Of a stretch of DNA of 64,000 bases, positions 1-64,000 are shown one piece after another (positions within the stretch are counted from its first letter, which is position 1; every line of letters starts with the position of its first letter). Source of the DNA: Lucinisca nassula. Taxonomy: Eukaryota; Mollusca; Bivalvia; Lucinida; Lucinidae. Below the pieces are notes generated by a model. It saw only the letters and a program-made list of their open reading frames with translations, ran no database searches and was not told where the DNA came from. Where the stretch lies: assembly GCA_963580285.1 (NCBI GenBank), contig CAUZLF010000760.1, positions 62,001 to 126,000 of the forward strand. Reading direction: 5' to 3'. A program made the position numbers and the translations under genes.

Positions 1-1193
1 GGCACATGCGGGGACGCGATTTTCTAAAAAACTTCCCCAATGAATTTTCGTGAAAACATTTCTGAGTATTGCCCGCTTATCGGTCCCTATACCCACAAAA
101 TATGATCACTCTGAAAACTCCCAGGCTATGACTCCCGAAGACTCGAACCAGGGTACCCCATCCAAAATATAGCCTGATATTGTATATATTGTGAGTCGAT
201 TTGCTCGAAACTTCCCAAATGAATTTTTTTGAAAACATTTCTGTGTATTGCCCGTCTATGGTACATTATACGCACAAAATATGGTCACTCTGAAAACTCC
301 CAGGCTATGCCCACCGGAACGTCGAACTTGGGTACCCCCACCTGTAGACTCGTGCTTAGTCATATATGGCACATGCGTGGATGCGATTTTCTCAAAACTT
401 CCCCAGTGAATTTTCGTGAAAACATTTCTGAGTATTGCCCGCTTATCGGTCCCTATACCAACAATATATGGTCACTCTGAAAACTCCCAGGCTATGGCTC
501 CCGGAGACTCGAACCAGGGTATCCCACCCAAAATATAGCCTGATATTGCATATACTGTGAGGCGATTTGCTCGGAACTTCCCCATTTAATTTTTTTGAAA
601 TCATTTCTGTGTATTGCCCGTCCTATGGTACATTATACCCACAAAATATGGTCACTCTGAAAACTCCCAGGCTATGGCCCCCGGAGCGTCGAACTTGGGT
701 ACCCCCCACCTGTAGACTCGCGCTTAGTCATATATGGCACATGCGGGGACGCGATTTGCTCAAAACTTCCCAAATGGATTTTCGTGAAAACATTTCTGAG
801 TATTGCCCGCTTGTCGTTCCCTATACCCACAAAATATGGTCACTCTGAAATCTCCCAGGCTATGGCTTCCGGAGACTCGAACCAGGCTACCCCACCCAAA
901 ATATAGCCTGATATTGCATATATTGTGAGGCGATTTGCTCGGAACTTCCCCAATGATTTTTTTTTGAAAACATTTCTGTGTATTTCCCGTCTATGGTACA
1001 TTATACCCACAAAATATGGTCACTCAGAAAACTCCCAGGCTATGGCCCTCGGAGCGTCGAACTTGGGTACCCCCACCTGTAGACTCGCGCTTAGTCATAT
1101 ATGGCACATGCGGGGACGCGATTTTCTCAAAACTTCCCTAATGAAATTTCGTGAAAACATTTCTGAGTATTTCTGACATTTTCTCGGTCCCTA
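1..1193. repeat. Dimeric satellite, about 367-bp unit, left block
   Basis: The phrase GGCACATGCGGGGACGCGAT recurs at 1, 368, 736 and 1103, giving a period of 367-368 bp. Each unit is two related half-units of about 183 bp, one ending in GGAGACTCGAACCAGGGTAC and the other in GGAGCGTCGAACTTGGGTAC. Short open frames recur in every unit because of the periodicity, and I do not regard them as genes. The same array resumes after the mariner insertion. Confidence 0.95.
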
Positions 1194-1195
1194 TA

Positions 1196-2535
1196 CGAGG
1201 ACTGTTCAGATATGAATGCAACTAAGCACATAAAAATGATTCCGTGATAGTTTTCGATGAAAAATTTATTTTGTCCTTTCAAAGTATTACCCTTTAACAG
1301 ATATACAAACTTTCAGTCTTCTGATCCAATCATTGGATGCATTTTGGTAGTCTTTTCGAGGTATACTATGAAGGCACTGGAATATTGCAGAACCGAGGTG
1401 TTTGCGCTGTACAAATTTTCGACCAGAAATGTATTTTTTTAGCCGCGGGAACAAAAAAAAGTCACACGGGGCAAGGTCAGGGGAATACGGGGGTTGAGAG
1501 AGTTCAACAACCTTTTCCTGCTTCAGATAGTCTTGCACAATGAACGCCGTGTGCGATGACGCATTGTCATGTAGCAATCTGACATTGGCCAAACCAGTTG
1601 CGGGTCTTCGTTCTTTGAACTATTTCTTCAGTTTTCGAAGAACTTTATTCTTGGAAATCTTCGCATTACAGATTTGCCTTTAGGCACAGCAACCTGAATA
1701 GCAGGGCCCTGATTTGAAAAGAATATGGCATACATTACCTTCTTGACGCTCATGGTCCGCTTTGCAATGCATTGTCTTTTGCAATACTTTGTTGCCCATA
1801 TTTTGTTCTGAATCTTTCGTTTTGGCTCAAAAAAGTGAACCCATGTCTCGTCACCTGTGACGACATTAGCGAAAGACCGTGCATCGTAAATTGGAAACTT
1901 TTTAAGCAAATTCTTGGAGCACTGAACGCGTGTCTTTTTCTGCTCATCTGTCAACAGATGGGGAATCCATCTAGCACAGATCTTTCTCATTTTCAAATCC
2001 TGTTTCAGAATTGTATGAGCTGCTCCTAATGAGATGCCAACCATACTAGCTACTTGCCTAGTGGTGTATCGTCCATCGGTAGCAACTATTTTTTTCACTC
2101 TAGCAACCATCTTGACAGATGTTGCTGTTTTCGGCCGACGGTCATGTTGTGCATCTTCTGTTCAGCCTAGCCAACAGCTGCATTTCTTACACCAACGAAA
2201 AACTGTCGGAAAAGACATTTCATTATGCCCATAAACCGAACATATTTTATCAAAAATGTCTTTGCACCGTACACCAAGAAAACAATGATTCTTAATATAG
2301 GACCGTATTTCAACGGCGTACTCTGACCTTCTTCCAACAATGTTTTGTATTAGTGTACAAGAGTAGACAGTGTTTATCGAACGATAAACATGGCTAAAGT
2401 GGACGGATTTTAACAGGTTTGGTATCAATGTATAGGTAAAATGTTTTTTCTACGCTGTGATATTTATTTCCAGGTGATTTTGGCATAAGTGCATGAGAAA
2501 ACGATCTACTTGCATTCATATTTGAACAGTCCTCG
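1196..2535 (-). mobile_element. Tc1/mariner-type DNA transposon (mariner 1)
   Basis: The element interrupts the 367-bp satellite. It begins CGAGGACTGTTCAGATATGA and ends with the inverted copy (TTCATATTTGAACAGTCCTCG), so the terminal inverted repeats are at least 26 bp with one or two mismatches. A TA dinucleotide flanks both sides (1194-1195 and 2536-2537), the family's usual target duplication. The length of 1340 bp is normal for a full mariner. It carries a broken transposase on the minus strand. Its intact ends inside a satellite unit show it jumped in after that part of the array existed. Confidence 0.93.
1287..2428 (-). pseudogene. Broken mariner DD34D transposase
   Basis: This is the cut-and-paste transposase of mariner 1. 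The N-terminal part (2428 to 2165) has the helix-turn-helix region ending near TVFRWCKK. It stops at a TGA at 2162-2164, then continues in the same frame as TEDAQHDRRPKTAT. The middle part holds TGDETWVHFFEP, the first catalytic Asp. A frameshift between about 1640 and 1592 leads to the C-terminal part with HDNASSHTA and SPDLAPCDFFLFP, the second and third Asp. I count exactly 34 residues between those two Asp, so the DD34D triad is preserved in sequence. One nonsense codon and one frameshift mean it cannot make a whole protein. Confidence 0.92.
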
Positions 2536-2537
2536 TA

Positions 2538-4377
2538 CCCACAAAATACGATCACTCTGAAAACTCCCAGGCTATGGCTCCCGGAGACTCAAACCAGGGT
2601 ACCCCACCCAAAATATAGCCTGATATTGCATATATTGTGAGGCGATTTGCTCGGAACTTTCCCAATGATTTTTTTGAAAACATTTCTGTGTATTGCCCGT
2701 CTATGGTACATTATACCCACAAAATATGGTCACTCTGAAAACTCCCAGGCTATGGCCCCTGGAGCGTCGAACTTGGGTACCCCCACCTGTAGACTCGGCT
2801 TAGTCATATATGGCACATGCGGGGACGCGATTTTCTCAGAACTTCCCAAATGAATTTTCGTGAGAACATTTCTGAGTATTGCCCGCTTATCGGTCCCTAT
2901 ACCCACAAAATATGGTCAATCTGAAAACTCCCAGGCTATGGCTCCCGGAGACTCGAACCAGGGTACCCCACCCAAAATATACAAAATATAGCCTGATATT
3001 GCATATATTGTGAGGCGATTTGCTCGGAACTTCCCCAATGAATTTTTTGAAAACATTTCTGTGTATTGCCCGTCTATGGTACATTATACCCACAAAATAT
3101 GGTTACTCTGAAAACTCCCAGGCTATGGCTCCCGGAGCGTCGAACTTTGGTACCCCCGTCTGTAGACTCGCGCTTAGTCATATATGGCACATGCGGGGAC
3201 GCGATTTTCTCAAAACTTCCCCAATGAATTTTCGTGAAAACATTTCTGAGTATTGCCCGCTTATCGGTCCCTATACCAACAAAATATGATCACTCTGAAA
3301 ACTCCTAGGCTATGGCCCCCGGAGACTCGAACCAGGGTACCCCACCCAAAATATAGCCTGATATTGCATATATTGTGAGGCGATTAGCTCGGAATTTCCC
3401 CAATGATTTTTTTTTAAAACATTTCTGTGTATTGCCCGTCTATGGTACATTATATCCACAAAATATGGTTTCTCTGAAAACTCCCAGGCTATGGCCCCCG
3501 GAGCGTCGAACTTGGGTACCCCCACCTGTAGACTCGCGCTTAGTCATATATGGCACATGCGGTGACGCGATTTTCTCAAAACTTCCCCAGTGAATTTTCG
3601 TGAAAACATTTCTGAGTATTGCCCGCTTATCGGTCCTTATACCCACAAAATATGTTCACTCTGAAAGCTCCCAGGCTATGGCTCCCGGAGACTCGCAACC
3701 AGGGTACCCCACCCAAAATATAGCCTGATATAACGCAATTTTCTCAAAACTTCTCCAATGAATTTTCGTGAAAACATTTCTGAATATTGCCCGCTTATCG
3801 TTCCCTAAACTCAGAAAATATGGTCACTCTGAAAACTCCCAGGCTATGGCTCCCGGAGACTCGAACCAGGGTACCCAACCCAAAATATAGCCTGATATTG
3901 CATATTTTGTGAGGCGATTTGCTCGAAACTTCCCCAATGATTTTTTTTGAAAACATTTCTGTGTATTGCCCGTCTATGGTACATTATATCCACAAAATAT
4001 GGTCACTCTGAAAACTCCCAGGCTATGGCCCCCGGAGCGTCGAACTTTGGTACCCCCACCTGTAGACTCGCGCTTAATCATATATGGCACATGCGGGGAC
4101 GCTATTTTTTCAAAACTTCCGCAATGAATTTCCGTGAAAACATTTTTGAGTATTGCCCCCTTATCGGTCCCTATCCCCACAAAATATGGTCACTCTGAAA
4201 ACTCCCAGGCTATGGCTCCCGGAGACCCGAACCAGGGTACCCCCACCCAAAATATAATCTGATATTGCATGTATTGTGAGGCGATTTGCTCGGAACTTTC
4301 CCTATGAATTTCTATGAAAACATTTCTGTGTATTGCCTGCCTATAGCACTTTATGCTCACAAACATTAGCCACTCTT
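2538..4377. repeat. Dimeric satellite, right block
   Basis: This continues the 367-bp satellite after the mariner. GGCACATGCGG phrases lie at 2812, 3186, 3552 and 4086. The 534-bp gap before the last one shows an irregular unit, with a half-unit duplicated or lost around 3720-3900. Units diverge toward the right edge and similarity fades by about 4377. Confidence 0.93.
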
Positions 4378-4923
4378 TTGCAGCAACATTTGTAATGCTG
4401 TCAAAATGCTCTGGTCTTTCATTTGTTAAAGAATCGGTTTCTGTTTGTTACTGTTTCATATAAGCCCCGCACATAACATTTGAGAGTTGCATTATTTTTA
4501 ACAGCAGTACAACAAGTCAATTGGCCAACAATTCCGTAATAATAAATACCCCTTTAAACCCTTTTTTATATAGAGAAAACTGGGGTTCACGGGGAATAAA
4601 GTATTTTCTTATTTCTGCTCCAAGACGTAGGTTGTGTAAACTCGTTAGAACCGACTCATAAGACATAGGTTGTGGATACTCGTAAGAACCGCGCTACTAA
4701 CAGGCACCTACAGCCTATGTTTGCAGTATAAAAAGAAAAAATATCATGGATTTTCACCAGAAAAAATAACCATTTTGGAGATGTGAAAAATGCACAAGGC
4801 GTAGTTATGCAGCTCAGGTAAGTTTTAAGTGTCTTGAATGCTATTCGGGCCACCAGGATTCTGAGTATATGTTTCTTGACATATTAAAAGTTATTCTCAT
4901 CTGTTCTGTTCAGGTGTATTTTG

Positions 4924-4959
4924 CGAATCGGGAATAAGTAACTACTTATTCCCGATTCG
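4924..4959. repeat. Perfect palindrome, 17-bp arms
   Basis: CGAATCGGGAATAAGTA is followed by AC and then its exact reverse complement. A third partial copy (CGAATCGGGAATAGGG) follows at once. A short tRNA-like B-box phrase, GGTTCGAGCCCCGG, lies just downstream near 5008-5021, which suggests SINE debris. Confidence 0.85.
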
Positions 4960-5103
4960 AATCGGGAATAGGGAACCGGGAATAAGTAGCCAACTTGATG
5001 TCAGTCCGGTTCGAGCCCCGGTCGAGTCGCTACATTTTCCTCCATCAGTTTCACAACATAGATTGTGAACACTCGTTAGAACCGAATTGTTAGGGCACGT
5101 TAA

Positions 5104-5319
5104 TAAGTAGAAGTAAAACAAAGATCAGGAATTGATACAATTAACTTACTCCATCCATAAAAGACACCAAAGGGAAAGAAATACAAACATTAAGCGACCA
5201 GACCATAATGGAAAACTAAACAAAGGAAGGCCATATGGACAGTTACTTTCCCACAAAATGGCCATATGGCCATCCAAAATTAAAAGACACAAGTGATACA
5301 CACAGTCCGTGTAATGAGT
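5104..5319 (-). mobile_element. Penelope-like element 3' tail fragment
   Basis: It matches the untranslated tail downstream of the Penelope-like coding region at 54377-54955. In plus orientation it opens with AGTAGAAGTAAAACAAAGAT, the 3' end of the element, and runs to GATACACACAGT. It is 5'-truncated and carries no coding sequence. It is one of about ten such tails in the window. Confidence 0.8.
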
Positions 5320-5495
5320 ACATCTCTAATCCTCACTTTGTATAGGGAAAACTTCGGTTGACGGGGGTATACTTTATCTTTCTTTTTCATAACGCAAATA
5401 CGAATATACAAATACATTGCCACCTTTCTCGACAAAAAAAAAGTAAAATTTTAAGATGAAAAATTGTGATATTTTTTTTTCTTATTTCTGCTCAA

Positions 5496-5553
5496 AATAT
5501 AGATTGTGGGCACTCGTTAGAAGCGCCTCTAACGAGTACCCACAATCTATATT
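5496..5553. repeat. Strong hairpin, 26-bp arms with 6-nt loop
   Basis: The left arm 5496-5521 and right arm 5528-5553 are reverse complements with one mismatch. The loop is AGCGCC. The core is TGTGGGCACTCGTTAGA. This is the best-preserved member of the local hairpin cluster. Confidence 0.85.
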
Positions 5554-6129
5554 ATAAGAAACATAAGGTTTACCCCTGTAAACACCAGTTTTACTATATT
5601 AAACTGGGGTTCAAGAGAGTGAGAATTATATAGGCGTGTTTTTGTGATGATGCTTCAACACATAGGTTGTGGGTACTCGTTAAAACAACCTCAACTAAGT
5701 CGTTCCAACTAAAAATCACAACCTATGTTTGCAGTATAAATAGTAAACGTAATAAACGTTGCCATTTTGGACATGTGAAAAATATACTATGTTGCACGGG
5801 TGTGTTATCATAATGTAACAGTTCTAAGGAATATACAACATAAATGTTAGCCAACGTTTATGTTTTGAGCATATATGAGAACAAAATATAATTGTATAAC
5901 TAGGTTTTATTTGCAAATGAGCATGAAATGTAAGTTCTACAATTATATTTTTCTTGTTGTTTTCATTTACATATAAAGTTCGTCTTATGTTGATCATGGT
6001 GTTATGTACCAATTACCACCCCCCCCCCCCCCCCTCTGGAGCATAGATTGTTGGCACTCGTTAGAGCTACCCCACAGGGATAGTTCTAACGAGCACCCAT
6101 AGCTAATGTTTGGACACTATTAAGATAAT

Positions 6130-6754
6130 AAAGCATCTGGCTAAATGGATATGGGGGGTTGGGGGTATACACATGAAAGGCGCCATTTTGGCGCACGGTG
6201 TATTGGCGTAATGCATGCACTATGCATCGTCTTCGTTGTCCGGAAAGTGGCAAGGTGTCTGCATGGACCATAAAGTTGACATGTATATATGAGTACTTAC
6301 CCCAAAACAGTTTTTTACTAAGGTACAAGGTGACCAAACGAGTTGACTATGGTACGAGTTGACTTAGGTACGAGTTGACCCGAAACCATTTTCGATGGAG
6401 CATAAATATTAATAATTTACAAACTTACTCTTGAACTGCCATTCATACTGCCAGTAGTTTAGTATTGTCTATACAATAACAGGCTCTGATTTGTTTCGTC
6501 ATGTTTCAATAGTATTAGCCGGTAACTCTCGACCAGTGCCTTTGTGTTATCCACAAAGATCACACAAGTGCTCTTTGGATCGATTGTTTGTCAAACTGCA
6601 GCAGGCTTCACTGCATGAATTAAATATATTGCTATTGTCCATGTGATTATCACTGACCAATTAAATTAAACCTCACGCAAATTAAAAATCAACAGGGCGT
6701 AATGAAAATGGAGGATTAGAAAACGAGTCGCTTCATATATCTGGTTAACCGATA
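6130..6754. other. No recognisable gene
   Basis: I see no gene or clear element. Three near-copies of GTACGAGTTGAC lie close together at 6336-6380, and one more at about 7576. They may be remnants of a dispersed repeat. Confidence 0.5.
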
Positions 6755-6995
6755 TATGCTCGGCCCCCGCCCATCGGGGCTTGAAGAAATATATGGGCTG
6801 CATGATGCTTCCACGCAGGGCTGAATCTGACCCACACACGGGTACCCGTAAAACGCTTAGGGGATCTAAGCCCGCCCAGGCAAAGCGGTGCGAGTGTCGG
6901 ACCGCCCATGCTTATAAAGCCTATTGGTTTCACTGGGCGACATTGCATGATTAATGTGTATGCTTTCATCCTGCAAAACTGGAGTGTATGAAATA
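6755..6995 (-). repeat. Dispersed repeat family C (SINE-like), minus orientation
   Basis: Family C is a non-coding dispersed repeat of about 270 bp. In sense order it contains GGTTTAACGTCCCCGTCAAC, ACGTTGCTTCCAATTTTGTG, CCAATAGGGTTTATAAGCAT, GACTCGCACCGCTTTGCC, TAAGCGGTTTACCAGTACTC and GCATCGTGCAGCCCAT. This copy covers the second half, reading from TATAAGCATGGGCGGTCC to TCGGGGCTTGAAGAAATATA on the opposite strand. Other copies lie at 7610-8075, 19683-19861, 22590-22806, 23771-23890, 25325-25470, 27130-27215, 43505-43682 and 43801-43929. Confidence 0.75.
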
Positions 6996-7044
6996 TACAC
7001 CGTCTGTGTCCCCTACTTGGGTTAAGGCGAAATCGGCAGAACAG

Positions 7045-7205
7045 AACAAAAGAGAAAATAGCCCCAACCTCTCTCAAAAGACGTTAACTGAGCTACACTG
7101 CCCTTTGCACCTTCGGCGGATGAAACGATTGAATCCGGAAGGGCATTCCAATCTCTAATTGTCTGAGGGAAGAAGGATCCCTTGTGGGTTTGTGGTGCTC
7201 TTCTA
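7045..7205 (-). pseudogene. C-terminal remnant of a LINE reverse transcriptase ORF
   Basis: Read on the minus strand, one frame gives a stretch with SFFPQTIRDWNALPDSIV. This is the conserved tail motif (SFFP.TI.DWN.LP) of many non-LTR retrotransposon proteins. No other part of that LINE is visible. Family C follows directly on the same strand, so family C could be the tail of this LINE or a SINE that shares it. Confidence 0.7.
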
Positions 7206-7535
7206 GTGATCAGAATGTAATAAAATTTGTATCAAATGAGATTTTAAGCTCCATTCTAATAGATTATTAAAATATTTATCACTTTTTACATCTTAGTGTT
7301 CCATTTTTGAACTTATTTTTTCCGAGATGTTCCCAGCTTACTGTCTGGATGTTGGGGGTAGTGTTTCGTTTTCCATAATATCTCGATTTGTGGTGGTTAG
7401 AACTGAATACAATTTATATCACAATAAATTTTAAGCTCCATTCTAAAAGTCTATTAAAACTTTTTTTTTCCAATTTTAAACTTAAAGGTGTCCATTTTTT
7501 TAATTTGAATTGTCCAGGATGTTGCTGGGATGTAA
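7205..7535. repeat. Two direct repeats about 190 bp apart
   Basis: The phrase TTTTAAGCTCCATTCTAA occurs near 7240 and 7430, with similar sequence on both sides (AT-rich, then GTCCATTTTT and GATGTT). The copies are diverged. No coding potential is visible. Confidence 0.6.
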
Positions 7536-7609
7536 AACTGAAAATGCAAACACACTTGGGCTCAGCCTAGAAAGTACGAGTTGACCAAAACATGTACGAG
7601 TGTTTGTTT

Positions 7610-8075
7610 GTTTTTAGAGGTTTAACGTCGCCGTCAGCACTATATAGGTCATTTTGCTTCAAATTTTATTCGACTTTTAACTTGACAATGAGAAGAAATA
7701 ACATCTTGACCAACTGGCCCCTGCCTCCTAATGGAATCGAAGGGTTTATATGCATGTACATTGACGGTGTCGCTCGAATACCATTCCTGGGAAGGCTCGG
7801 GACTCCTAAGCGGTTTATCGATTCTCTCATGCAGTCCGGATGGGCGGAGTCGCAGGTTGTTTATTTGGTTTGATTCGAGACTAAAATACTATATGTAGGT
7901 TATTTTAGAGATGTAGGTTCCAAATTCGTGGGTCTTTTACCCGACATTGAGGTGAAATGTCATTTCAAGCCTTACATTTAGGATTTATATACATGAACCG
8001 TTCAACTCGGACCACGTTTTCCTGGACAGGTGGGAACCTCTAAGCGGTTTACCAGTACTCAAGTACGGTCGTTTC
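7610..8075 (+). repeat. Two family C copies in tandem, plus orientation
   Basis: The first copy begins AGGTTTAACGTCGCCGTCAG near 7617 and runs to CTAAGCGGTTTATCGATTCT near 7825. The second begins near 7880, passes TTTACCCGACATTGAGGTGA, and ends at CTAAGCGGTTTACCAGTACT near 8060. Both are diverged from the other copies. Confidence 0.7.
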
Positions 8076-8424
8076 AGCATCATGTAACCCAGTCTGATGT
8101 GTTTAGTTAATTGCTTTAACTCATAATAAGATGACGCGTGCTGCTGCATACCTGTAGTGAAACAGTAAAATGTTCCGTCCAATGAAGTGAAAATTTGAGT
8201 CCTATCAACAATTTGAATGAACGCTGTGAACCACATATAATAGTTAACAAGGAATTCATCCATCACAAAAACACGCATGCATATCTTTGACCCCCCCCCC
8301 CCCTCCCCTAAACCTACTTTTATATTTACTTTATAACTGGGATTTGAAGGGGTGTACATTTTTTTATCAAAAACATGGTTTTTGGGTGTTATGATATTGG
8401 GTTATTTAAATCATTAAAACAGCT
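8076..8424. other. No recognisable gene
   Basis: I see no gene or repeat other than a short poly-C run near 8290-8303. Confidence 0.5.
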
Positions 8425-8677
8425 ATACGTTTCTTGCTGCCTATTCATTTGACTACAGAACTTAAAATAATTTATGATCGAGTACGTGATTGAGAGTGAG
8501 TGATTTTGATGGAGTAAGTACAATGTATTTATGTGATTTTTTGACTTGTGATTAAAACATTTAGTGAAATAGAAGTAAAGTTCTGAGACGCAAGTTTATA
8601 AAGAATGCTGTGAACACCTTCGAAAACCACTTAATTAAATTATTCTTTTTGACTCACATGTTCGTTTCGTTCTGCCT
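8425..8677. repeat. 235-bp satellite, left of mariner 2
   Basis: This is one unit of the satellite that fills 9896-12510. It is recognisable by TAATTTATGATCGAGTACGT, GACTTGTGATTAA, GCAAGTTTATAAAGAA and TGCTGTGAACACC. It is cut at CTGCCTTA, where mariner 2 begins. Confidence 0.85.
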
Positions 8678-8679
8678 TA

Positions 8680-9895
8680 CCAGGGTAGGCTGAAAAGTTC
8701 TGAGCCTAACAAAGAAGCAGGCATCAAACAGCCATGAAATTTTGTATTCATTAAATCCAAATCTTTATTACTTGATTTGACTCAAATGAGTTCAAGTTTA
8801 CCTGCAATAACGTAGAAATTCTAGCCTTTGAAAATTGATACTAGCACGTTTTTGAGAAAATGGACAAAATCTGGCATCGTGGTGTCATCAAGTACCTCCA
8901 TAAAAGGGGTTAGCTCCTAAGGACATTCATGCCGATATGGTTGCTACATTAGGGGATGATGCTCCTTTGTATGCAACCGCGAAAAGCTGGGCAGCAAATT
9001 TTAAGATGGGCAAGGACAGCCTTGAAGATGATGACCGGTGTGGACGACCCACAATGGCAACAACTGAGGAAACCATCAGCCAAGTGCACAGGGCCGTGAT
9101 GGATGACAGGCGTTTAACTGTGAATCAGTTAGCTAACACTGTTGGCATCTCCCGTGAACGAGAAGAGAACATTCTACACAGTAAATTAGGAATGTCGAAG
9201 GTTTCCGCCAGAGAGGTGCCACGGCTTATGACGCCTGACCAAAAGTTGACCAGACTGAACCTGTCACATGCCAACTTGGCTATTTTTGAAGCAGACCAAG
9301 ATGGTTTTCTTGACCGTTTTGTCACTCAGGATGAATGCTGGGTTCATCACTTTGAGCCAGAGACCAAAAGACAATCCATGCAATGAAAGCACCCTGGCTC
9401 ACCCCTCCAAAGAAGGCAAAGGTCGTCTCCTCTGCAGGGAAGGTGATGGCATCAGTGTTCTGGGATGACAAGGGTATAATATTCATAGATTACCTTCAAA
9501 AGGGCAGAACAAATAATGGGGAGTATTTTGCAGATCTGCTAAAACAACTGCGAAAAGCAATTGAGGCTAAACGACCCAGAAAATTGACAAAAGGGGTCTT
9601 GTTCCATCAGGACAATGCGCCTGCTCATAAATCCTCCGTATTCACCTGATCTAGCTCCATCAGATTATTTCCTGTTTCCAAACATGAAAAAGCACTTGGC
9701 TGGGCAGCATTATCGGTCAGACAAGGAGGTGATAGCTGCTGTGAAGAAGTTTTTCAGGGACCAAGATGAGACCTTCTATACCACTTGGATCCAAGGACTG
9801 CAGCATCGCTGGAGGAAGTGTGTGGACAGGAAGGGTGACTATGTTGAAAAATAAGGCACTTTCAGCATGGACAAACCATTGGATCTTTGTCTATG
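8680..9895 (+). mobile_element. Tc1/mariner-type DNA transposon (mariner 2), 3'-truncated
   Basis: The 5' end at 8680 follows a TA and reads CCAGGGTAGGCTGAAAAGTT, in a satellite phrase that is uninterrupted elsewhere (CTGCCTATTAATTTGAC). The transposase frame follows on the same strand. At the right end, coding sequence and a few dozen bases lead straight into a different point of the satellite unit (TAAGTTTTGACTTATGATTA). I see no inverted copy of the 5' terminus, so the 3' inverted repeat and part of a satellite unit were lost. Confidence 0.85.
8860..9854 (+). pseudogene. Broken mariner transposase with catalytic-core deletion
   Basis: The frame starts at ATG 8860 (MDKIWHRGVIKYL). It has a frameshift near 8910-8912, then runs HADMVATLGDDAP to FVTQDECWVHHFEPETKRQS, which includes the first catalytic Asp. 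A TGG-to-TGA change and a one-base loss near 9385-9407 follow. The next part contains LFHQDNAPAHK (second Asp). The third Asp is in SPDLAPSDYF. Only 49 nt separate the two Asp codons, where DD34D spacing needs 102, so 53 nt are missing. TCCTCCGT sits at the junction and fits microhomology between the HKSSV and PPYSP codons of related elements. The stop is at 9854. Confidence 0.92.
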
Positions 9896-12510
9896 TAAGT
9901 TTTGACTTATGATTAAGAGAGTGAATGAGTCGCAAGTTTGTAAGGAAACGATACAAAATGAATATATCTCATAATCCTGTTATTCTGTGAACACATTTCA
10001 AAATCACTCAATTATTATTTTCTGACTCACCTGTACATTACTTTCTGACCATTAATTTAAAAAAAAAAAAAAAAAACAGCAATCCGATGATATTTTATGA
10101 CCGAGTGCTATTGGGAGTGATTGATGTTTGAGTGGGAATTTATTTGAGTTTTGACTTATGATCAAGCGACTAAGTGAGTCGCAAGTTTGTAAGGAATCAA
10201 TAAACCATTAATTCTTCCCATAAGCGTGTTATGCTGTGAACACCTTACAAAACCACTCACTTATTAAAGTTATTTTTTTCTGACTCATCTGTACATTTCT
10301 TTCTGCCTATTAATCTCCAATTATCCATCCGAGGATAATTTATGATATATTACGCGAGCAAGAGTAGTTGATGTTGGAGAGATTATTTGTGTGAGTTTTG
10401 ACTGATGATTAAGAGAGTGAGTGGGTCGCAAGTTTCTAAGGAATCAATAAAAATTAATTCATCTCATAAGTGTGTTATGCTGTGAAACCATTCCAAATTC
10501 AATTGTTCTTTTCTGACTTGTCAGTTCGTTTGTTTCTACCACTTTACTTGACTACAGAACCGAAAATAATTTATGCTCGAGTACGTGAGTGAGAGTGATT
10601 GACTTTTGAGTTTGTATATGTGAGTGTTGACTAATTAATTAGTGGGTGAGTGAGTCGCAAGTTTTTTAGAAATCAATAAAATGAATTTATCTCTGTAGTG
10701 TGTTATGCTGTAAAGACCTTCCAAAATCACTCAATTATTACATTCTGACTCATCTGAACGTTTTGTCTGCCTATAAATTTGACAACAGCCTTCTGATGAT
10801 GATAATTTATGGTCGAGTACGCGAGTTCGAGGTGTTGATGTTGGAGTAAGTGTTTATGTGAGTTTGACTTATGATTAAGAGTGTTAGTAAGTCACATGTT
10901 TATAAGGAATCGGTAAAAATAGTTAATCTCATTAGTGTGATATGCTGTAAACACCTTCAAAAACCACTCCGTTATTCTTTTTCTGAATACTGTACGTTTC
11001 TTTCTGACCATTAATTTGACAACAGCAATCCGAGGATAATTTATGATCGAACAGGCGATTGATGGTAACTGATGTTGGAGTGTGTATTTATGTGAGATTT
11101 GCTTATGAATAAGAGAGTGAGTGAGTCGTAAGTTTATAAAGATTCACTTAAAATGAATTTATCTCAAAGGTGTGTTATGCTGTGAACACCTTTTAAAACG
11201 ATTTTTTTTCTTTCTTGATTCATCTGTTCGTTACTTACTGCCTATTAATTTGACGACAGAACCAAAAGAGTACATAAATGAGAGTGATTGAGGTTTACGT
11301 TAGTATTTTTGTGAGTTTTGACTTATGATTAAGAGAATGAATGAACCGCTATTGGGTAAGGAATCAATAAAAGGGTTCATCTCATAACTGTGTTATGCTG
11401 TAAACACCTCCCGAAGCCACTCAATTAGTCATTCCTGACACACCTTTACGTTACTTTTTGTCTGTTGATTTGATAAATGCCATCCCAGGATAATTTTCAA
11501 TAGAATACGCGAGTGAGAGTAGATGATGTTGGAGAGAGTATTTTTGTCAGTTTTGACTCATGATTAAGGGAGTGAGAGAGTTGAACGTTTGTTATGAATA
11601 AAAAAATGAACTCATCCCAAAAGTGTGTTACGCTGTGAACACCTTCAAATATGTTCTAGAAAGTGTAATCCTTTGGAAGCAAGGAATACACCACAGAACT
11701 GGAAAATATGGAGTGTACATGTTTTCTGAACCAGATTAGCTAGTTTAGGCCATTTAAGCCTCATCCGTGACCCGCAGATATTTTCAAAATTTCAAATTCA
11801 TTCAATTATACTTTCTAACTCATCTCTTTGCTTGATTCTGCATATGTATATGACTACAGAACCGAAAATATAATTAATGATCGAATACGTGAGTGAGAGT
11901 GACTGATGTTGCTGTAGTTAGTATTTATGTGAGTTTTTGACTTGTGGTTAAGAAATGCAATGAAATTAAATTAAAGCACTGAGAGACAAGTGTGTGAAAA
12001 ACAATAAAAATGAATTTATTTCATAAGTGTGTTATGCTGTGAACACCTTCCAAAACTCATCTGTTCGTTTCTTTCTGCCTACTTATTTGCCTATAGAATC
12101 GGAAATAATTTATTATTGACCACGTGATTGGGAGTGATTTATGATTGAGTTATGTGAGTTTTGACTATTGATTAAGAGAATGAGTGAGTCGGAAGTTTGA
12201 AAAGAATAAAAATGAAAACACCTCATAAGTGTGTTATGTGGTGAACACCTTCCAAAACCACTCAATTATTTATTTTCTGACTCATTTGCACGTTTCTTTC
12301 TGCCTATTAATTTGACAACAGCAATCCGAGGATAATTTTGAACGAGTGCGCGATTGAGTGTCATTGATTTTGGAGTATTTGACTTATGGCGCTTCTGTCT
12401 GCGCTTAAATTTGACAACAACCATCCGAGGATAATTATGGTCGGGCACACGAGTGAGAGAGGTTGATGTTGGAATAAGAGTTTACAAGAGTTTTTACTTA
12501 TGATTAAGGG
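9896..12510. repeat. Satellite, unit about 220-245 bp
   Basis: The phrase GTGTTATGCTGTGAACACC, or a close variant, recurs near 9985, 10226, 10471, 10699, 10936, 11171, 11390, 11623, 12029 and 12229. Units also share GAGTTTTGACTTATGATTAA, GAGTCGCAAGTTT and GACAACAGCAATCCGAGGAT. A foreign stretch of about 140 bp interrupts the array near 11650-11795. It contains no recognisable gene. Confidence 0.92.
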
Positions 12511-12514
12511 AGAT

Positions 12515-12780
12515 AGTAAAGTAAAGCAATGATCAGGAATCGGTAGAGTCAACTTACTCCTCCCACCAATGACACCAAAGAGAAATAAACACAAACACGA
12601 AGCGATCAGACCATAATGGAAACAAAAACAGAGGAAGGCCAAAGGAATAGTTACTTTCCCACAAAAGGCCAAAAAACCATCCAAAATAAAAAGGCACAAG
12701 TGCTACTCACAATCGTTAACAAACGATAACATAAATAAACCGCCACAGAAGAACCGCATTGGAACGACAAACGATAAATG
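12515..12780 (-). mobile_element. Penelope-like element 3' tail fragment
   Basis: This matches the tail at 54377-54620: AATGATCAGGAATCGGTAGA, CCAATGACACCAAAGAG, GTTACTTTCCCACAAAA, CCGCCACAGAAGAACCGC. It has a few deletions. It sits between the 235-bp satellite and the 148-bp array. Confidence 0.78.
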
Positions 12781-14870
12781 ACATCTTCCCTAGGCAAATG
12801 GTCCGCTTTGAAAATAATATCACAGGAGTGTTCCTGGAGTGACCCTCTTTCAAAATTGCCTAAATCGTTCCGCTCCATAAAACTAAACAAAATGGCCACC
12901 AGGGCTCAAAACATTAAAACCTTTAAATGACATCTCCTCCTAGGCAAATGGCCCGATTTGAAAAGAATTTCACAGGAATGTTCCTTCAGTGACCCTCTTT
13001 CAAAATTGCCCAAATCGTTCCACTCCGTTAAACAGAATGATCGCAGAGCTAAAAAAAAAAAAAAACCTTTAAATGATATTTCCTCCTAGGCAAATGGCCC
13101 GATTTGAAAAGAATTTCACAGGAATATTTCTTGAGTGAACCTCTTTCAAAATTTAGTTCCGCTCCGTTAAACAAAATGGCCGCCAGAGCTAAAAATAGAA
13201 ACACCTTTAAATGAGATCTAGGCAAATGGCCCGATTTGAAAACAATTTCACAGGAATGTTCCTTGAGTTACCTTTTTTCAAAATTGCCTAAATCGTTCCG
13301 CTCCGTTAAATAAAATGGCCGCCAGAGCTAAAAATAGAAAAATCTAAAAATTACATCTCCTCCTAGGCAAAAAGCCGCTTTGAAAATAATATCACAGGAA
13401 TTTTCCTTGGATGACCCTCTTTCAAAATTTCCTAAATCGTTCTTCTCCATTAAACAAAATGGCCACCAGAGCTAAAAATAGAAAAACGTTTAAATGACAT
13501 CACCTCCTATGCAAATGGCCCGATTTGAAAAGATTTTCACAGGAATGTTCCAAGAGTGACCCTCTTTCAAAATTGCCTAAATGCTTCTGCTCCGTTAAAC
13601 AAAATGGCCACCAGAGCTTAAAATAGAAAAAAAACTTTTAAATGACATCTCCAAATCAAATTGCCCTGTTTGAAAATAATTTCACGGGAATGTTTCTTAA
13701 GTGACCCTCTTTCGAAATTGCCTAAATCGTTGCACTCCATTAAGAAAAAATGGCCGCCAGAGCTAAAACTAGAAAAACCTTTAAATGACATCTCCTCCTA
13801 GGCAAATGGCCCGATTTGAAAGAATTTCACAGGAATGTTCCTTGAGTGACCCTCTTTAAAAATTGCCATTATCGTTCTGCTCCATTAAACAAAATGGCTG
13901 CCAGAGCTATAAATAGAAAAACCTTTAAATGACATCTCCTCCTAGGCAAATGACCTGATTGGAAAATAATTTCACAGGAATGTTCCTTGAGTGACCCTCT
14001 TTCAAAATTGCCTAAATGGTTCCGCTTAGTTAAACAAAATGGCCACCAGAGATAAAAATAGAAAAACTTTTAAAGGACATCTCCTCCTAGGCAAATGGCC
14101 CGATTTGAAAATAATTTCACAGGAATGTTCCAGGACTGACCCTCTTTCAAAATTGCCTAAATCGTTCCGCGCCGTTAAATAAAATGGCCGCCAGAGCTAA
14201 AAATAGAAAAAGCTTAAAAGACATCTCCTTCTATGCAAATGGCCCGCTTTGAAAATAATATCACAGAACTGTTCCTTGATTGACCCTCTTTCAAAATTGC
14301 CTAAATCTTTCCGCTCCATTAAACAAAATGACCACCAGAGCTAAAAATAGAAAAACCTTTAAATGATATCTCCTCCTAGGCAAATGGCCCGATTTGAAAA
14401 TAATTTCACAGGGATGTTCCTAGAGTGACCCTCTTTCAAAATTGCCAAAATCGTTCCACTCCGTTAAACAGAATGATCGCAGAGCTAAAAAAAAAAAAAA
14501 AGTTTTAAATGACATCTCCTCCTAGGCAAATGACCTGATGGGGAAATAATTTAACAGGAATGTTCCTTGAGTGACCCTCTTTCAAAATTGCCTAAATGGT
14601 TCCGCTTCAAAAGGCCCGATTTGAAAATAATTTCACAGGGATGTTCCTTGAGTGAATCTCTTTCAAAATTGCCTAAACCGTTCCGCTCCGTTAAATGAAA
14701 TGGCCGCCAGAACTAAAAATAGAAAAACCTTTAAATGACATCTCCTCCTAGGCAACCGGCCCGCTTTGAAAATAATATCACAGGAATGTTCCTTGAGTGA
14801 CCCTCTTTCAAAATTGCCTAAATCGTTCCGCTCCGTTAAACAAAATGACTGCCAGAGCTTAAAATAGAAA
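12781..14870. repeat. Type A array, about 148-bp unit, left block
   Basis: The unit contains ATGACATCTCCTCCTAGGCA, AATGGCCCGATTTGAAAA, TTCACAGGAATGTTCCTTGA, GACCCTCTTTCAAAATTGCC, AAATCGTTCCGCTCCGTTAA and ATGGCCGCCAGAGCTAAAAA. About 14 units follow head to tail, with small deletions. One similar unit occurs near the 5' end of element E5 (37800-37950), so the array is probably the expanded core of a related element. It is interrupted by element E1. Confidence 0.93.
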
Positions 14871-17696
14871 CAAGAGGCCCATGGGCCACTATGCTCACCA
14901 GAGCTCAGGTGGGCACTGCCAAATTGCAGCCATGTATTTTAACATGATATCATTTTAATCTGCCAAATGAACCCCCATATCCAAATGAGCATCAATGTGG
15001 ACTCAGTATATGAAACATTAGGCCTTTTATGAAGTAGAGGGGGTGGGGCATGAACCCAATGGAGCCCTGGTTGGTATCACTAAATGTGTCTTATCACAAA
15101 GAACAAGAATATATATGGTTTAGCAGTGGGGATCTGCATGGCTGGAGATATAAGTGGAGGGGTTGGAGCATGCCCTGTCGTTCCCAGGAAAGTAGAAGTA
15201 AAACAAAGATCAGGAATTGATACAATTAACTTACTCCACCCATAAAAGACACCAAAGGGAAAGAAATACAAACATTAAGCGACCAGACCATAATGGAAAC
15301 CTAAACAACGGAAGGCCATAAGGACAGTTACTTTCCCACAAAATGTCCATATGGCCATCCAAAACCAAAAGACACAAGTGATACACACAGTAAGTAACAA
15401 ACAACAACATAAATAAATCGACACAGAAGAGCCGCCTTGGAACGGTCAGTGGAAGATTTCGACTGGGGGGCTTAAATCGATTTTACGTGGCCACAATCCT
15501 CGCCCTAACTTCCGTCGCGATTAAGACAAATAATTTGTTCGGTCCGCTTGAAGGCCTCCTAACTCATCAGTGCAACATCTCCGTGAACACAAAAATCAAA
15601 GAACCACAGAGGTGAGACAACGGTGAGGACTCGACAGCAAGAAACCACTGAAATGCTGGAGCAAAAGAAAACCAACAGTTAGACTCCGATGAGCCCGACC
15701 AGAGACAGAGCATCAGGCACCAACCAGCATTATCTCAAGATTGTTGTCCCTAAATGTATCTCATCATAAGGACCAAGTATATATATGGTTTAGGGGTGGG
15801 AATCTGAACGGTTTCCAAGATATCCTTTCATGAAGTGGAAAGGAGAGGACTGGCCCCTGCGGACACCCCTACAGTAGGTGTGCTAATAATAAGGAACAAG
15901 AACATATATGAATATGGGGTGGGGATTTGAATGGTTTCTGAAATATATGGCCTTTTATGAAGTGGAAGGGCGGGGCACATTGCCTCAGCACAAAGAGACC
16001 CCCAAGTTGGTGTGACTGAATGAGTCTTATCATAAGGAACAAGAATATATATGGTTTAGGGGTGGGGATCTGAACTATTTCTGAGATATGTGGCTTTTAA
16101 TGAAGTCAAGCGGTGGAGCAAGGCCCGGGCATGCCCCGGGGACTCACAAGCTTGTGTCAATGAATGTGCCTTATCATAAGGAAGATGAATATATATGGTT
16201 TAGGGGTGGGGCTCTGAACGGTTTCTGAGATATAAGGCCTTTTGTGAAGTGCAGGGGTGGGGCAAGGCCCAGGGAGACCCCCAGGTTGGTGTCAATGAAA
16301 GTGTCTTATCATAAGGTACAAGAATATATATGGTTTAGGGGTGGGGATCTGTAAGGTTTCCGAGATATTGTGATATTATGAAATGGAGGGGGTGGGGCAT
16401 GGCCCCAGCACATCCCTGGGGACCCCCAGGTTGGTGTCACTGAATGTGTCTCATCATAATGAACAAGAACATATATGGTTTAGGGGTGGGGATCTGAACA
16501 GTTTCTGAGATATATGGCCTTTTGTGAAGTGAAGGGGTGGGGCATGGCTCCGGCGCACCCCGGAAGACCCCCAATTTGGGGTCAATGAATGCGTCTTATC
16601 ATAAGGAGCAAGAATATATATGGTTTAGGGGTGGGGATCTGTAAGGTTTCCGAGATATTGGGCCTTTTATGAAATGGAGGGGCGGGACATGGACCCGGCG
16701 CATCCCGGGGGACCCACAGTTTGATGTCATTGAATGCGTCTTATCATAAGGAACAAGAGTATATAGGGTTCAGGGGTGGGGATCTGAATGGTTTCCGAGA
16801 TATTGGACCTTTTATGAATGGAGGGGGTGGGGCATGGCCTCGGCACATCCCGGAGGACCTCCAGGTTGGTGTCACTGAATGCGTCTTATCAATAGGAACA
16901 AGAATATATATGGTTTAGGGGTGGGGATCTGTAAGGTTTCTGAGATATAAGTCATTTTACGAAGTACTGGGGGCGGGGCATGGCCCCGGCACAACCTACT
17001 GGACCCCCAGGTTGACATAAAAGCATGTGGCTGAGAGAAGTTTAATAAAGGAACATTTCTATGAAAGTTTTGTCAAAATATCTGCGAAGGCTTTGTAGTT
17101 AATGCCATTTTTCAATTTTCCCCATTATAAGTCTATGGAAAATCTAAGTTGCCATAGCAACCAAACTAAAGAGCCGAATTTCATAAAAAACACAAAACCT
17201 GTAAAGGCAAATATGGTGAATATTTCCATAAACTTTTAGCCTCATAGAGCATACGGTTTCTGAGGAGATGATTTTTTAAGTATTTTTTTTCTATTTTTTC
17301 ATTTTGGTTTCCATGGCAACCAATACAAATGAGCAGTAGGCGTAAAATCATATGGCAGATAGTAGATTGCCTAAGGAATATTTCTATGAAAGTTTTGTCA
17401 AAATATCTGCAGTGGCTTGGCAGTAAATGCCATTTTTCAATTTTCCCCATTATAAGTCTATGGAAACTCTAAGTTGCCATAGCAACCAAACCAATGAGCC
17501 AAATTTCATAAAAAACACGAACTTACAATCCCCCAACCCAAGGATGCTACAGATGAAATTTGGGCCCAATGGGCCTAGGGGCTTCAGAGGAGATGTCGTT
17601 TAAAAGTGTTGACGTCACACGACGCAGACGACGCAGACGCCGACGGACAACTGCCTTTCCTATAAGCTCCCCCGGAGCCTTCGGCTCTGGTGAGCT
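14871..17696 (-). mobile_element. Element E1: hairpin-ended element with tandem-repeat core
   Basis: On the minus strand it starts at AGCTCACCAGAGCCGAAGGC (17696), a hairpin with GGCTCCGGGGGAGCT. A GTCC/GTCTGCGTC-rich stretch follows, then the core, and it ends in GGCCCATGGGCCTCTTG (14871). GCTCACCAGAGC near both ends forms a subterminal inverted repeat. The core at 15000-17010 holds about a dozen units of about 148 bp sharing AGGAACAAGAATATATATGG and TTTAGGGGTGGGGATCTG. The flanks are the type A array, split in its A/T-rich spacer. No protein is encoded. The end structure resembles non-autonomous Helentron-type or pearl-type elements of bivalves; that assignment is inference. Confidence 0.75.
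15191..15735 (-). mobile_element. Long Penelope-like 3' tail inserted in E1
   Basis: It opens with AGTAGAAGTAAAACAAAGAT and continues through the whole tail known from 54377-54930, including GGCCTCCTAACTCATCAGTG, GACTCGACAGCAAGAAACCA and GACCAGAGACAGAGCATCAG. It carries no coding part. The surrounding E1 repeats continue on both sides. Confidence 0.85.
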
Positions 17697-17999
17697 AAAA
17701 AACTTTCAATGACATCTCCTCCTAGGCAAATGGCCGTATTTGAAATTAATTTCACAGGAATGTTCCTTAAGTGACCCTCTTTCAAAATTCCCTAAATCGT
17801 TCCGCTCCGTTAAATAAAATGGCCACCAGAGCTAAAAATAGAAAGAAAAAAATGGCTGCCAGAGCTTAAAATAGAAAAAAAAACTTTCAATGACATCTCC
17901 TCCTAGGCAAATGGCCCAATTTGAAAATAATTTCACAGGAATGTTTTCTTAAGTGACCCTCTTTCAAAATTGCCTAAATCGTTCCTCTCCGTTAAATAA

Positions 18000-19440
18000 A
18001 ATGGCCACCAGAGCTAAAAATAGAAAAAAAAAACCTTTAAATGACATCTCCTACTAGGCAAAAGGCCCGATTTGAAAATAATTTCACAGGAATGTTCCTT
18101 GAGTGAATCTCTTTCAAAATTGCCTAAATCGTTCCACTCCGTTAAAATGAATTGGCCGCCAGAACTAAAAATAGAAAAAACATTTCAATGACATCTCCTC
18201 CTATGCAAATGGCCCGATTTGAAAATAATTTCACAGGAGTGTTCCTTGAGTGACGCTCTTTCAAAATTGCCTAAATCGTTCCGCTCCGTTAAACAACATG
18301 GCCGCCAGAGCTAAAAATAGAAAAACCTTTAAATGACATCTAGGCAAATGGCCCGATTTGAAAATAATTTCACAGGACGTTCCTTGAGTAACCCTCTTTC
18401 AAAATTTCCTAAATCGTTCCGCTCCATTCAAGAAAATGGCCACCAGAGCTAAAAATAAAAAAACAAACCTTTAAATGACATCTCCTAGGCAAATGGCCCG
18501 ATTTGAAGAGAATTTCACAGGAATTTTCCAAGAGTGACCGTCTTTCAAAATTGCCTAAATCGTTCTGTTCCGTTAAACAAAATGGCCGCCAGAGCTAAAA
18601 ATAGAAAAAAAACCTTTAAAAGACAGCTCCTCCTAGGCAAATGGCCCGATTCTAAAAGCATTTCACAGGAATGTTCCTTGAGTGACCCTCTTTCAAAATT
18701 GCCTAAATCGTTCCGCTCCGTTAAATAAAATGGCCACCAGAGCTAAAAATAAAAAAAAAACTTTTAAATGGCATCTCCTACTAGGCAAAAGGCCCGATTT
18801 GAAAATAATTTCACAGGAATGTTCCTTGAGTGAATCTCTTTCAAAATTGCCTAAATCGTTCCACTCCGTTAAATGAATTGGCCGCCAGAACTAAAAAATA
18901 GAAAAATATTTCAATGACATCTCCTCCTATGCAAATGGCCCGATTTGAAAATAATTTCACAGGAGTGTTCCTTGAGTGACGCTCTTTCAAAATTGCCTAA
19001 ATCGTTCCGCTCCGTTAAACAACATGGCCGCCAGAGCTAAAAATAGAAAAACCTTTAAATGACATCTAGGCAAATGGCCCGATTTGAAAATAATTTCACA
19101 GGACGTTCCTTGAGTAACCCTCTTTCAAAATTTCCTAAATCGTTCCGCTCCATTCAAGAAAATGGCCACCAGAGCTAAAAATATTAAAAAAAAACCTTTA
19201 AATGACATCTCCTAGGCAAATGGCCCGATTTGAAGAGAATTTCACAGGAATTTTCCAAGAGTGACCGTCTTTCAAAATTGCCTAAATCGTTCTGTTCCGT
19301 TAAACAAAATGGCCGCCAGAGCTAAAAAAAAAGAAAAAAACCTTTAACAGACAGCTCCTCCTAGGCAAATGGCCCGATTCTAAAAGCATTTCACAGGAAT
19401 GTTCCTTGAGTGACCCTCTTTCAAAATTGCCAAAAGTTTT
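18000..19440. repeat. Higher-order duplication of five type A units, 727-bp period
   Basis: Unit-specific variants recur at a constant offset: CTACTAGGCAAAAGG at 18051 and 18778; ATTGGCCGCCAG at 18151 and 18877; CAACATGGCCGCC at 18294 and 19020; CACAGGACGTTCC at 18371 and 19097; GATTCTAAAAGCA near 18650 and 19378. The offset of 726-728 bp is five 148-bp units less small deletions, so a block was copied recently. Confidence 0.9.
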
Positions 19441-19682
19441 CTGCTCCGTCAAACAAAATGGCTGCCATAGCTAAAAATAGAAAAACCTTTAAATGACATC
19501 TCCTCCTAGGCAAATGACCTGATTGGAAAATAATTTCACAGGAATGTTCCTTGAGTGACCCTCTTTCAAAATTGCCTAAATGGTTCCGCTTCGAAATCGG
19601 GCCATTTGCCTAGGAGATGTCATTTAAAGGTTTTTCTATTTTTTTCTCTGGTGACCATTTTGTTTAACAAATTTGTTTTGTT

Positions 19683-19861
19683 TTGTTTGATTTGAGGTTT
19701 AACGTCCCCGTCAACACTGTTAAGGTCATTTTGGAGACGTTGCTTCCAATTTTGTGGGACTTTTATCTCAATGTCGGGTTAAAGTCCCACTAAATTGGAA
19801 GCAACGTCTCCAGCATGACCTTAACAGTGTTGACGGGGACGTTATTCCTCAAATCAAACAG
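19683..19861. repeat. Foldback (inverted pair) of family C head
   Basis: The left arm reads TTTGATTTGAGGTTTAACGT ... GTTGCTTCCAATTTTGTGGG and the right arm is its reverse complement with few mismatches. The arms are about 80 bp and the spacer is short (TCTCAATGTCGGG). It lies inside a type A unit of the array. Confidence 0.85.
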
Positions 19862-20837
19862 AAAAATAATCAAATTAGTTAAACAAAATGGCCACCAGAG
19901 ATAAAAATGGAAAAACCTTTAAATGACATCTCCTCCTAGGCAAATGGCCCGATTAAAAAAAAATCACAGGAATATTCCTTGAGTGACACTCTTTCAAAAT
20001 TGCCTACATCGTTCCGCTCTGTTAAATTAAATGGCCACCAGAACTAAAAATAGAAAAACCTTTAAATGACATCTCCTCCTAGGCAAATCGCCCTATTTGA
20101 AAATAATATCACAGGAATGTTCCTTGAGTGACCCTCTTTCAAAATTGCCTAAATCGTTCCGCTCCGTTAAAGAAAATGACCGCCAGAGCTAAAAATAGAA
20201 AAACCTTAAAACGACATCTCCTCCTAGGCAAAATGCCCTATTTGAAAATAATTTCACAGGAATGTTCCTTGAGTGACCCTCTTTCAAATTTGCCTAAACT
20301 GGTCCGCTCAGTTATACAAAATGGACACCAGAGCTAAAAATAGAAAAGAAAAACCTTCACATGACATATCCTCCTAGGCAAATGGCCCGATTAGAAAATA
20401 GTTTCACGGGAATGTTCCTTGAGGGACCCTCTTTCAAAATTGCTTAAATCTTCCGCTCCACTAAACAAAATGGCCGCCAGAACTAAAAATAGAAAAACCT
20501 TTAAATAACATCTCCTCCTAGGCAAATGGCTGGATTTGAAAATATTTTCAGAGGAATGTTCCTTGAGTGACCCTCTTTCAAGATTTCCGAAATTGTTTGG
20601 CTCCATTAAACAAAATGGTCGCCACAGCTAAATATAGAAAAACCTTAGAATTACATCTCCTCCTAGGCAAATAGCTCGATTTGAAAATAATTTCACAGGA
20701 ATGTTCCTTGAGATACCCTCTTTGAAAATTGCCAAAATCGTTCTGCTCTGCTCAACAAAATGGTCACTACAGCTAAAATTAGAAAAACCTTCAAATGACT
20801 CCTGCTTTATTTCCATAAGCTTTGAAACATCTTGAAT

Positions 20838-20875
20838 TCAGGAGAGCGATTCAGGGCCATCATGGCACTCTTGTT
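20838..20875 (+). other. 3' terminus of a hairpin-ended element
   Basis: TTCAGGAGAGCGATTCAGGG then GCCATCATGGCACTCTTGTT matches the 3' ends at 39014-39055, 39720-39761 and 53353-53389. GGGCCATCATGGC can fold as a short hairpin. It closes the element whose core is the type A array; its 5' end is not visible. Confidence 0.75.
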
Positions 20876-22600
20876 ATTGGTTGCCATGGAAATCAAACTG
20901 CAAAAATAGAAGAAGAAAAAACTAAACAATTCATCTCCTCAGAAACCATATGCTCTAGGAGGCTGAGACTTTATGAAAATATTCACCATATTTGCCTTTG
21001 CAGGTTTTGTGTTTTTTATGAAATTTGGCCTTTTAGTTTTGTTGCTATGGCATATTAGAGTTTCCATTGACTTATAATGGGGAAAACTGAAAAATTGTAT
21101 TTACTGCCAAGTCATTGCAGATATTTTGACAAAACTTACATAGACATGTTCCCTGAGTAAACTTCTCTCAGCCATATGCTTTTATGTCAACCTGGGGGTT
21201 CCTTAGGTTGTGCTGCGGTCATGCCCCGCCCCCTCGAATTTCATAATTTGCCTTATACCTCAGGAACCTTACAGATCCCAACCCTAAACCATTTATACAG
21301 TATTCTTGTTCCTTATGATAAGTTGCATTACGTTACACCAACCTGGGGGTCCCCCAGGATATGCCGGGGTCATGCCCTGTCCCCTCTATTTCATAAAATG
21401 CCATTTATCTCAGAAACCATTCAGATCCCCGCCCCTAAACTATATATATTCTTGTTTCTTATGCTAAGATGCATTAAGTGACACCAACCTGGGGGTCCCC
21501 CGGGATGTGCCGGGGACATCCCACCCCCTCCACTTCATAAAATGCCACTTATCTCAGAAACCATTGAGATCCCCACCCCTAAACCATATACATTCTTGTT
21601 CCGTATGGTAAGATGGACTCAGTGACACCAACCTGGGGGTCCCCCCGGGATGTGCCGGGGCCATGCCCCCCCCCCCTTCACCTCATAAAAGGCCCAATAT
21701 CCCAGTAACCTTACAGATCCCCACCCCTAAACCATATATATTCTCGTTCCTTATGATAAGTCGCATTCAGTGACACCAACTTGGGGGTCCCCGGGATGTG
21801 CGGGGGCCATATTCAACTCCGTCTACTTCATTAAAGGCTAAATATTCCAGAAACCTTACATATCCCCACCCCAAAACCATATATTTTCTTGTTCCTTATG
21901 ATCAGACACATTCAGTGACACCAACCTAGGGGTCACCCATGGTGCGCCCGGGCCATACTCCACCCCTTGACTTCATAAAAGACCATATATCTGAAAAACT
22001 GTTCAGATCCCACCCCTAAACCATATATATTCTTGTTCCTTATGATAAGACGCAAACAGTGACACCAGCATGGGGGTCCCCCGGGGTGTCACGGGCCATG
22101 CCCAACCCCTTTACTTCATTAAAATCCATATATCTCAGAAACCGTTCAGATCCCCACCCCTAAACCATATATATTCTTGTTCCTGATGATAAGACTCCAC
22201 TTAATAATAGACCATATATCTCAGAAACCATTCAAATCCCCATCTTACAATCACATATATTCTTGTTCAATGTTATTAGACACATTCTGTAAACCCTGTC
22301 TTGGCGGAGGGGGGGGGGGGGGTCCGCAGGGGCCATTTCTCTCCCTTCCACTTCATAAAAAGGGCCTCATATCTCAGAAATCTTTCAGATCCCCACCATT
22401 TAACCATATATATTCTTGATCTTTATGATAAGACATATTCAGTGACAACAATCTTTGGCTTTTCTGGGATCTGCCATGCCCGAATCCCTCCACTGCTTAA
22501 AAGGCCTTACGTCTCAGGAACCATACATATCCCCACCGCTATATATGTCTCTGTTCCTTTTTATAAGACCCATTTAGTGACACCAATCAGGGCCGTATCC
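20876..22600 (+). repeat. E1-type sequence and type B array, opposite orientation to E1
   Basis: It starts with TTGGTTGCCATGGAAATC and a block that matches the reverse complement of 17030-17320 (TCATCTCCTCAGAAACC, CACCATATTTGCCTTTGCAG). About ten units of the type B repeat follow: CAGATCCCCACCCCTAAACC, ATATATATTCTTGTTCCTTA, GACACCAACCTGGGGGTCCC. Poly-C and poly-G runs occur at 21668-21676 and 22309-22321. No 5' hairpin end is present. Confidence 0.85.
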
Positions 22601-22806
22601 GACCACATACGAGTACTGGTAAACCGCTTAGAGGATCTAAAAAGTAGAAGTAAAACAACGATCAGGAATTGATACAATTAACTTACTCCATCCATAAAAG
22701 ACACCAAAGGGTGTCCAGGCAAAGTGGTGCGAGTTGGATCGTCCATGCTTATAAACCCTATTGGTCTCATTAGGTGACAGGGCTTGAGATGTCATTTCAT
22801 CTCAAT
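22590..22806 (-). repeat. Family C copy split by a Penelope-like tail
   Basis: It reads ACGAGTACTGGTAAACCGCT then TAGAGGATCTA, is interrupted by a 73-bp Penelope-like tail (about 22638-22711), and resumes with CCAGGCAAAGTGGTGCGAGT through CTTGAGATGTCATTTCATCT. Confidence 0.75.
22638..22711 (-). mobile_element. Very short Penelope-like 3' tail
   Basis: AAGTAGAAGTAAAACAACGA through AAAAGACACCAAAGGG, inserted into a family C copy. It is the shortest 3'-end-only insertion of this family in the window. Confidence 0.75.
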
Positions 22807-23010
22807 GCTGTGGTGCAGCGGTAAAGCATCGGGTTTGAGATCGAAAGGTAGCCGGTTCGATCCTCACAAGCGCCACGTTATGTTTCCTTGAGCAAGAAAC
22901 TTTATCCACATTGCTTTGTACTGGTTCCTACCCAGGAAAAGAGGGTCACATGGAAGATTAGCACTAGTACTGTGTTACCCTCTATAAATAAGGTCGATTA
23001 TTATTTATTA
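22807..23010 (+). mobile_element. tRNA-derived SINE
   Basis: The head reads GCTGTGGTGCAGCGGTAAAG (A-box region) followed 40 bases later by GGTTCGATCC (B box), an internal RNA polymerase III promoter. A non-tRNA body follows and ends in an AT-rich TTATTATTTATTATTTT tail. A 27-bp family C stretch at 22780-22806 recurs at 23771-23797, one mismatch apart, so it may be a target duplication that also spans the tandem repeats at 23040-23765. Confidence 0.7.
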
Positions 23011-23039
23011 TTTTAAACTTCTTATAAATATTAATCAGT

Positions 23040-23765
23040 ATTACAGGACGTGCAGAGCACAAGAACTATTACTCTCGCATTTATACTTTTTGAGTTATCT
23101 CCCTTGGAAGTTTGTCGGTATGTATGTATGGGCAAATCGTGTCCGGCCAATAACTTTCTTATTTTTAGATGGATTTTGAAATTACTTGGCAGAAATATTA
23201 ACCACCATAAGACGATGCGCATGAGGCAGGTCGGTACCTCAAAGGGGCCATTTTTCGTGTTTGGTCAATAACTTTCTTATTTTTAGATGGATTTTGTAAT
23301 TACTTGGAAGAAATGTTAACCACCATGATACGATGTGTTGCTTGCATGACTCAGGTTGGTACCTCAAAGATCAGGGTCATACTTAGAGGTCAAAGGTAAA
23401 AAAGGGGCCTTTTTCGTTTTTTGTTTTGTCAATAACTTTTTTATTGTTAGATAGAATTTGAAATTACTGGGCAGAAATGTTTACTACCATGAGACGATGT
23501 GTCGCTCGCATGATTCAGGTTGGTACCTCAAAGGTCAAGGTCATACATAGAGGTCAAAGGTCAAGAAAGGGGCCTTTTTTCGTGTTTGCACAATACCTTT
23601 CTTATTTTTAGATGGATCTTGAAATTGCTTGGCAGAAATGTTAACCACCATGAGACGATGCGTTGCGCGCATGACCCAGTTTGGTACCTCAAAGGTCAAG
23701 GACATACATAGAGGTCAAAGGTTAAAAAGGGGCCTTTTTGTGTTCGGTCAATAACTTACTTATGT
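23040..23765. repeat. Tandem repeat, unit about 160 bp
   Basis: Units share GGGGCCTTTTTCGTGTTTGG, CAATAACTTTCTTATTTTTA, GATGGATTTTGAAATTACTT, TTAACCACCATGAGACGATG and GGTACCTCAAAGGTCAAGGT. Unit starts at the GATGGATTTTGAAATT phrase are near 23168, 23287, 23453 and 23611. No gene is seen. Confidence 0.85.
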
Positions 23766-23770
23766 TTAGA

Positions 23771-23890
23771 GGGCTTGAGATGTCACTTCATCTCAATTTC
23801 GGGTAAAAGTCCCTAAAAATTGGAAGCAACGTATCCAAAATGACCCATACAGTGTTGACGGGGACGTTAAGCCTCAAATCAAACAAAATA
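23771..23890 (-). repeat. Family C copy, minus orientation
   Basis: It runs from GGGCTTGAGATGTCACTTCA to GTTGACGGGGACGTTAAGCC and TCAAATCAAACA. It may be the other half of the copy at 22590-22806, separated by the 22807-23770 insert. Confidence 0.75.
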
Positions 23891-24151
23891 AAACAAACAC
23901 ATCGCATAGTGGGGTCGGGAGATGGTACTCTGTATTTTGCCTGCTACACAAGCTTTGCCCCGGCATCTAATGACGACCAAATATACCAAGACTGACAATG
24001 TTACCCCAGAATTTAAGCTCATGTAACTGGCTAAATGGCCTTGACCTAAAAATCTTTTTCTCTAAAACCCAAAGAAACACTAAAAAATGAAAATCTAAAC
24101 AATAAAAATTCAGAGTACGCCCCACCCCATATTTTGCCTTGGACAATGTTC

Positions 24152-24292
24152 AAAGTAAAACTAAAACAAAGATCAGGAATCGATACAATTAACTTAGCCC
24201 ACCCATCAAAGACACCAAAGGGAAAGAAACACAAACATGAAGCGACCGAACCATAATGGAAACCTAAACAAAGGAAGGCCAAATCTGGCCAG
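24152..24292 (-). mobile_element. Penelope-like element 3' tail fragment
   Basis: AAAACAAAGATCAGGAATCG, CACCCATCAAAGACACCAAA and AGCGACCGAACCATAATGGA match the tail family. It lies just before the first GATATC-rich array. Confidence 0.78.
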
Positions 24293-24339
24293 ACCATAAT
24301 TTATAGCTTTTTAGGGGATACAGTTTCTATTTATTAATA

Positions 24340-25090
24340 TAATTCGAATTAGGGATATCCATGTTTCGATTTAATGATATCAATAATTCAGCCCCATTAT
24401 TGATATCTATAATTCAAATTAAAGATATCCATAATTCTAATTATTGATATCATTTAATCGAATAATAGATATAAATAATTCAGTTCTATTTATTGATGTC
24501 ATTAATTCTAATTATTGATATCATAAAGTCGAATTATAGATATCAAAAATTTAATTATGGATATCCATATATCATTTGAATTACTTATATCATAAATACG
24601 AATTATTGATATCCATATATAGGATACATGATATCAACAAATCTGACTTATTTATTGATATCAATTATTGGAATAAGTGATATCCAAATTTCTCCACGGA
24701 GACTCAAGTATTGATGCACATATTATTTATAGAAATCCATAATTAGACTCATTGATATCAATAAATGGGGCGAATAATTGATATATATTATTCGAATAAT
24801 TGATATCATTTATTCAAATACAAGATATCTAAATATCTAAAGGATTTATGGATATCATTATTATTAATTGTTGATATCATTAATTCTATATAATGATATC
24901 AATAATCAGAATTTTTGATATCAATTAATTGGCTGAATAAATGACATATATAATCTGAATAAATGGTATCCATAAATAGATTAATTGATATCAATAATTG
25001 AGATTTAAGATATCAATGAATCAATCAGAATTATTGATATCTATAAATCGAATAATAGATATCAATTACCTGATTTGTGGATATCCATAA
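24340..25090. repeat. GATATC-rich palindromic array 1
   Basis: More than 20 GATATC hexamers, mostly as TGATATCA/T or GGATATCC, recur every 25-30 bp in AT-rich DNA with ATAATTCGAATTATTGATAT-like spacers. The array follows a head segment (about 23930-24120) with TTTTGCCTGCTACA and GCCCCGGCATCTAA. The same head precedes array 2. No coding sequence is seen. Confidence 0.88.
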
Positions 25091-25109
25091 TTCTTTAAGG
25101 GTGGGGCGC

Positions 25110-25320
25110 AATTCTGTAAGTATGTCATTTATCCTTTGTCCTGCTGAATAGTTAAATAAGCAAGCAACACCCATTATCAGACATCAGCCAATCAGATTAC
25201 TTGATATGTTATAGTCATTCGTTTGACAAACTGCATCACAAACATTGTAGATCCTGATGAGATTGCTTCTTCAGAAGCCATCTGATCAGTATTTACACTG
25301 TTTGCAAAGACAGGGGTTAT
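25110..25320. mobile_element. Diverged relative of the piggyBac-like MITE
   Basis: It shares TCCTGCTGAATA near the left, then CATTGTAGATCCTGATGAG, CTTCAGAAGCCATCTGATC and ACACTGTTTGCAAAGACAGG with the element at 29324-29516. The terminal CCC/GGG ends are eroded. Confidence 0.65.
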
Positions 25321-25324
25321 CACT

Positions 25325-25470
25325 ATTTTTTTAGACATTGCTTCTAGTTTTGTGGGACGTCAATCCGGCATTGAGATGAATGACGTCTCAACCCCTGCTA
25401 AATTTATATGTAGGGACGGTCTGACTCGCACCACTTGGCCGGAGTAGGCTTATAGACCATCTTAGTGGTT
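25325..25470 (+). repeat. Family C copy, left part
   Basis: TTTTGTGGGACGTCAATCCG through GGTCTGACTCGCACCACTTG to CTTAGTGGTT. It continues after the inserted TIR element as GTCGGTTTCAGCCCTGCATG (27130-27215). Confidence 0.75.
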
Positions 25471-25472
25471 TA

Positions 25473-27127
25473 ATACCGGTGTTAGATAATATTTTGACCC
25501 GTGTAATATTTTGACCCGCGGGTCAATATATTACAGTAATATTTTGACCCCCCCCCCCCCCCCTATAATATTTTGACCCGCCCCTAAAACTTCAGCAAAA
25601 TAAATCAGAAGTGGACTTTTATCGATAAATAGGTATTGACAAGATAAGAAATGGGTATTGCAAGGAGTCTATTGCAGATCTGACAACATGGGTAGGGGGG
25701 TCAAAATATTATAGCTATAATTAAATGACCCCCCCCCCCAACAATACATATCTTTTTTCAACAAAGGAAATGGACTCAAAATAATAGTAATGGACAATAA
25801 TAACAACAGATTATTTCACATTTGACAAAATTAATGCGGAATAATATTCTCTTTTGAAATGGGTGTTGCTGCCAAGAAAGGGGGGGGGGGTCAAAATATT
25901 ATAGCTATAATAATTTGACCCCCCCCCCCATTTCAGGTCATTAAGTTACAACCCCTCCCACATACTGAACCTTACTGAATATAGTGTATTACAAGCCATC
26001 TAATTCAATTAAAAGTTTAATCTATTGAGTGAACTCAAATGCCAGTATATCAATAACAGATAATAAGGGTGGGTCATTTTATTATAGCTATAATAATTTG
26101 ACCCTCCCCCAAATTCAAGTCATTAAGTAACAACCCCTCCCACATACTGAACCTTACTGAATATAGTCTATTTCTAGCCATATAAAGCAATAGAAGTTTT
26201 AATTTAACTGTGTGAACTCAAATACCAGTACACTAATTACAAATAGTAAGGGTGGGTCATTTTATTATAGCTATAATAATTTGACCCCACCCCCCCCCCC
26301 CCCCGCGCCAATTTCAAGTCATTAAGTAACAACCCCTCCCACATACTGAACCTTACTGAATATAGTCTATTTCTAGCCATATAAAGCAATTTAAGTTTTA
26401 ATTTAACTGTGTGAACTCAAATACCAGTACACTAATTACAAATAGTAAGGGTGGGTCATTTTATTATAGCTATAATAATTTGACCCCCCCCCCCCCCCCC
26501 TTATTTCAAGTCATTAAGTTACAACCCTCCCACATACTGAACCTTACTGAATCTAGTGTATTACAAGCCATCTAATTCAATGAAAAATTTAATTAATTGA
26601 ATGAACTCAAATACCAGTATATCAATAACAGATAAAAAGGGTGGGTCATTTTAATATAGCTATAATAATTTGACCCCCCCCCCCCCCACGTGCATAGGCT
26701 GGTTCTCTCAATACCATTTTAGTCATGTGTTATTATTTATCTTTTTTTCTTTATTTCTGTTATTTTTTATCTTTTTTTTTGCTGCTTTTTAGCCATTTCC
26801 CTTTAAACATGATTGCCCTTTCTTATATATTATAGTCAATCTTCTTGCTGTAGATTTTCAGATCTAGAACTATCCCACCCCACCCCTCAGACACTGCCCA
26901 AGTGTAAAAATCAGCAGGAAAAACCACCACAATTGTCATAGTTTTACTGCTTAACAGTTACCTCACCATATTTGGTCATTTAAATGTAACTTTTGTGAAG
27001 TTAGGGGGTCAAAATATTATAGGGGGGGGGGTCAAAATATTATAATAATATATTGACCCACGGGTCATAATATTATGACTCGCGGGTCACTTTTTAGGCA
27101 GGTCAAAATATTATATGACACCGGCAT
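25473..27127. mobile_element. TIR element with palindromic AT hairpins between C/G runs
   Basis: It sits inside a family C copy. The ends ATACCGGTGTTAGATAATAT (left) and the reverse complement of ATATTATATGACACCGGCAT (right) match over about 28 bp, and both are flanked by TA. Inside, five to six units of about 190 bp carry the palindrome GGTCATTTTATTATAGCTAT / AATAATTTGACC (for example at 26070, 26256, 26449 and 26638). Each is bounded by poly-C or poly-G runs. Units also share AAGTAACAACCCCTCCCACA and TGAACCTTACTGAATATAG. No protein is encoded. Confidence 0.8.
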
Positions 27128-27129
27128 TA

Positions 27130-27215
27130 ATGTGCTGTCGGTTTCAGCCCTGCATGAAAACGTCAAGCAGCCCAATCGATCTCTCCTAGACCCGCTGGGC
27201 GGCTGTCGCTCCATT
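27130..27215 (+). repeat. Family C copy, right part
   Basis: GTCGGTTTCAGCCCTGCATG, AAGCAGCCCAATCGATCTCT and CCCGCTGGGCGG match the end of family C. Confidence 0.7.
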
Positions 27216-27387
27216 AAAATTAGAACTAGGATGTCTAAAATAGAGTGTGGCACATTTTTGTAAATGATAGGGTCGCTCTTGATGAGTTGTGCTGTTTGTT
27301 GAAACCTGATACATACATATCAATTGGGCCTTATGGCTTCAAGTATGGATTTTACAGTCACTAAATCTGGACACATCCCATTGTGGG

Positions 27388-27450
27388 GTGGTGGTGGTGG
27401 TGGTGGTTGTATGTGTTTGTGTGTGTGTGTGTGTGGGGGGGGGGGGGGTA
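27388..27450. repeat. Compound microsatellite
   Basis: (GGT)n, then (TG)n, then a poly-G run of about 12. It directly precedes the second copy of the head segment (TTTTGCCTGCTACA at 27459). Confidence 0.95.
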
Positions 27451-27689
27451 CACTGAATTTTGCCTGCTACATAGGTTGGGCCCCGGCATCTAAAGGTGAC
27501 CCGAAACAATACCGAGACTGACAATGTGTCATAAAGAATTCCAGCCCTTGTAAGAAGGAAAATTCAGTGTTCGCCCCTCCCCTGGGAGTCACAAGTGTTC
27601 TGAAGTTTAGAGACTGGGCACAGATGAAAGACGACAGATTTTACTTGACATTGTTAAAGTGTTAATGACTAGAAGATCCATATACGCAA

Positions 27690-28125
27690 GCATTTAATTG
27701 TATTAAAAGATATCAAATATTCTGAGATTTTTGGATATCTAAAATTATATTTAATGATATCAGTAATTAGATTTATGGATATCTGTAATCTAATTATCGA
27801 TACCATTCAAAGGTCTGAAATATAGATATCACAATTTCAATAATGTATATCAAAAATATATATCAGGGATATCAAAAAATGTAATTATTGATATCATAAA
27901 ATCTTCTTCAATATTTTATATCTATAAATCAAATAGAAGATATCTTAAATCGAATAATAGATATCTTTAATCGAAATTATAGATATCATTAAACATAAAA
28001 TTGATATCATAAAATGAATAATAGATAGCTAATATTATTTATAGATATCTAATAATATTTATGGATATCCAATATTTTTATTATAGATATCATGAATTTT
28101 ATTTATAGATATCTAGAAATTGTAT
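27690..28125. repeat. GATATC-rich palindromic array 2
   Basis: The pattern is that of array 1: about 14 GATATC hexamers in AT-rich DNA, with spacers such as AATCGAATAATA. A head segment at 27455-27600 matches that before array 1. The two are diverged copies of one repeat structure. Confidence 0.85.
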
Positions 28126-28635
28126 TAAATAGTAAAACGGCACCCCTGCCACAGATGCAATTTGGTTTAAATCGAGTATGTGTCTTTATACGATATGTTG
28201 TTTGTTAAAATAAACAAGACACCGACAACAACGGACGACAGATCAATGCCCATATAAAATTTGGTTAGAATATCCAGATATCTTTACATAAAGGTTTGAT
28301 TTAATTGTTTGTATGATCTTGCTGTAACATGTAACACTATGGTTCATAATAGCTGGTATATGTGCACAGTGTGTATAAGTGTGTGTATGAAACACACATT
28401 TTTGACTCAGGGTTTAGTCGCACATGGCTCACAGCGTCGGTTAAATCCTGACGAGTGGAATGTGGTTCACAACGTAGGTTACATAATTTCGTTTTATTTT
28501 TACCTTAAAAGGCATGAATATACCCATAAAAGGAGTGTTCAATATGAACACCAAATATGGGTGTCCACTTTAAAACGAAGTGTTCACTACGAGGCTTAGC
28601 TTCATATGAAAGGCCTCACAATGCTATCAACCCGA

Positions 28636-28638
<3 letters not shown>
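28126..28638. other. No recognisable gene
   Basis: I see no element or exon that I can support. The stretch is AT-rich and looks single-copy within the window. Confidence 0.5.

Positions 28639-28688
<50 letters not shown>
28639..28688. repeat. (CA)n microsatellite
   Basis: About 25 uninterrupted CA dinucleotides. Confidence 0.98.
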
Positions 28689-28811
28689 ACTGCACCACAG
28701 CGCTCCACAAATACTCCAGCACTCCATTACTTAGGATCATTATACTAAATTCAATGTAATTATTGCAGATGCCCCAGTGTAATTCTCAAGAAGTATATTT
28801 GATATCAGGTA

Positions 28812-29320
28812 CCAGTTGTTCAAAACTAAAGTCGCCGTAAGTTAACATATATACTAGTACATGGAATTAAAAAAAATTGATCATTTAATGAGGCAATTAT
28901 GCTAGTATTTTTGCTGAAAATGTGTGAGTAGCTTTTGCATTTGCAAAAGCTTCTCACATTTTTTTTCTGCAAAAATACCTGAGTATTAGATTTTGTACTT
29001 GCTAGAACTATTAACAACTTGACCACTAACAGGCTTGTTAAGCTAACAATGTTTTGAACAACTGGCTACAGGAGCGAGTTGACCAAAGCATCGTTAGCTT
29101 AACGAGCTTGTTAGTGGTCATATTGTTAACTTTCTAGCAAGTTTAATATTTAAAAGTTTGGTATTTTTGCTGAAAAGATGTGAGCAGCTTTTGCATACGC
29201 AAAAGCTGCTCACATTTTTTCAGCAAAAATATTAGCATATTTGCTGTAATACATGATCAAAGATTTAATGGTAAGTTATCTACCGACGTCGTTAGTTTTA
29301 AACTACTGGCCCCAGTTGTT
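28812..29320. mobile_element. Foldback element with nested hairpins
   Basis: The outer ends CCAGTTGTTCAAAACTAA and the inverse of TTAGTTTTAAACTACTGG pair across the element. Each half holds a further hairpin: GCTTTTGCATTTGCAAAAGC near 28932 and GCTTTTGCATACGCAAAAGC near 29190, each inside TATTTTTGCTGAAAA / TTTTCAGCAAAAATA arms. A third pair, CACTAACAGGCTTGTTAAGC and GCTTAACGAGCTTGTTAGTG, lies near the centre. No gene is present. Confidence 0.8.
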
Positions 29321-29323
29321 TAA

Positions 29324-29516
29324 CCCTTATCCTGCTGAATAAATTATTTAGTTACACCCATTTCAGACTTTGAACCAATTAGATAATTTGATATAATTTA
29401 TTCCTGCAAATTCAAAAATTGAATGTCAAACAGTGTAGATCCTTCTTCAGAAGCCATCTGATCTGGATCTACACTGTTTGCACAGATAGGGGTTGTCGTG
29501 GACAGCAGGATAAGGG
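29324..29516. mobile_element. piggyBac-like MITE with TTAA target site
   Basis: CCCTTATCCTGCTG at the left and its exact inverse CAGCAGGATAAGGG at the right are flanked by TTAA (29320-29323 and 29517-29520). TTAA duplication and CCC...GGG ends are the signature of piggyBac-type elements. At 193 bp it has no transposase and needs one supplied in trans. Confidence 0.85.
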
Positions 29517-29598
29517 TTAACATGGTTTGGGATTTGGAACCCAACAATAGTGTTATAAAGAGGTTGTTGTGTTGTGTATTCTCAATGCATTTTTTCAG

Positions 29599-29685
29599 GT
29601 ACATTCAGCCAATAGTTGGGAGTCAGCGGATTTAGGTGATGATGATAGAAAGAAGAAATTCCTCAAACTAATGGGAGCCTCGAAG
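29599..29685 (+). CDS. SMAP: Exon of a small acidic protein (SMAP family) gene
   Basis: This is a coding exon of 87 nt (29 codons, phase 0 at both ends). It is preceded by a pyrimidine tract and AG (TTTTTCAG) and followed by the donor GTATG. It encodes SWESADLG and KKKFLKLMGASK, the start of the conserved core of the small acidic protein family (human C11orf58/SMAP). The next exon (50129) continues the domain in the correct order. The family's role is poorly defined: short, acidic, possibly nuclear. The first and last exons are not seen. It is the only host protein recognised in the window. Confidence rests on two collinear exons with good splice sites. Confidence 0.82.
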
Positions 29686-29795
29686 GTATGCCTTTTCCCA
29701 GTAACCATCTGGCACGAGGATGAATCATATTAACGCTTAGGAATCTGAGTAAACTTTTCAGCAGACCACATTTTGAAATATTTTTCTAGCTTTTT

Positions 29796-32700
29796 AGCTC
29801 ACCTGTCACATAGTGACAAGGTGAGCTTTTGTGATCACATTTTGTCTGTCGTGCGTGCGTCCATGCGTGCGTGTGTGCATCCGTAAACAATTTCAAATAA
29901 GTTTATCTCTAATACCCCATGGCCGAAATTTCATGAGAAGCATCATCAGGTAGGGGGATAGGCTCCATAAGGTTTTTGGGCTGATCAGATGGGAATTCTG
30001 GTTGCCATGGAAACAAAAACATAGACTTATAATGGGGAAAACGACGTCTCCACTTTTTCTCGGCCATTTCTGAACCGATCTTCATCAAACTTGCAGATAA
30101 CCAGGAGGGGCTTACAGTCTATGTCGAGTTCGAATTTGGGCTGCATGGGACAAACAGCTTTGGAGTTACCTGCCCTTGAGCATAAATATAAGTAAAAATG
30201 GTGTCTCAAGCTTTTCTCAGCTGTTTATGATCTGATCTTTGTGCAACTTTTCATAAACAAGGACAAGCATAAAATCTCTGAGGAGTTCGAGTTTGGTATG
30301 AACCTGACCAGCGGTTTTTCAGTTACATCCCCTTGAGCGTGAAAAATATTCCCATTGACTTATAATGGGGAAAACAACGTCTCCACAGTTTTTTTCGGCC
30401 ATTTCTGATCAGATCTTCATCAAACTTGCAGATAACCAGGAGGGGCTTACAGTCTACGTCAAGTTCATATTTGGGATGCATGGGACAGACAGCTTTGGAG
30501 TTACCTGCCCTTGAGCATAAATATATGTGAAAAATGGTGTCGCCAGCTTTTCTCAGCCGTTTATGATCTGATCTTTTGGAATTTGGGTTGAATCTGACGA
30601 GCGTTTTCAGTTATATCACCCTGAGCATGAAAAAATTTTCCCATAGACTTATAATTGGGGAAAACGACGTCCCCACTTTTTCTCCGCCATTTCTGATCCG
30701 ATCGTCATCAAACTTGCAGATAATCAGGAGGGGCTTACAGTCTACGTCGAGTTCGAATTTGGGCTGCACGGGACAAATAGCTTTGGAGTTATCTGCCCTT
30801 GAGCATAAATATAAGTGAAAAATGGTGTCTCCAGCGTTTATGATCTGATCTTTTTGTAACTTTTCATAAACGAGGACCAGCATAAACTCTCGGACGAGTT
30901 TGAGTTTTGTTTGAATCTGACCAGCGGTTTTCCAGTTACATCCCCTTGAGCGTGAAAAATTTCTCCATAGACTTATAATGGGGAAAAACGAAGTCTCCAC
31001 TTTTTCTCAGCCATTTTTGATCCGATCTTCATCAAACTTGCAGGTAACCAGGAGGGGCTTACAGTCTACGTCGAGTTTATATTTGGGATGCATGGGACAA
31101 ACAGCTTTGGCGTTACCTGCCCTTGAGCATAAATATAAGTGAAAAATGGCGTCTCCAGCTTTTCTCAGCTGTTTATTATCTGATCTTTTTGTAACCTTTC
31201 ATAAACGCAAAACAAGCATAAAATCTTGGACGAGTTGGAATTTGGGTTGAATCTGACAAGTATTTTTTTCAGTTACATCCCCTTGAGCGTGAAAAAATTT
31301 TCCCATAGACTTATATTGGGGGAAAATGACGTCCCCACTTTTTCTCCGCCATTTCTGATCCGATCTTCATCAAACTTGCAGATAACCAGAAGGGGCTTAC
31401 AGTCCATATCGAGTTAGAATTTGGGCTGCACCAGGCAAATAGCGTTTGAGTTACCTGCCCTTGAGCATAAATATAAGTGGAAAATGGTGTCTCCAGCTTT
31501 TCTCAGCCGTTTATGATCTGATCTTTTTGAAACTTTTCATAAACGAGGACAAGCATAAACTCTCGGACGAGTTCGAATTTGGTTTGAATCTGACCAGCGG
31601 TTTTCCAGTTACATCCCCTTGAGCGTGAAAATTTTTCCCATAGACTTATAATGGGGAAAACGACATCTACACTTTTTCTCAGCCATTTCTGATCCGATCT
31701 TCATCAAACTTGCAGATAACCAGGAGGGCTTACAGTCTACGTCAAGTTTATATTTGGGATGCATGGGACAAACAGCATTGGAGTTATCTGCCCTTGAGCA
31801 TAAATATAAGTGAAAAATGGTGTCTCCAGCTTTATCAGCAGTTTATGATCTGATCTTTTTGTAACTTTTCATAAACGAGAACAAGCATAAAATCTTGGAC
31901 AAGTTCGAATTTGGGTTGAATCTGACGAGCGTTTTTTTTTCAGTTACATCCCCTTGAGCGTGAAAAAATTTTCCATAGACTTATAATGGGGGAAAACGAC
32001 GTCTCCACTTTTTCTCCGCCATTTCTGATCAGATCTTCATCAAACTTGCAGATAACCAGGAGGGCTTACAGTCTGCGTTGAGTTCAAATTTGGGCTGCAT
32101 GGGACAAACAGCTTCTGAGTTTCCTGCCCTTGAGCATAAATGTAAGTGAAAAATGGTGTCTCCAGCTTTTCTCGGCCGTTATTGATTGGATCATTTTGTA
32201 ACTTTTGGTAAAGAGGACAAGCATAAAATCTCGAGGGAGTTTGAAGTTGACTTGAATCTGACCAGTTGTGTTCCAGTTACATCTCCTTGAGTGTGAAAGA
32301 TTTTCCCATAGACTTACAATAGGAAAACGATGTCTCCAGCTTTTCTGGACCATTTCAAATCAGATCTTCATTAAACTTGCAGATAACCAGGAGGAGCATT
32401 CAGTCTATGATGAGTTTGAATTTGGGCCACGCAGGTCTAATGACTTCTGAGTTACCTGCCCTTGAGCATAAATATTAGCAAAAAATGGTGTATCCAGCTT
32501 TCCACAACCGTTTTTGATCTGATCTTTTTGTTACTTTTGGTAAACGAGGATAAGCATAAAATCTCTAATGTGTTTGATTTTGGCTTGAATCTGACCACCG
32601 GATTTCCAGTTACATCCCCTTGAGGGTGAAAAAATTTTCCCATAGACTTACAATGGGAAAACGATGTCTCCAACTTTGCTTGGCTATTTCTGACCTGACC

Positions 32701-33005
32701 TGCAGGCATCAAACTTCCAGATAACCGAGCTTACAGTCTATGTAGAGTTCGAATTTGGGCAGCATGAGACAAAAGGCTTTCAAATTACATGCCCTTGAAC
32801 ATATATATTAGTGAAAAATAGGGTCTCCAGCTTTTCTCGACCATTTCAAATCAGATCTTCATCAAACTTGCAGATAACCAGGAGGGGCATACAGTCTATG
32901 GTGAGTTTGAATTTGGGCCACGCAGGTCAAATGACTTCTGAGTTACCTGCCCTTGAGCATAAAGATTAGCAAAAATGGTGTATCCAGCTTTCCGCAACCG
33001 TTTTT
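29796..33005 (+). mobile_element. Element E2, left part: hairpin end plus type C core
   Basis: It starts AGCTCACCTGTCACATAGTG then ACAAGGTGAGCT, a hairpin, followed by GTCTGTCGTGCGTGCGTCC. The core is about nine units of about 330 bp (two sub-units each), sharing TTCATCAAACTTGCAGATAA, CCAGGAGGGGCTTACAGTCT, TTACCTGCCCTTGAGCATAA and CCCATAGACTTATAATGGGG. It is preceded by an oligo-T tract. Element E3 is inserted at 33006; the E2 core resumes at 46577. No protein is encoded; short open frames are reflections of the repeat unit. Confidence 0.8.
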
Positions 33006-34164
33006 ATGCCCCCAGCTTTGAAAAAGTTGGGGGGCATATTGCTTCTGGCTTGTTCGTTCGTTTGTTTGTTTGTTCGTTTGTTCGTTAGATTGTACGTTTG
33101 TCACGCTTTCTTCTGCATAGCATAACTTAAGAACCATGTATGCTAGTGTAGTGAAATTTCATATATGGTTTCCTCATGAAAAAATAGATGACCCATATTT
33201 TTTTCTTATCAGAATTATCTCCCCTTTTTGCATTATTTTCCTTTTAATTAAATAACATAGAAATCTCGTTAGCAAGATATCTCAAAAGTATTTGAGCTAG
33301 AGCCTTGATATTTGGTATACTGCTTGGGACTGAGGAGGAGATCACCTGATTAAATTTTCAACTAATTTAATGAAATTTTGTTAGAGTTATGGCCGTTTGC
33401 AATTTCTGGGCATTTAATTGTGTTGCTTTCTAGTGCATAGCATAACTTTATAACCATGTATGCTAGTGTTTTGAAATTTCATATATGGATTTCTCATGAA
33501 AAAATAGTTGACCCATATTTTTTTCTTTTCCGAATTATCTCCCCTTTTTGAGTTATTTCCCCTTTAATTAAATAACATAGAAATCTCGTTAGCAAGATAT
33601 CTCAGAAAGTATTTTAGCTGGAGCCTTGATATTTGGTATACTGATTTGGACTAAGGAGGAGATTACCTGATTAAATTTTCAACCAATCTAATGAAATTTT
33701 GGTAAAGTTATATCCCTTTGCAATTTCTGGCCATTTATTTGTGTTGCTTTCTAGTGCATAACTTAACTTTATAACCATGTATGCTAGTGTTTTGAAATTT
33801 CATATATGGATTTCTCATGAACAAATAGTTGACCCATATTTTTTTCTTTTCAGAATTATCTGCCCTTTTTGAGTTATTGCCTCTTTAATTAAATAACATA
33901 AAAATCTTGTTAGCAAGATATCTCAGAAAGTATTTTAGCTGGAGCCTTGATATTTGGTGTACTGATTTGGACTAAGGAGGAGATTACTGGATTAAATTTT
34001 CAACCAATTTAATGAAATTTTGTTAAAGTTATGGCCCTTTGCAATTCCTGGCCATTTATTTGTGTTGCTTTCTGGTGCATAACATAACTTTATAACCATG
34101 TATGCTAGTGTTTTGAAATTCCATATATGGTTTCCTCACGAAAAAAAAGTTGACCGCTGTTTTC
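33006..34164 (+). mobile_element. Element E3, left part: ATGCCCCC hairpin plus type D core
   Basis: The start ATGCCCCCAGCTTTG AAAAAGTTGGGGGGCAT folds as a hairpin. A (GTTC/GTTT)n stretch follows, then units of about 310 bp with AATCTCGTTAGCAAGATATC, GAGCCTTGATATTTGGTATA and AACCATGTATGCTAGTGT. It is interrupted by E4 (34165-39761) and E6 (40864-45997), and ends near 46576 in a small hairpin (GTGTTTTACAAACAC) followed by CTAGT. Hairpin plus CTAGT resembles a Helitron 3' terminus. Confidence 0.75.
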
Positions 34165-37100
34165 AGCTCACCTGGGCCGAAGGCTCCAGGGGAGCTTATA
34201 GTATAACTGGTCATCCGCCGCCCGTCGTATGTCCGTCACCACGACCAGTTATATCTCTGCAGCCTGCAGGCTGATCTCAATCATTTCTTATCTGTAGCAT
34301 GCCTTGGGTGGGGCAACAAAGAATTTAGCTATTTATCAAAATTGAAAGAAGGTAAGGTGACTGGGGAAAAAACCTCGGATGAGTTCCAAAACCGGCCAAG
34401 TCGGCCTATTTATCATAGAGTTACATCCCTTTGATTGCTGAAAATGCAGATATTTGACCTGGTCATCACTGCAGCCCCTAGAGTAATGTCCCTTTGATTG
34501 CTAAAAATGCCGATTTTTACCTTGTCATCACCGTAACCCCTTCAGTCTTGATCGGATCTTTCTGAAACTTATATGTAAGTTGGCTGGGGATAAAACCTCA
34601 AATGAGTTTGAAAACCGGCCAAGTCGGCCCATTTATCATAGAGTTACATCCCTTTGATTGCTGAAAATGCAGATATTTGACCTTGTCATCACTGTAGCCC
34701 CTTCAGTTTTGATCTGTTTTTCTGAAACTTATATGTAAGGTGACTGGGGATAAAACCTGGGATGAGTTCGAAAACCGGCCAAGTCGGCCTATTTATAGAG
34801 TTACGTCCCTTTGATTGCTGAAAATGCCTATTTTTGACCTTGTCATCGCCGTAGCTGCTTCAGTTTTGACCAGATCTTTCTGAAACTTATATGTAAGGTG
34901 ACTGGGGATAAAACCTCGGATGAGTTCGAAAACCGGCCAAGTCGGCCTATTTATCATGGAGTTACGTCCCTTTGATTGCTGAAAATGCAGATATTTGACC
35001 TTGTCATCACTGTAGCCCCTTCAGTTTTGATCCGATCTTTCTGAAACTTATATGTAAGGTGGCTGGGGATAAAACCTCGGATGAGTTTGAAAACCGGCCA
35101 AGTAGGCCCATTTATCTCAGAGTTAAGTCCCTTTGATTGCTGAAAATGCCGATTTTGGACCTTGTCATCAATGTAGCCCTTTCATTTTTGATCGGATCTA
35201 TCTGAAACTTATATGAAAGGTAGCTTGGGATAAAAACTCAGACGAGTTTGAAAACCGGCCAAGTCAACGCATTTATCATAGAGTAACATCCCTTTGATCG
35301 CTGAAAATGTCAATTTTTGACCTTGTCATCACAATAGCCCCTTCAGTTTTGATCGGATCTTTCTGAAACTTATATGTAAGGTGACTTGGGATAAAACCTG
35401 AGTATGAAAACCGGCCAAGTTGGTCTATTTATCATAGAGTTACGTCCTTTAGATTGCTGAAAATGCAGATATTTGACCTTGTCATCACCGTAGCCCCTTC
35501 GTTTTTTTTCGGATCTTTCCGAAACTTATATGTAATGTGGCTGGGGATAAAAACTTGGATGAGTTCGAAAACCTGCCAAGTCGGCCCATTTATCAGAGAG
35601 TTACATCCCTTTGATTGCTGAAAATGCAGATATTTGACCTTGTCATCACTGCAGCCCCTTCAGTTTTGTTCGGATCTTTCCGAAACTTATATGTAAGGTG
35701 GTTGGGGATAAAAACTTGGACGAGTTCGAAAATCGGCCAAGTCGGCCCATTAATCATAGAGTAATGTTCCTTTGATCGCTAAAATGCCGATTTTTGACCT
35801 TGTTATTACCGTAACCCCTTCAGTTTTGATCCGATCTTTCTGAAGCATATAGGTAAGTTGGCTGGGGATAAAACCTCGAATGAGTTCGAAAACTGGCCAA
35901 GTCGGCCCTTTTGTCATAGAGTTACATCCCTTTGATTTCTGAAAATGCAGATATTTGACCTTGTCATCACTGTAGCCCCTTCAGTTTCAATCGGATCTTT
36001 CTGAAACTTATATGTGAGGTGGCTGGGGATAAAACCTCGGATAAGTTCGAAAACCGGTCTAGTCTGCCGATTTATCATAGAGTTACGTCCCTTTGGTTGC
36101 TGAAAATGCCGATTTTGGACCTTGACTTCACTCTACCCCCTTCATTTTTGATAGGATCTATCTGAAACTTATATGAAAGGTAGCTTGGGATAAAAACTAA
36201 GACAAGTTTGAAAACTGGCCAAGTAGACCAATTTATCATAGAGTAACATCCATTTGATTACTTAAAATGTGGATTTTTGACCTTGTCATCACCGTAGCCC
36301 CTTCAGTTTTGATCTGATCTTTCTGAAACTTATGTGTAAGGTGGCTGGGGATAAAAACTTGGATGAGTTCGAAAACCGCCAAGTCTGCCCATTTATTATA
36401 GAGTTACGTCCCTCGGATCGATGAAAATACTGATTTTTGACCTTGTCATCACCGTAGCCCCTTCAGTTTTGATCGGATCTTTCTGAAACTTATATGTAAG
36501 GTAGCTGGGGATAAAAACTCAAATGGGTTTGAATAAGGGCCAAGTTGGCCCATTTATCATAGAGTTACCTCCCTTTGATTGCTGAAAATGCCGATTTTTG
36601 ACCTTGTCAACACCATAGCCCCTTCAGTTTTGATTGGATCTTTCTGAAGCTTATTTGTAAGGTTGCTCGGGATCAAGCTAGGGATAAGCTCGAAAACGGG
36701 CCAAGTCGACCCATTTGTCATAGAGTTACATCCGTTTGATTACTTCCGGAAACTTAAGTACAAGTTAGTCCAGGTTAAAAGCTTGGATGAGTTTGCAAAC
36801 TAGAGATGTGGGGTGATTACTGACAGAGTAGTGTCACCTCTTTTGCTGAAAATGCTTATTTTTGACCTTGTCATGACCGTAGCCCCTACAATTTTGATTG
36901 GATCTCTTGAAACTTACAAACAAGTAGGTAAGGGATAAAAGCTTGGATGATTTAAAAAAACTGATGAGGTTGGCTCATCTATTGTATAGTTACATCCCCT
37001 TTACTGCTGGAAATGCCTATATTTGACATTGTCATCACCATAACCCCTTCAGTTTTCATCGGATCTTTTTGTAACTTACCTGTTAGTAAGTAAGGGCTAA

Positions 37101-39761
37101 AAACTTGGCTGAGTTAAAAAATTGGGAGGTCGGCCTATATTTCGGAGAGTTATGTCCCCCTTGATTATAGTTGATTATAGAAAATGCCTATTTTTGATCT
37201 TGTCATCACCATAGCCCCATCAGTTTTGATCAGATCTTCCTGAAACTTACATACAAAGAAGTTGGGGTTAAAAGCTTGGATATATTTGAAAATTAGGGAT
37301 GTAGGTCGATTACTCATGGAGTTATGTCCCCTACTTTGCTGAATATGCTTAGTTTTGACCTTGTCATCACCTTAGCCCCTTCAGTTTTGATTGGATCTTC
37401 TTAAAACTTACAAACAAGTAAGTCAGTGGTAAAAGCTCGGATGAGTTCCAAAACTGACGAGGTTGGCTTATTGAATGTAGAATTGTGTCCCTTTTACTGC
37501 TTAAAATACCTATTTGAACTTATATTGAACTTGTCATCACCAAAGCCCACTTCAGTTTTCATCGGATCATCTTGAATCTTACATGTGAGTAAGTAACTGA
37601 TAAAACCTCGGCTGAGTTAAAAATTGGTGAGGTCAGCCTGTATTTCAGGGAGTTATGTCCCCTTGATTACAGAAAATGCCTGCTGTTTTACCTTGTCATC
37701 ACTATAGCTCCTTCAGTTTTATTAGCTCACCGTCACGTAGTGACGAGGTGAGCTTTTGGGATCACTTTGTGTCCGTCGTCCGTGCGTGCGTCCGTGCGTC
37801 CGTCCGTAAACTTTTTCTTCAAACGACATCTCCTCCTAAACCACTGAGCGGATTTTGACCAAACTTCACAGGAATGATCCTTAGGTGGTCCCCTTTCAAA
37901 GTTGTTCAAATGGTTCCGGTCCGTTGCACATATGGGTCACAGGAGCCAAAAATAGATTTTTTTCACCGAAAACTTAAAAAATCTTCTTCTCTGAAACTGC
38001 AAGGCCCAGGTCTTTGATATTTGGTATGAAGCTTCATCTAGTGGACCCCTACCAAGATTGTTCAAATTATAGTGCTGGAGCCAAAAATGTCCCCGCCCTG
38101 GGGCCCTTTGGTTTTACATGGGCTTATATAGGGAAAATCTTTAAAAATCTTCTTCTCTGAAACTGCAAGGCCCAGGTCTTTGATATTTGGTATGAATCTT
38201 TATCTAGTGGACCCCTACCAAGATTGTTCAAATTATAGTGCTGGGGCCAAAAATGCCCCCGCACGGGGGCCCTTTGGTTTTACATGGGCTTATATAGGGA
38301 AAATCTTTAAAAATCTTCTCTGAAACCGCAAGGCCCAGGTCTTTGATATTTGATATGAAACTTCATCTAGTGGACCCCTACCAAGATTGTTCAAATTGTA
38401 GTGCTGGGGCCAAAAATGCCCCCTTCCTGGGGTCCTTTGGTTGTACATGGGCTTATATAGGGAAAATCTTTAAAAATCTTCTTCTCTGAAACTGCAAGGC
38501 CCAGGTCTTTGCTATTTGGTATGAAGCTTCATCTGGTGGACCCCTTCCAAGATTGTTGAAATTATAGCCCTCTGGGCCACAAATGTCCCCGCCCCGGGGC
38601 CTTTTGGTTTTACATAGACTTATATAGTGATAATCTTTGAAAATCTTCTTCTCTGAAACAGCAAGGCCCAGGTCTTTGATATTTGGTGTGAAGCTTCATC
38701 TAGTGGACCTCTATGAAGATTGTTTAAATTATAGCCCTGAGGCCAAATATGCCCCCACCCCGTGGCCATATGGTTTTACAGGCTTATGTAGGGAATATCT
38801 TTAAAAAAGACCTTCTTCTCTGAAACCGAAAGGCCCAGTTCTTTGATATTTGGTGTGTAGCTATATCTATTGGACCTTTGCCAAGATTGTTCAAATTATA
38901 GCCTTTGTTGATATTTGGTATGAAGCTTCACCTTTTTAGACCTCCCTCAACATTATGCACATTATAGCCCTGGGGTCAATAATGGCCCTCCCCGGGGCCC
39001 ACTTGTTACTCTATGGATCAGGTGAGCGATCCAGGGCCATCATGGCCCTCTTGTTGGATCTTGTTGAAACTTACCTGTTAGTAAGTTAGGGATAAAATGG
39101 ATGAGTTCATGAACTGATGAGGTCAACCTATTTATCATAGAATTACACCCCTTGGATTGCAGAAAATGCCTCTTTTTGGCTGTAACTCCTTCAGTTTTCA
39201 TGGATCTTCTTGAAATTTATATGTTTGTAAGTTAGGGATAAAAGCTCAGACAAGTTTGAAAACTAGCAATGCCTGTCGCCAGTCAATTAATCATGGAGTT
39301 ATGTCCCCTGCTTGGCTGAAAATGCTTATTTTCCACCTTGTCATCACTGCTGCCCCTTCAGTTTTGATCGGTTCTTCATGAAACTTACAAACAAGTAAGT
39401 CAGGCAGAAAAGCTCGGAGGAGTTTGAAAACTGGTGAGTAAGGCCTATTTATCATAGAGTTACATCCCTTTGATTGCAGCAAATAATTGCTCATTTTTGA
39501 CCTTGTCAACTCCATAGCCCCTTCATTTGGATCTTCTTGAGAGTTACATATAAACAAGTCAGGGATAAAAGCTTGAATGAGTTTGAAAACCGGTATGGTC
39601 AGCCTATTTATCATAGAGTTACATTCTACTTGATTGCATAAAATGCTTAACTTGTCATCACCTTGTCCTCTCATAAATCCTTCAGTAAAGGTTGGCACTT
39701 CCTGAAAATTTGAATCTGTTAGCTCAGGTGAGCGATATAGGACCAGCTTGGTCCTCTTGTT
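34165..39761 (+). mobile_element. Element E4: hairpin-ended, type E core of about 160-bp units
   Basis: It starts AGCTCACCTGGGCCGAAGGC then TCCAGGGGAGCT (hairpin). The core holds over 20 units sharing GACCTTGTCATCACCGTAGC, CCCTTCAGTTTTGATCGGAT, CTTTCTGAAACTTATATGTA, GGGGATAAAACCTCGGATGA and CCGGCCAAGTCGGCC. Units become more diverged to the right. It ends CAGGTGAGCGATATAGGACC then AGCTTGGTCCTCTTGTT. E5 is inserted at 37724-39055. The flanks are E3 sequence cut in a T-run. No protein is encoded. Confidence 0.8.
37724..39055 (+). mobile_element. Element E5: complete hairpin-ended element inside E4
   Basis: It starts AGCTCACCGTCACGTAGTGA then CGAGGTGAGCTTTTG, followed by a CGTGCGTCCGTCC-rich stretch. 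One unit resembles type A (AACGACATCTCCTCCTAAAC ... CACAGGAATGATCC). About five units of type F (about 170 bp) follow, sharing AATCTTCTTCTCTGAAACTG, CAAGGCCCAGGTCTTTGATA and ACCAAGATTGTTCAAATTAT. It ends GGTGAGCGATCCAGGGCC then ATCATGGCCCTCTTGTT. E4 core resumes directly with GGATCTTGTTGAAACTT. Confidence 0.85.
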
Positions 39762-40863
39762 TTTCTTATCAGAATTATCTCTGCTTTTCGCTTTATTTCC
39801 CTTTTAATTAGATAACACAGAAAGCATGTTAGCAAGGTATCTCAAATAGTATTTGAGCTGGAGCCTTGATATTTGGTATACTGATTAAGAGTGAGGAGGA
39901 GATCACTTGATTAAATTTTCAACCAATTTAATGACATTTTGTTAGAGTCATGGCCCTTTACAATTTCTGGCCATTTAATTGTGTTGATTTGCTGTGCAAA
40001 GTATTTCTTAAGAACTATGTATGCTAGTGTATTGAAATTTTATATATGGTTTCCTCATGAAAAAATAGTTAACCCGTATTTTTTCTTATCTGACTTCCCC
40101 TTTTCGCTTTTTTCGCATTATTTCCTTTTTAATTAAATAACATAGAAATCTCGTTCGCAAGATACCTCAGAAAGTATTTGAGCTAGAGCCTTGATATTTG
40201 GTATACTGATTGGGACTGAGGAGGAGATCGCCTGATTAAATTTTCAACCAATTTAATGAAATTTTGTTTGAGTTATGGCCCTTTACAATTTCTGGCCATT
40301 TAATTAGGTTGATTTCCTGTGCATAGTATTACTTAAGAACTATGTATGCTAGTGTTAAAAATTTCATTAATGGTTTCCTCATGAAAAAATAGTTGACCCA
40401 TATATTTTTTTATCTGACTTATCTCCCCTTTTCGCGTTATTTCGTTTTTAATTAAATAACAAAGAAATCTCGTTAGCAAGATATCTCAAAAAGTATTTTA
40501 GCTAGAGCCTTGAAATTTGGTATACTGATTTGGGCTGAGGAGATCACCTGATTAAATTTTCTACCAATTTCATTCAATTTTGTTGGAGTGATTGCCCTTT
40601 GCATTTTCAGGTCATTTAATTGTGTTTCTTTCTTGTAGCAAGATATTTATGAAAAAATAGTTGACCGGTATTTTTTCCCTTTTCCGAATTATCTCCCCTT
40701 TTTGAGTTATTTCCCCTTTAATTAAATAACAGAAATCTCGTTAGCAAGATATCTCAAAAAGTAGTTGAGCTAGAGCCTTGATATTTGGTATACTGATTTG
40801 GACTAAGGAGGAGATTACCTGATTAAGTTTTCAACCAATTCAATGAAATTTTGTAAGAGTTAT
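39762..40863 (+). mobile_element. Element E3, middle part (type D core)
   Basis: It resumes with CTTATCAGAATTATCTC after E4 and contains about three type D units. It stops at GAGTTAT, where E6 is inserted in a phrase that reads GAGTTATGGCCC elsewhere. Confidence 0.8.
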
Positions 40864-41570
40864 TAGTTGGCCATCCAAACCACGAAAAAATACTTCTGAT
40901 GGCAAAATTGAGTAGAGTTTGGCATCCATGCTAATTGTGTTCTTTAGTGTGTTGCAAAAGTGATAAGGGTGGATGCCACTTCTGAAAATGCCCCTGAGCC
41001 TCAGAATTAGGTCAAAGGTCAAATGAGTGCAAAAATACAATAAAATTTGTACATATTGGTATTTGTACCCTCTCTCTATCTAAACAGACCAAATAAAGTT
41101 AACTAAAACACCAGCAATGTACTTAGGACATATTACTTATGCATTATATGTGAGAAAAGAAGTTGTATCATAAATTTAGTCAGGGTCAAAGGTCATTTAA
41201 GTACAAATTTTCTTTAAATATGCATCAATATTTATTGTACAAAGGGATATCTAGTATGTCAACTGAAATAAAGTCACATTAGTTGCCATTTCCTTATCTA
41301 GGAAGCATAAAACCCAAACATTATACAAACAGCATAATGGCCAACCTAATCGGCAGTAGGTCAAAGGTCATTTAAGTACATATTTGGTAAAATATGTTTA
41401 TTTTGCAAAATACGTTGATTCTTCACATGTCATCCATTATTATAAGTAACATTCCAAATCGTCTGAGTTCTTCCTAAACGTCACAATGATATCTGAAGGA
41501 TATAGTATATGATGAAGATATATCTAATAATAACACAACTTGGTCATCATCAAAGGCCACGTGCAGCTGC

Positions 41571-42209
41571 CGTAGAACACTTATTTTTGGCGGTCATTTT
41601 ATTTTGGCGCTATTTGCAGTCAAGGAAAAAAACGCCAAAATAAAAATCCGCAAATAAATCTTAAAATAGTGCAAGAGAAGATATTCTATACATCACAATT
41701 ATGATGTGTCAGATAGTCATAGACATCATCAGTGACAAAAGAAAAAGTGTATTTACTTCTTTAGAAGTCGAAATAAAGAAAGACAATGTCCTAGTCATAA
41801 GACATCTCAAAACCACTGAATGAAAACAAACACACCTTGAGAGTTATTGTCAAAATTGTGGATATAATTGGTAATTGATTGATGGCTTTAACTGTGAGCT
41901 CAATAGGATGGGCAAAACAATCAGATAAGAGCAAAGTGATACACCTCCAGACAGACATTTGGATTGTCAAGGTAGCACATTTGGTTAATCATGCGGTGAA
42001 CACAAAACTTTTAATTAATTACCACAGTTTCTGCATGACGCTGTTGATGATCAACTCCGATGATTTTTTGTCATCCTAAAGGGCTTTGGAGATTCGACCG
42101 ATTTTTTTTTCTTTGGAAATCGAAAATCCGCCGAAATATAAATCCACGAAAAGGTCTACTCATAAAAAGCGTTAAAATTTGCGGCCGCTTAATTTAAGTG
42201 TTTAACAGT
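41571..42209. mobile_element. MITE-like element with GTAAAACACTTA-type ends
   Basis: The ends CGTAGAACACTTATTTTTGG and the inverse of CTTAATTTAAGTGTTTAACAG are similar. Just inside are GGCGGTCATTTTATTTTGGC and AATCGAAAATCCGCCGAAAT. The same end pair bounds 51075-53491, so two copies of one family are present. No coding frame of note is seen. Confidence 0.7.
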
Positions 42210-42424
42210 ATTCGAAGTTTGTATTTTACAAGTAAGAGCCGTTCAGATCACTACAATGTAAAGGGTAACAGCTCGCGTTAGCGTGTTTTTACTTCCTCAA
42301 TACACAAGTCTATGCAATGCAAACCAAATAGGGGTTTCTCCGATATCACTGATACGAGCTTTCTTCCGCATAATCTGAAATGATAGACCAAGTCATATAT
42401 AAATAACAAGCCATTTTAACTTCA

Positions 42425-42975
42425 TAGCTCGACTTCTAGATATTTTGATGATTTATTGAATATTGACAATACCTGTTTGAATGGTTTGATCAGTCAAATT
42501 TACCCCCAGAACTTCAGTTAAATAAAACATTTTTTTCTGATACCGAGACCCCGGTTTTGGATTTACATCTGTCTATTGTTACACGTAGATGGGTTTGTTT
42601 CCTGCAAAATTTTTGACAAACGCGATGATTTTGAATTTGAGATTGTAAATTTTCCTTTGTTGGTCGGTGATGTTCCTCATGCGGCATCCTATGGTGTTTA
42701 TATTTCGTAATTAATTCGATTTGCCAGAGTGTCTAGTCATGTAACTGACTAGAATACTCGTAATAAATTGTTAACTGTTAAACTTCTTAATCAGGGTTAT
42801 CGGTATCATAAACTACGCAAAACCTTTTCAAAATTTTATTGACGTCATTCCGATTTAATTTCAAACTCGGTGTTTGACTTAATCTCTTGTGCAACAAGGT
42901 CTATCCGAACTCGAATTTTATGGTGACTTAGTGTGTAAATTCAGAAAAAAATATAATTGCAATGACTCAGCACCC
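42425..42975 (+). pseudogene. Penelope-like reverse transcriptase fragment (copy B)
   Basis: In plus orientation the DNA matches the copy A coding region from the active-site end (CTAGATATTTTGATGATTTA, the region of RYLDDLL) through the segment encoding VDGFVSCK, FEIVNFP and QGYRYHKL. It has stops and indels (for example TCGTAATTAATTCG), so it is a dead fragment. It breaks at about 42975. The last part (GATTGGGTACAACATAAATG) resumes at 43683. Confidence 0.88.
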
Positions 42976-43021
42976 AATGGCATAAAACCATTCTTCGATA
43001 TAAAAAGGATTGTTTTTTTCT

Positions 43022-43082
43022 AGGTTTAACGTTCCCGTCAACACTGTAGAGGTCATTTTGGAAACGTTGCTTAAGGTGAAAT
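43022..43082 (+). repeat. Family C head fragment
   Basis: TAGGTTTAACGTTCCCGTCA then CATTTTGGAAACGTTGCTT. It lies between the broken copy B and an inverted Penelope-like tail. Confidence 0.7.
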
Positions 43083-43086
43083 GACA

Positions 43087-43505
43087 CCACAAAATAGAGG
43101 TGGAGGCAATGATCAGGAATCGATACAATCAACCCACAGCTCCCATCAGAGACACCAAAGGGAAAGAAACACAAACATGAAACAAAAGACATAATGGAAA
43201 CATCAATAGCGGAAAGTCAAAAGGACAGTTACTTTCCCACAAATTGGCCAATAGGCTATCCAAAATAAAATAATATAAGCGACACGAACACCCAAAGACA
43301 AACCTTAACAAAAATTAACCGCGACAGAAGAACCGCCTTGGAACGGTCAGCGGAAACGAATTCCACTGGGGGGCTTAAATCGATTTTACGTGGCCACAAT
43401 CCTCGCCTTTTGATTTAGACTAATAATTTGTTCAGTCCGCATGAAGGCCTCCTAACTCATCAGTGCAAAATCTCCGTGAACACAAACAATCAAACAACCA
43501 CAGAG
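43087..43505 (-). mobile_element. Penelope-like 3' tail, second subfamily
   Basis: It reads AATAGAGGTGGAGGCAATGA, TCAACCCACAGCTCCCATCA, GAGACACCAAAGGG, GGCCAATAGGCTATCCAAAA, then the part shared with the first subfamily (ACAATCCTCGCC, AAGGCCTCCTAACTCATCAG). It has the opposite orientation to copy B around it. Confidence 0.82.
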
Positions 43506-43682
43506 ATGACAAGCCTTGTCGCCCAATGAAACCAATAGTGTTTATAAGCATGGACGGTCTGACTCGCACCGCTTTGGTAGGGCAGGCTCAGATCATCTAA
43601 GCCATTTACCAGTATTCTTGTGCGGGCGGTTTCAGCTCTGCGTGGAAGCATCGTGCAGCCCATCTATTTCTTCAAGCCCCGA
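43505..43682 (+). repeat. Family C copy, plus orientation
   Basis: GCCCAATGAAACCAATAGTG through TGACTCGCACCGCTTTGGTA, GCGGTTTCAGCTCTGCGTGG and GCATCGTGCAGCCCATCTAT to CAAGCCCCG. It lies next to the resumed Penelope-like coding sequence. Confidence 0.75.
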
Positions 43683-43960
43683 TTGGGTACAACATAAATG
43701 TCATACGACAGAATGCATGCATGGTATTTAACCCAAATCACGGTTGGCAACTTTGTTTCCCCCTTTATTTGTACGTTGGTGGGTCAGGCCTCAGATTCTA
43801 CGTTGCTTCCAATTTTGTGGGACTTTGCCCGACATTGAGATGAAATGGAGTCTCAAGCCCTGCCGCCCAATGAAACCAATGTAGGGTTTATATGCATGCA
43901 CGGTCAGACTCGCACAACTTTGCCTTGGCAGGCCTCAGATTCTATGACGGTTCCAGCGTA
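43683..43960 (+). pseudogene. Copy B C-terminal end, split by a family C insertion
   Basis: The DNA from GATTGGGTACAACATAAATG to AGGCCTCAGATTCTA corresponds to the last residues of the Penelope-like ORF. Family C (43801-43929) then intervenes. AGGCCTCAGATTCTA is repeated (43786-43800 and 43930-43944), and the coding end continues with TGACGGTTCCAGCGTAAAG, which contains the stop. Confidence 0.85.
43801..43929 (+). mobile_element. Family C insertion with 15-bp target duplication
   Basis: CGTTGCTTCCAATTTTGTGG through CACAACTTTGCCTTGGC is bounded by the direct repeat AGGCCTCAGATTCTA. This shows that family C moves as a retroposon (SINE-like) and that this insertion came after the Penelope-like insertion. 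Confidence 0.85.
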
Positions 43961-44535
43961 AAGACTTACTGACTATTAGAAAGAATTTAATTTTATGTAC
44001 TGTTGGTATGTGCCTGATGCTCTGTCTCTGGTCGGGTCCATCGGAGTCTAACTGTTGGTTTTCATTTGCTCCAGCATTTCAGTGGTTTCTTGCAGTCCAG
44101 TCCTCACCGTTGTTTCATCTCTGTGGTTGTTCGATTTTTGTCTTCTCGGAGATGTTGCTCTGATGAGTTAGGAGACCTTCATGCGGACGGAACAAATTAT
44201 TTGTCTAAATCGCGACGGAAGTAAGGGCGAGGATTGCAGCTGCATAAAATTGATTTAACCCCCCGTCAGTTGAATTCGTTCCACTGATGATTCCAAGGAG
44301 GTTCTTCTGTTTTTCGTTTGTCTTTGAGTGTGTGTATTCCTTATAATTTTTTGTTTTGGATAGCCAATTGGCCATTTTGTGGGAAAGTAACTGTCCTTTT
44401 GGCTTTCCGCTATTGATGTTTCAATTCGGGTCTAGTTATTTCATTTTTGTGTTTCTTTCCCTCTGGTGCCATTGATGGGAGCTGTGGATTAATTGTATTT
44501 ATTCCTGATCATTGTATTCACTTCTATTTTATAAG
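43961..44535 (+). mobile_element. Penelope-like 3' untranslated tail of copy B
   Basis: It follows the coding end on the same strand: TGATGCTCTGTCTCTGGTCG, TTTGCTCCAGCATTTCAGTG, GAGATGTTGCTCTGATGAGT, CGCGACGGAAGTAAGGGCGA, TTGGCCATTTTGTGGGAAAG. It ends in GATCATTGTATTCACTTCTA. It belongs to the second tail subfamily. Confidence 0.85.
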
Positions 44536-44569
44536 AGACGTGAATAACTGTCCTACAGCCATCTTTGAT

Positions 44570-45010
44570 ACCAACTTAAGGAATTCAAATCTGTCTTTGA
44601 CAATCAAATACATGTAATAAATGTATTTTTAATTTTTTTGATGATAAATGTCATCAACACAGCCTTATGCTAAATATGACAAAATATGATCAGCAAACAT
44701 CCATATTTCACCAGTTTTGTTCTTAAATGACCCCTGTCCTATAAGACTGACATACTTTGAGGGCACATTTAAAATAATTTTCCATTGTTCACTGCACCTG
44801 AATAGTTTTATGGTGATTTTAAGCAAGCACTTTCCCAAAATATATGTTAAAAGAGAGTTATGAGTAGTTTCATGTTTATTTTGCACTAATTTGAACTTTG
44901 ACCTACTTCTGAGCCTCGGACGCATTTTCAGACGTGGCACCCACACCTATGATTGTGGACACACATCATTTGGTATGAGTGCTATACTCTACTCAATTTT
45001 GTCATCAAAA
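44570..45010. repeat. Extra copy of the E6 right arm
   Basis: About 430 bp, directly repeated at 45545-45975: AATGTATTTTTAATTTTTTT, GACTGACATACTTTGAGGGC, AAAGAGAGTTATGAGTAGTT, CTCTACTCAATTTTGTCATC. The outer 25 bp with the TIR tip is missing from this inner copy. Confidence 0.85.
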
Positions 45011-45544
45011 GTAAAAATATCATTCTTTTTTGCATCTGCTTAGTCACGCATAAAGTTTGTCAATTGGTTTATCTATTGCTTATTATCTGAGATGCGACAT
45101 TTTAATTTAGTGGGTAAGGTTAAAGTTTGATGTCTAATTGTCTAATACAAAGAAATGTGTTAAACTTGGTCCTGCTCATAATAGAGTAACAGTTTAATGC
45201 TTGTAAAATCGTTTTATATCGCCTTTTCTGTTTTAACAATGGCTGTCTATGTTGTAAAAGATAAATCATGATTAAAATCGGCCTGGCGACCAGGTTCAGT
45301 CAGCTGGGGTGGGGACTGACTAAAACGACCTGTAGACGGACAGGAAAGCTCACCGGAAGTCGCGCTTTGACTTAGTTGCGCAGAGGCAATGTTTCAGACC
45401 ATGGCAGAAACAAAGTCACAAAGAAAGAATCCAGTGCTATATCAATATCGTGGATCATCAATGATTCAAGTCTGTAACATTAGTATCCCTTTTTATCCGA
45501 TTTAACCAATATCCACGTTCTCAGGCAGATTTTCTAATCAAATA
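45011..45544. other. No recognisable gene
   Basis: This lies between the two E6 right-arm copies. I see no coding frame or known repeat. Confidence 0.5.
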
Positions 45545-45997
45545 AACATAAAAAATGTATTTTTAATATTTTGATAATAAATTCTGGTCATTAACACATC
45601 TTTATACTGAATATGACAAAATTTGATCAGAAAACATCCATTTTTCACGAGTTTTGCACTTAAGTGACCCCTGACCTATAAGACTGACATACTTTGAAGG
45701 GTACATTTAAAATAATTTTTAATTGTTCACTGCACCTGAATAAGTTTGTGGTGATTTTAAGCAAGCAATTTCCCCAAATATGTGTTAAAAGAGAGTTATG
45801 AGTAGTTTTATGTTTATTTTGCACTCATTTGACCTTTGACCTACTTCTGAGCCCCAGACGCATTTCCAGACGTGGCATCCACCCCTATGATTGTTGACAC
45901 ACATCAAGGATTACATTTAGCATGGGTGCCATACTCTACTCAATTTTGCCATCAAAAGTAAAAATATCAATCTTTTTGGGGATTGGATGGCCAACTA

Positions 45998-46576
45998 TAT
46001 GGCCCTTTACAATTTCTGGCCATTTAATTGTTTTGATTTCCTGTGCATAGTATTACGTAAGAACTATGTATGCTAGTGTTTTGAAATTTCATTTATGGTT
46101 TCCTCATGAAAAAATAGTTGACCTGTATTTTTTTCTTATCTGACTTATCTGCCCTCTTCGCCTTGTTTCCTTTTTAATTTAATAACATAGAAATCTCGTT
46201 TGCAAGATATCTCAAAAAGAATTTGAGCTAGAGCCTTGAAATTTGGTATACTGATTTGGGCTGAGGAGGAGATTACCTGATTAAATTTTCAACCAGTTTA
46301 ATGAAATTTTGTTGGAGTGATTACCCTTTGCATTTTCAGGTCATTTAATTGTGTTTCTCTCTTGTTGCAAGATATTTAAAAAACTATTTAAATGGTTGCC
46401 TAAAAACTTGACAGGCTGATTTGGAATGACTAGTATATCGCCTGATTAACATTTGAAAAAAAAATCTGATTTTTTTTTTTTTTTTTTTTTTTGCGATAAT
46501 GGCCTTCTGAAAATTTGGACATTTATGGACAAGCATATGGTTGGGGGCATTGTGTTTTACAAACACCAATTCTAGT
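45998..46576 (+). mobile_element. Element E3, right part and 3' end
   Basis: The type D core resumes with TATGGCCCTTTACAATTTCT. A poly-A/poly-T stretch lies at 46457-46492. The end reads ATGGTTGGGGGCATTGTGTT then TTACAAACACCAATTCTAGT: a small hairpin followed by CTAGT. E2 core follows at once (TGATCTGATCTTTTTG), which is the phrase cut at 33005. Confidence 0.75.
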
Positions 46577-48505
46577 TGATCTGATCTTTTTGTTACTTTT
46601 GGTAAACGAGGATAAGCATAAAATCTCTAATGAGTTTGATTTTGGCTTGAATCTGACCACCGGATTTCCAGTTACATCCCCTTGAGGGTGAAAAAATTTT
46701 CCCATAGACTTACAATGTGAAAACGATGTCTCCAACTTGCTTGGCTATTTCTGACCTGACCTTCATCAAACTTCCAGATAACCAGAAGGAGCTTACAGTC
46801 TATGTTTAGTTCGCATTTTTGGGCCGCATGAGACAAAAGGCTTTCAAATTACATGCCCTTGAACATAAATATTAGTGAAAAATAGGGTCTCCACCTTTTC
46901 TCAGCCGTTTCTAATCTGATCTTTTTGAAACTTTCAGTAAATGAGAACAAGCATAAAATCTCAGATGAGTTTGAATTTGGCTTGAATCTGACATTCGGTT
47001 TTGATGTTACAGCCCTTAGAGCGCGAACAGTTTTCCCATAGACTTACAATGGAAAAAGGATGTTACCAACTTTTCTTTGCCATTTCTGATCTGATCTGAT
47101 CATCAAACTTGCAGATAACCAGGAGGGACATACAGTCTACATAGAGTTCGAATTTTGGCTGCATGAGACAAACAACTTTGGAGTTACCTGCCCTTGAGCA
47201 TGAATATTAGTGAAAAATGATGTCTGCACCTTTTCTCAACCTTTTTGATCTGATCTTTTTGAAACTTTTAGCAAACGTGGACAAGCAAAAATCTTCTTCT
47301 CAGAAACCATAAAGGCCAGAGCTTAGATATTTAGTATGTAGCAACATCAAATGGCAACCTACATAAATCCTGCCAATTATGCCCCTGGGATCCAAATTGG
47401 CCACACCCCAGGGCTCTTTAGCTCCCATAGACTTACAATTGGAAAAACTTCAAAAATCTTCTTCTCTGAAACCACAGGGCCCACAGCTTAAATATATAGC
47501 ATGTAGCAACGTCAAGTGGTCACCAAAAATAAATCCTGCCAACCAATTGCCCTTGGGGTCAAAATTGGTCATGCTCATGAGCCCATTTGCTCCCATAGAC
47601 TTATAATGGAAAAAAAAATCAAAAATCTTCTCCTCTGAAACCATAAGTCCCAGAGCTTAGATATTTTGTATGTAGCAACATGAAATGGTCATCTTAAGAA
47701 ATCCCGACAACCATGCCCCTTGGAAAATTGGCCATGCCCCTGGGCCCATTAGCTACCATAGATTTAAAATGGAAAAAAAACAACAACTTCAAATGGAAAA
47801 AAACATTCAAAAATCTTCTTCTTTGAAACCATAAGGCCCAGAGCTTAGGTATTTTGCATGTAGCAATGTTGAGTAGTTGCCTACACAAATTCTGCCAATC
47901 ATACCCTGGGGTCCAAATTGGCCAAATCCTGTGGCTCCTTAATTCCAATAAACTTATAATGAAAAAAAAAAAGCTTCAAAAATCTTCTTCTCTGAAACCA
48001 TTAAGTACAGACCTTAGATATATATATAGCTACATAAAATGGTTGCCTACATAAATCCTGCCAACCTGTCAGCCTCGATAGCGCAGTGGTTAGCGCGTTC
48101 GACTCATGATCGAGAGGTTGTGCGTTCGAATCCGCCACCGGTATCGAGGTGTGTCCTTGGGCAAGACACGTAATGACACTGTCCCACTCCACCCAGGTGT
48201 AAATGGGTAGCAGTGGTGTGAAAGCCACTGCCTCTCTCTCTCGCACGCGTGAAAACACCCGGAATGAGTGTTCGAGAGCGATTCAATAAGCTTACAGCTT
48301 TCATCGCAATCGAACTAAAATAAATTAGTATAAACTAAATCCTGCCAACCATGCCCTTTGGGTCAAAATTGGCCAACTCCCCAGGGCTCATTAGCTCCTA
48401 TAGACGTATACTGGAAAAAATCAAAAATCTTCTTCTCCAAAGCCATAAGGCCCAGAGCTTAGATATTTAGTATGTAGCAATGTCAAGTATTCTCCTACAC
48501 TAACG
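46577..48505 (+). mobile_element. Element E2, right part (type C then type F-like core)
   Basis: It continues the E2 core after E3. Two to three type C units run to about 47280. About six units related to type F then follow (AAAATCTTCTTCTCTGAAAC, CATAAGGCCCAGAGCTTAGA, ATTTAGTATGTAGCAAC, CATAGACTTATAATGG). A SINE is inserted at 48067. I see no clear 3' terminus of E2. Confidence 0.72.
48067..48335 (+). mobile_element. tRNA-headed SINE with 15-bp target duplication
   Basis: The head GCCTCGATAGCGCAGTGGTT and GTTCGAATCCGCCACC are A and B boxes of a tRNA-like promoter, with a CAT anticodon position (GACTCATGATC). The body has CCTTGGGCAAGACACGTAAT and AATGGGTAGCAGTGGTGTGA, and the end is AAAATAAATTAGTATAAAC. 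The duplication TAAATCCTGCCAACC lies at 48052-48066 and 48336-48350. The element is intact and probably recent. Confidence 0.9.
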
Positions 48506-49030
48506 ATTTTCCGCTACACAGATTTGTCATTCCCTGCAAATTGTCTCCTATGTAGACTGTGTACGTGAATGTTTCTGATCTTATCTACTTGGAAAAATTA
48601 GAAAAAAAACATCAGCTTATCCTGTGCTGAATTGGCCAATAGAATGTTTATAATGTGTTGATTATTTATATGAGTCACAACAAGAAAAAATTTGTTGTTA
48701 TAGAGGCTGTGATCAGCAAAATGAGTCTTGGAGCATGTGTGCTTGTGAAGAATCAGCCTTTATACCCACAGCGGATTAAATAGCATCAGATAAGATGGGG
48801 TATCATATGGACCAAGGTCACTCATATATAAAATTAACACTTAATTCGTTATTCATTAAAAACTGCTGGGCAAACTGAAGTCAAAATTCATAAGAAACTT
48901 TTTACAACCCCACATTGGATGATGCCAGGGGGGCAAATTGTTTTTTGTTTTCCATACGTGCATACATGCATACAGGAGTACTTGCATCCAAATGTACGTC
49001 CTTCCATATGAATGTGTGTAGGTGAGTATG
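48506..49030. other. No recognisable gene
   Basis: I see no exon or known repeat. A short CATACGTGCATACATGCATA stretch near 48952-48975 could be the GTGCGTCC-like part of another element's 5' end. Confidence 0.45.
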
Positions 49031-49740
49031 TAATACTGTTAAAGTTTTTGTACCAGGTATAGTCTGATCTTTTAAGAGCTCATATTTTCCAAACCATGTG
49101 ATGAATATGGTTCATATTTGGGATGGTGATAGATATAGGTCCAGTGTTTTATTCAGCAGTACCAACACCTATACCCATGACCACAAGGTCAAGGTTATGG
49201 ACGTTTACTTGAAATTTTATGATTGATTTGGTACATATTTGGTATGATGATAGATGTAGGTCCAAAGATATTTTCAGCAATACCCCCTCAGATGTAGGTC
49301 CAAAGTTTTTTTCAGCAATACCCCCTCTGTCCCACCCGTGCCTGTAACCTCAAAGGTCACAGACTTTTTAATTTTTAATATTAAAGACTCAGTTCAAGAT
49401 ATTTGTACCAGGTAGAACCTGAACTTTTATGATTTATTTGATACATATTTGGTATGATGATAGATGTAGGTCCAAAGATTTATTCAGCAATACCACCACC
49501 CATGCCCATGAACTGAAAGTAAAGGTCACAGACTTAGAAATGTTCAATGTTAAAGACTCCGGTTAAGATGTTTGTACCAGGTAGAAGCTGAACTTTTATG
49601 ATTGATTTGGTTCATATTTGGTATGTGATAGATGTACGTCCAAAGAATTATTCAGCAGCACCCCATTTCCTGCCTATGAGCTCAAGGTAAAGATCACAGA
49701 CTTCGAAATTTTTAATGATAAAATTTTCAAAGAACTATTA
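49031..49740. repeat. Tandem repeat, unit about 170-180 bp
   Basis: Units share TTTGTACCAGGTAGAA, TTTATGATTGATTTGGT, CATATTTGGTATGATGATAG, ATGTAGGTCCAAAGATTTAT and TCAGCAATACC. TTTGTACCAGGTA lies near 49047, 49402 and 49571. It is probably the core of the element that closes near 50046. Confidence 0.82.
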
Positions 49741-49870
49741 TTTTCCGAATCATATGATGGCTTTGATTTATATTTGCTATGTTGGTAAGTACTGGTCGAA
49801 AGGTTTATTTGGCAATACCCCAAACAGTGCCTAAGACATCAAGGTCTAGGTCAGAGAGTTAATGTTAATT

Positions 49871-50046
49871 AGGGCCCCGTAAATTTTTGCAAGTGCCCTA
49901 TAGTAATCACTCTTGTTTGTCCGTCCTTCTGTCCATCCGCCTGTCTGTAAAAACGGTAAAAACTCTTCAAAAATCTTCTCAGAACCAAATGGCTCCTTGT
50001 ATGTTCAGTAATCAGTTGAGCGGCTCAGGACCATTGGGCCTTTGGT
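49871..50046 (+). mobile_element. Short hairpin-ended element without core array
   Basis: AGGGCCCCGTAAATTTTTGC then GTTTGTCCGTCCTTCTGTCC resembles the 5' part of the hairpin-ended family. GTTGAGCGGCTCAGGACC then ATTGGGCCTTTGG resembles its 3' part. Only one core-like unit (AATCTTCTCAGAACC) lies between. An (ATT)n microsatellite follows (50047-50069). Confidence 0.6.
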
Positions 50047-50128
50047 TATTATTATTATTATTATTATCATTGTTGAATATAATCATGTCTTTTACATACG
50101 TGTGTTATTATTTGGGTTTCTTTTTTAG

Positions 50129-50192
50129 AAAGAGCATCATGGACGATTTGTGATTGGCAACCAAGAACCAGCAAATTTACATACACGACAAA
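50129..50192 (+). CDS. SMAP: Next exon of the SMAP-family gene
   Basis: A polypyrimidine tract plus AG (TTTCTTTTTTAG) precedes it and GTAAGT follows. The 64 nt encode KEHHGRFVIGNQEP and on to HTRQ, ending in phase 1. KEH.GR.VIG is the next block of the small acidic protein core and directly follows LMGASK of the exon at 29599-29685. The first codon is complete, matching the phase-0 upstream exon. The intron is therefore 50129 - 29685 - 1 = 20443 bp. Later exons are not in view. Confidence 0.82.
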
Positions 50193-50524
50193 GTAAGTCC
50201 TCAGTCTGTCATGATGAACTTCACTTTGTTGCACCTGAAAATATTTAATGGGCATCGGTACACCTTCAGCCACAGGGGAGGCAATCTCCCATGTCAATAG
50301 GGGTCATCTCATTTGCTCCTGAGGAGCGAATTCCTTTGAGAGTGGACCCCTTTTTCAGTGGCACAGGGCATATAGAAAAGCAAACAGGAAGCCCCAGAAG
50401 TTGTCTCCCTTTCAAAAATGACAAATTTACCAGGTGTTCCTGTTCTCCTTAAGGAAATAGAAACATTTAACAAGTATTATGCCTAGGCAAATTTATTAAG
50501 TTTTTTTTTTTTGCTTTCCTGCAT
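50193..50524. other. Intron sequence, no element recognised
   Basis: No exon or known repeat is seen downstream of the donor site. A poly-T run lies near 50500-50511. Confidence 0.5.
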
Positions 50525-51070
50525 CTGCCTTGCTGGCTCAGTCGGATTCCCATCCGACTGGTGATCATGAGGTCTTAGTTTTGATCCTGGCCATGCTGGC
50601 AACATTTTTTTCCTGTGTAGCGTAAGCCGGGTCATCCAGGAAGTCAAACAATGCATTCATTCATCCAGGTACTAACCATGATCTCCATTGCTTAACTTCG
50701 TGAATAAGTCAACCACTCTACCTGTGTAGGTAAAAGAGCTGGTTCCTACAGCAAGGCTGTAGAAGTGGTATATATCCATAACCGTTAACCCCCCTCCCCC
50801 CCCCCCCTCATCTCTTGACTTTGTCGCGAAATCACGCATGCCTCACAAGGCTAAACCCGAGGGCGGAGTCTTTGCAACAAACCAGTGGCACTGTTTCAAT
50901 CCAGTGTAGCGTGTACTTGGTCTTCACAAAGTCAAGCAACGTTGTCATCCATCCACGTACTAACCACACAATCCGTTGTTTAACTTTGTGAAAAAGCCAA
51001 CCACTCTACCCGCATCGCCAAAAGAGCAGCTCCTATACCAAAGCTGTAGAAGTGGTATATATCAATAATG
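50525..51070 (+). repeat. SINE-like unit with a duplicated tail
   Basis: TTGCTGGCTCAGTCGGATTC then AGTTTTGATCCTGGCC resembles a tRNA-type A/B-box pair. The tail (GTGTAGCG, AAGTCAAACAATGCATTCAT, CCAACCACTCTACC, GCTGTAGAAGTGGTATATAT) occurs twice, near 50615-50780 and 50905-51065, with a poly-C run between. Confidence 0.6.
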
Positions 51071-51074
51071 GTTA

Positions 51075-53491
51075 TCGTAAAACGCTCATATTTGGCGGTC
51101 ATTCTATTTTGGCACTATTGGATGTCAAGAAAAAAAAAATGCCAAAATTAAAAACCATCAATAAAGATATAAAAGAATAACAAACTGGCAGAAATTTATT
51201 TCCAATACACTTCACCAGTATGATATAGGGCGATAAAATTTTTCCTCAAGTCTTTCTCTTTGCTTAACTTGTCAACTATTTAGCCGTTTATCATGCTCAA
51301 CAAAGCTGAATAAAAGCAGATACTCTTTATAGGTATTGTCAAACATTGCATAATCGATACTGATTGACAGCTGTGTCTGTGGATAAACTGTGGATAAACT
51401 GATTAATTAAAAGATTTGATTTGTTTTCTTACAAGAATGCAGTGTGGAAAACAGTTGAAAATAAACATGTTTAACTTGCAAATTGCCCTTGTTAAACTTG
51501 AATGCATATGACAGACAGGTCATGGATTTTGTTTTTAGCTCACCTGTCACGTAGTGACAAGGTGAGCTTTTGTGATCACATTTTGTCCGTCTTGCGTGCA
51601 TGCATGCCTCCGTGCGTAAACAATTTCTTGTCCGTACGATAGCATCTTCATTTTTGAGATGATTTTAACCAGACTTGCACACAACTTGTACCACCATAAG
51701 ATCTGGGTTCCTTTCTTGAACCAGCCATATCCCATCATGTGTTACGGAGTTACGGCCCCTGAAATGGCAAAAATTGCCTATTTTGGTCTTGTACGCACAA
51801 TAGCATCTTCATTTATGATTTGATTTTAGCTAGACTTGCACACAACTTGTATCACCATGAGATCTAGGTACCTTTTTTGAACCAGCCATATCCCATCATG
51901 TGTTACGGAGTTACGGCCCCTGAAAGGGCAAAAATTGCCTATTTTGGTCTTGTTCGCACGATAGCATCTTCATTTATGATTTGATTTTAACCAGACTTGC
52001 ACACAACTTATACCACCATCAGATCTTGGTTACTTTCTTGAACCAGCCATATCCCATCATGTGTTTCGGAGTTACGGCCCCTGAAAGGGCAAAAATTGCC
52101 TATTTTGGTCTTGTCTGCATGATAGCTGTTTCATTTATGATTTGATTTTAACTAAATTTGCACACATTTTGTACCACCACAAAATATCTCGGTCAAGTTC
52201 GAATATGGGTCATGTTGGGTCAAAAAGTAGGTCTAATCATCATCAAACTTGCTCAGAATGATCATCTTGATAATATCTTGGTCACATTCGAATAACGGTC
52301 ATGTCGGGTCAAAAAGTAGGTCAGTAGGTCAAACCATAGAAAAACCTTGCGAACACACTAGAGGCCAGTTTTGGTCCAATCATCACTAAACTTGCCCAGA
52401 ATGATTATCTTGACAAAATCTGAGTCGAATTCGAACATGGGTCATGTCGGTTCAAAAAGTAGGCTAATTGTTCAAATAAGAGAAAAACCTTGTGAACATA
52501 CTAAAAGCCACAGTTTTGGTCCGATCATCATCAAACTTGCTCAGAATGATCATCTTGATAATATGTTGTATGGGTCATGGCTAGTCAAAAAGTAGGTCAA
52601 ATTATAGAAAAACCTTCTGAACACACTAGAGGCCACAGTGTAGGTCTGATCATCATCAAACTTGCCCAGAATGATCATCTTGACAATATCTGAGTCAAGT
52701 TCGAATATGGGTCATGTCGGTCCATAAAGTAGGTCAGAAGATAAAATCATAGAAAAACCCTCTGAACACACTAGAGGCCACAGTTTTGGTCCGATCATCC
52801 TCAAACTTGCTCAAAATAATCATTTGACAATATCTCAGTTAATTTCGAATATGGATCATATCTGGTCAGAAAGTAGGTCAGTAGGTCAGATTGTTGAAAA
52901 ACCTTGTGGACACACTAGAGACACCAGTTTTGGTCCGATCATCATCAAACTTGCTCAGAATGATCATCTTGACAATATCTGGGTCAAGTTCGAATATTGG
53001 TCATGTCGTGTCAAAAAGTAGGTCAGCAGGTCAAATCATAGAAAAACGTTTAGAACACTCTAAGAGGCCACAGTTTTAGTCAAATTATCATAAAACTTGC
53101 TCAGAATGATCATCTGGACAAAATCTCAGTTAAGTTCAAATATGGGTAATGTCAAATCAAAAAGTAGATCAGTAGGTTATTTTGTCATAACTTTTGAACC
53201 ATTTGAGATAGAGCCTTCATATTTGGCATGTAGGTTCCTTATGACAAGGGCTTCCCACTCATATAAAGATTTGACCTGTGACAAAATCACTCTGCTGATG
53301 AACAAGATGGCCACCATAGCTAAAAGTAGAATGTACTCGAGACAGTGACACACAGGTGAGCGAACCAGGACCCTGTGGGCCCTCTTGTTATATTTTGGGA
53401 ATCGAAAATCCGCTTACATATAAATCCGGCAAAAGTTTCACTCATAAATACCGCCAGAATTTGCTGCCACCAAATTTAAGTGCTTTACAGT
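51075..53491. mobile_element. Element E7: same end family as 41571-42209, split by E8
   Basis: The left end is CGTAAAACGCTCATATTTGG then CGGTCATTCTATTTTGGCAC. The right end is AATCGAAAATCCGCTTACAT then AATTTAAGTGCTTTACAG. The ends are inverted. E8 (51537-53389) is inserted within it, so its own length is only about 560 bp. Confidence 0.72.
51537..53389 (+). mobile_element. Element E8: complete hairpin-ended element with two core types
   Basis: It starts AGCTCACCTGTCACGTAGTG then ACAAGGTGAGCTTTTGTGAT, with GTGCATGCATGCCTCCGTGC after it. Three to four units of about 170 bp share GCATCTTCATTTATGATTTG, CAGACTTGCACACAACTTGT and TTACGGCCCCTGAAAGGGCA. About six units of about 165 bp follow, sharing GATCATCATCAAACTTGCTC, AGAATGATCATCTTGACAAT, GAATATGGGTCATGTCGG and CACACTAGAGGCCACAG. 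It ends CAGGTGAGCGAACCAGGACC then CTGTGGGCCCTCTTGTT. It was inserted in a T-run of E7. Confidence 0.85.
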
Positions 53492-53589
53492 ACAGTGTAG
53501 AAGTAACTGTTTCACCTGGATATTGAGCATGAAATATTTTCTGCAGTCATTCTCTACCTTCTACAGATTTTATCTGGAAACAAGTAAAA

Positions 53590-53924
53590 AGGGACTCAGG
53601 TATACAGTGCAGACCCTGAATATATGTCGCTTTAAGTAGTTTTCAGTGATATGTTAATGAGATATATGTAGGGTGCAGACAAGCCAAAATTGACAGTATT
53701 TTGGGGGCTAGTGCCCTTGAAAATAAGGTAAAAATCCCCAAAAGCTATCAAATCTTTGTTATATGCAATGGTATATGTATATTTCACCAAATTTGACCGG
53801 ATTTCATGAATTTGGGTGAAGTGCAGACTAGCCAAAATTGTAGACCTTTGTCCTTGAAAATGAGGTCAAGGCCACCAAAATCTAATCAAATCTTGGTAGG
53901 TCACAATGATATATTGTACCAAGT
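53590..53924. repeat. Tandem repeat, about 148 bp, running into the gap
   Basis: GTGCAGACAAGCCAAAATTG near 53671 and GTGCAGACTAGCCAAAATTG near 53820, with CCTTGAAAATGAGGTCAAGG-type sequence in both. The array may be collapsed, since it ends in the N run. Confidence 0.75.
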
Positions 53925-53947
53925 NNNNNNNNNNNNNNNNNNNNNNN
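53925..53947. other. Assembly gap (23 N)
   Basis: A run of N. The tandem repeat to its left and the LINE fragment to its right may not be truly adjacent. Confidence 1.
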
Positions 53948-54027
53948 AAACAATTTGCAAGGACTTTTATTCTTCTCAGATTTCGAAAAAGCTTTTGATA
54001 GCTGTAATCATGAATGTATATTACAAT
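53948..54027 (+). pseudogene. L1-like LINE reverse transcriptase, left piece
   Basis: One frame reads LQGLLFFSDFEKAFDS, which is reverse transcriptase motif A of L1-type LINEs (D.EKAFD). It stops at ACAAT, where the Penelope-like insertion begins. The frame resumes after the insertion at about 63094 with FGNGLINWVKVLY. Nothing upstream is visible because of the gap. Confidence 0.8.
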
Positions 54028-54376
54028 GTAGAAGTGGAGGCAATAATCAGGAATGGATACACTTAACCTACAGCTCCCATCAGAGACACCAAAGGGAAAG
54101 AAACACAAACATGAAACAACAGACCCTAATGGAAACATCAATAGCGGAAAGCCAATTCCCACAAAATGGCCAATAGGCTATCCAAAATAAAATATTATAA
54201 GCGCCACAAATACCCAAAGACAAACCACAGCAAAATATACCGCGACAGAAGAACCACATTGGAACGGTAAGCAGAAACGAATTCCACTGTTGGCTTCAAT
54301 CGATTTTACGTGGCCACAATCCTCGCCCTTACTTCCGTCGCGATTAAGACATATAATGTGTTCAGTCCGCATGAAG
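54028..54376 (-). mobile_element. Penelope-like tail, second subfamily, outer copy
   Basis: It opens GTAGAAGTGGAGGCAATAAT and continues CCTACAGCTCCCATCAGAGA, GAACCACATTGGAACGG and CGCGATTAAGAC to GTCCGCATGAAG. A first-subfamily tail abuts it at 54377, giving a tandem tail-tail arrangement. Confidence 0.85.
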
Positions 54377-54955
54377 AGTAGAAGTAAAACAAAGATCAGG
54401 AATCGATACAATTAACTTACTCCACCCACCAAAGACACCAAAGGGAAAGAAATACAAACATTAAGCGACCAGACCATAATGGAAACCTAAACAAAGGAAG
54501 GCCATAAGGACAGTTACTTTCCCACAAAATGGCCATATGACCATCCAAAATTAAAAAACACAAGTGATACACACAGTAAGTAACAAACAACAACATAAAT
54601 AAATCGCCACAGAAGAACCGCCTTGGAACGGTCAGTGGAAAGATTTCCACCGGGGGGCTTAAATCGATTTTACGTGGCCACAATCCTCGCCCTTACTTCC
54701 GTCGCGATTTAGATAAATAATTTGTCCAGTCCGCATGAAGGCCTCCTAACTCATCAGTGCAACATCTCCGTGAACACAAAAAATCAAAGAACCACAGAGG
54801 TGAGACAACGGTGAGGACTCGACAGCAAGAAACCACTGAAATGCTGGAGCAAAAGAAAACCAACAGTTAGACTCCGATGGGCCCGACCAGAGACAGAGCA
54901 TCAGGCACCAACCAACATTACCAAGAATTAGATCTCTCTAATTCTCAATAAGCCT
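54377..54955 (-). mobile_element. 3' untranslated region of Penelope-like copy A
   Basis: It lies directly downstream of the coding end on the minus strand. In minus sense it contains TGATGCTCTGTCTCTGGTCG, GAGATGTTGCACTGATGAGT, TAAATCGCGACGGAAGTAAG, GGCCATTTTGTGGGAAAGTA and TCGATTCCTGATCTTTGTTT, and ends TACTTCTACT. If TGA is read as selenocysteine, a SECIS stem-loop should lie here. I looked for the ATGA/GA quartet with an AA apical loop and saw none I could defend. Confidence 0.85.
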
Positions 54956-56651
54956 TTACGTTGGAGCCGTCATAGAATCTGAGGCCTGACCCACCGGCGT
55001 GCAATTAAAGAGGGAAACAAAGTTGCCAACCGTGATTGGGTTAACTACCATGCATGCAGTCTGTCGTATAACATCCATGTTGTACCCAATCTTTTTATAA
55101 CGAAGAGCGATTTTACGAAATTGGGTGCTGAAGTCATTGCGGTTATATATTTTTCTGAATTTATATTCTAAGTCACCATAAAATTCGGGTTCCGATAGAC
55201 CTTGTTGCAGAAGAGATTTAAGTCCAATATTGAATTTCGAAATTAAATCAGAATGGAGTCTATAAAATTTTGAAAATGCTTTGTGTAGTTTATGGTACCG
55301 ATAACCCTGATTAAGGAGTTTAGCCGTTAATAATTTATTACGAGTGTTGAAGTCAGTTACATGACTACACACTCTAGCAAATCGAATTAATTGCGAAATA
55401 TAAACGCCATAGGATGGCGCACGAGGAACATCACCATCCAAAAAAGGAAAATTTACAATCTCAAAATCAAAGTCATCGCGTTTATCATAAGTTTTGCACG
55501 AAACAAACCCATCTACAATAGATAGATGTAAATCCAAAAACGGGGCCGCGGTATCAGAAGAATTTGCTTTATTTAATTGAAGTTCTGGGGGGGGGGGGGT
55601 AAATCTGACTGATCAAACCATCGAAATAGGTATTATCAATATTTAATAAATCATCTAAATATCTAGAAGTGGAGCTAAAAGCTTCAATAATTTCAGATTG
55701 GTTATCAATGGAAAGCGACAACATGAAGTCTCGTTCATAACAATACAAGAACAGATCAGCCACAAGAGGTGAGCAATTCGTACCCATCGGAATACCCACA
55801 ATTTGTCTAAATAACTTAGTACCGAATCTAATATAAATATTGTCAAGTAGAAAGGTGAGGGCATCACACACTTTCTGACATGACCAAAGTGTATAATTCT
55901 TATGCTCTTTAGAAGTGAAAAATGCATTTCTGACATTACATGCAAGATAGAGAGAATCTTCTCTGTGAAAAGCCCATTCAATTAAATCATTAAGCTTTTC
56001 TTTTATAAGATTATGAGGAACTGTAGTGTAAAGAGTGGAAAAATCGTAAGTAGACAGACTTGAAGCACGAAAATGTCTGGATTTCAATTTGTTTAAAACC
56101 TCATTCGAATTTTTATAGACCAAAACAGATTTCTTCCTGATCTCTCAAAGACTTTATCACAATATTTAATCACATGCGTTTTAATAGCAGTAAGACAGGA
56201 CGTTAATAATTTAGAAAGTTCAGTGGTAGTGCAAGAGCTAGAATTTGCAATAAACCGTGCTTTGTAAGGTCTTTTATGAAGTTTTGGTAGCCAGTATAGC
56301 GTAGGAAGCTTGTCTTGGCCTTCGGTAACACACACAGCAAACTTGGTGGCTGAATGACAAATATGTTTATCTACTATAACTCTCTCTTCAGCTAAAGGCT
56401 GAAGTTCATAGGCCTTAGTACCACCAAGCTCCTGCTTAAGCGTGTTAACATAGTGGAGCCGTCACACAACGACGACATTGTTAGCGGCCTTGTCTGCAGG
56501 GGCAAAAACAAACTTCTTATGAAATTCTTGAATACCTAGCTTAAGAAGACGTAAAGACGTCTTAGGCTTAGGAGGTAATAAGTTAGTATTTTGAGAATAG
56601 AAAGAAATGCGTTTATTCACTAGTTTTAAAATGCTTAGTTTCCAGTCCTTA
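54956..56651 (-). pseudogene. Penelope-like (Naiad-type) reverse transcriptase, copy A C-terminal half
   Basis: Minus strand. After the LINE the frame resumes KLSILKLVNKRI, then FVFAPADKAANNVVVV, a TGA (56464-56462), RLHYVNTLKQEL, and LPTLYWLPKLHKRPYKARFI, a block typical of Penelope-like enzymes. Motif A is STYDFSTLYTT, the next block GIPMGTNCSPLVADLFLY, and motif C RYLDDLL with the catalytic DD. The thumb-side part has DLHLSIVDG, FPFLDGDVPRAPSYGVYI and NQGYRYHKLHKAF. The end is TAPT then TAA. Two frameshifts are seen: one base missing near 56113, and a 13-base G run (55587-55599) where copies have five. The enzyme would copy RNA at a nicked target. This copy is dead. Confidence 0.93.
56462..56464 (-). 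other. In-frame TGA at an expected cysteine (site d)
   Basis: The frame reads NNVVVV-TGA-RLHYVNT. From knowledge of related Penelope-like enzymes, cysteine usually follows this hydrophobic run. The frame is open on both sides for dozens of codons. It is a candidate selenocysteine codon; a simple nonsense mutation is the alternative. Confidence 0.65.
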
Positions 56652-59600
56652 GTTTAAACTTTATTTCTTTTTGTATATACATATTACACGTAATATGAGT
56701 GATACAATACACAAAGCACAAACATGTCAATATATACAAAATGGGATTCAGAAGAAAGTGATAAGACTTGTGTAATCTGTTTCCCATTGGGTACTCTGAC
56801 TGAAGCATCACTATATATGTGTACACACATGATAAAGCAGTTGTTACTAACATGGATTTAGAGAATATTACTAGAGTGAAAATCAATACATGTATAACAA
56901 ATGATATGCTATGCTGCTGCTTGGCTGGGGATCGGGGGAGGGGGGGGGGGCGGAGAGAGCAACGGTGATGACACTGGTATAACGCTCACTAGACATCTCG
57001 ATTTACTTCAAGTAGGGTAATCGTCCTTATTCCAAAGTTTGTCTACAGGTGAAAATTTCTATATTAGATGTCTTACTGTCTATTGAATTTTGAATCTATT
57101 GAAATTTCTATATTAAATGTCCTACTGTCTATTGAGTTTTGAATCTGCGGCTTTGAATGATTAATTCTTGCACTGACAACATAATGGTTTTGTTTTGTTC
57201 GTATGTCAAGTTTGAGTCGCCGAATAGTAGAGTATTCAATGTTGGGTCACAAAACTCAGAGATACTATCGAGAAGCTGTTGTCTGATACCTACTTACTTA
57301 GCACAATCAAGGAAATAATGCCTGGTGTCTTCAACTGACCCACAGTCACAAAGGAAGCAGTCTACAATATTTTTAGAAAATAGATGTTGGTTCAAGGAAC
57401 TGCAATGTGTTCTTAATCGAGAATGGTAAATCTGTCCTAGACGTCGACCTTCATAATAAAACAACGGAGGCTTGCTCAATCCAGTATTGAGTCTATATTT
57501 AAAAGACGATAACGTAGGTAATTCACGTATAACTTGAGGAAGCTCGTTCCATTCACGTATGACAGAGGGTAGGAAGGAGTTATAGTAAAGTTGCGTGTTT
57601 GCATGAACAGTCTGCAAGATATTAACATTTCTAAGGTTATATCGGGAAGTATTACCAATTGTAGGGGGAACCGAAGCGTTTAGATAATCAGGACATAGGC
57701 CATTCACCATTTTGTAAAATTGGATAAGTTTGTGTTTCTTTCGTCTTTCTGAAAGTTTGTCCCACCCGACCTCTTCAAGAAGTGCATTAATCGAAACAGG
57801 TTTTGTAGCACCAGATACGATGCGAGCAGCCTCATGCTGATTTTTTTTCTAATTCGTTGGACTCGTACTGCGCACAATTATTCCATATGACGTCGCCGTA
57901 TTCGAGAAGAGGACGTATGAATGAAAAATAAATAGTTTGCAATGATTTTCTGTCTAATTGAAATTTTAATTTCCGCATAATATTAATTCTCGACCAAGCT
58001 TTAGTTTTCAAAATTTCAAGATGATCATGCCAGGTACAGTCACTATTTAGCGTAATCCCTAAATGTTTATGCGCATTCACTTCCAATATAGGTTGGGTAT
58101 TCATGCAAATGGGAGGGTGATAAGGTCTATTATGCTTTATAGAAATTAAGAGAACTTCTGACTTGTTAGGGTTGAATTTTACAAGCCATTTTTCCGCCCA
58201 ACAGTAGACTCTCGCTACATCGTCATTAAGAGTTTGAGCAGCTGTCATTGGATTATCGACAATAAGATAAAGGCTCGTATCATCGGCAAATAGCCGTATG
58301 GTAGAGTTTATATTTTCGACTATATCATTTATGTAAACAAGAAAAAGCAGTGGTCCCAGGATAGAACCCTGGGGTACACCAGCTTTGAGACTGGTCCAAT
58401 CCGAGGATACACCCGGAAGCACTACACGTTGGCTTCTATTATTTAGGTAGTCCGTAAACCAATCAATTAGAGAACCGGAGATGCCCACAGTTTGCAGTTT
58501 AAAAAGAAGGCCCCTATGCCAGACCCTGTCGAAGGCTTTACTAATATCGAAAAATACAGCACGCACTTCTTTGCCTTCGTCCAAGGCCTGGCAAAAGGTA
58601 TTGTATATATCAGTAAGTTGGTTTACAGTGGAATCACCAGCAATAAAACCTGATTGCAATGTAGTTATGACTCCGTTTTCCATAAGAAAATTGAAAACAT
58701 ATTTATGGACAAGCTTTTCCATTACTTTGCCAATCATACTGAGAAGAGAGATAGGTCTATAGTTGGATGAGTCTGATTGATCTCCCTTTTTAAATATAGG
58801 TGTAACATTTGCCTGTTTCCATATGTTCGGGACTTGGCCACATGAAAGCGAGTAATTGAAGAGTTCACAAAGGGGAAAGGATAATGGATGAGGAAGCTCT
58901 TTCAGTAAGCGGTTATTTATTAGATCTGGTCCAGATGCTTTACCAACTTTCAAAGATTTTAATACAGATTCAACCTCATTTGGAGACACCGATATGTTAT
59001 TGAGTGAGGAATTAACACGACGTCTAAACCTCGGTAAGGTAGCTCCACTGTCATCAAGATGGGTTTGGGATGTAAAGAATTCATTCAATATTTCAGCCTT
59101 GTCTTGTTCGTCAGAAAATACTTCGTCATTACTTTGGAGAGGGGGGATAGAAGTTTTTTGTTCAGGTTTTATAAAGCTTTTCAAAATTTTCCACCAATCT
59201 TTGTGTCCATGATTACTATTTTGCAAATTATCTGCTAATTTATCCGTTTGTAACTTTCTAGATTTGCGCGTTTCACGTGTTACTTGATTCCTTACCTGTT
59301 TATATTTTTCAAAATCAGCCAAATTATTTGTTCGCTTGAATTTGTCGAAACAGCGCTTCCGCTTCCTCATAAGTTTCCTTATATTATTGGCTAGCCACTC
59401 AGGGTCTGATTGTCTTATTTTAACTGACTTGTTAGGAACATGTTTTTTTGCTAGAAGTGTAATAGAGTTGGTAACATTGTTTGCATAAATATCAATATCG
59501 TCATCTTTCAATGCGCCACAATTCGTAGATTCTATATCCCGAGCAAACGATGCGTAATCCCCTCTGTCATATAACCATACATTACGAGTAAAAACGGGAC

Positions 59601-60082
59601 ACGATTTCTTATTAAACTTGAGCACACAAAATATTGGACAGTGATATCTAATGTCCTGATTGAGAAAGGGTTCACCTACGCCACTAAGAAGTACATTGTT
59701 CTTGTTCGAGGTCAGAAATAAATCTATTATGGACGACGAGTTCTCGGTAAAGTGTGTTGGTTCTAATATTAAGTTCTCAAGACCAAAATACTGACAAATG
59801 TTATCGATTTTTCTACAGGTATTTGCTTTAGATAAATCCAGATTAAAATCCCCTGTTACTAATATATTTTGAATACTCGTATCAGTAGCCAGTCCTATCG
59901 AATCTTCTAATGCTGTTAGAACTTCATTTGTACTATTAGGAGGCCTATAAAAGGTCCCAATTAACATTTTTCTACGGTCAACTGTTAATTCAAGCCATAT
60001 GCATTCAACATTATTCATTTCTAAGTCAAGTCGTCATTTAGAAAAATAATTCTGATCTACATAGACACAGACACCGCCATTC
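56652..60082 (-). mobile_element. CR1/L2-like LINE inserted in the Penelope-like element
   Basis: The insertion is bounded by the direct repeat CCAGTCCTTA (56642-56651 and 60083-60092), a 10-bp target duplication. Removing the LINE and one repeat restores the Penelope-like frame (ALKDW to KLSIL). The 5' end is truncated within the endonuclease. The 3' untranslated part is 56652-57128 and ends, in sense, AAAGAAATAAAGTTTAAAC with no long poly-A. A poly-G/C run lies at 56936-56951. Confidence 0.93.
57129..60082 (-). pseudogene. LINE ORF2: endonuclease (partial) and reverse transcriptase
   Basis: The frame starts inside the apurinic-type endonuclease (GNGGVCVYVDQNYFS), with a TGA at 60034-60036, then runs openly for 728 codons. 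Endonuclease motifs are YRPPNS, GDFNLDL, IIDLFLTS and HCPI; the Asp usually before HCP is replaced (IRYHCPI). Reverse transcriptase motifs are FKKGDQSDSSNYRPISLLS, FFDISKAFDRVWH (A), AGVPQGSILGPLLFLVYIND (B) and LFADDTSLY (C, intact). One extra A in a run (57838-57848) shifts the frame. The C-terminal part has a CLCDC/H/C-like cluster (CFLCDCGSVEDTRHYFLDC), a TAA at 57294, and ends near 57129. The clade call (CR1/L2 group) is inference. Confidence 0.92.
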
Positions 60083-60748
60083 CCAGTCCTTAAGGGCTTT
60101 ATGCTCAACATACTCTCGCTTACACCATCGATTACCGAATTCATTCAAGGAAGCAGCGATTTCATCTCTACATTTACTGAAATCAATTTTAGAAGGAAAC
60201 CGATATTTCGGTCCTTTAGAAATTATATTCCTTATCCTAGAATCAGGAATAATTTTCAAATTGCCAGTAATTACATGACCAGCAGCAGGATAGCAATGCA
60301 CTGAATTTTTACAATCACATGAATCAGGAGTATTAGTACCAATATCAAGATCTGAAACACGTTTATTAAAAAAATAAAAATGAAAGATCTAACAGGTTTG
60401 TTATATTTATAGCAAATTTATAGGTGTTTCAGTATTTTGAAAATAAGCAGGAATTGAAGAAAGCACAGAGCTCTCACGGAAGATACTGGGCAAATCTATA
60501 AAATCCATACCCTTATTAATGAAGGATATTTTGAAGAAATGGCGTTTATGATTAATTTCAGAATCAATGTAAGGACGGAGAGTATGCTGAGTATAGCCTC
60601 TAGTTAAGAGAGCCGCATCATATAACTGATTAGAACTATCGTAGAACTTATTCGCCTCGGTGTCCAGAAGACGTAAAACAGAAACGGGTAATGAACTTAA
60701 AAATGAAAGCATAGAGTGGCGTCCATGATTTAATAATATAATAGACAA

Positions 60749-60751
60749 TCA
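60749..60751 (-). other. In-frame TGA, conserved in two copies (site c)
   Basis: The frame reads NNTRLK-TGA-LSIILLNHGRHSM. The same TGA occurs in copy C at 63900-63902. From the codon before the TGA to the window edge the two copies differ at five positions, all synonymous. I cannot say whether related elements have cysteine here. Confidence 0.7.
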
Positions 60752-61199
60752 CTTAAGTCTAGTATTGTTTCGTTTAAACGAACGTAGTTTACGTTTAAAT
60801 TTACCATTTTTTCCTGGTGCCGTGAGATCTAGTTCTGCGTTTTCGACATTCCAGGAGCGAGAAAATATCAAAGTCCGGCATTCTAGAAATATTACCCTCA
60901 TGATAAATGTTGTCATTAAATCCCAGTGGAAAAGGGGTCTGTAAACATTTAATCCATTTCAGTTCAGCCTCATGTCTTTTTATAATTTTGAATCTAGATG
61001 TAGAATTTGCATCGTAATAAAGTTTTTCCACTGGTTGTATAACAATGTTATTTACAGAATGACCTGTACGTCGAAAGTGACGGTACAAGAAAGTGTCAGT
61101 TTTCTTAGGCTTACTCATTCTACGATAATGCTCGTTCAATCTAGTTTTAAGCATGCGGTTAGTTTGACCGACGTACTGCATATTACAGTTTGCAGCACG

Positions 61200-61202
61200 T
61201 CA
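61200..61202 (-). other. In-frame TGA at an expected endonuclease cysteine (site b)
   Basis: The frame reads LIYLIT-TGA-RAANCNMQYVG. Penelope-like GIY-YIG domains usually have a Cys pair between the GIY and YIG motifs. The second (NC) is present; the first is this TGA. It is 33 nt from site a in the same frame. Confidence 0.72.
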
Positions 61203-61232
61203 TGTAATTAGATAAATTAAACTTGTAGACTG

Positions 61233-61235
61233 TCA
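61233..61235 (-). other. In-frame TGA at an expected cysteine, conserved in two copies (site a)
   Basis: The frame reads VNMSDLT-TGA-QSTSLIY. The same TGA is found in copy C at 63555-63557. Cysteine is common at this position just before the GIY motif in related proteins (a statement from family knowledge). Confidence 0.72.
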
Positions 61236-61760
61236 TGTCAAATCAGACATGTTAACTACAGAGAAGCGTCTACCGTTTACAGATGAAGTAACGGTAGACG
61301 CAGTGCTTAAATGCGAAAAACATCTGCACCTCTTGGCATTGCACTTAGAAATACTAGGATACATTCCACTTCTTTTCCACGGATTAGTATATTTTCGAAG
61401 GATGGGCGATTTGAGAGGAGATAGTCTTATACGAAGACTACTCCCAAAAACATTGGTATCGCCTGCTCCATTGAGATTAACTGAAGTTACAGAAGACAAA
61501 TTTAAGGGTCTAACCAATACCGAAGGCAACATAGTATTAAAGTTCTTAATAGAATGGGGAATCCGTACAGAAGAAGCAGAGTGTAACCTAAGGGGTGATA
61601 TTGATATTTTAAATGTATTTGTTATACTCATTTGGGTTAATAAGTTAATGATACCGTCAAAACTAAAGCGATCTTCATACCGGTCATTAAATAAAACAGC
61701 GTATAAAATTACTGAAAATAATTCCTTCGAAAAGAAGGAAGGTACAACAAAAGCCCACAA

Positions 61761-61924
61761 AACATCTTAGTCTACTTAAAGTACAGGGATGTCAAACAAG
61801 CAATTGTTATACAACGAGGAACGAACATCGGTTTAATAATGACCTTCAACAGGTATCTAAAGGATGTCAATTGATGGAACAGTGAAAAGCAATTGCATAA
61901 GCAATCCCTGAGGATTGGAAAAAT
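61761..61924 (-). mobile_element. 5' region of Penelope-like copy A
   Basis: It lies between the first open frame and an upstream copy of the 3' tail (61925-62112) in the same orientation. ATG at 61768 is out of frame with the endonuclease frame. No promoter motif is recognised. Confidence 0.6.
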
Positions 61925-62112
61925 AAGAGCCTCCTAACTCATCAGTGCAACATCTCCGTGAACACAAAAAAAAATCAAACAGCCACAGAGATGAAACAAC
62001 GAAGAGGACTCGACAGCAAGAAACCACTGAAATGCTGGAGCAAAAGAAAACCAACAGTCAGACTCCGATTGGCAAGACCAGAGACAGAGCATCAGGTACC
62101 AACCAACATAAG
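61925..62112 (-). mobile_element. Pseudo-LTR: tail segment upstream of copy A
   Basis: GAGCCTCCTAACTCATCAGT, GACTCGACAGCAAGAAACCA and AGACCAGAGACAGAGCATCA repeat the 3' tail in the same orientation, just 5' of the coding part. This is the partial tandem (pseudo-LTR) arrangement known for Penelope-like insertions. Confidence 0.82.
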
Positions 62113-62472
62113 CCTCCATGCGGACTGAACACTTTATTTGTTTAAATTGAGACGGAAGTAAGGGCGAGGATATCGATTTGAGCCCCCCCCCCCCCGTTGG
62201 GGTTCGTTTCCGCTTGCCGTTCCAAGGCGGTTCTTCTGTCGCGGTTTGTTCTTGTTATGGTTTGTCTTTGGGTGTTTGTGTCGCTTATATTATTTGATTT
62301 TGGATAGCCTATTGGCCATTCTGTGGGTAAAGTGGCTGTGCTTTGGCTTTCCGCTATTGATGTTTCCATTAGGTCTGTTGTTTCATGTTTGTGTTCCTTT
62401 CCCTTTGGTGTCTCTGATTGGAGCTGTGGGTTGATTGTATCGATTCCTGGTCATTGTCTGCACTTCTATTTT
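62113..62472 (+). mobile_element. Inverted Penelope-like tail, second subfamily
   Basis: In plus orientation: CATGCGGACTGAACACTTTA, GGAAGTAAGGGCGAGGATAT, TTCCAAGGCGGTTCTTCTGT, TTTGGATAGCCTATTGGCCA, TCGATTCCTGGTCATTGTCT, ending GCACTTCTATTTTACG. It is opposite to the tail at 61925-62112. Confidence 0.85.
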
Positions 62473-63093
62473 ACGTTGGAACAGTCATAGAATCTGAGGC
62501 CTGACCTACCGGCGTGCAATTAAAGACGGAGGCAAAGTTGTCAACCGTGATTGGGTTAACTATCATGCATGCAGTCTGTCGTATAATATTTATGTTGTAC
62601 CCAATCTTTTATATCGAAGAATGATTTTACGAAATTGGGTGCTAAAGTCATTGCGTTTAGATATTTTTCTGAATTCATATACTAAGTCACCATAAAATTC
62701 GGGTTCCGATAGACCTTGTTGCAGAAGAGATTAAAGTTCAACATTGAATTTTGAAATTAAATCAGAATGATTAAAATTTTGAAAAGGCGTTTCGTAGTTT
62801 ATGGTACGATAACCCTGATTAAGAAGTTTAGCCGTTAAAAATTTATTACGAGTTACGTGACTACATACTCTAGCAAATCGAATTAATTGCGAAATATAAA
62901 CTCCATAGGATGGCGAACGAGGAACATCACCATCCAAAAAAGGAATATTCACAATCTCAAATTCAAAATCACCGCGTTTATCATAAATTTTGCAGGAAAC
63001 AAACCCATCTACAATAGATATATGTAAATCCAACAACGGGGCCTCAGTATCAGAAGAATTTGCTTTATTCAACTGAAGTTCTAGGGGGTAAAA
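62473..63093 (-). pseudogene. Penelope-like reverse transcriptase C-terminal fragment (copy D)
   Basis: Minus strand. LELQLNKANSSDTEAPLLDL, VDGFVSCKIYDKRGDFEFEI, GDVPRSPSYGVYISQLIRFA and LTAKLLNQGYRTINYE match copy A with an indel near 62800. The end (GTTGGAACAGTCATAGAATC on the plus strand) is the coding terminus, TVPT then a stop. It starts abruptly at 63093, where the L1-like LINE resumes. Confidence 0.9.
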
Positions 63094-63418
63094 CATTTTA
63101 ATTTTGGAAATGGTTTAATCAACTGGGTTAAAGTATTATACACACATGCTAAAAGCTGCGTGACCAACACTGGCCATTATTCAGAGTTTTATCAAATAAG
63201 GCGTGGGATAAGACAAGGATGTCCCGTATCTCCATACATATATGTATTGATTATATGTATTGCATTTTTATCAAATCAAGTCAGAATGAATCAAGTTATC
63301 AAGGGTCGGTATATATCTGGCACGGAATACAAAACGTCGCTTTTCGCATATGACGCGACGTTTATAACGGATGGTTCAATGAAGTCCTTCGAAACTCTTT
63401 TAAGCATACTTGAAAAAG
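63094..63418 (+). pseudogene. L1-like LINE reverse transcriptase, right piece
   Basis: It continues the frame left at 54027: FGNGLINWVKVLYTHAKSCV, then RRGIRQGCPVSPYIYVL (motif B), then TSLFAYDATFITDGS (motif C). The catalytic F-A-D-D has become F-A-Y-D. The frame ends near SILEKE where Penelope-like copy C begins. Confidence 0.85.
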
Positions 63419-63554
63419 AAGTGGAATGTATCCTAGTATTTCTAAGTGCAATGCCAAGAGGTGCAGATGTTTTTCGCATTTAAGCAATGCGTCTACCGTT
63501 ACTTCATCTGCATACGGTAGACGCTTCTCTGTAGTTAACATGTCTGATTTGACA

Positions 63555-63557
63555 TGA
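63555..63557 (+). other. Site a TGA in copy C
   Basis: GATTTGACA-TGA-CAGTCTAC is identical in context to copy A 61235-61233. It falls just before the deletion in copy C. Confidence 0.7.
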
Positions 63558-63899
63558 CAGTCTACATATTTCATTTAACCAGTGGAAAAACTTTACTATG
63601 ATGCAAATTCTACATCTAGATTCAAAATTATCAAAAGACATACGGCTGAACTCAAATGGATTAAATCTTTACAGACCCCTTTTCCGCTGGGATATAATGT
63701 CAACATTTATCATGAGGGTAATATTTCAAAAATGCTGGACTTTGATATTTTCTCGCTCCTGTAATGTCGAATGCTGGACTTTGATATTTTCTCGCTCCTG
63801 TAATGCCGAAAACGCATAACTAGATCTCACGGCACAAGGAAAAATGGTAACTATAAACGTAAAATACGATCTTTTAAAGGTAACAAAACTAGACTGAAG

Positions 63900-63902
63900 T
63901 GA
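63900..63902 (+). other. Site c TGA in copy C
   Basis: AGACTGAAG-TGA-CTGTCAATT, against AGACTTAAG-TGA-TTGTCTATT in copy A. The TGA is kept while the neighbouring codons differ only synonymously. Confidence 0.75.
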
Positions 63903-64000
63903 CTGTCAATTATATTATTGAATCATGGACGCCACTCTATGCTTTCATTTCTAAGTTCATTACCCGTTTCTGTTTTACGTCTTCTGGACACCGAGGCGAA

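What the first reader, a model, noticed from the sequence alone, without database searches (positions are those of the whole stretch)
54956..61760. Naiad-type Penelope-like element with multiple in-frame TGA codons: candidate selenoprotein retroelement
Seen: copy A has four TGA codons (61233-61235, 61200-61202, 60749-60751, 56462-56464) inside otherwise continuous homologous frame. Each is TGA; TAA or TAG appear only after clear indels. Known: Naiad Penelope-like elements in clams have been reported to encode selenoproteins with several selenocysteines, often at conserved cysteines. Inference: at least three of the four sites (a, b, d) match expected cysteines, so this is such an element. If so, tools that read TGA as stop will fragment the protein and call it dead for the wrong reason.
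Basis: partly seen in the sequence, partly recalled or inferred. Interest (0 to 1): 0.93.

Follow-up and report, generated by a model that had tools for sequence, protein, structure and literature searches.

The report
Jumping gene encoding a selenium protein
A young family of jumping genes in a large, probably animal, genome carries four UGA "stop" codons inside one otherwise open gene; they are likely read as the rare amino acid selenocysteine, so the element's DNA-copying protein would depend on selenium, and ordinary gene finders would cut it into pieces.

Summary
Observation confirmed, interpretation supported. Copy A is a broken member of a young Penelope-like family with N-terminal GIY-YIG (Naiad-type) in a 2.93-Gb assembly. 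The four TGAs are a family trait, not decay: of 60 genomic copies scored, 56 have exactly four TGA and no other stop in the matched 746 codons. In 30 records the only fixed stops inside the frame are these TGAs (28/30, 30/30, 30/31, 28/29). Variants shared by three or more contigs are all synonymous (13:0, against 181:537 for singletons; 7:0 beyond the last TGA). Three sites fall on cysteine columns; 60751 mostly does not. Relatives show Trp, or a gene call that breaks, at the same columns, as expected of TGA read under two codes; their DNA was not seen. A related family in the same genome has an 885-codon frame without internal stop. Not tested: selenocysteine insertion, host machinery (searches unanswered), host identity. 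Multi-selenocysteine Naiads of clams and spiders are, as I recall, published: a new member of a known kind.

The parts
54956..61631 (-). Copy A coding frame, ATG 61631 to TAA 54958-54956, broken by indels and by an inserted retrotransposon
   Evidence: ATG and tblastn segments; open frames in other copies
61233..61235 (-). TGA site a (codon 178), before the GIY-YIG core, at a Cys column
   Evidence: 28 of 30 copies TGA; relatives W 36, C 3 of 43
61200..61202 (-). TGA site b (codon 189), seven codons before MQYVGQT, at a Cys column
   Evidence: 30 of 30 copies TGA; relatives W 30, C 8 of 41
60749..60751 (-). TGA site c (codon 339), linker, mostly not a Cys column
   Evidence: 30 of 31 copies TGA; relatives D 61, N 11, C 4 of 85
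56462..56464 (-). TGA site d (codon 620), N-terminal side of the RT, at a Cys column
   Evidence: 28 of 29 copies TGA; relatives C 25, W 8, D 1 of 34
60942..61304 (-). GIY-YIG endonuclease core, contains sites a and b
   Evidence: model core pLDDT about 70-90, best PDB match I-TevI 1ln0
60311..60319 (-). CxC motif of the linker (S-C-D-C-K-N-S)
   Evidence: sequence; first Cys TGT/TGC in 28 of 29 copies
54959..56641 (-). Reverse transcriptase region (DFSTLYT, GIPMGTNC, RYLDDLL stretches; motif names recalled)
   Evidence: RVT_1 weak at 13 bits in L050, above cut-off in homologue P0017
54900..54973 (-). SECIS-like hairpin, Form 2 type, overlapping the last codons and the TAA stop
   Evidence: Rfam SECIS_1 24.1 bits only, below threshold
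56652..60082 (-). Inserted non-LTR retrotransposon with endonuclease and RT domains
   Evidence: 10-bp target-site duplication
43944..44018 (+). SECIS-like 3' end of another, older copy (copy B)
63414..63998 (+). N-terminal fragment of another copy, with TGA at sites a and c; site b lies in its gap
62474..63102 (-). C-terminal fragment of another copy, ends S-D-S-M-T-V-P-T

Best explanation
Copy A is a broken copy of a young Naiad-type Penelope-like retrotransposon family whose single long ORF contains four in-frame TGA codons that are predicted to be decoded as selenocysteine, directed by a predicted SECIS hairpin that overlaps the ORF's own TAA stop codon. Shown: the family, four fixed TGA columns, otherwise open frames in tens of copies, the mark of selection on the protein on both sides of the TGAs, and a conserved SECIS-like sequence. 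Inferred: host factors for selenocysteine (SBP2, eEFSec, tRNA-Sec) act through the hairpin so that all four UGAs are read as Sec and a protein of 1074 residues is made; its GIY-YIG domain would nick target DNA and its RT would copy element RNA at the nick, leaving head-to-tail arrays. Also inferred: once a SECIS is present, Cys and Sec exchange easily through TGY-TGA changes, so the set of Sec sites differs between lineages.
For: Four fixed TGA and no fixed TAA or TAG before the terminator in 30 records. 56 of 60 scored copies with exactly four TGA and no other stop; 57 of 60 with frames of at least 1076 codons. Shared variants 13 synonymous to 0 nonsynonymous against 181 to 537 for singletons, p 2.4e-8, and 7 to 0 against 85 to 257 beyond site d, p 7e-5. 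Sites a, b and d on Cys columns. Relatives carry W at 71 of 163 cells of the TGA columns and 18 of 583 cells of Cys columns, but at 27 of 28,163 cells of other non-Trp columns; near-identical relatives read W or break at the same codon. SECIS-like core at the ORF end: best of the window's candidates at -27.0 kcal/mol, 4 hits at or below -25 in 40 shuffled windows; present in 17 of 18 intact 3' ends that reach it; in one diverged copy 3 of 36 core against 19 of 38 apical letters changed. Same-genome relative L051 has no internal stop in 885 codons and no SECIS found.
Against: No direct evidence of selenocysteine. Host tRNA-Sec and SEPSECS searches did not complete (for example). The Rfam SECIS_1 hit (24.1 bits, threshold 35) was not listed in two narrower scans and no SECIS reached threshold in 19 loci. 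Site c is Asp in most relatives. The W-means-TGA reading of relatives rests on gene calls, not on their DNA. With a two-contig threshold the synonymous excess is weaker (33 to 45; p 0.0019). In three other diverged copies the SECIS core is not significantly more conserved than the apical part.
Confidence: 0.92

Rival explanations
1. The TGAs are ordinary nonsense mutations in a dead or non-autonomous lineage that is moved in trans by another element's protein.
For: Copy A itself is broken. Non-autonomous families are common (general knowledge).
Against: All four fixed stops are TGA and none is TAA or TAG; 57 of 60 copies have frames of at least 1076 codons; shared variants are synonymous also beyond the last TGA; three of four sites are Cys columns.
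Confidence: 0.04
2. UGA is read as something other than selenocysteine (ordinary stop read-through, or a code in which TGA is Trp).
For: Some relatives are written with W at these columns.
Against: Genuine Trp columns of the family are TGG; the W columns are Cys columns in distant relatives; a SECIS-like hairpin is conserved.
Confidence: 0.02
3. The TGAs end translation and the element makes separate endonuclease and RT proteins by internal initiation.
For: Selection beyond site d alone would fit an internally started RT; in relatives gene finders find start codons soon after b and d.
Against: Sites a and b lie inside the GIY-YIG region, so stopping there would break it; homologue P0017 has both domains in one 936-aa frame; it would not explain Cys columns or the SECIS-like hairpin.
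Confidence: 0.02

Closest known systems
Naiad Penelope-like elements (Craig, Yushenova, Rodriguez and Arkhipova 2021, doi 10.1093/molbev/msab225; not held, contents recalled; only the title was seen, in reference lists quoted)
   Same: N-terminal GIY-YIG, CxC linker, C-terminal RT, tandem arrays; recalled abstract: Naiads of clams and spiders encode selenoproteins with several selenocysteines
   Different: A particular family with sites a, b, c and d; c is Asp in most relatives, the first Cys of CxC is Cys here though probably TGA in relatives; SECIS-like hairpin overlaps the stop (whether the paper reports this I cannot say)
Sec-type relatives in protein catalogues (P0001, P0003, P0047, P0151 and others; P0163 and P0172 are named after Candidatus Thiodiazotropha MAGs, symbionts of lucinid clams as I recall, probably host DNA)
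   Same: 70-80% identical, same Cys columns written as W or breaking the gene call, same C-terminal tail
   Different: Trp or break at the first Cys of CxC; Asp at site c in most
Canonical Penelope elements with C-terminal GIY-YIG (PMC11167929, passages seen)
   Same: RT and GIY-YIG in one ORF, tandem arrays with pseudo-LTRs
   Different: Opposite domain order; the element studied there has a hammerhead ribozyme; no selenocysteine mentioned in the passages seen
Selenoprotein P (abstract of PMC8230778 in the listing)
   Same: Several genetically encoded selenocysteines in one protein
   Different: A host protein, not a mobile element; the SECIS-like element here starts inside the coding end

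Membership tests
Naiad (Penelope-like element with N-terminal endonuclease; features recalled) | GIY-YIG endonuclease at the N end, RT at the C end of one ORF | tested here: met
   Model matches I-TevI (target TM 0.69-0.71, Foldseek prob 0.99, E 0.035; none at E 0.001); Pfam finds no GIY-YIG in this family's own frame and RVT_1 only at 13 bits, but homologue P0017 passes both cut-offs in this order
Naiad | CxC motif in the linker | tested here: met
   S-C-D-C-K-N-S, first Cys kept in 28 of 29 copies
Naiad | Head-to-tail copies with shared flanking repeat | tested here: met
   Neighbouring hits about 4.15 kb apart; 3' repeat also found 5' of the ORF in many loci
Naiad | No hammerhead ribozyme | tested here: met
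   None among 20 matches at E up to 10 in the window or at gathering level in 19 loci
Naiad | RT phylogeny within Naiad; insertion-in-fingers domain | not tested
   No named Naiad reference sequences at hand
Eukaryotic selenoprotein gene | In-frame TGA at Cys columns of homologues | tested here: met
   Three of four sites; site c mostly not
Eukaryotic selenoprotein gene | SECIS element 3' of the TGA codons | tested here: met
   By structure, position and conservation; not by Rfam threshold; SECISearch3 not available
Eukaryotic selenoprotein gene | Host has tRNA-Sec and Sec synthesis | not tested
   Searches for RF01852 and TIGR03531 in the own genome did not complete (for example)
Eukaryotic selenoprotein gene | Selenocysteine shown in the protein | not testable with these tools
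   Needs 75Se labelling, mass spectrometry or a read-through assay

The most novel reading that the evidence does not exclude
The SECIS is doubly coded: its ATGA and the 5' strand of its stem are the last codons (Met-Thr/Met-Ala/Val-Pro-Thr), and its apical As are part of the TAA stop, so one stretch both ends translation and recodes four upstream stops. The tail M-[M/T]-[A/V]-P-T of relatives would then be kept for its RNA: the swaps T/M and A/V are those that leave ATGA, GG, CC and AC unchanged and keep a C-G or U-G pair. The element's spread would depend on selenium supply, and Sec sites would turn over (gain at c, loss at CxC) while the SECIS stays.
Probability: 0.75. Interest if true: 0.65.

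Novelty: new member of a known kind. Interest (0 to 1): 0.55.

Why it matters
A retrotransposon that spends four selenocysteines on its endonuclease-RT would tie the spread of a mobile element to a host trace-element pathway, and offers tens of near-identical intact copies on which recoding of several UGAs by one SECIS can be tested. It also points to a systematic annotation error: protein catalogues hold large clusters (P0151 with 4545 members, P0047 with 1412) that look like pieces cut at in-frame TGA, and others with probably false Trp, so such elements are likely to be split or called dead.

Tried and rejected
Rfam as a SECIS test: one sub-threshold hit in the whole-window scan, not listed in two narrower scans nor at gathering level in 19 loci; not relied on. 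A crude SECIS pattern gives about 6 hits per shuffled window, hence the energy-constrained scan.

The first codon tally used copy A's own frame and a diagonal filter that kept 15 of 30 loci; copy A's indels put the frame wrong after 60811, so it was replaced. On checking, L042 and L043 overlap by 3001 bases, so one copy had been counted twice; one search repeats the tally and the variant test with the overlap masked, and its numbers are the ones given (the variant counts did not change). One of the 30 rows is that duplicate. L001-L021 were left out of these tallies because they are the same places as the window and L031-L050. L047 was left out of the variant test (A-to-G hypermutated). Of 20 fetched 3' ends, L064 and L071 were cut too far upstream and do not count.

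L051 as a control: I first took it to have Cys at every site; on checking Cys is seen by eye at b, CxC and d but not at a, and the stretch upstream of b holds stops, among them a TGA, and is not shown to be coding. It is a control for the part from b to the end only.

The 72 relatives were picked for having Met at the fifth place from the end, so only the residues after it are informative; the tail also occurs in relatives with Cys at site d, so it does not by itself separate Sec from Cys types. Relatives' DNA: scans of viral contigs and genome contigs with A2 and P0163 confirmed none. Protein searches listed 19 of 19, 120 of 424 and 120 of 2882 hits, so tallies cover these 256 proteins only.

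Literature: searches did not list the key paper, which is not held, on SECIS position, listed nothing that I recognised as a SECIS overlapping a stop (listings only). I therefore claim nothing about what is not in print. Host not identified.
Full report
What is there. On the minus strand, 61631 to 54956, lies copy A of a Penelope-like element. The large gap is a 3.4-kb non-LTR element (60082-56652) with RT and endonuclease domains, flanked by TAAGGACTGG on both sides; in 17 of 20 other loci the two flanks of the gap meet directly (not in L034, L041, L049).

Family and age. The window is G000:C684:62001-126000 of a 2.93-Gb assembly. A 771-base probe from copy A found 39 further copies 98-99% identical (40 scored of 2124 candidates). 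Copy A differs by about 1% from the majority of the copies fetched. Some copies stand head to tail about 4.15 kb apart.

The TGAs are fixed, and are the only fixed stops before the terminator. In the window and 29 loci, with one overlap masked (35 and 51 alignments for the two halves), I tallied every codon of the open frame (repeating). Majority-stop columns: TGA at codons 178 (28 of 30; 1 TGT, 1 TGG), 189 (30 of 30), 339 (30 of 31; 1 TGG) and 620 (28 of 29; 1 TAA), and the terminal TAA (31 of 31). Sporadic stops: 23 TAA, 17 TGA, 16 TAG among 32,549 cells. The family's Trp columns are TGG and its Cys columns TGY in nearly all cells.

Intact copies keep them. A whole-genome search with the read-through frame scored 60 of 53,453 candidates: 56 have exactly four TGA and no other stop in the matched region, 1 has four TGA and a TAG, 2 have three TGA, 1 has three TGA and a TAA; 57 have open frames of at least 1076 codons (recounted). 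With relative P0007, which has Cys at c and d, 54 of 54 scored copies have exactly two TGA. The queries carried Cys at the sites, so Cys-bearing copies would have been favoured. Only the best candidates are scored, so these are not genome-wide totals.

The protein shows selection past every TGA. In copies at least 96% identical (31 and 37 alignments, L047 excluded), variants present on three or more contigs are 13 synonymous and 0 nonsynonymous; singletons are 181 and 537 (p 2.4e-8). Beyond site d it is 7:0 against 85:257 (p 7e-5). With a threshold of two contigs the excess is weaker: 33:45 (p 0.0019), beyond d 18:25 (p 0.027). Singletons look like decay after insertion; shared variants passed through elements that still moved.

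Cysteine columns and the Trp puzzle. Three protein searches gave 256 relatives (the listed part of the hits). At site a they read W 36, C 3 (of 43); at b W 30, C 8 (of 41); at d C 25, W 8, D 1; at the first Cys of CxC W 10, C 7; at the second C 17 of 17. In the 138 relatives of the first two searches at 45% identity or more, W is rare at columns that are neither Cys, TGA nor Trp here: 27 of 28,163 cells, against 71 of 163 at the TGA columns and 18 of 583 at Cys columns. The simplest reading is that some gene calls used a code with TGA as Trp. Near-identical pairs support it: P0001 reads W at CxC where P0052, 98.9% identical over 186 aa, ends; P0003 reads W at d where P0149, 98.8% identical over 498 aa, starts two codons later. 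In all, 59 relatives start at the first Met after b, 23 start just after d, and 25 end just before CxC; eleven are exactly 286 aa, the distance from that Met to CxC. The relatives' DNA was not seen, so this is inference. In P0078, P0079, P0082 and P0135 b is Cys and the next Cys column is W, as expected if Sec and Cys exchange.

Site c differs. It is D in 61 of 85 relatives and C in 4, one of them P0038, about 76% identical. It may be a recent gain through Cys. Conversely the first Cys of CxC is TGT or TGC here (28 of 29) although probably TGA in Sec-type relatives.

SECIS. Eukaryotic SECIS elements have two helices around a kink-turn with a GA quartet, and an apical AAR motif as loop (Form 1) or bulge (Form 2) (passages of PMC2746813; PMC3706390). 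At 54973-54900 (minus) there is ATGA-C, a stem strand GGCTCCAAC, GTAAA, an apical stem, the complementary GTTGGTGCC and TGAT; the free fold keeps ATGA and TGAT unpaired. Of eight constrained candidates in the window it has the best energy, -27.0; 40 shuffled windows gave 4 hits at or below -25, so one so close to a given stop codon by chance is unlikely. It aligns in 30 rows, 29 distinct places. Of 20 intact 3' ends fetched, 18 reach it; 17 match the core, one has ATGG. In a diverged copy in L041, 3 of 36 core letters changed against 19 of 38 apical (p 1e-4); two copies with a shortened apical stem keep the core (at most 1 change). Against this, copy B of the window (4 against 11, p 0.08) and two other L041 copies (3 against 2, 2 against 2) show no significant difference; over all rows it is 24 of 1044 core and 84 of 1102 apical. 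In L035, L036 and L037, all on one contig, the stem's one mismatch is an A-U pair.

The SECIS overlaps the stop codon. The TAA (54958-54956) supplies As of the apical motif; the ATGA lies in the codons for Met-Thr. In 72 relatives picked for having Met at this place, 71 have next a residue whose codons all begin with A, giving ATGA, and 56 fit M-[M/T/I]-[A/V]-P-T. Distant relatives (P0007, P0010, P0011, P0014, P0017 and L051) end differently.

Control in the same genome. A family near P0011 has a copy (L051) with an 885-codon frame from just before site b to the end and no internal stop, no SECIS found by the scanner in its 3' stretch, and, by eye, Cys at b, CxC and d but not at a. Of the other P0011-like copies at about 50-59% identity, most carry mixed TAA, TAG and TGA.

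Naiad membership. GIY-YIG at the N end: an AlphaFold2 model (mean pLDDT 57, about 70-90 in the core) has I-TevI as best PDB match (target TM 0.69-0.71, E 0.035). Pfam does not call the domain in this family's own frame and RVT_1 is weak, but homologue P0017 passes both cut-offs in N-to-C order. CxC linker, tandem arrays and no hammerhead hit fit too. Phylogeny was not tested. That clam and spider Naiads include multi-Sec selenoproteins is recalled from the abstract of Craig et al. 2021, not held; only its title was seen, in reference lists.

Verdict. Not shown: Sec in the protein, host machinery, host identity.

Noticed in passing
L047 2029-5387: One copy has a dense A-to-G cluster (57 of 80 changes in the C half, 13 of 24 in the N half are A>G), as expected if its RNA was edited by ADAR before reverse transcription.
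   Followed up: partly
window 62530-62460 (-): Another copy's 3' end keeps the 5' half of the SECIS and then departs from the family: truncated or rearranged.
   Followed up: partly
window 12800-20900, 30000-32900, 33000-40800, 46000-48500: Long tandem arrays with periods near 145, 160, 320 and 335 bases, several on both strands.
   Followed up: no
window 28905-28978, 5480-5568: Perfect-hairpin stretches that match miRNA families far below threshold on both strands; probably small inverted-repeat transposons.
   Followed up: no
window 48079-48135 (+): tRNA-like match just above Rfam's threshold (32.2 bits against 29), partial; perhaps a SINE.
   Followed up: no
G000:C5:124072600-124076400 (L051): A second, related GIY-YIG/RT family near P0011 without internal stops in its 885-codon frame.
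   Followed up: partly
P0163, P0172: Relatives at 76-80% identity are deposited as proteins of Candidatus Thiodiazotropha MAGs: likely host (clam) DNA in symbiont bins.
   Followed up: no
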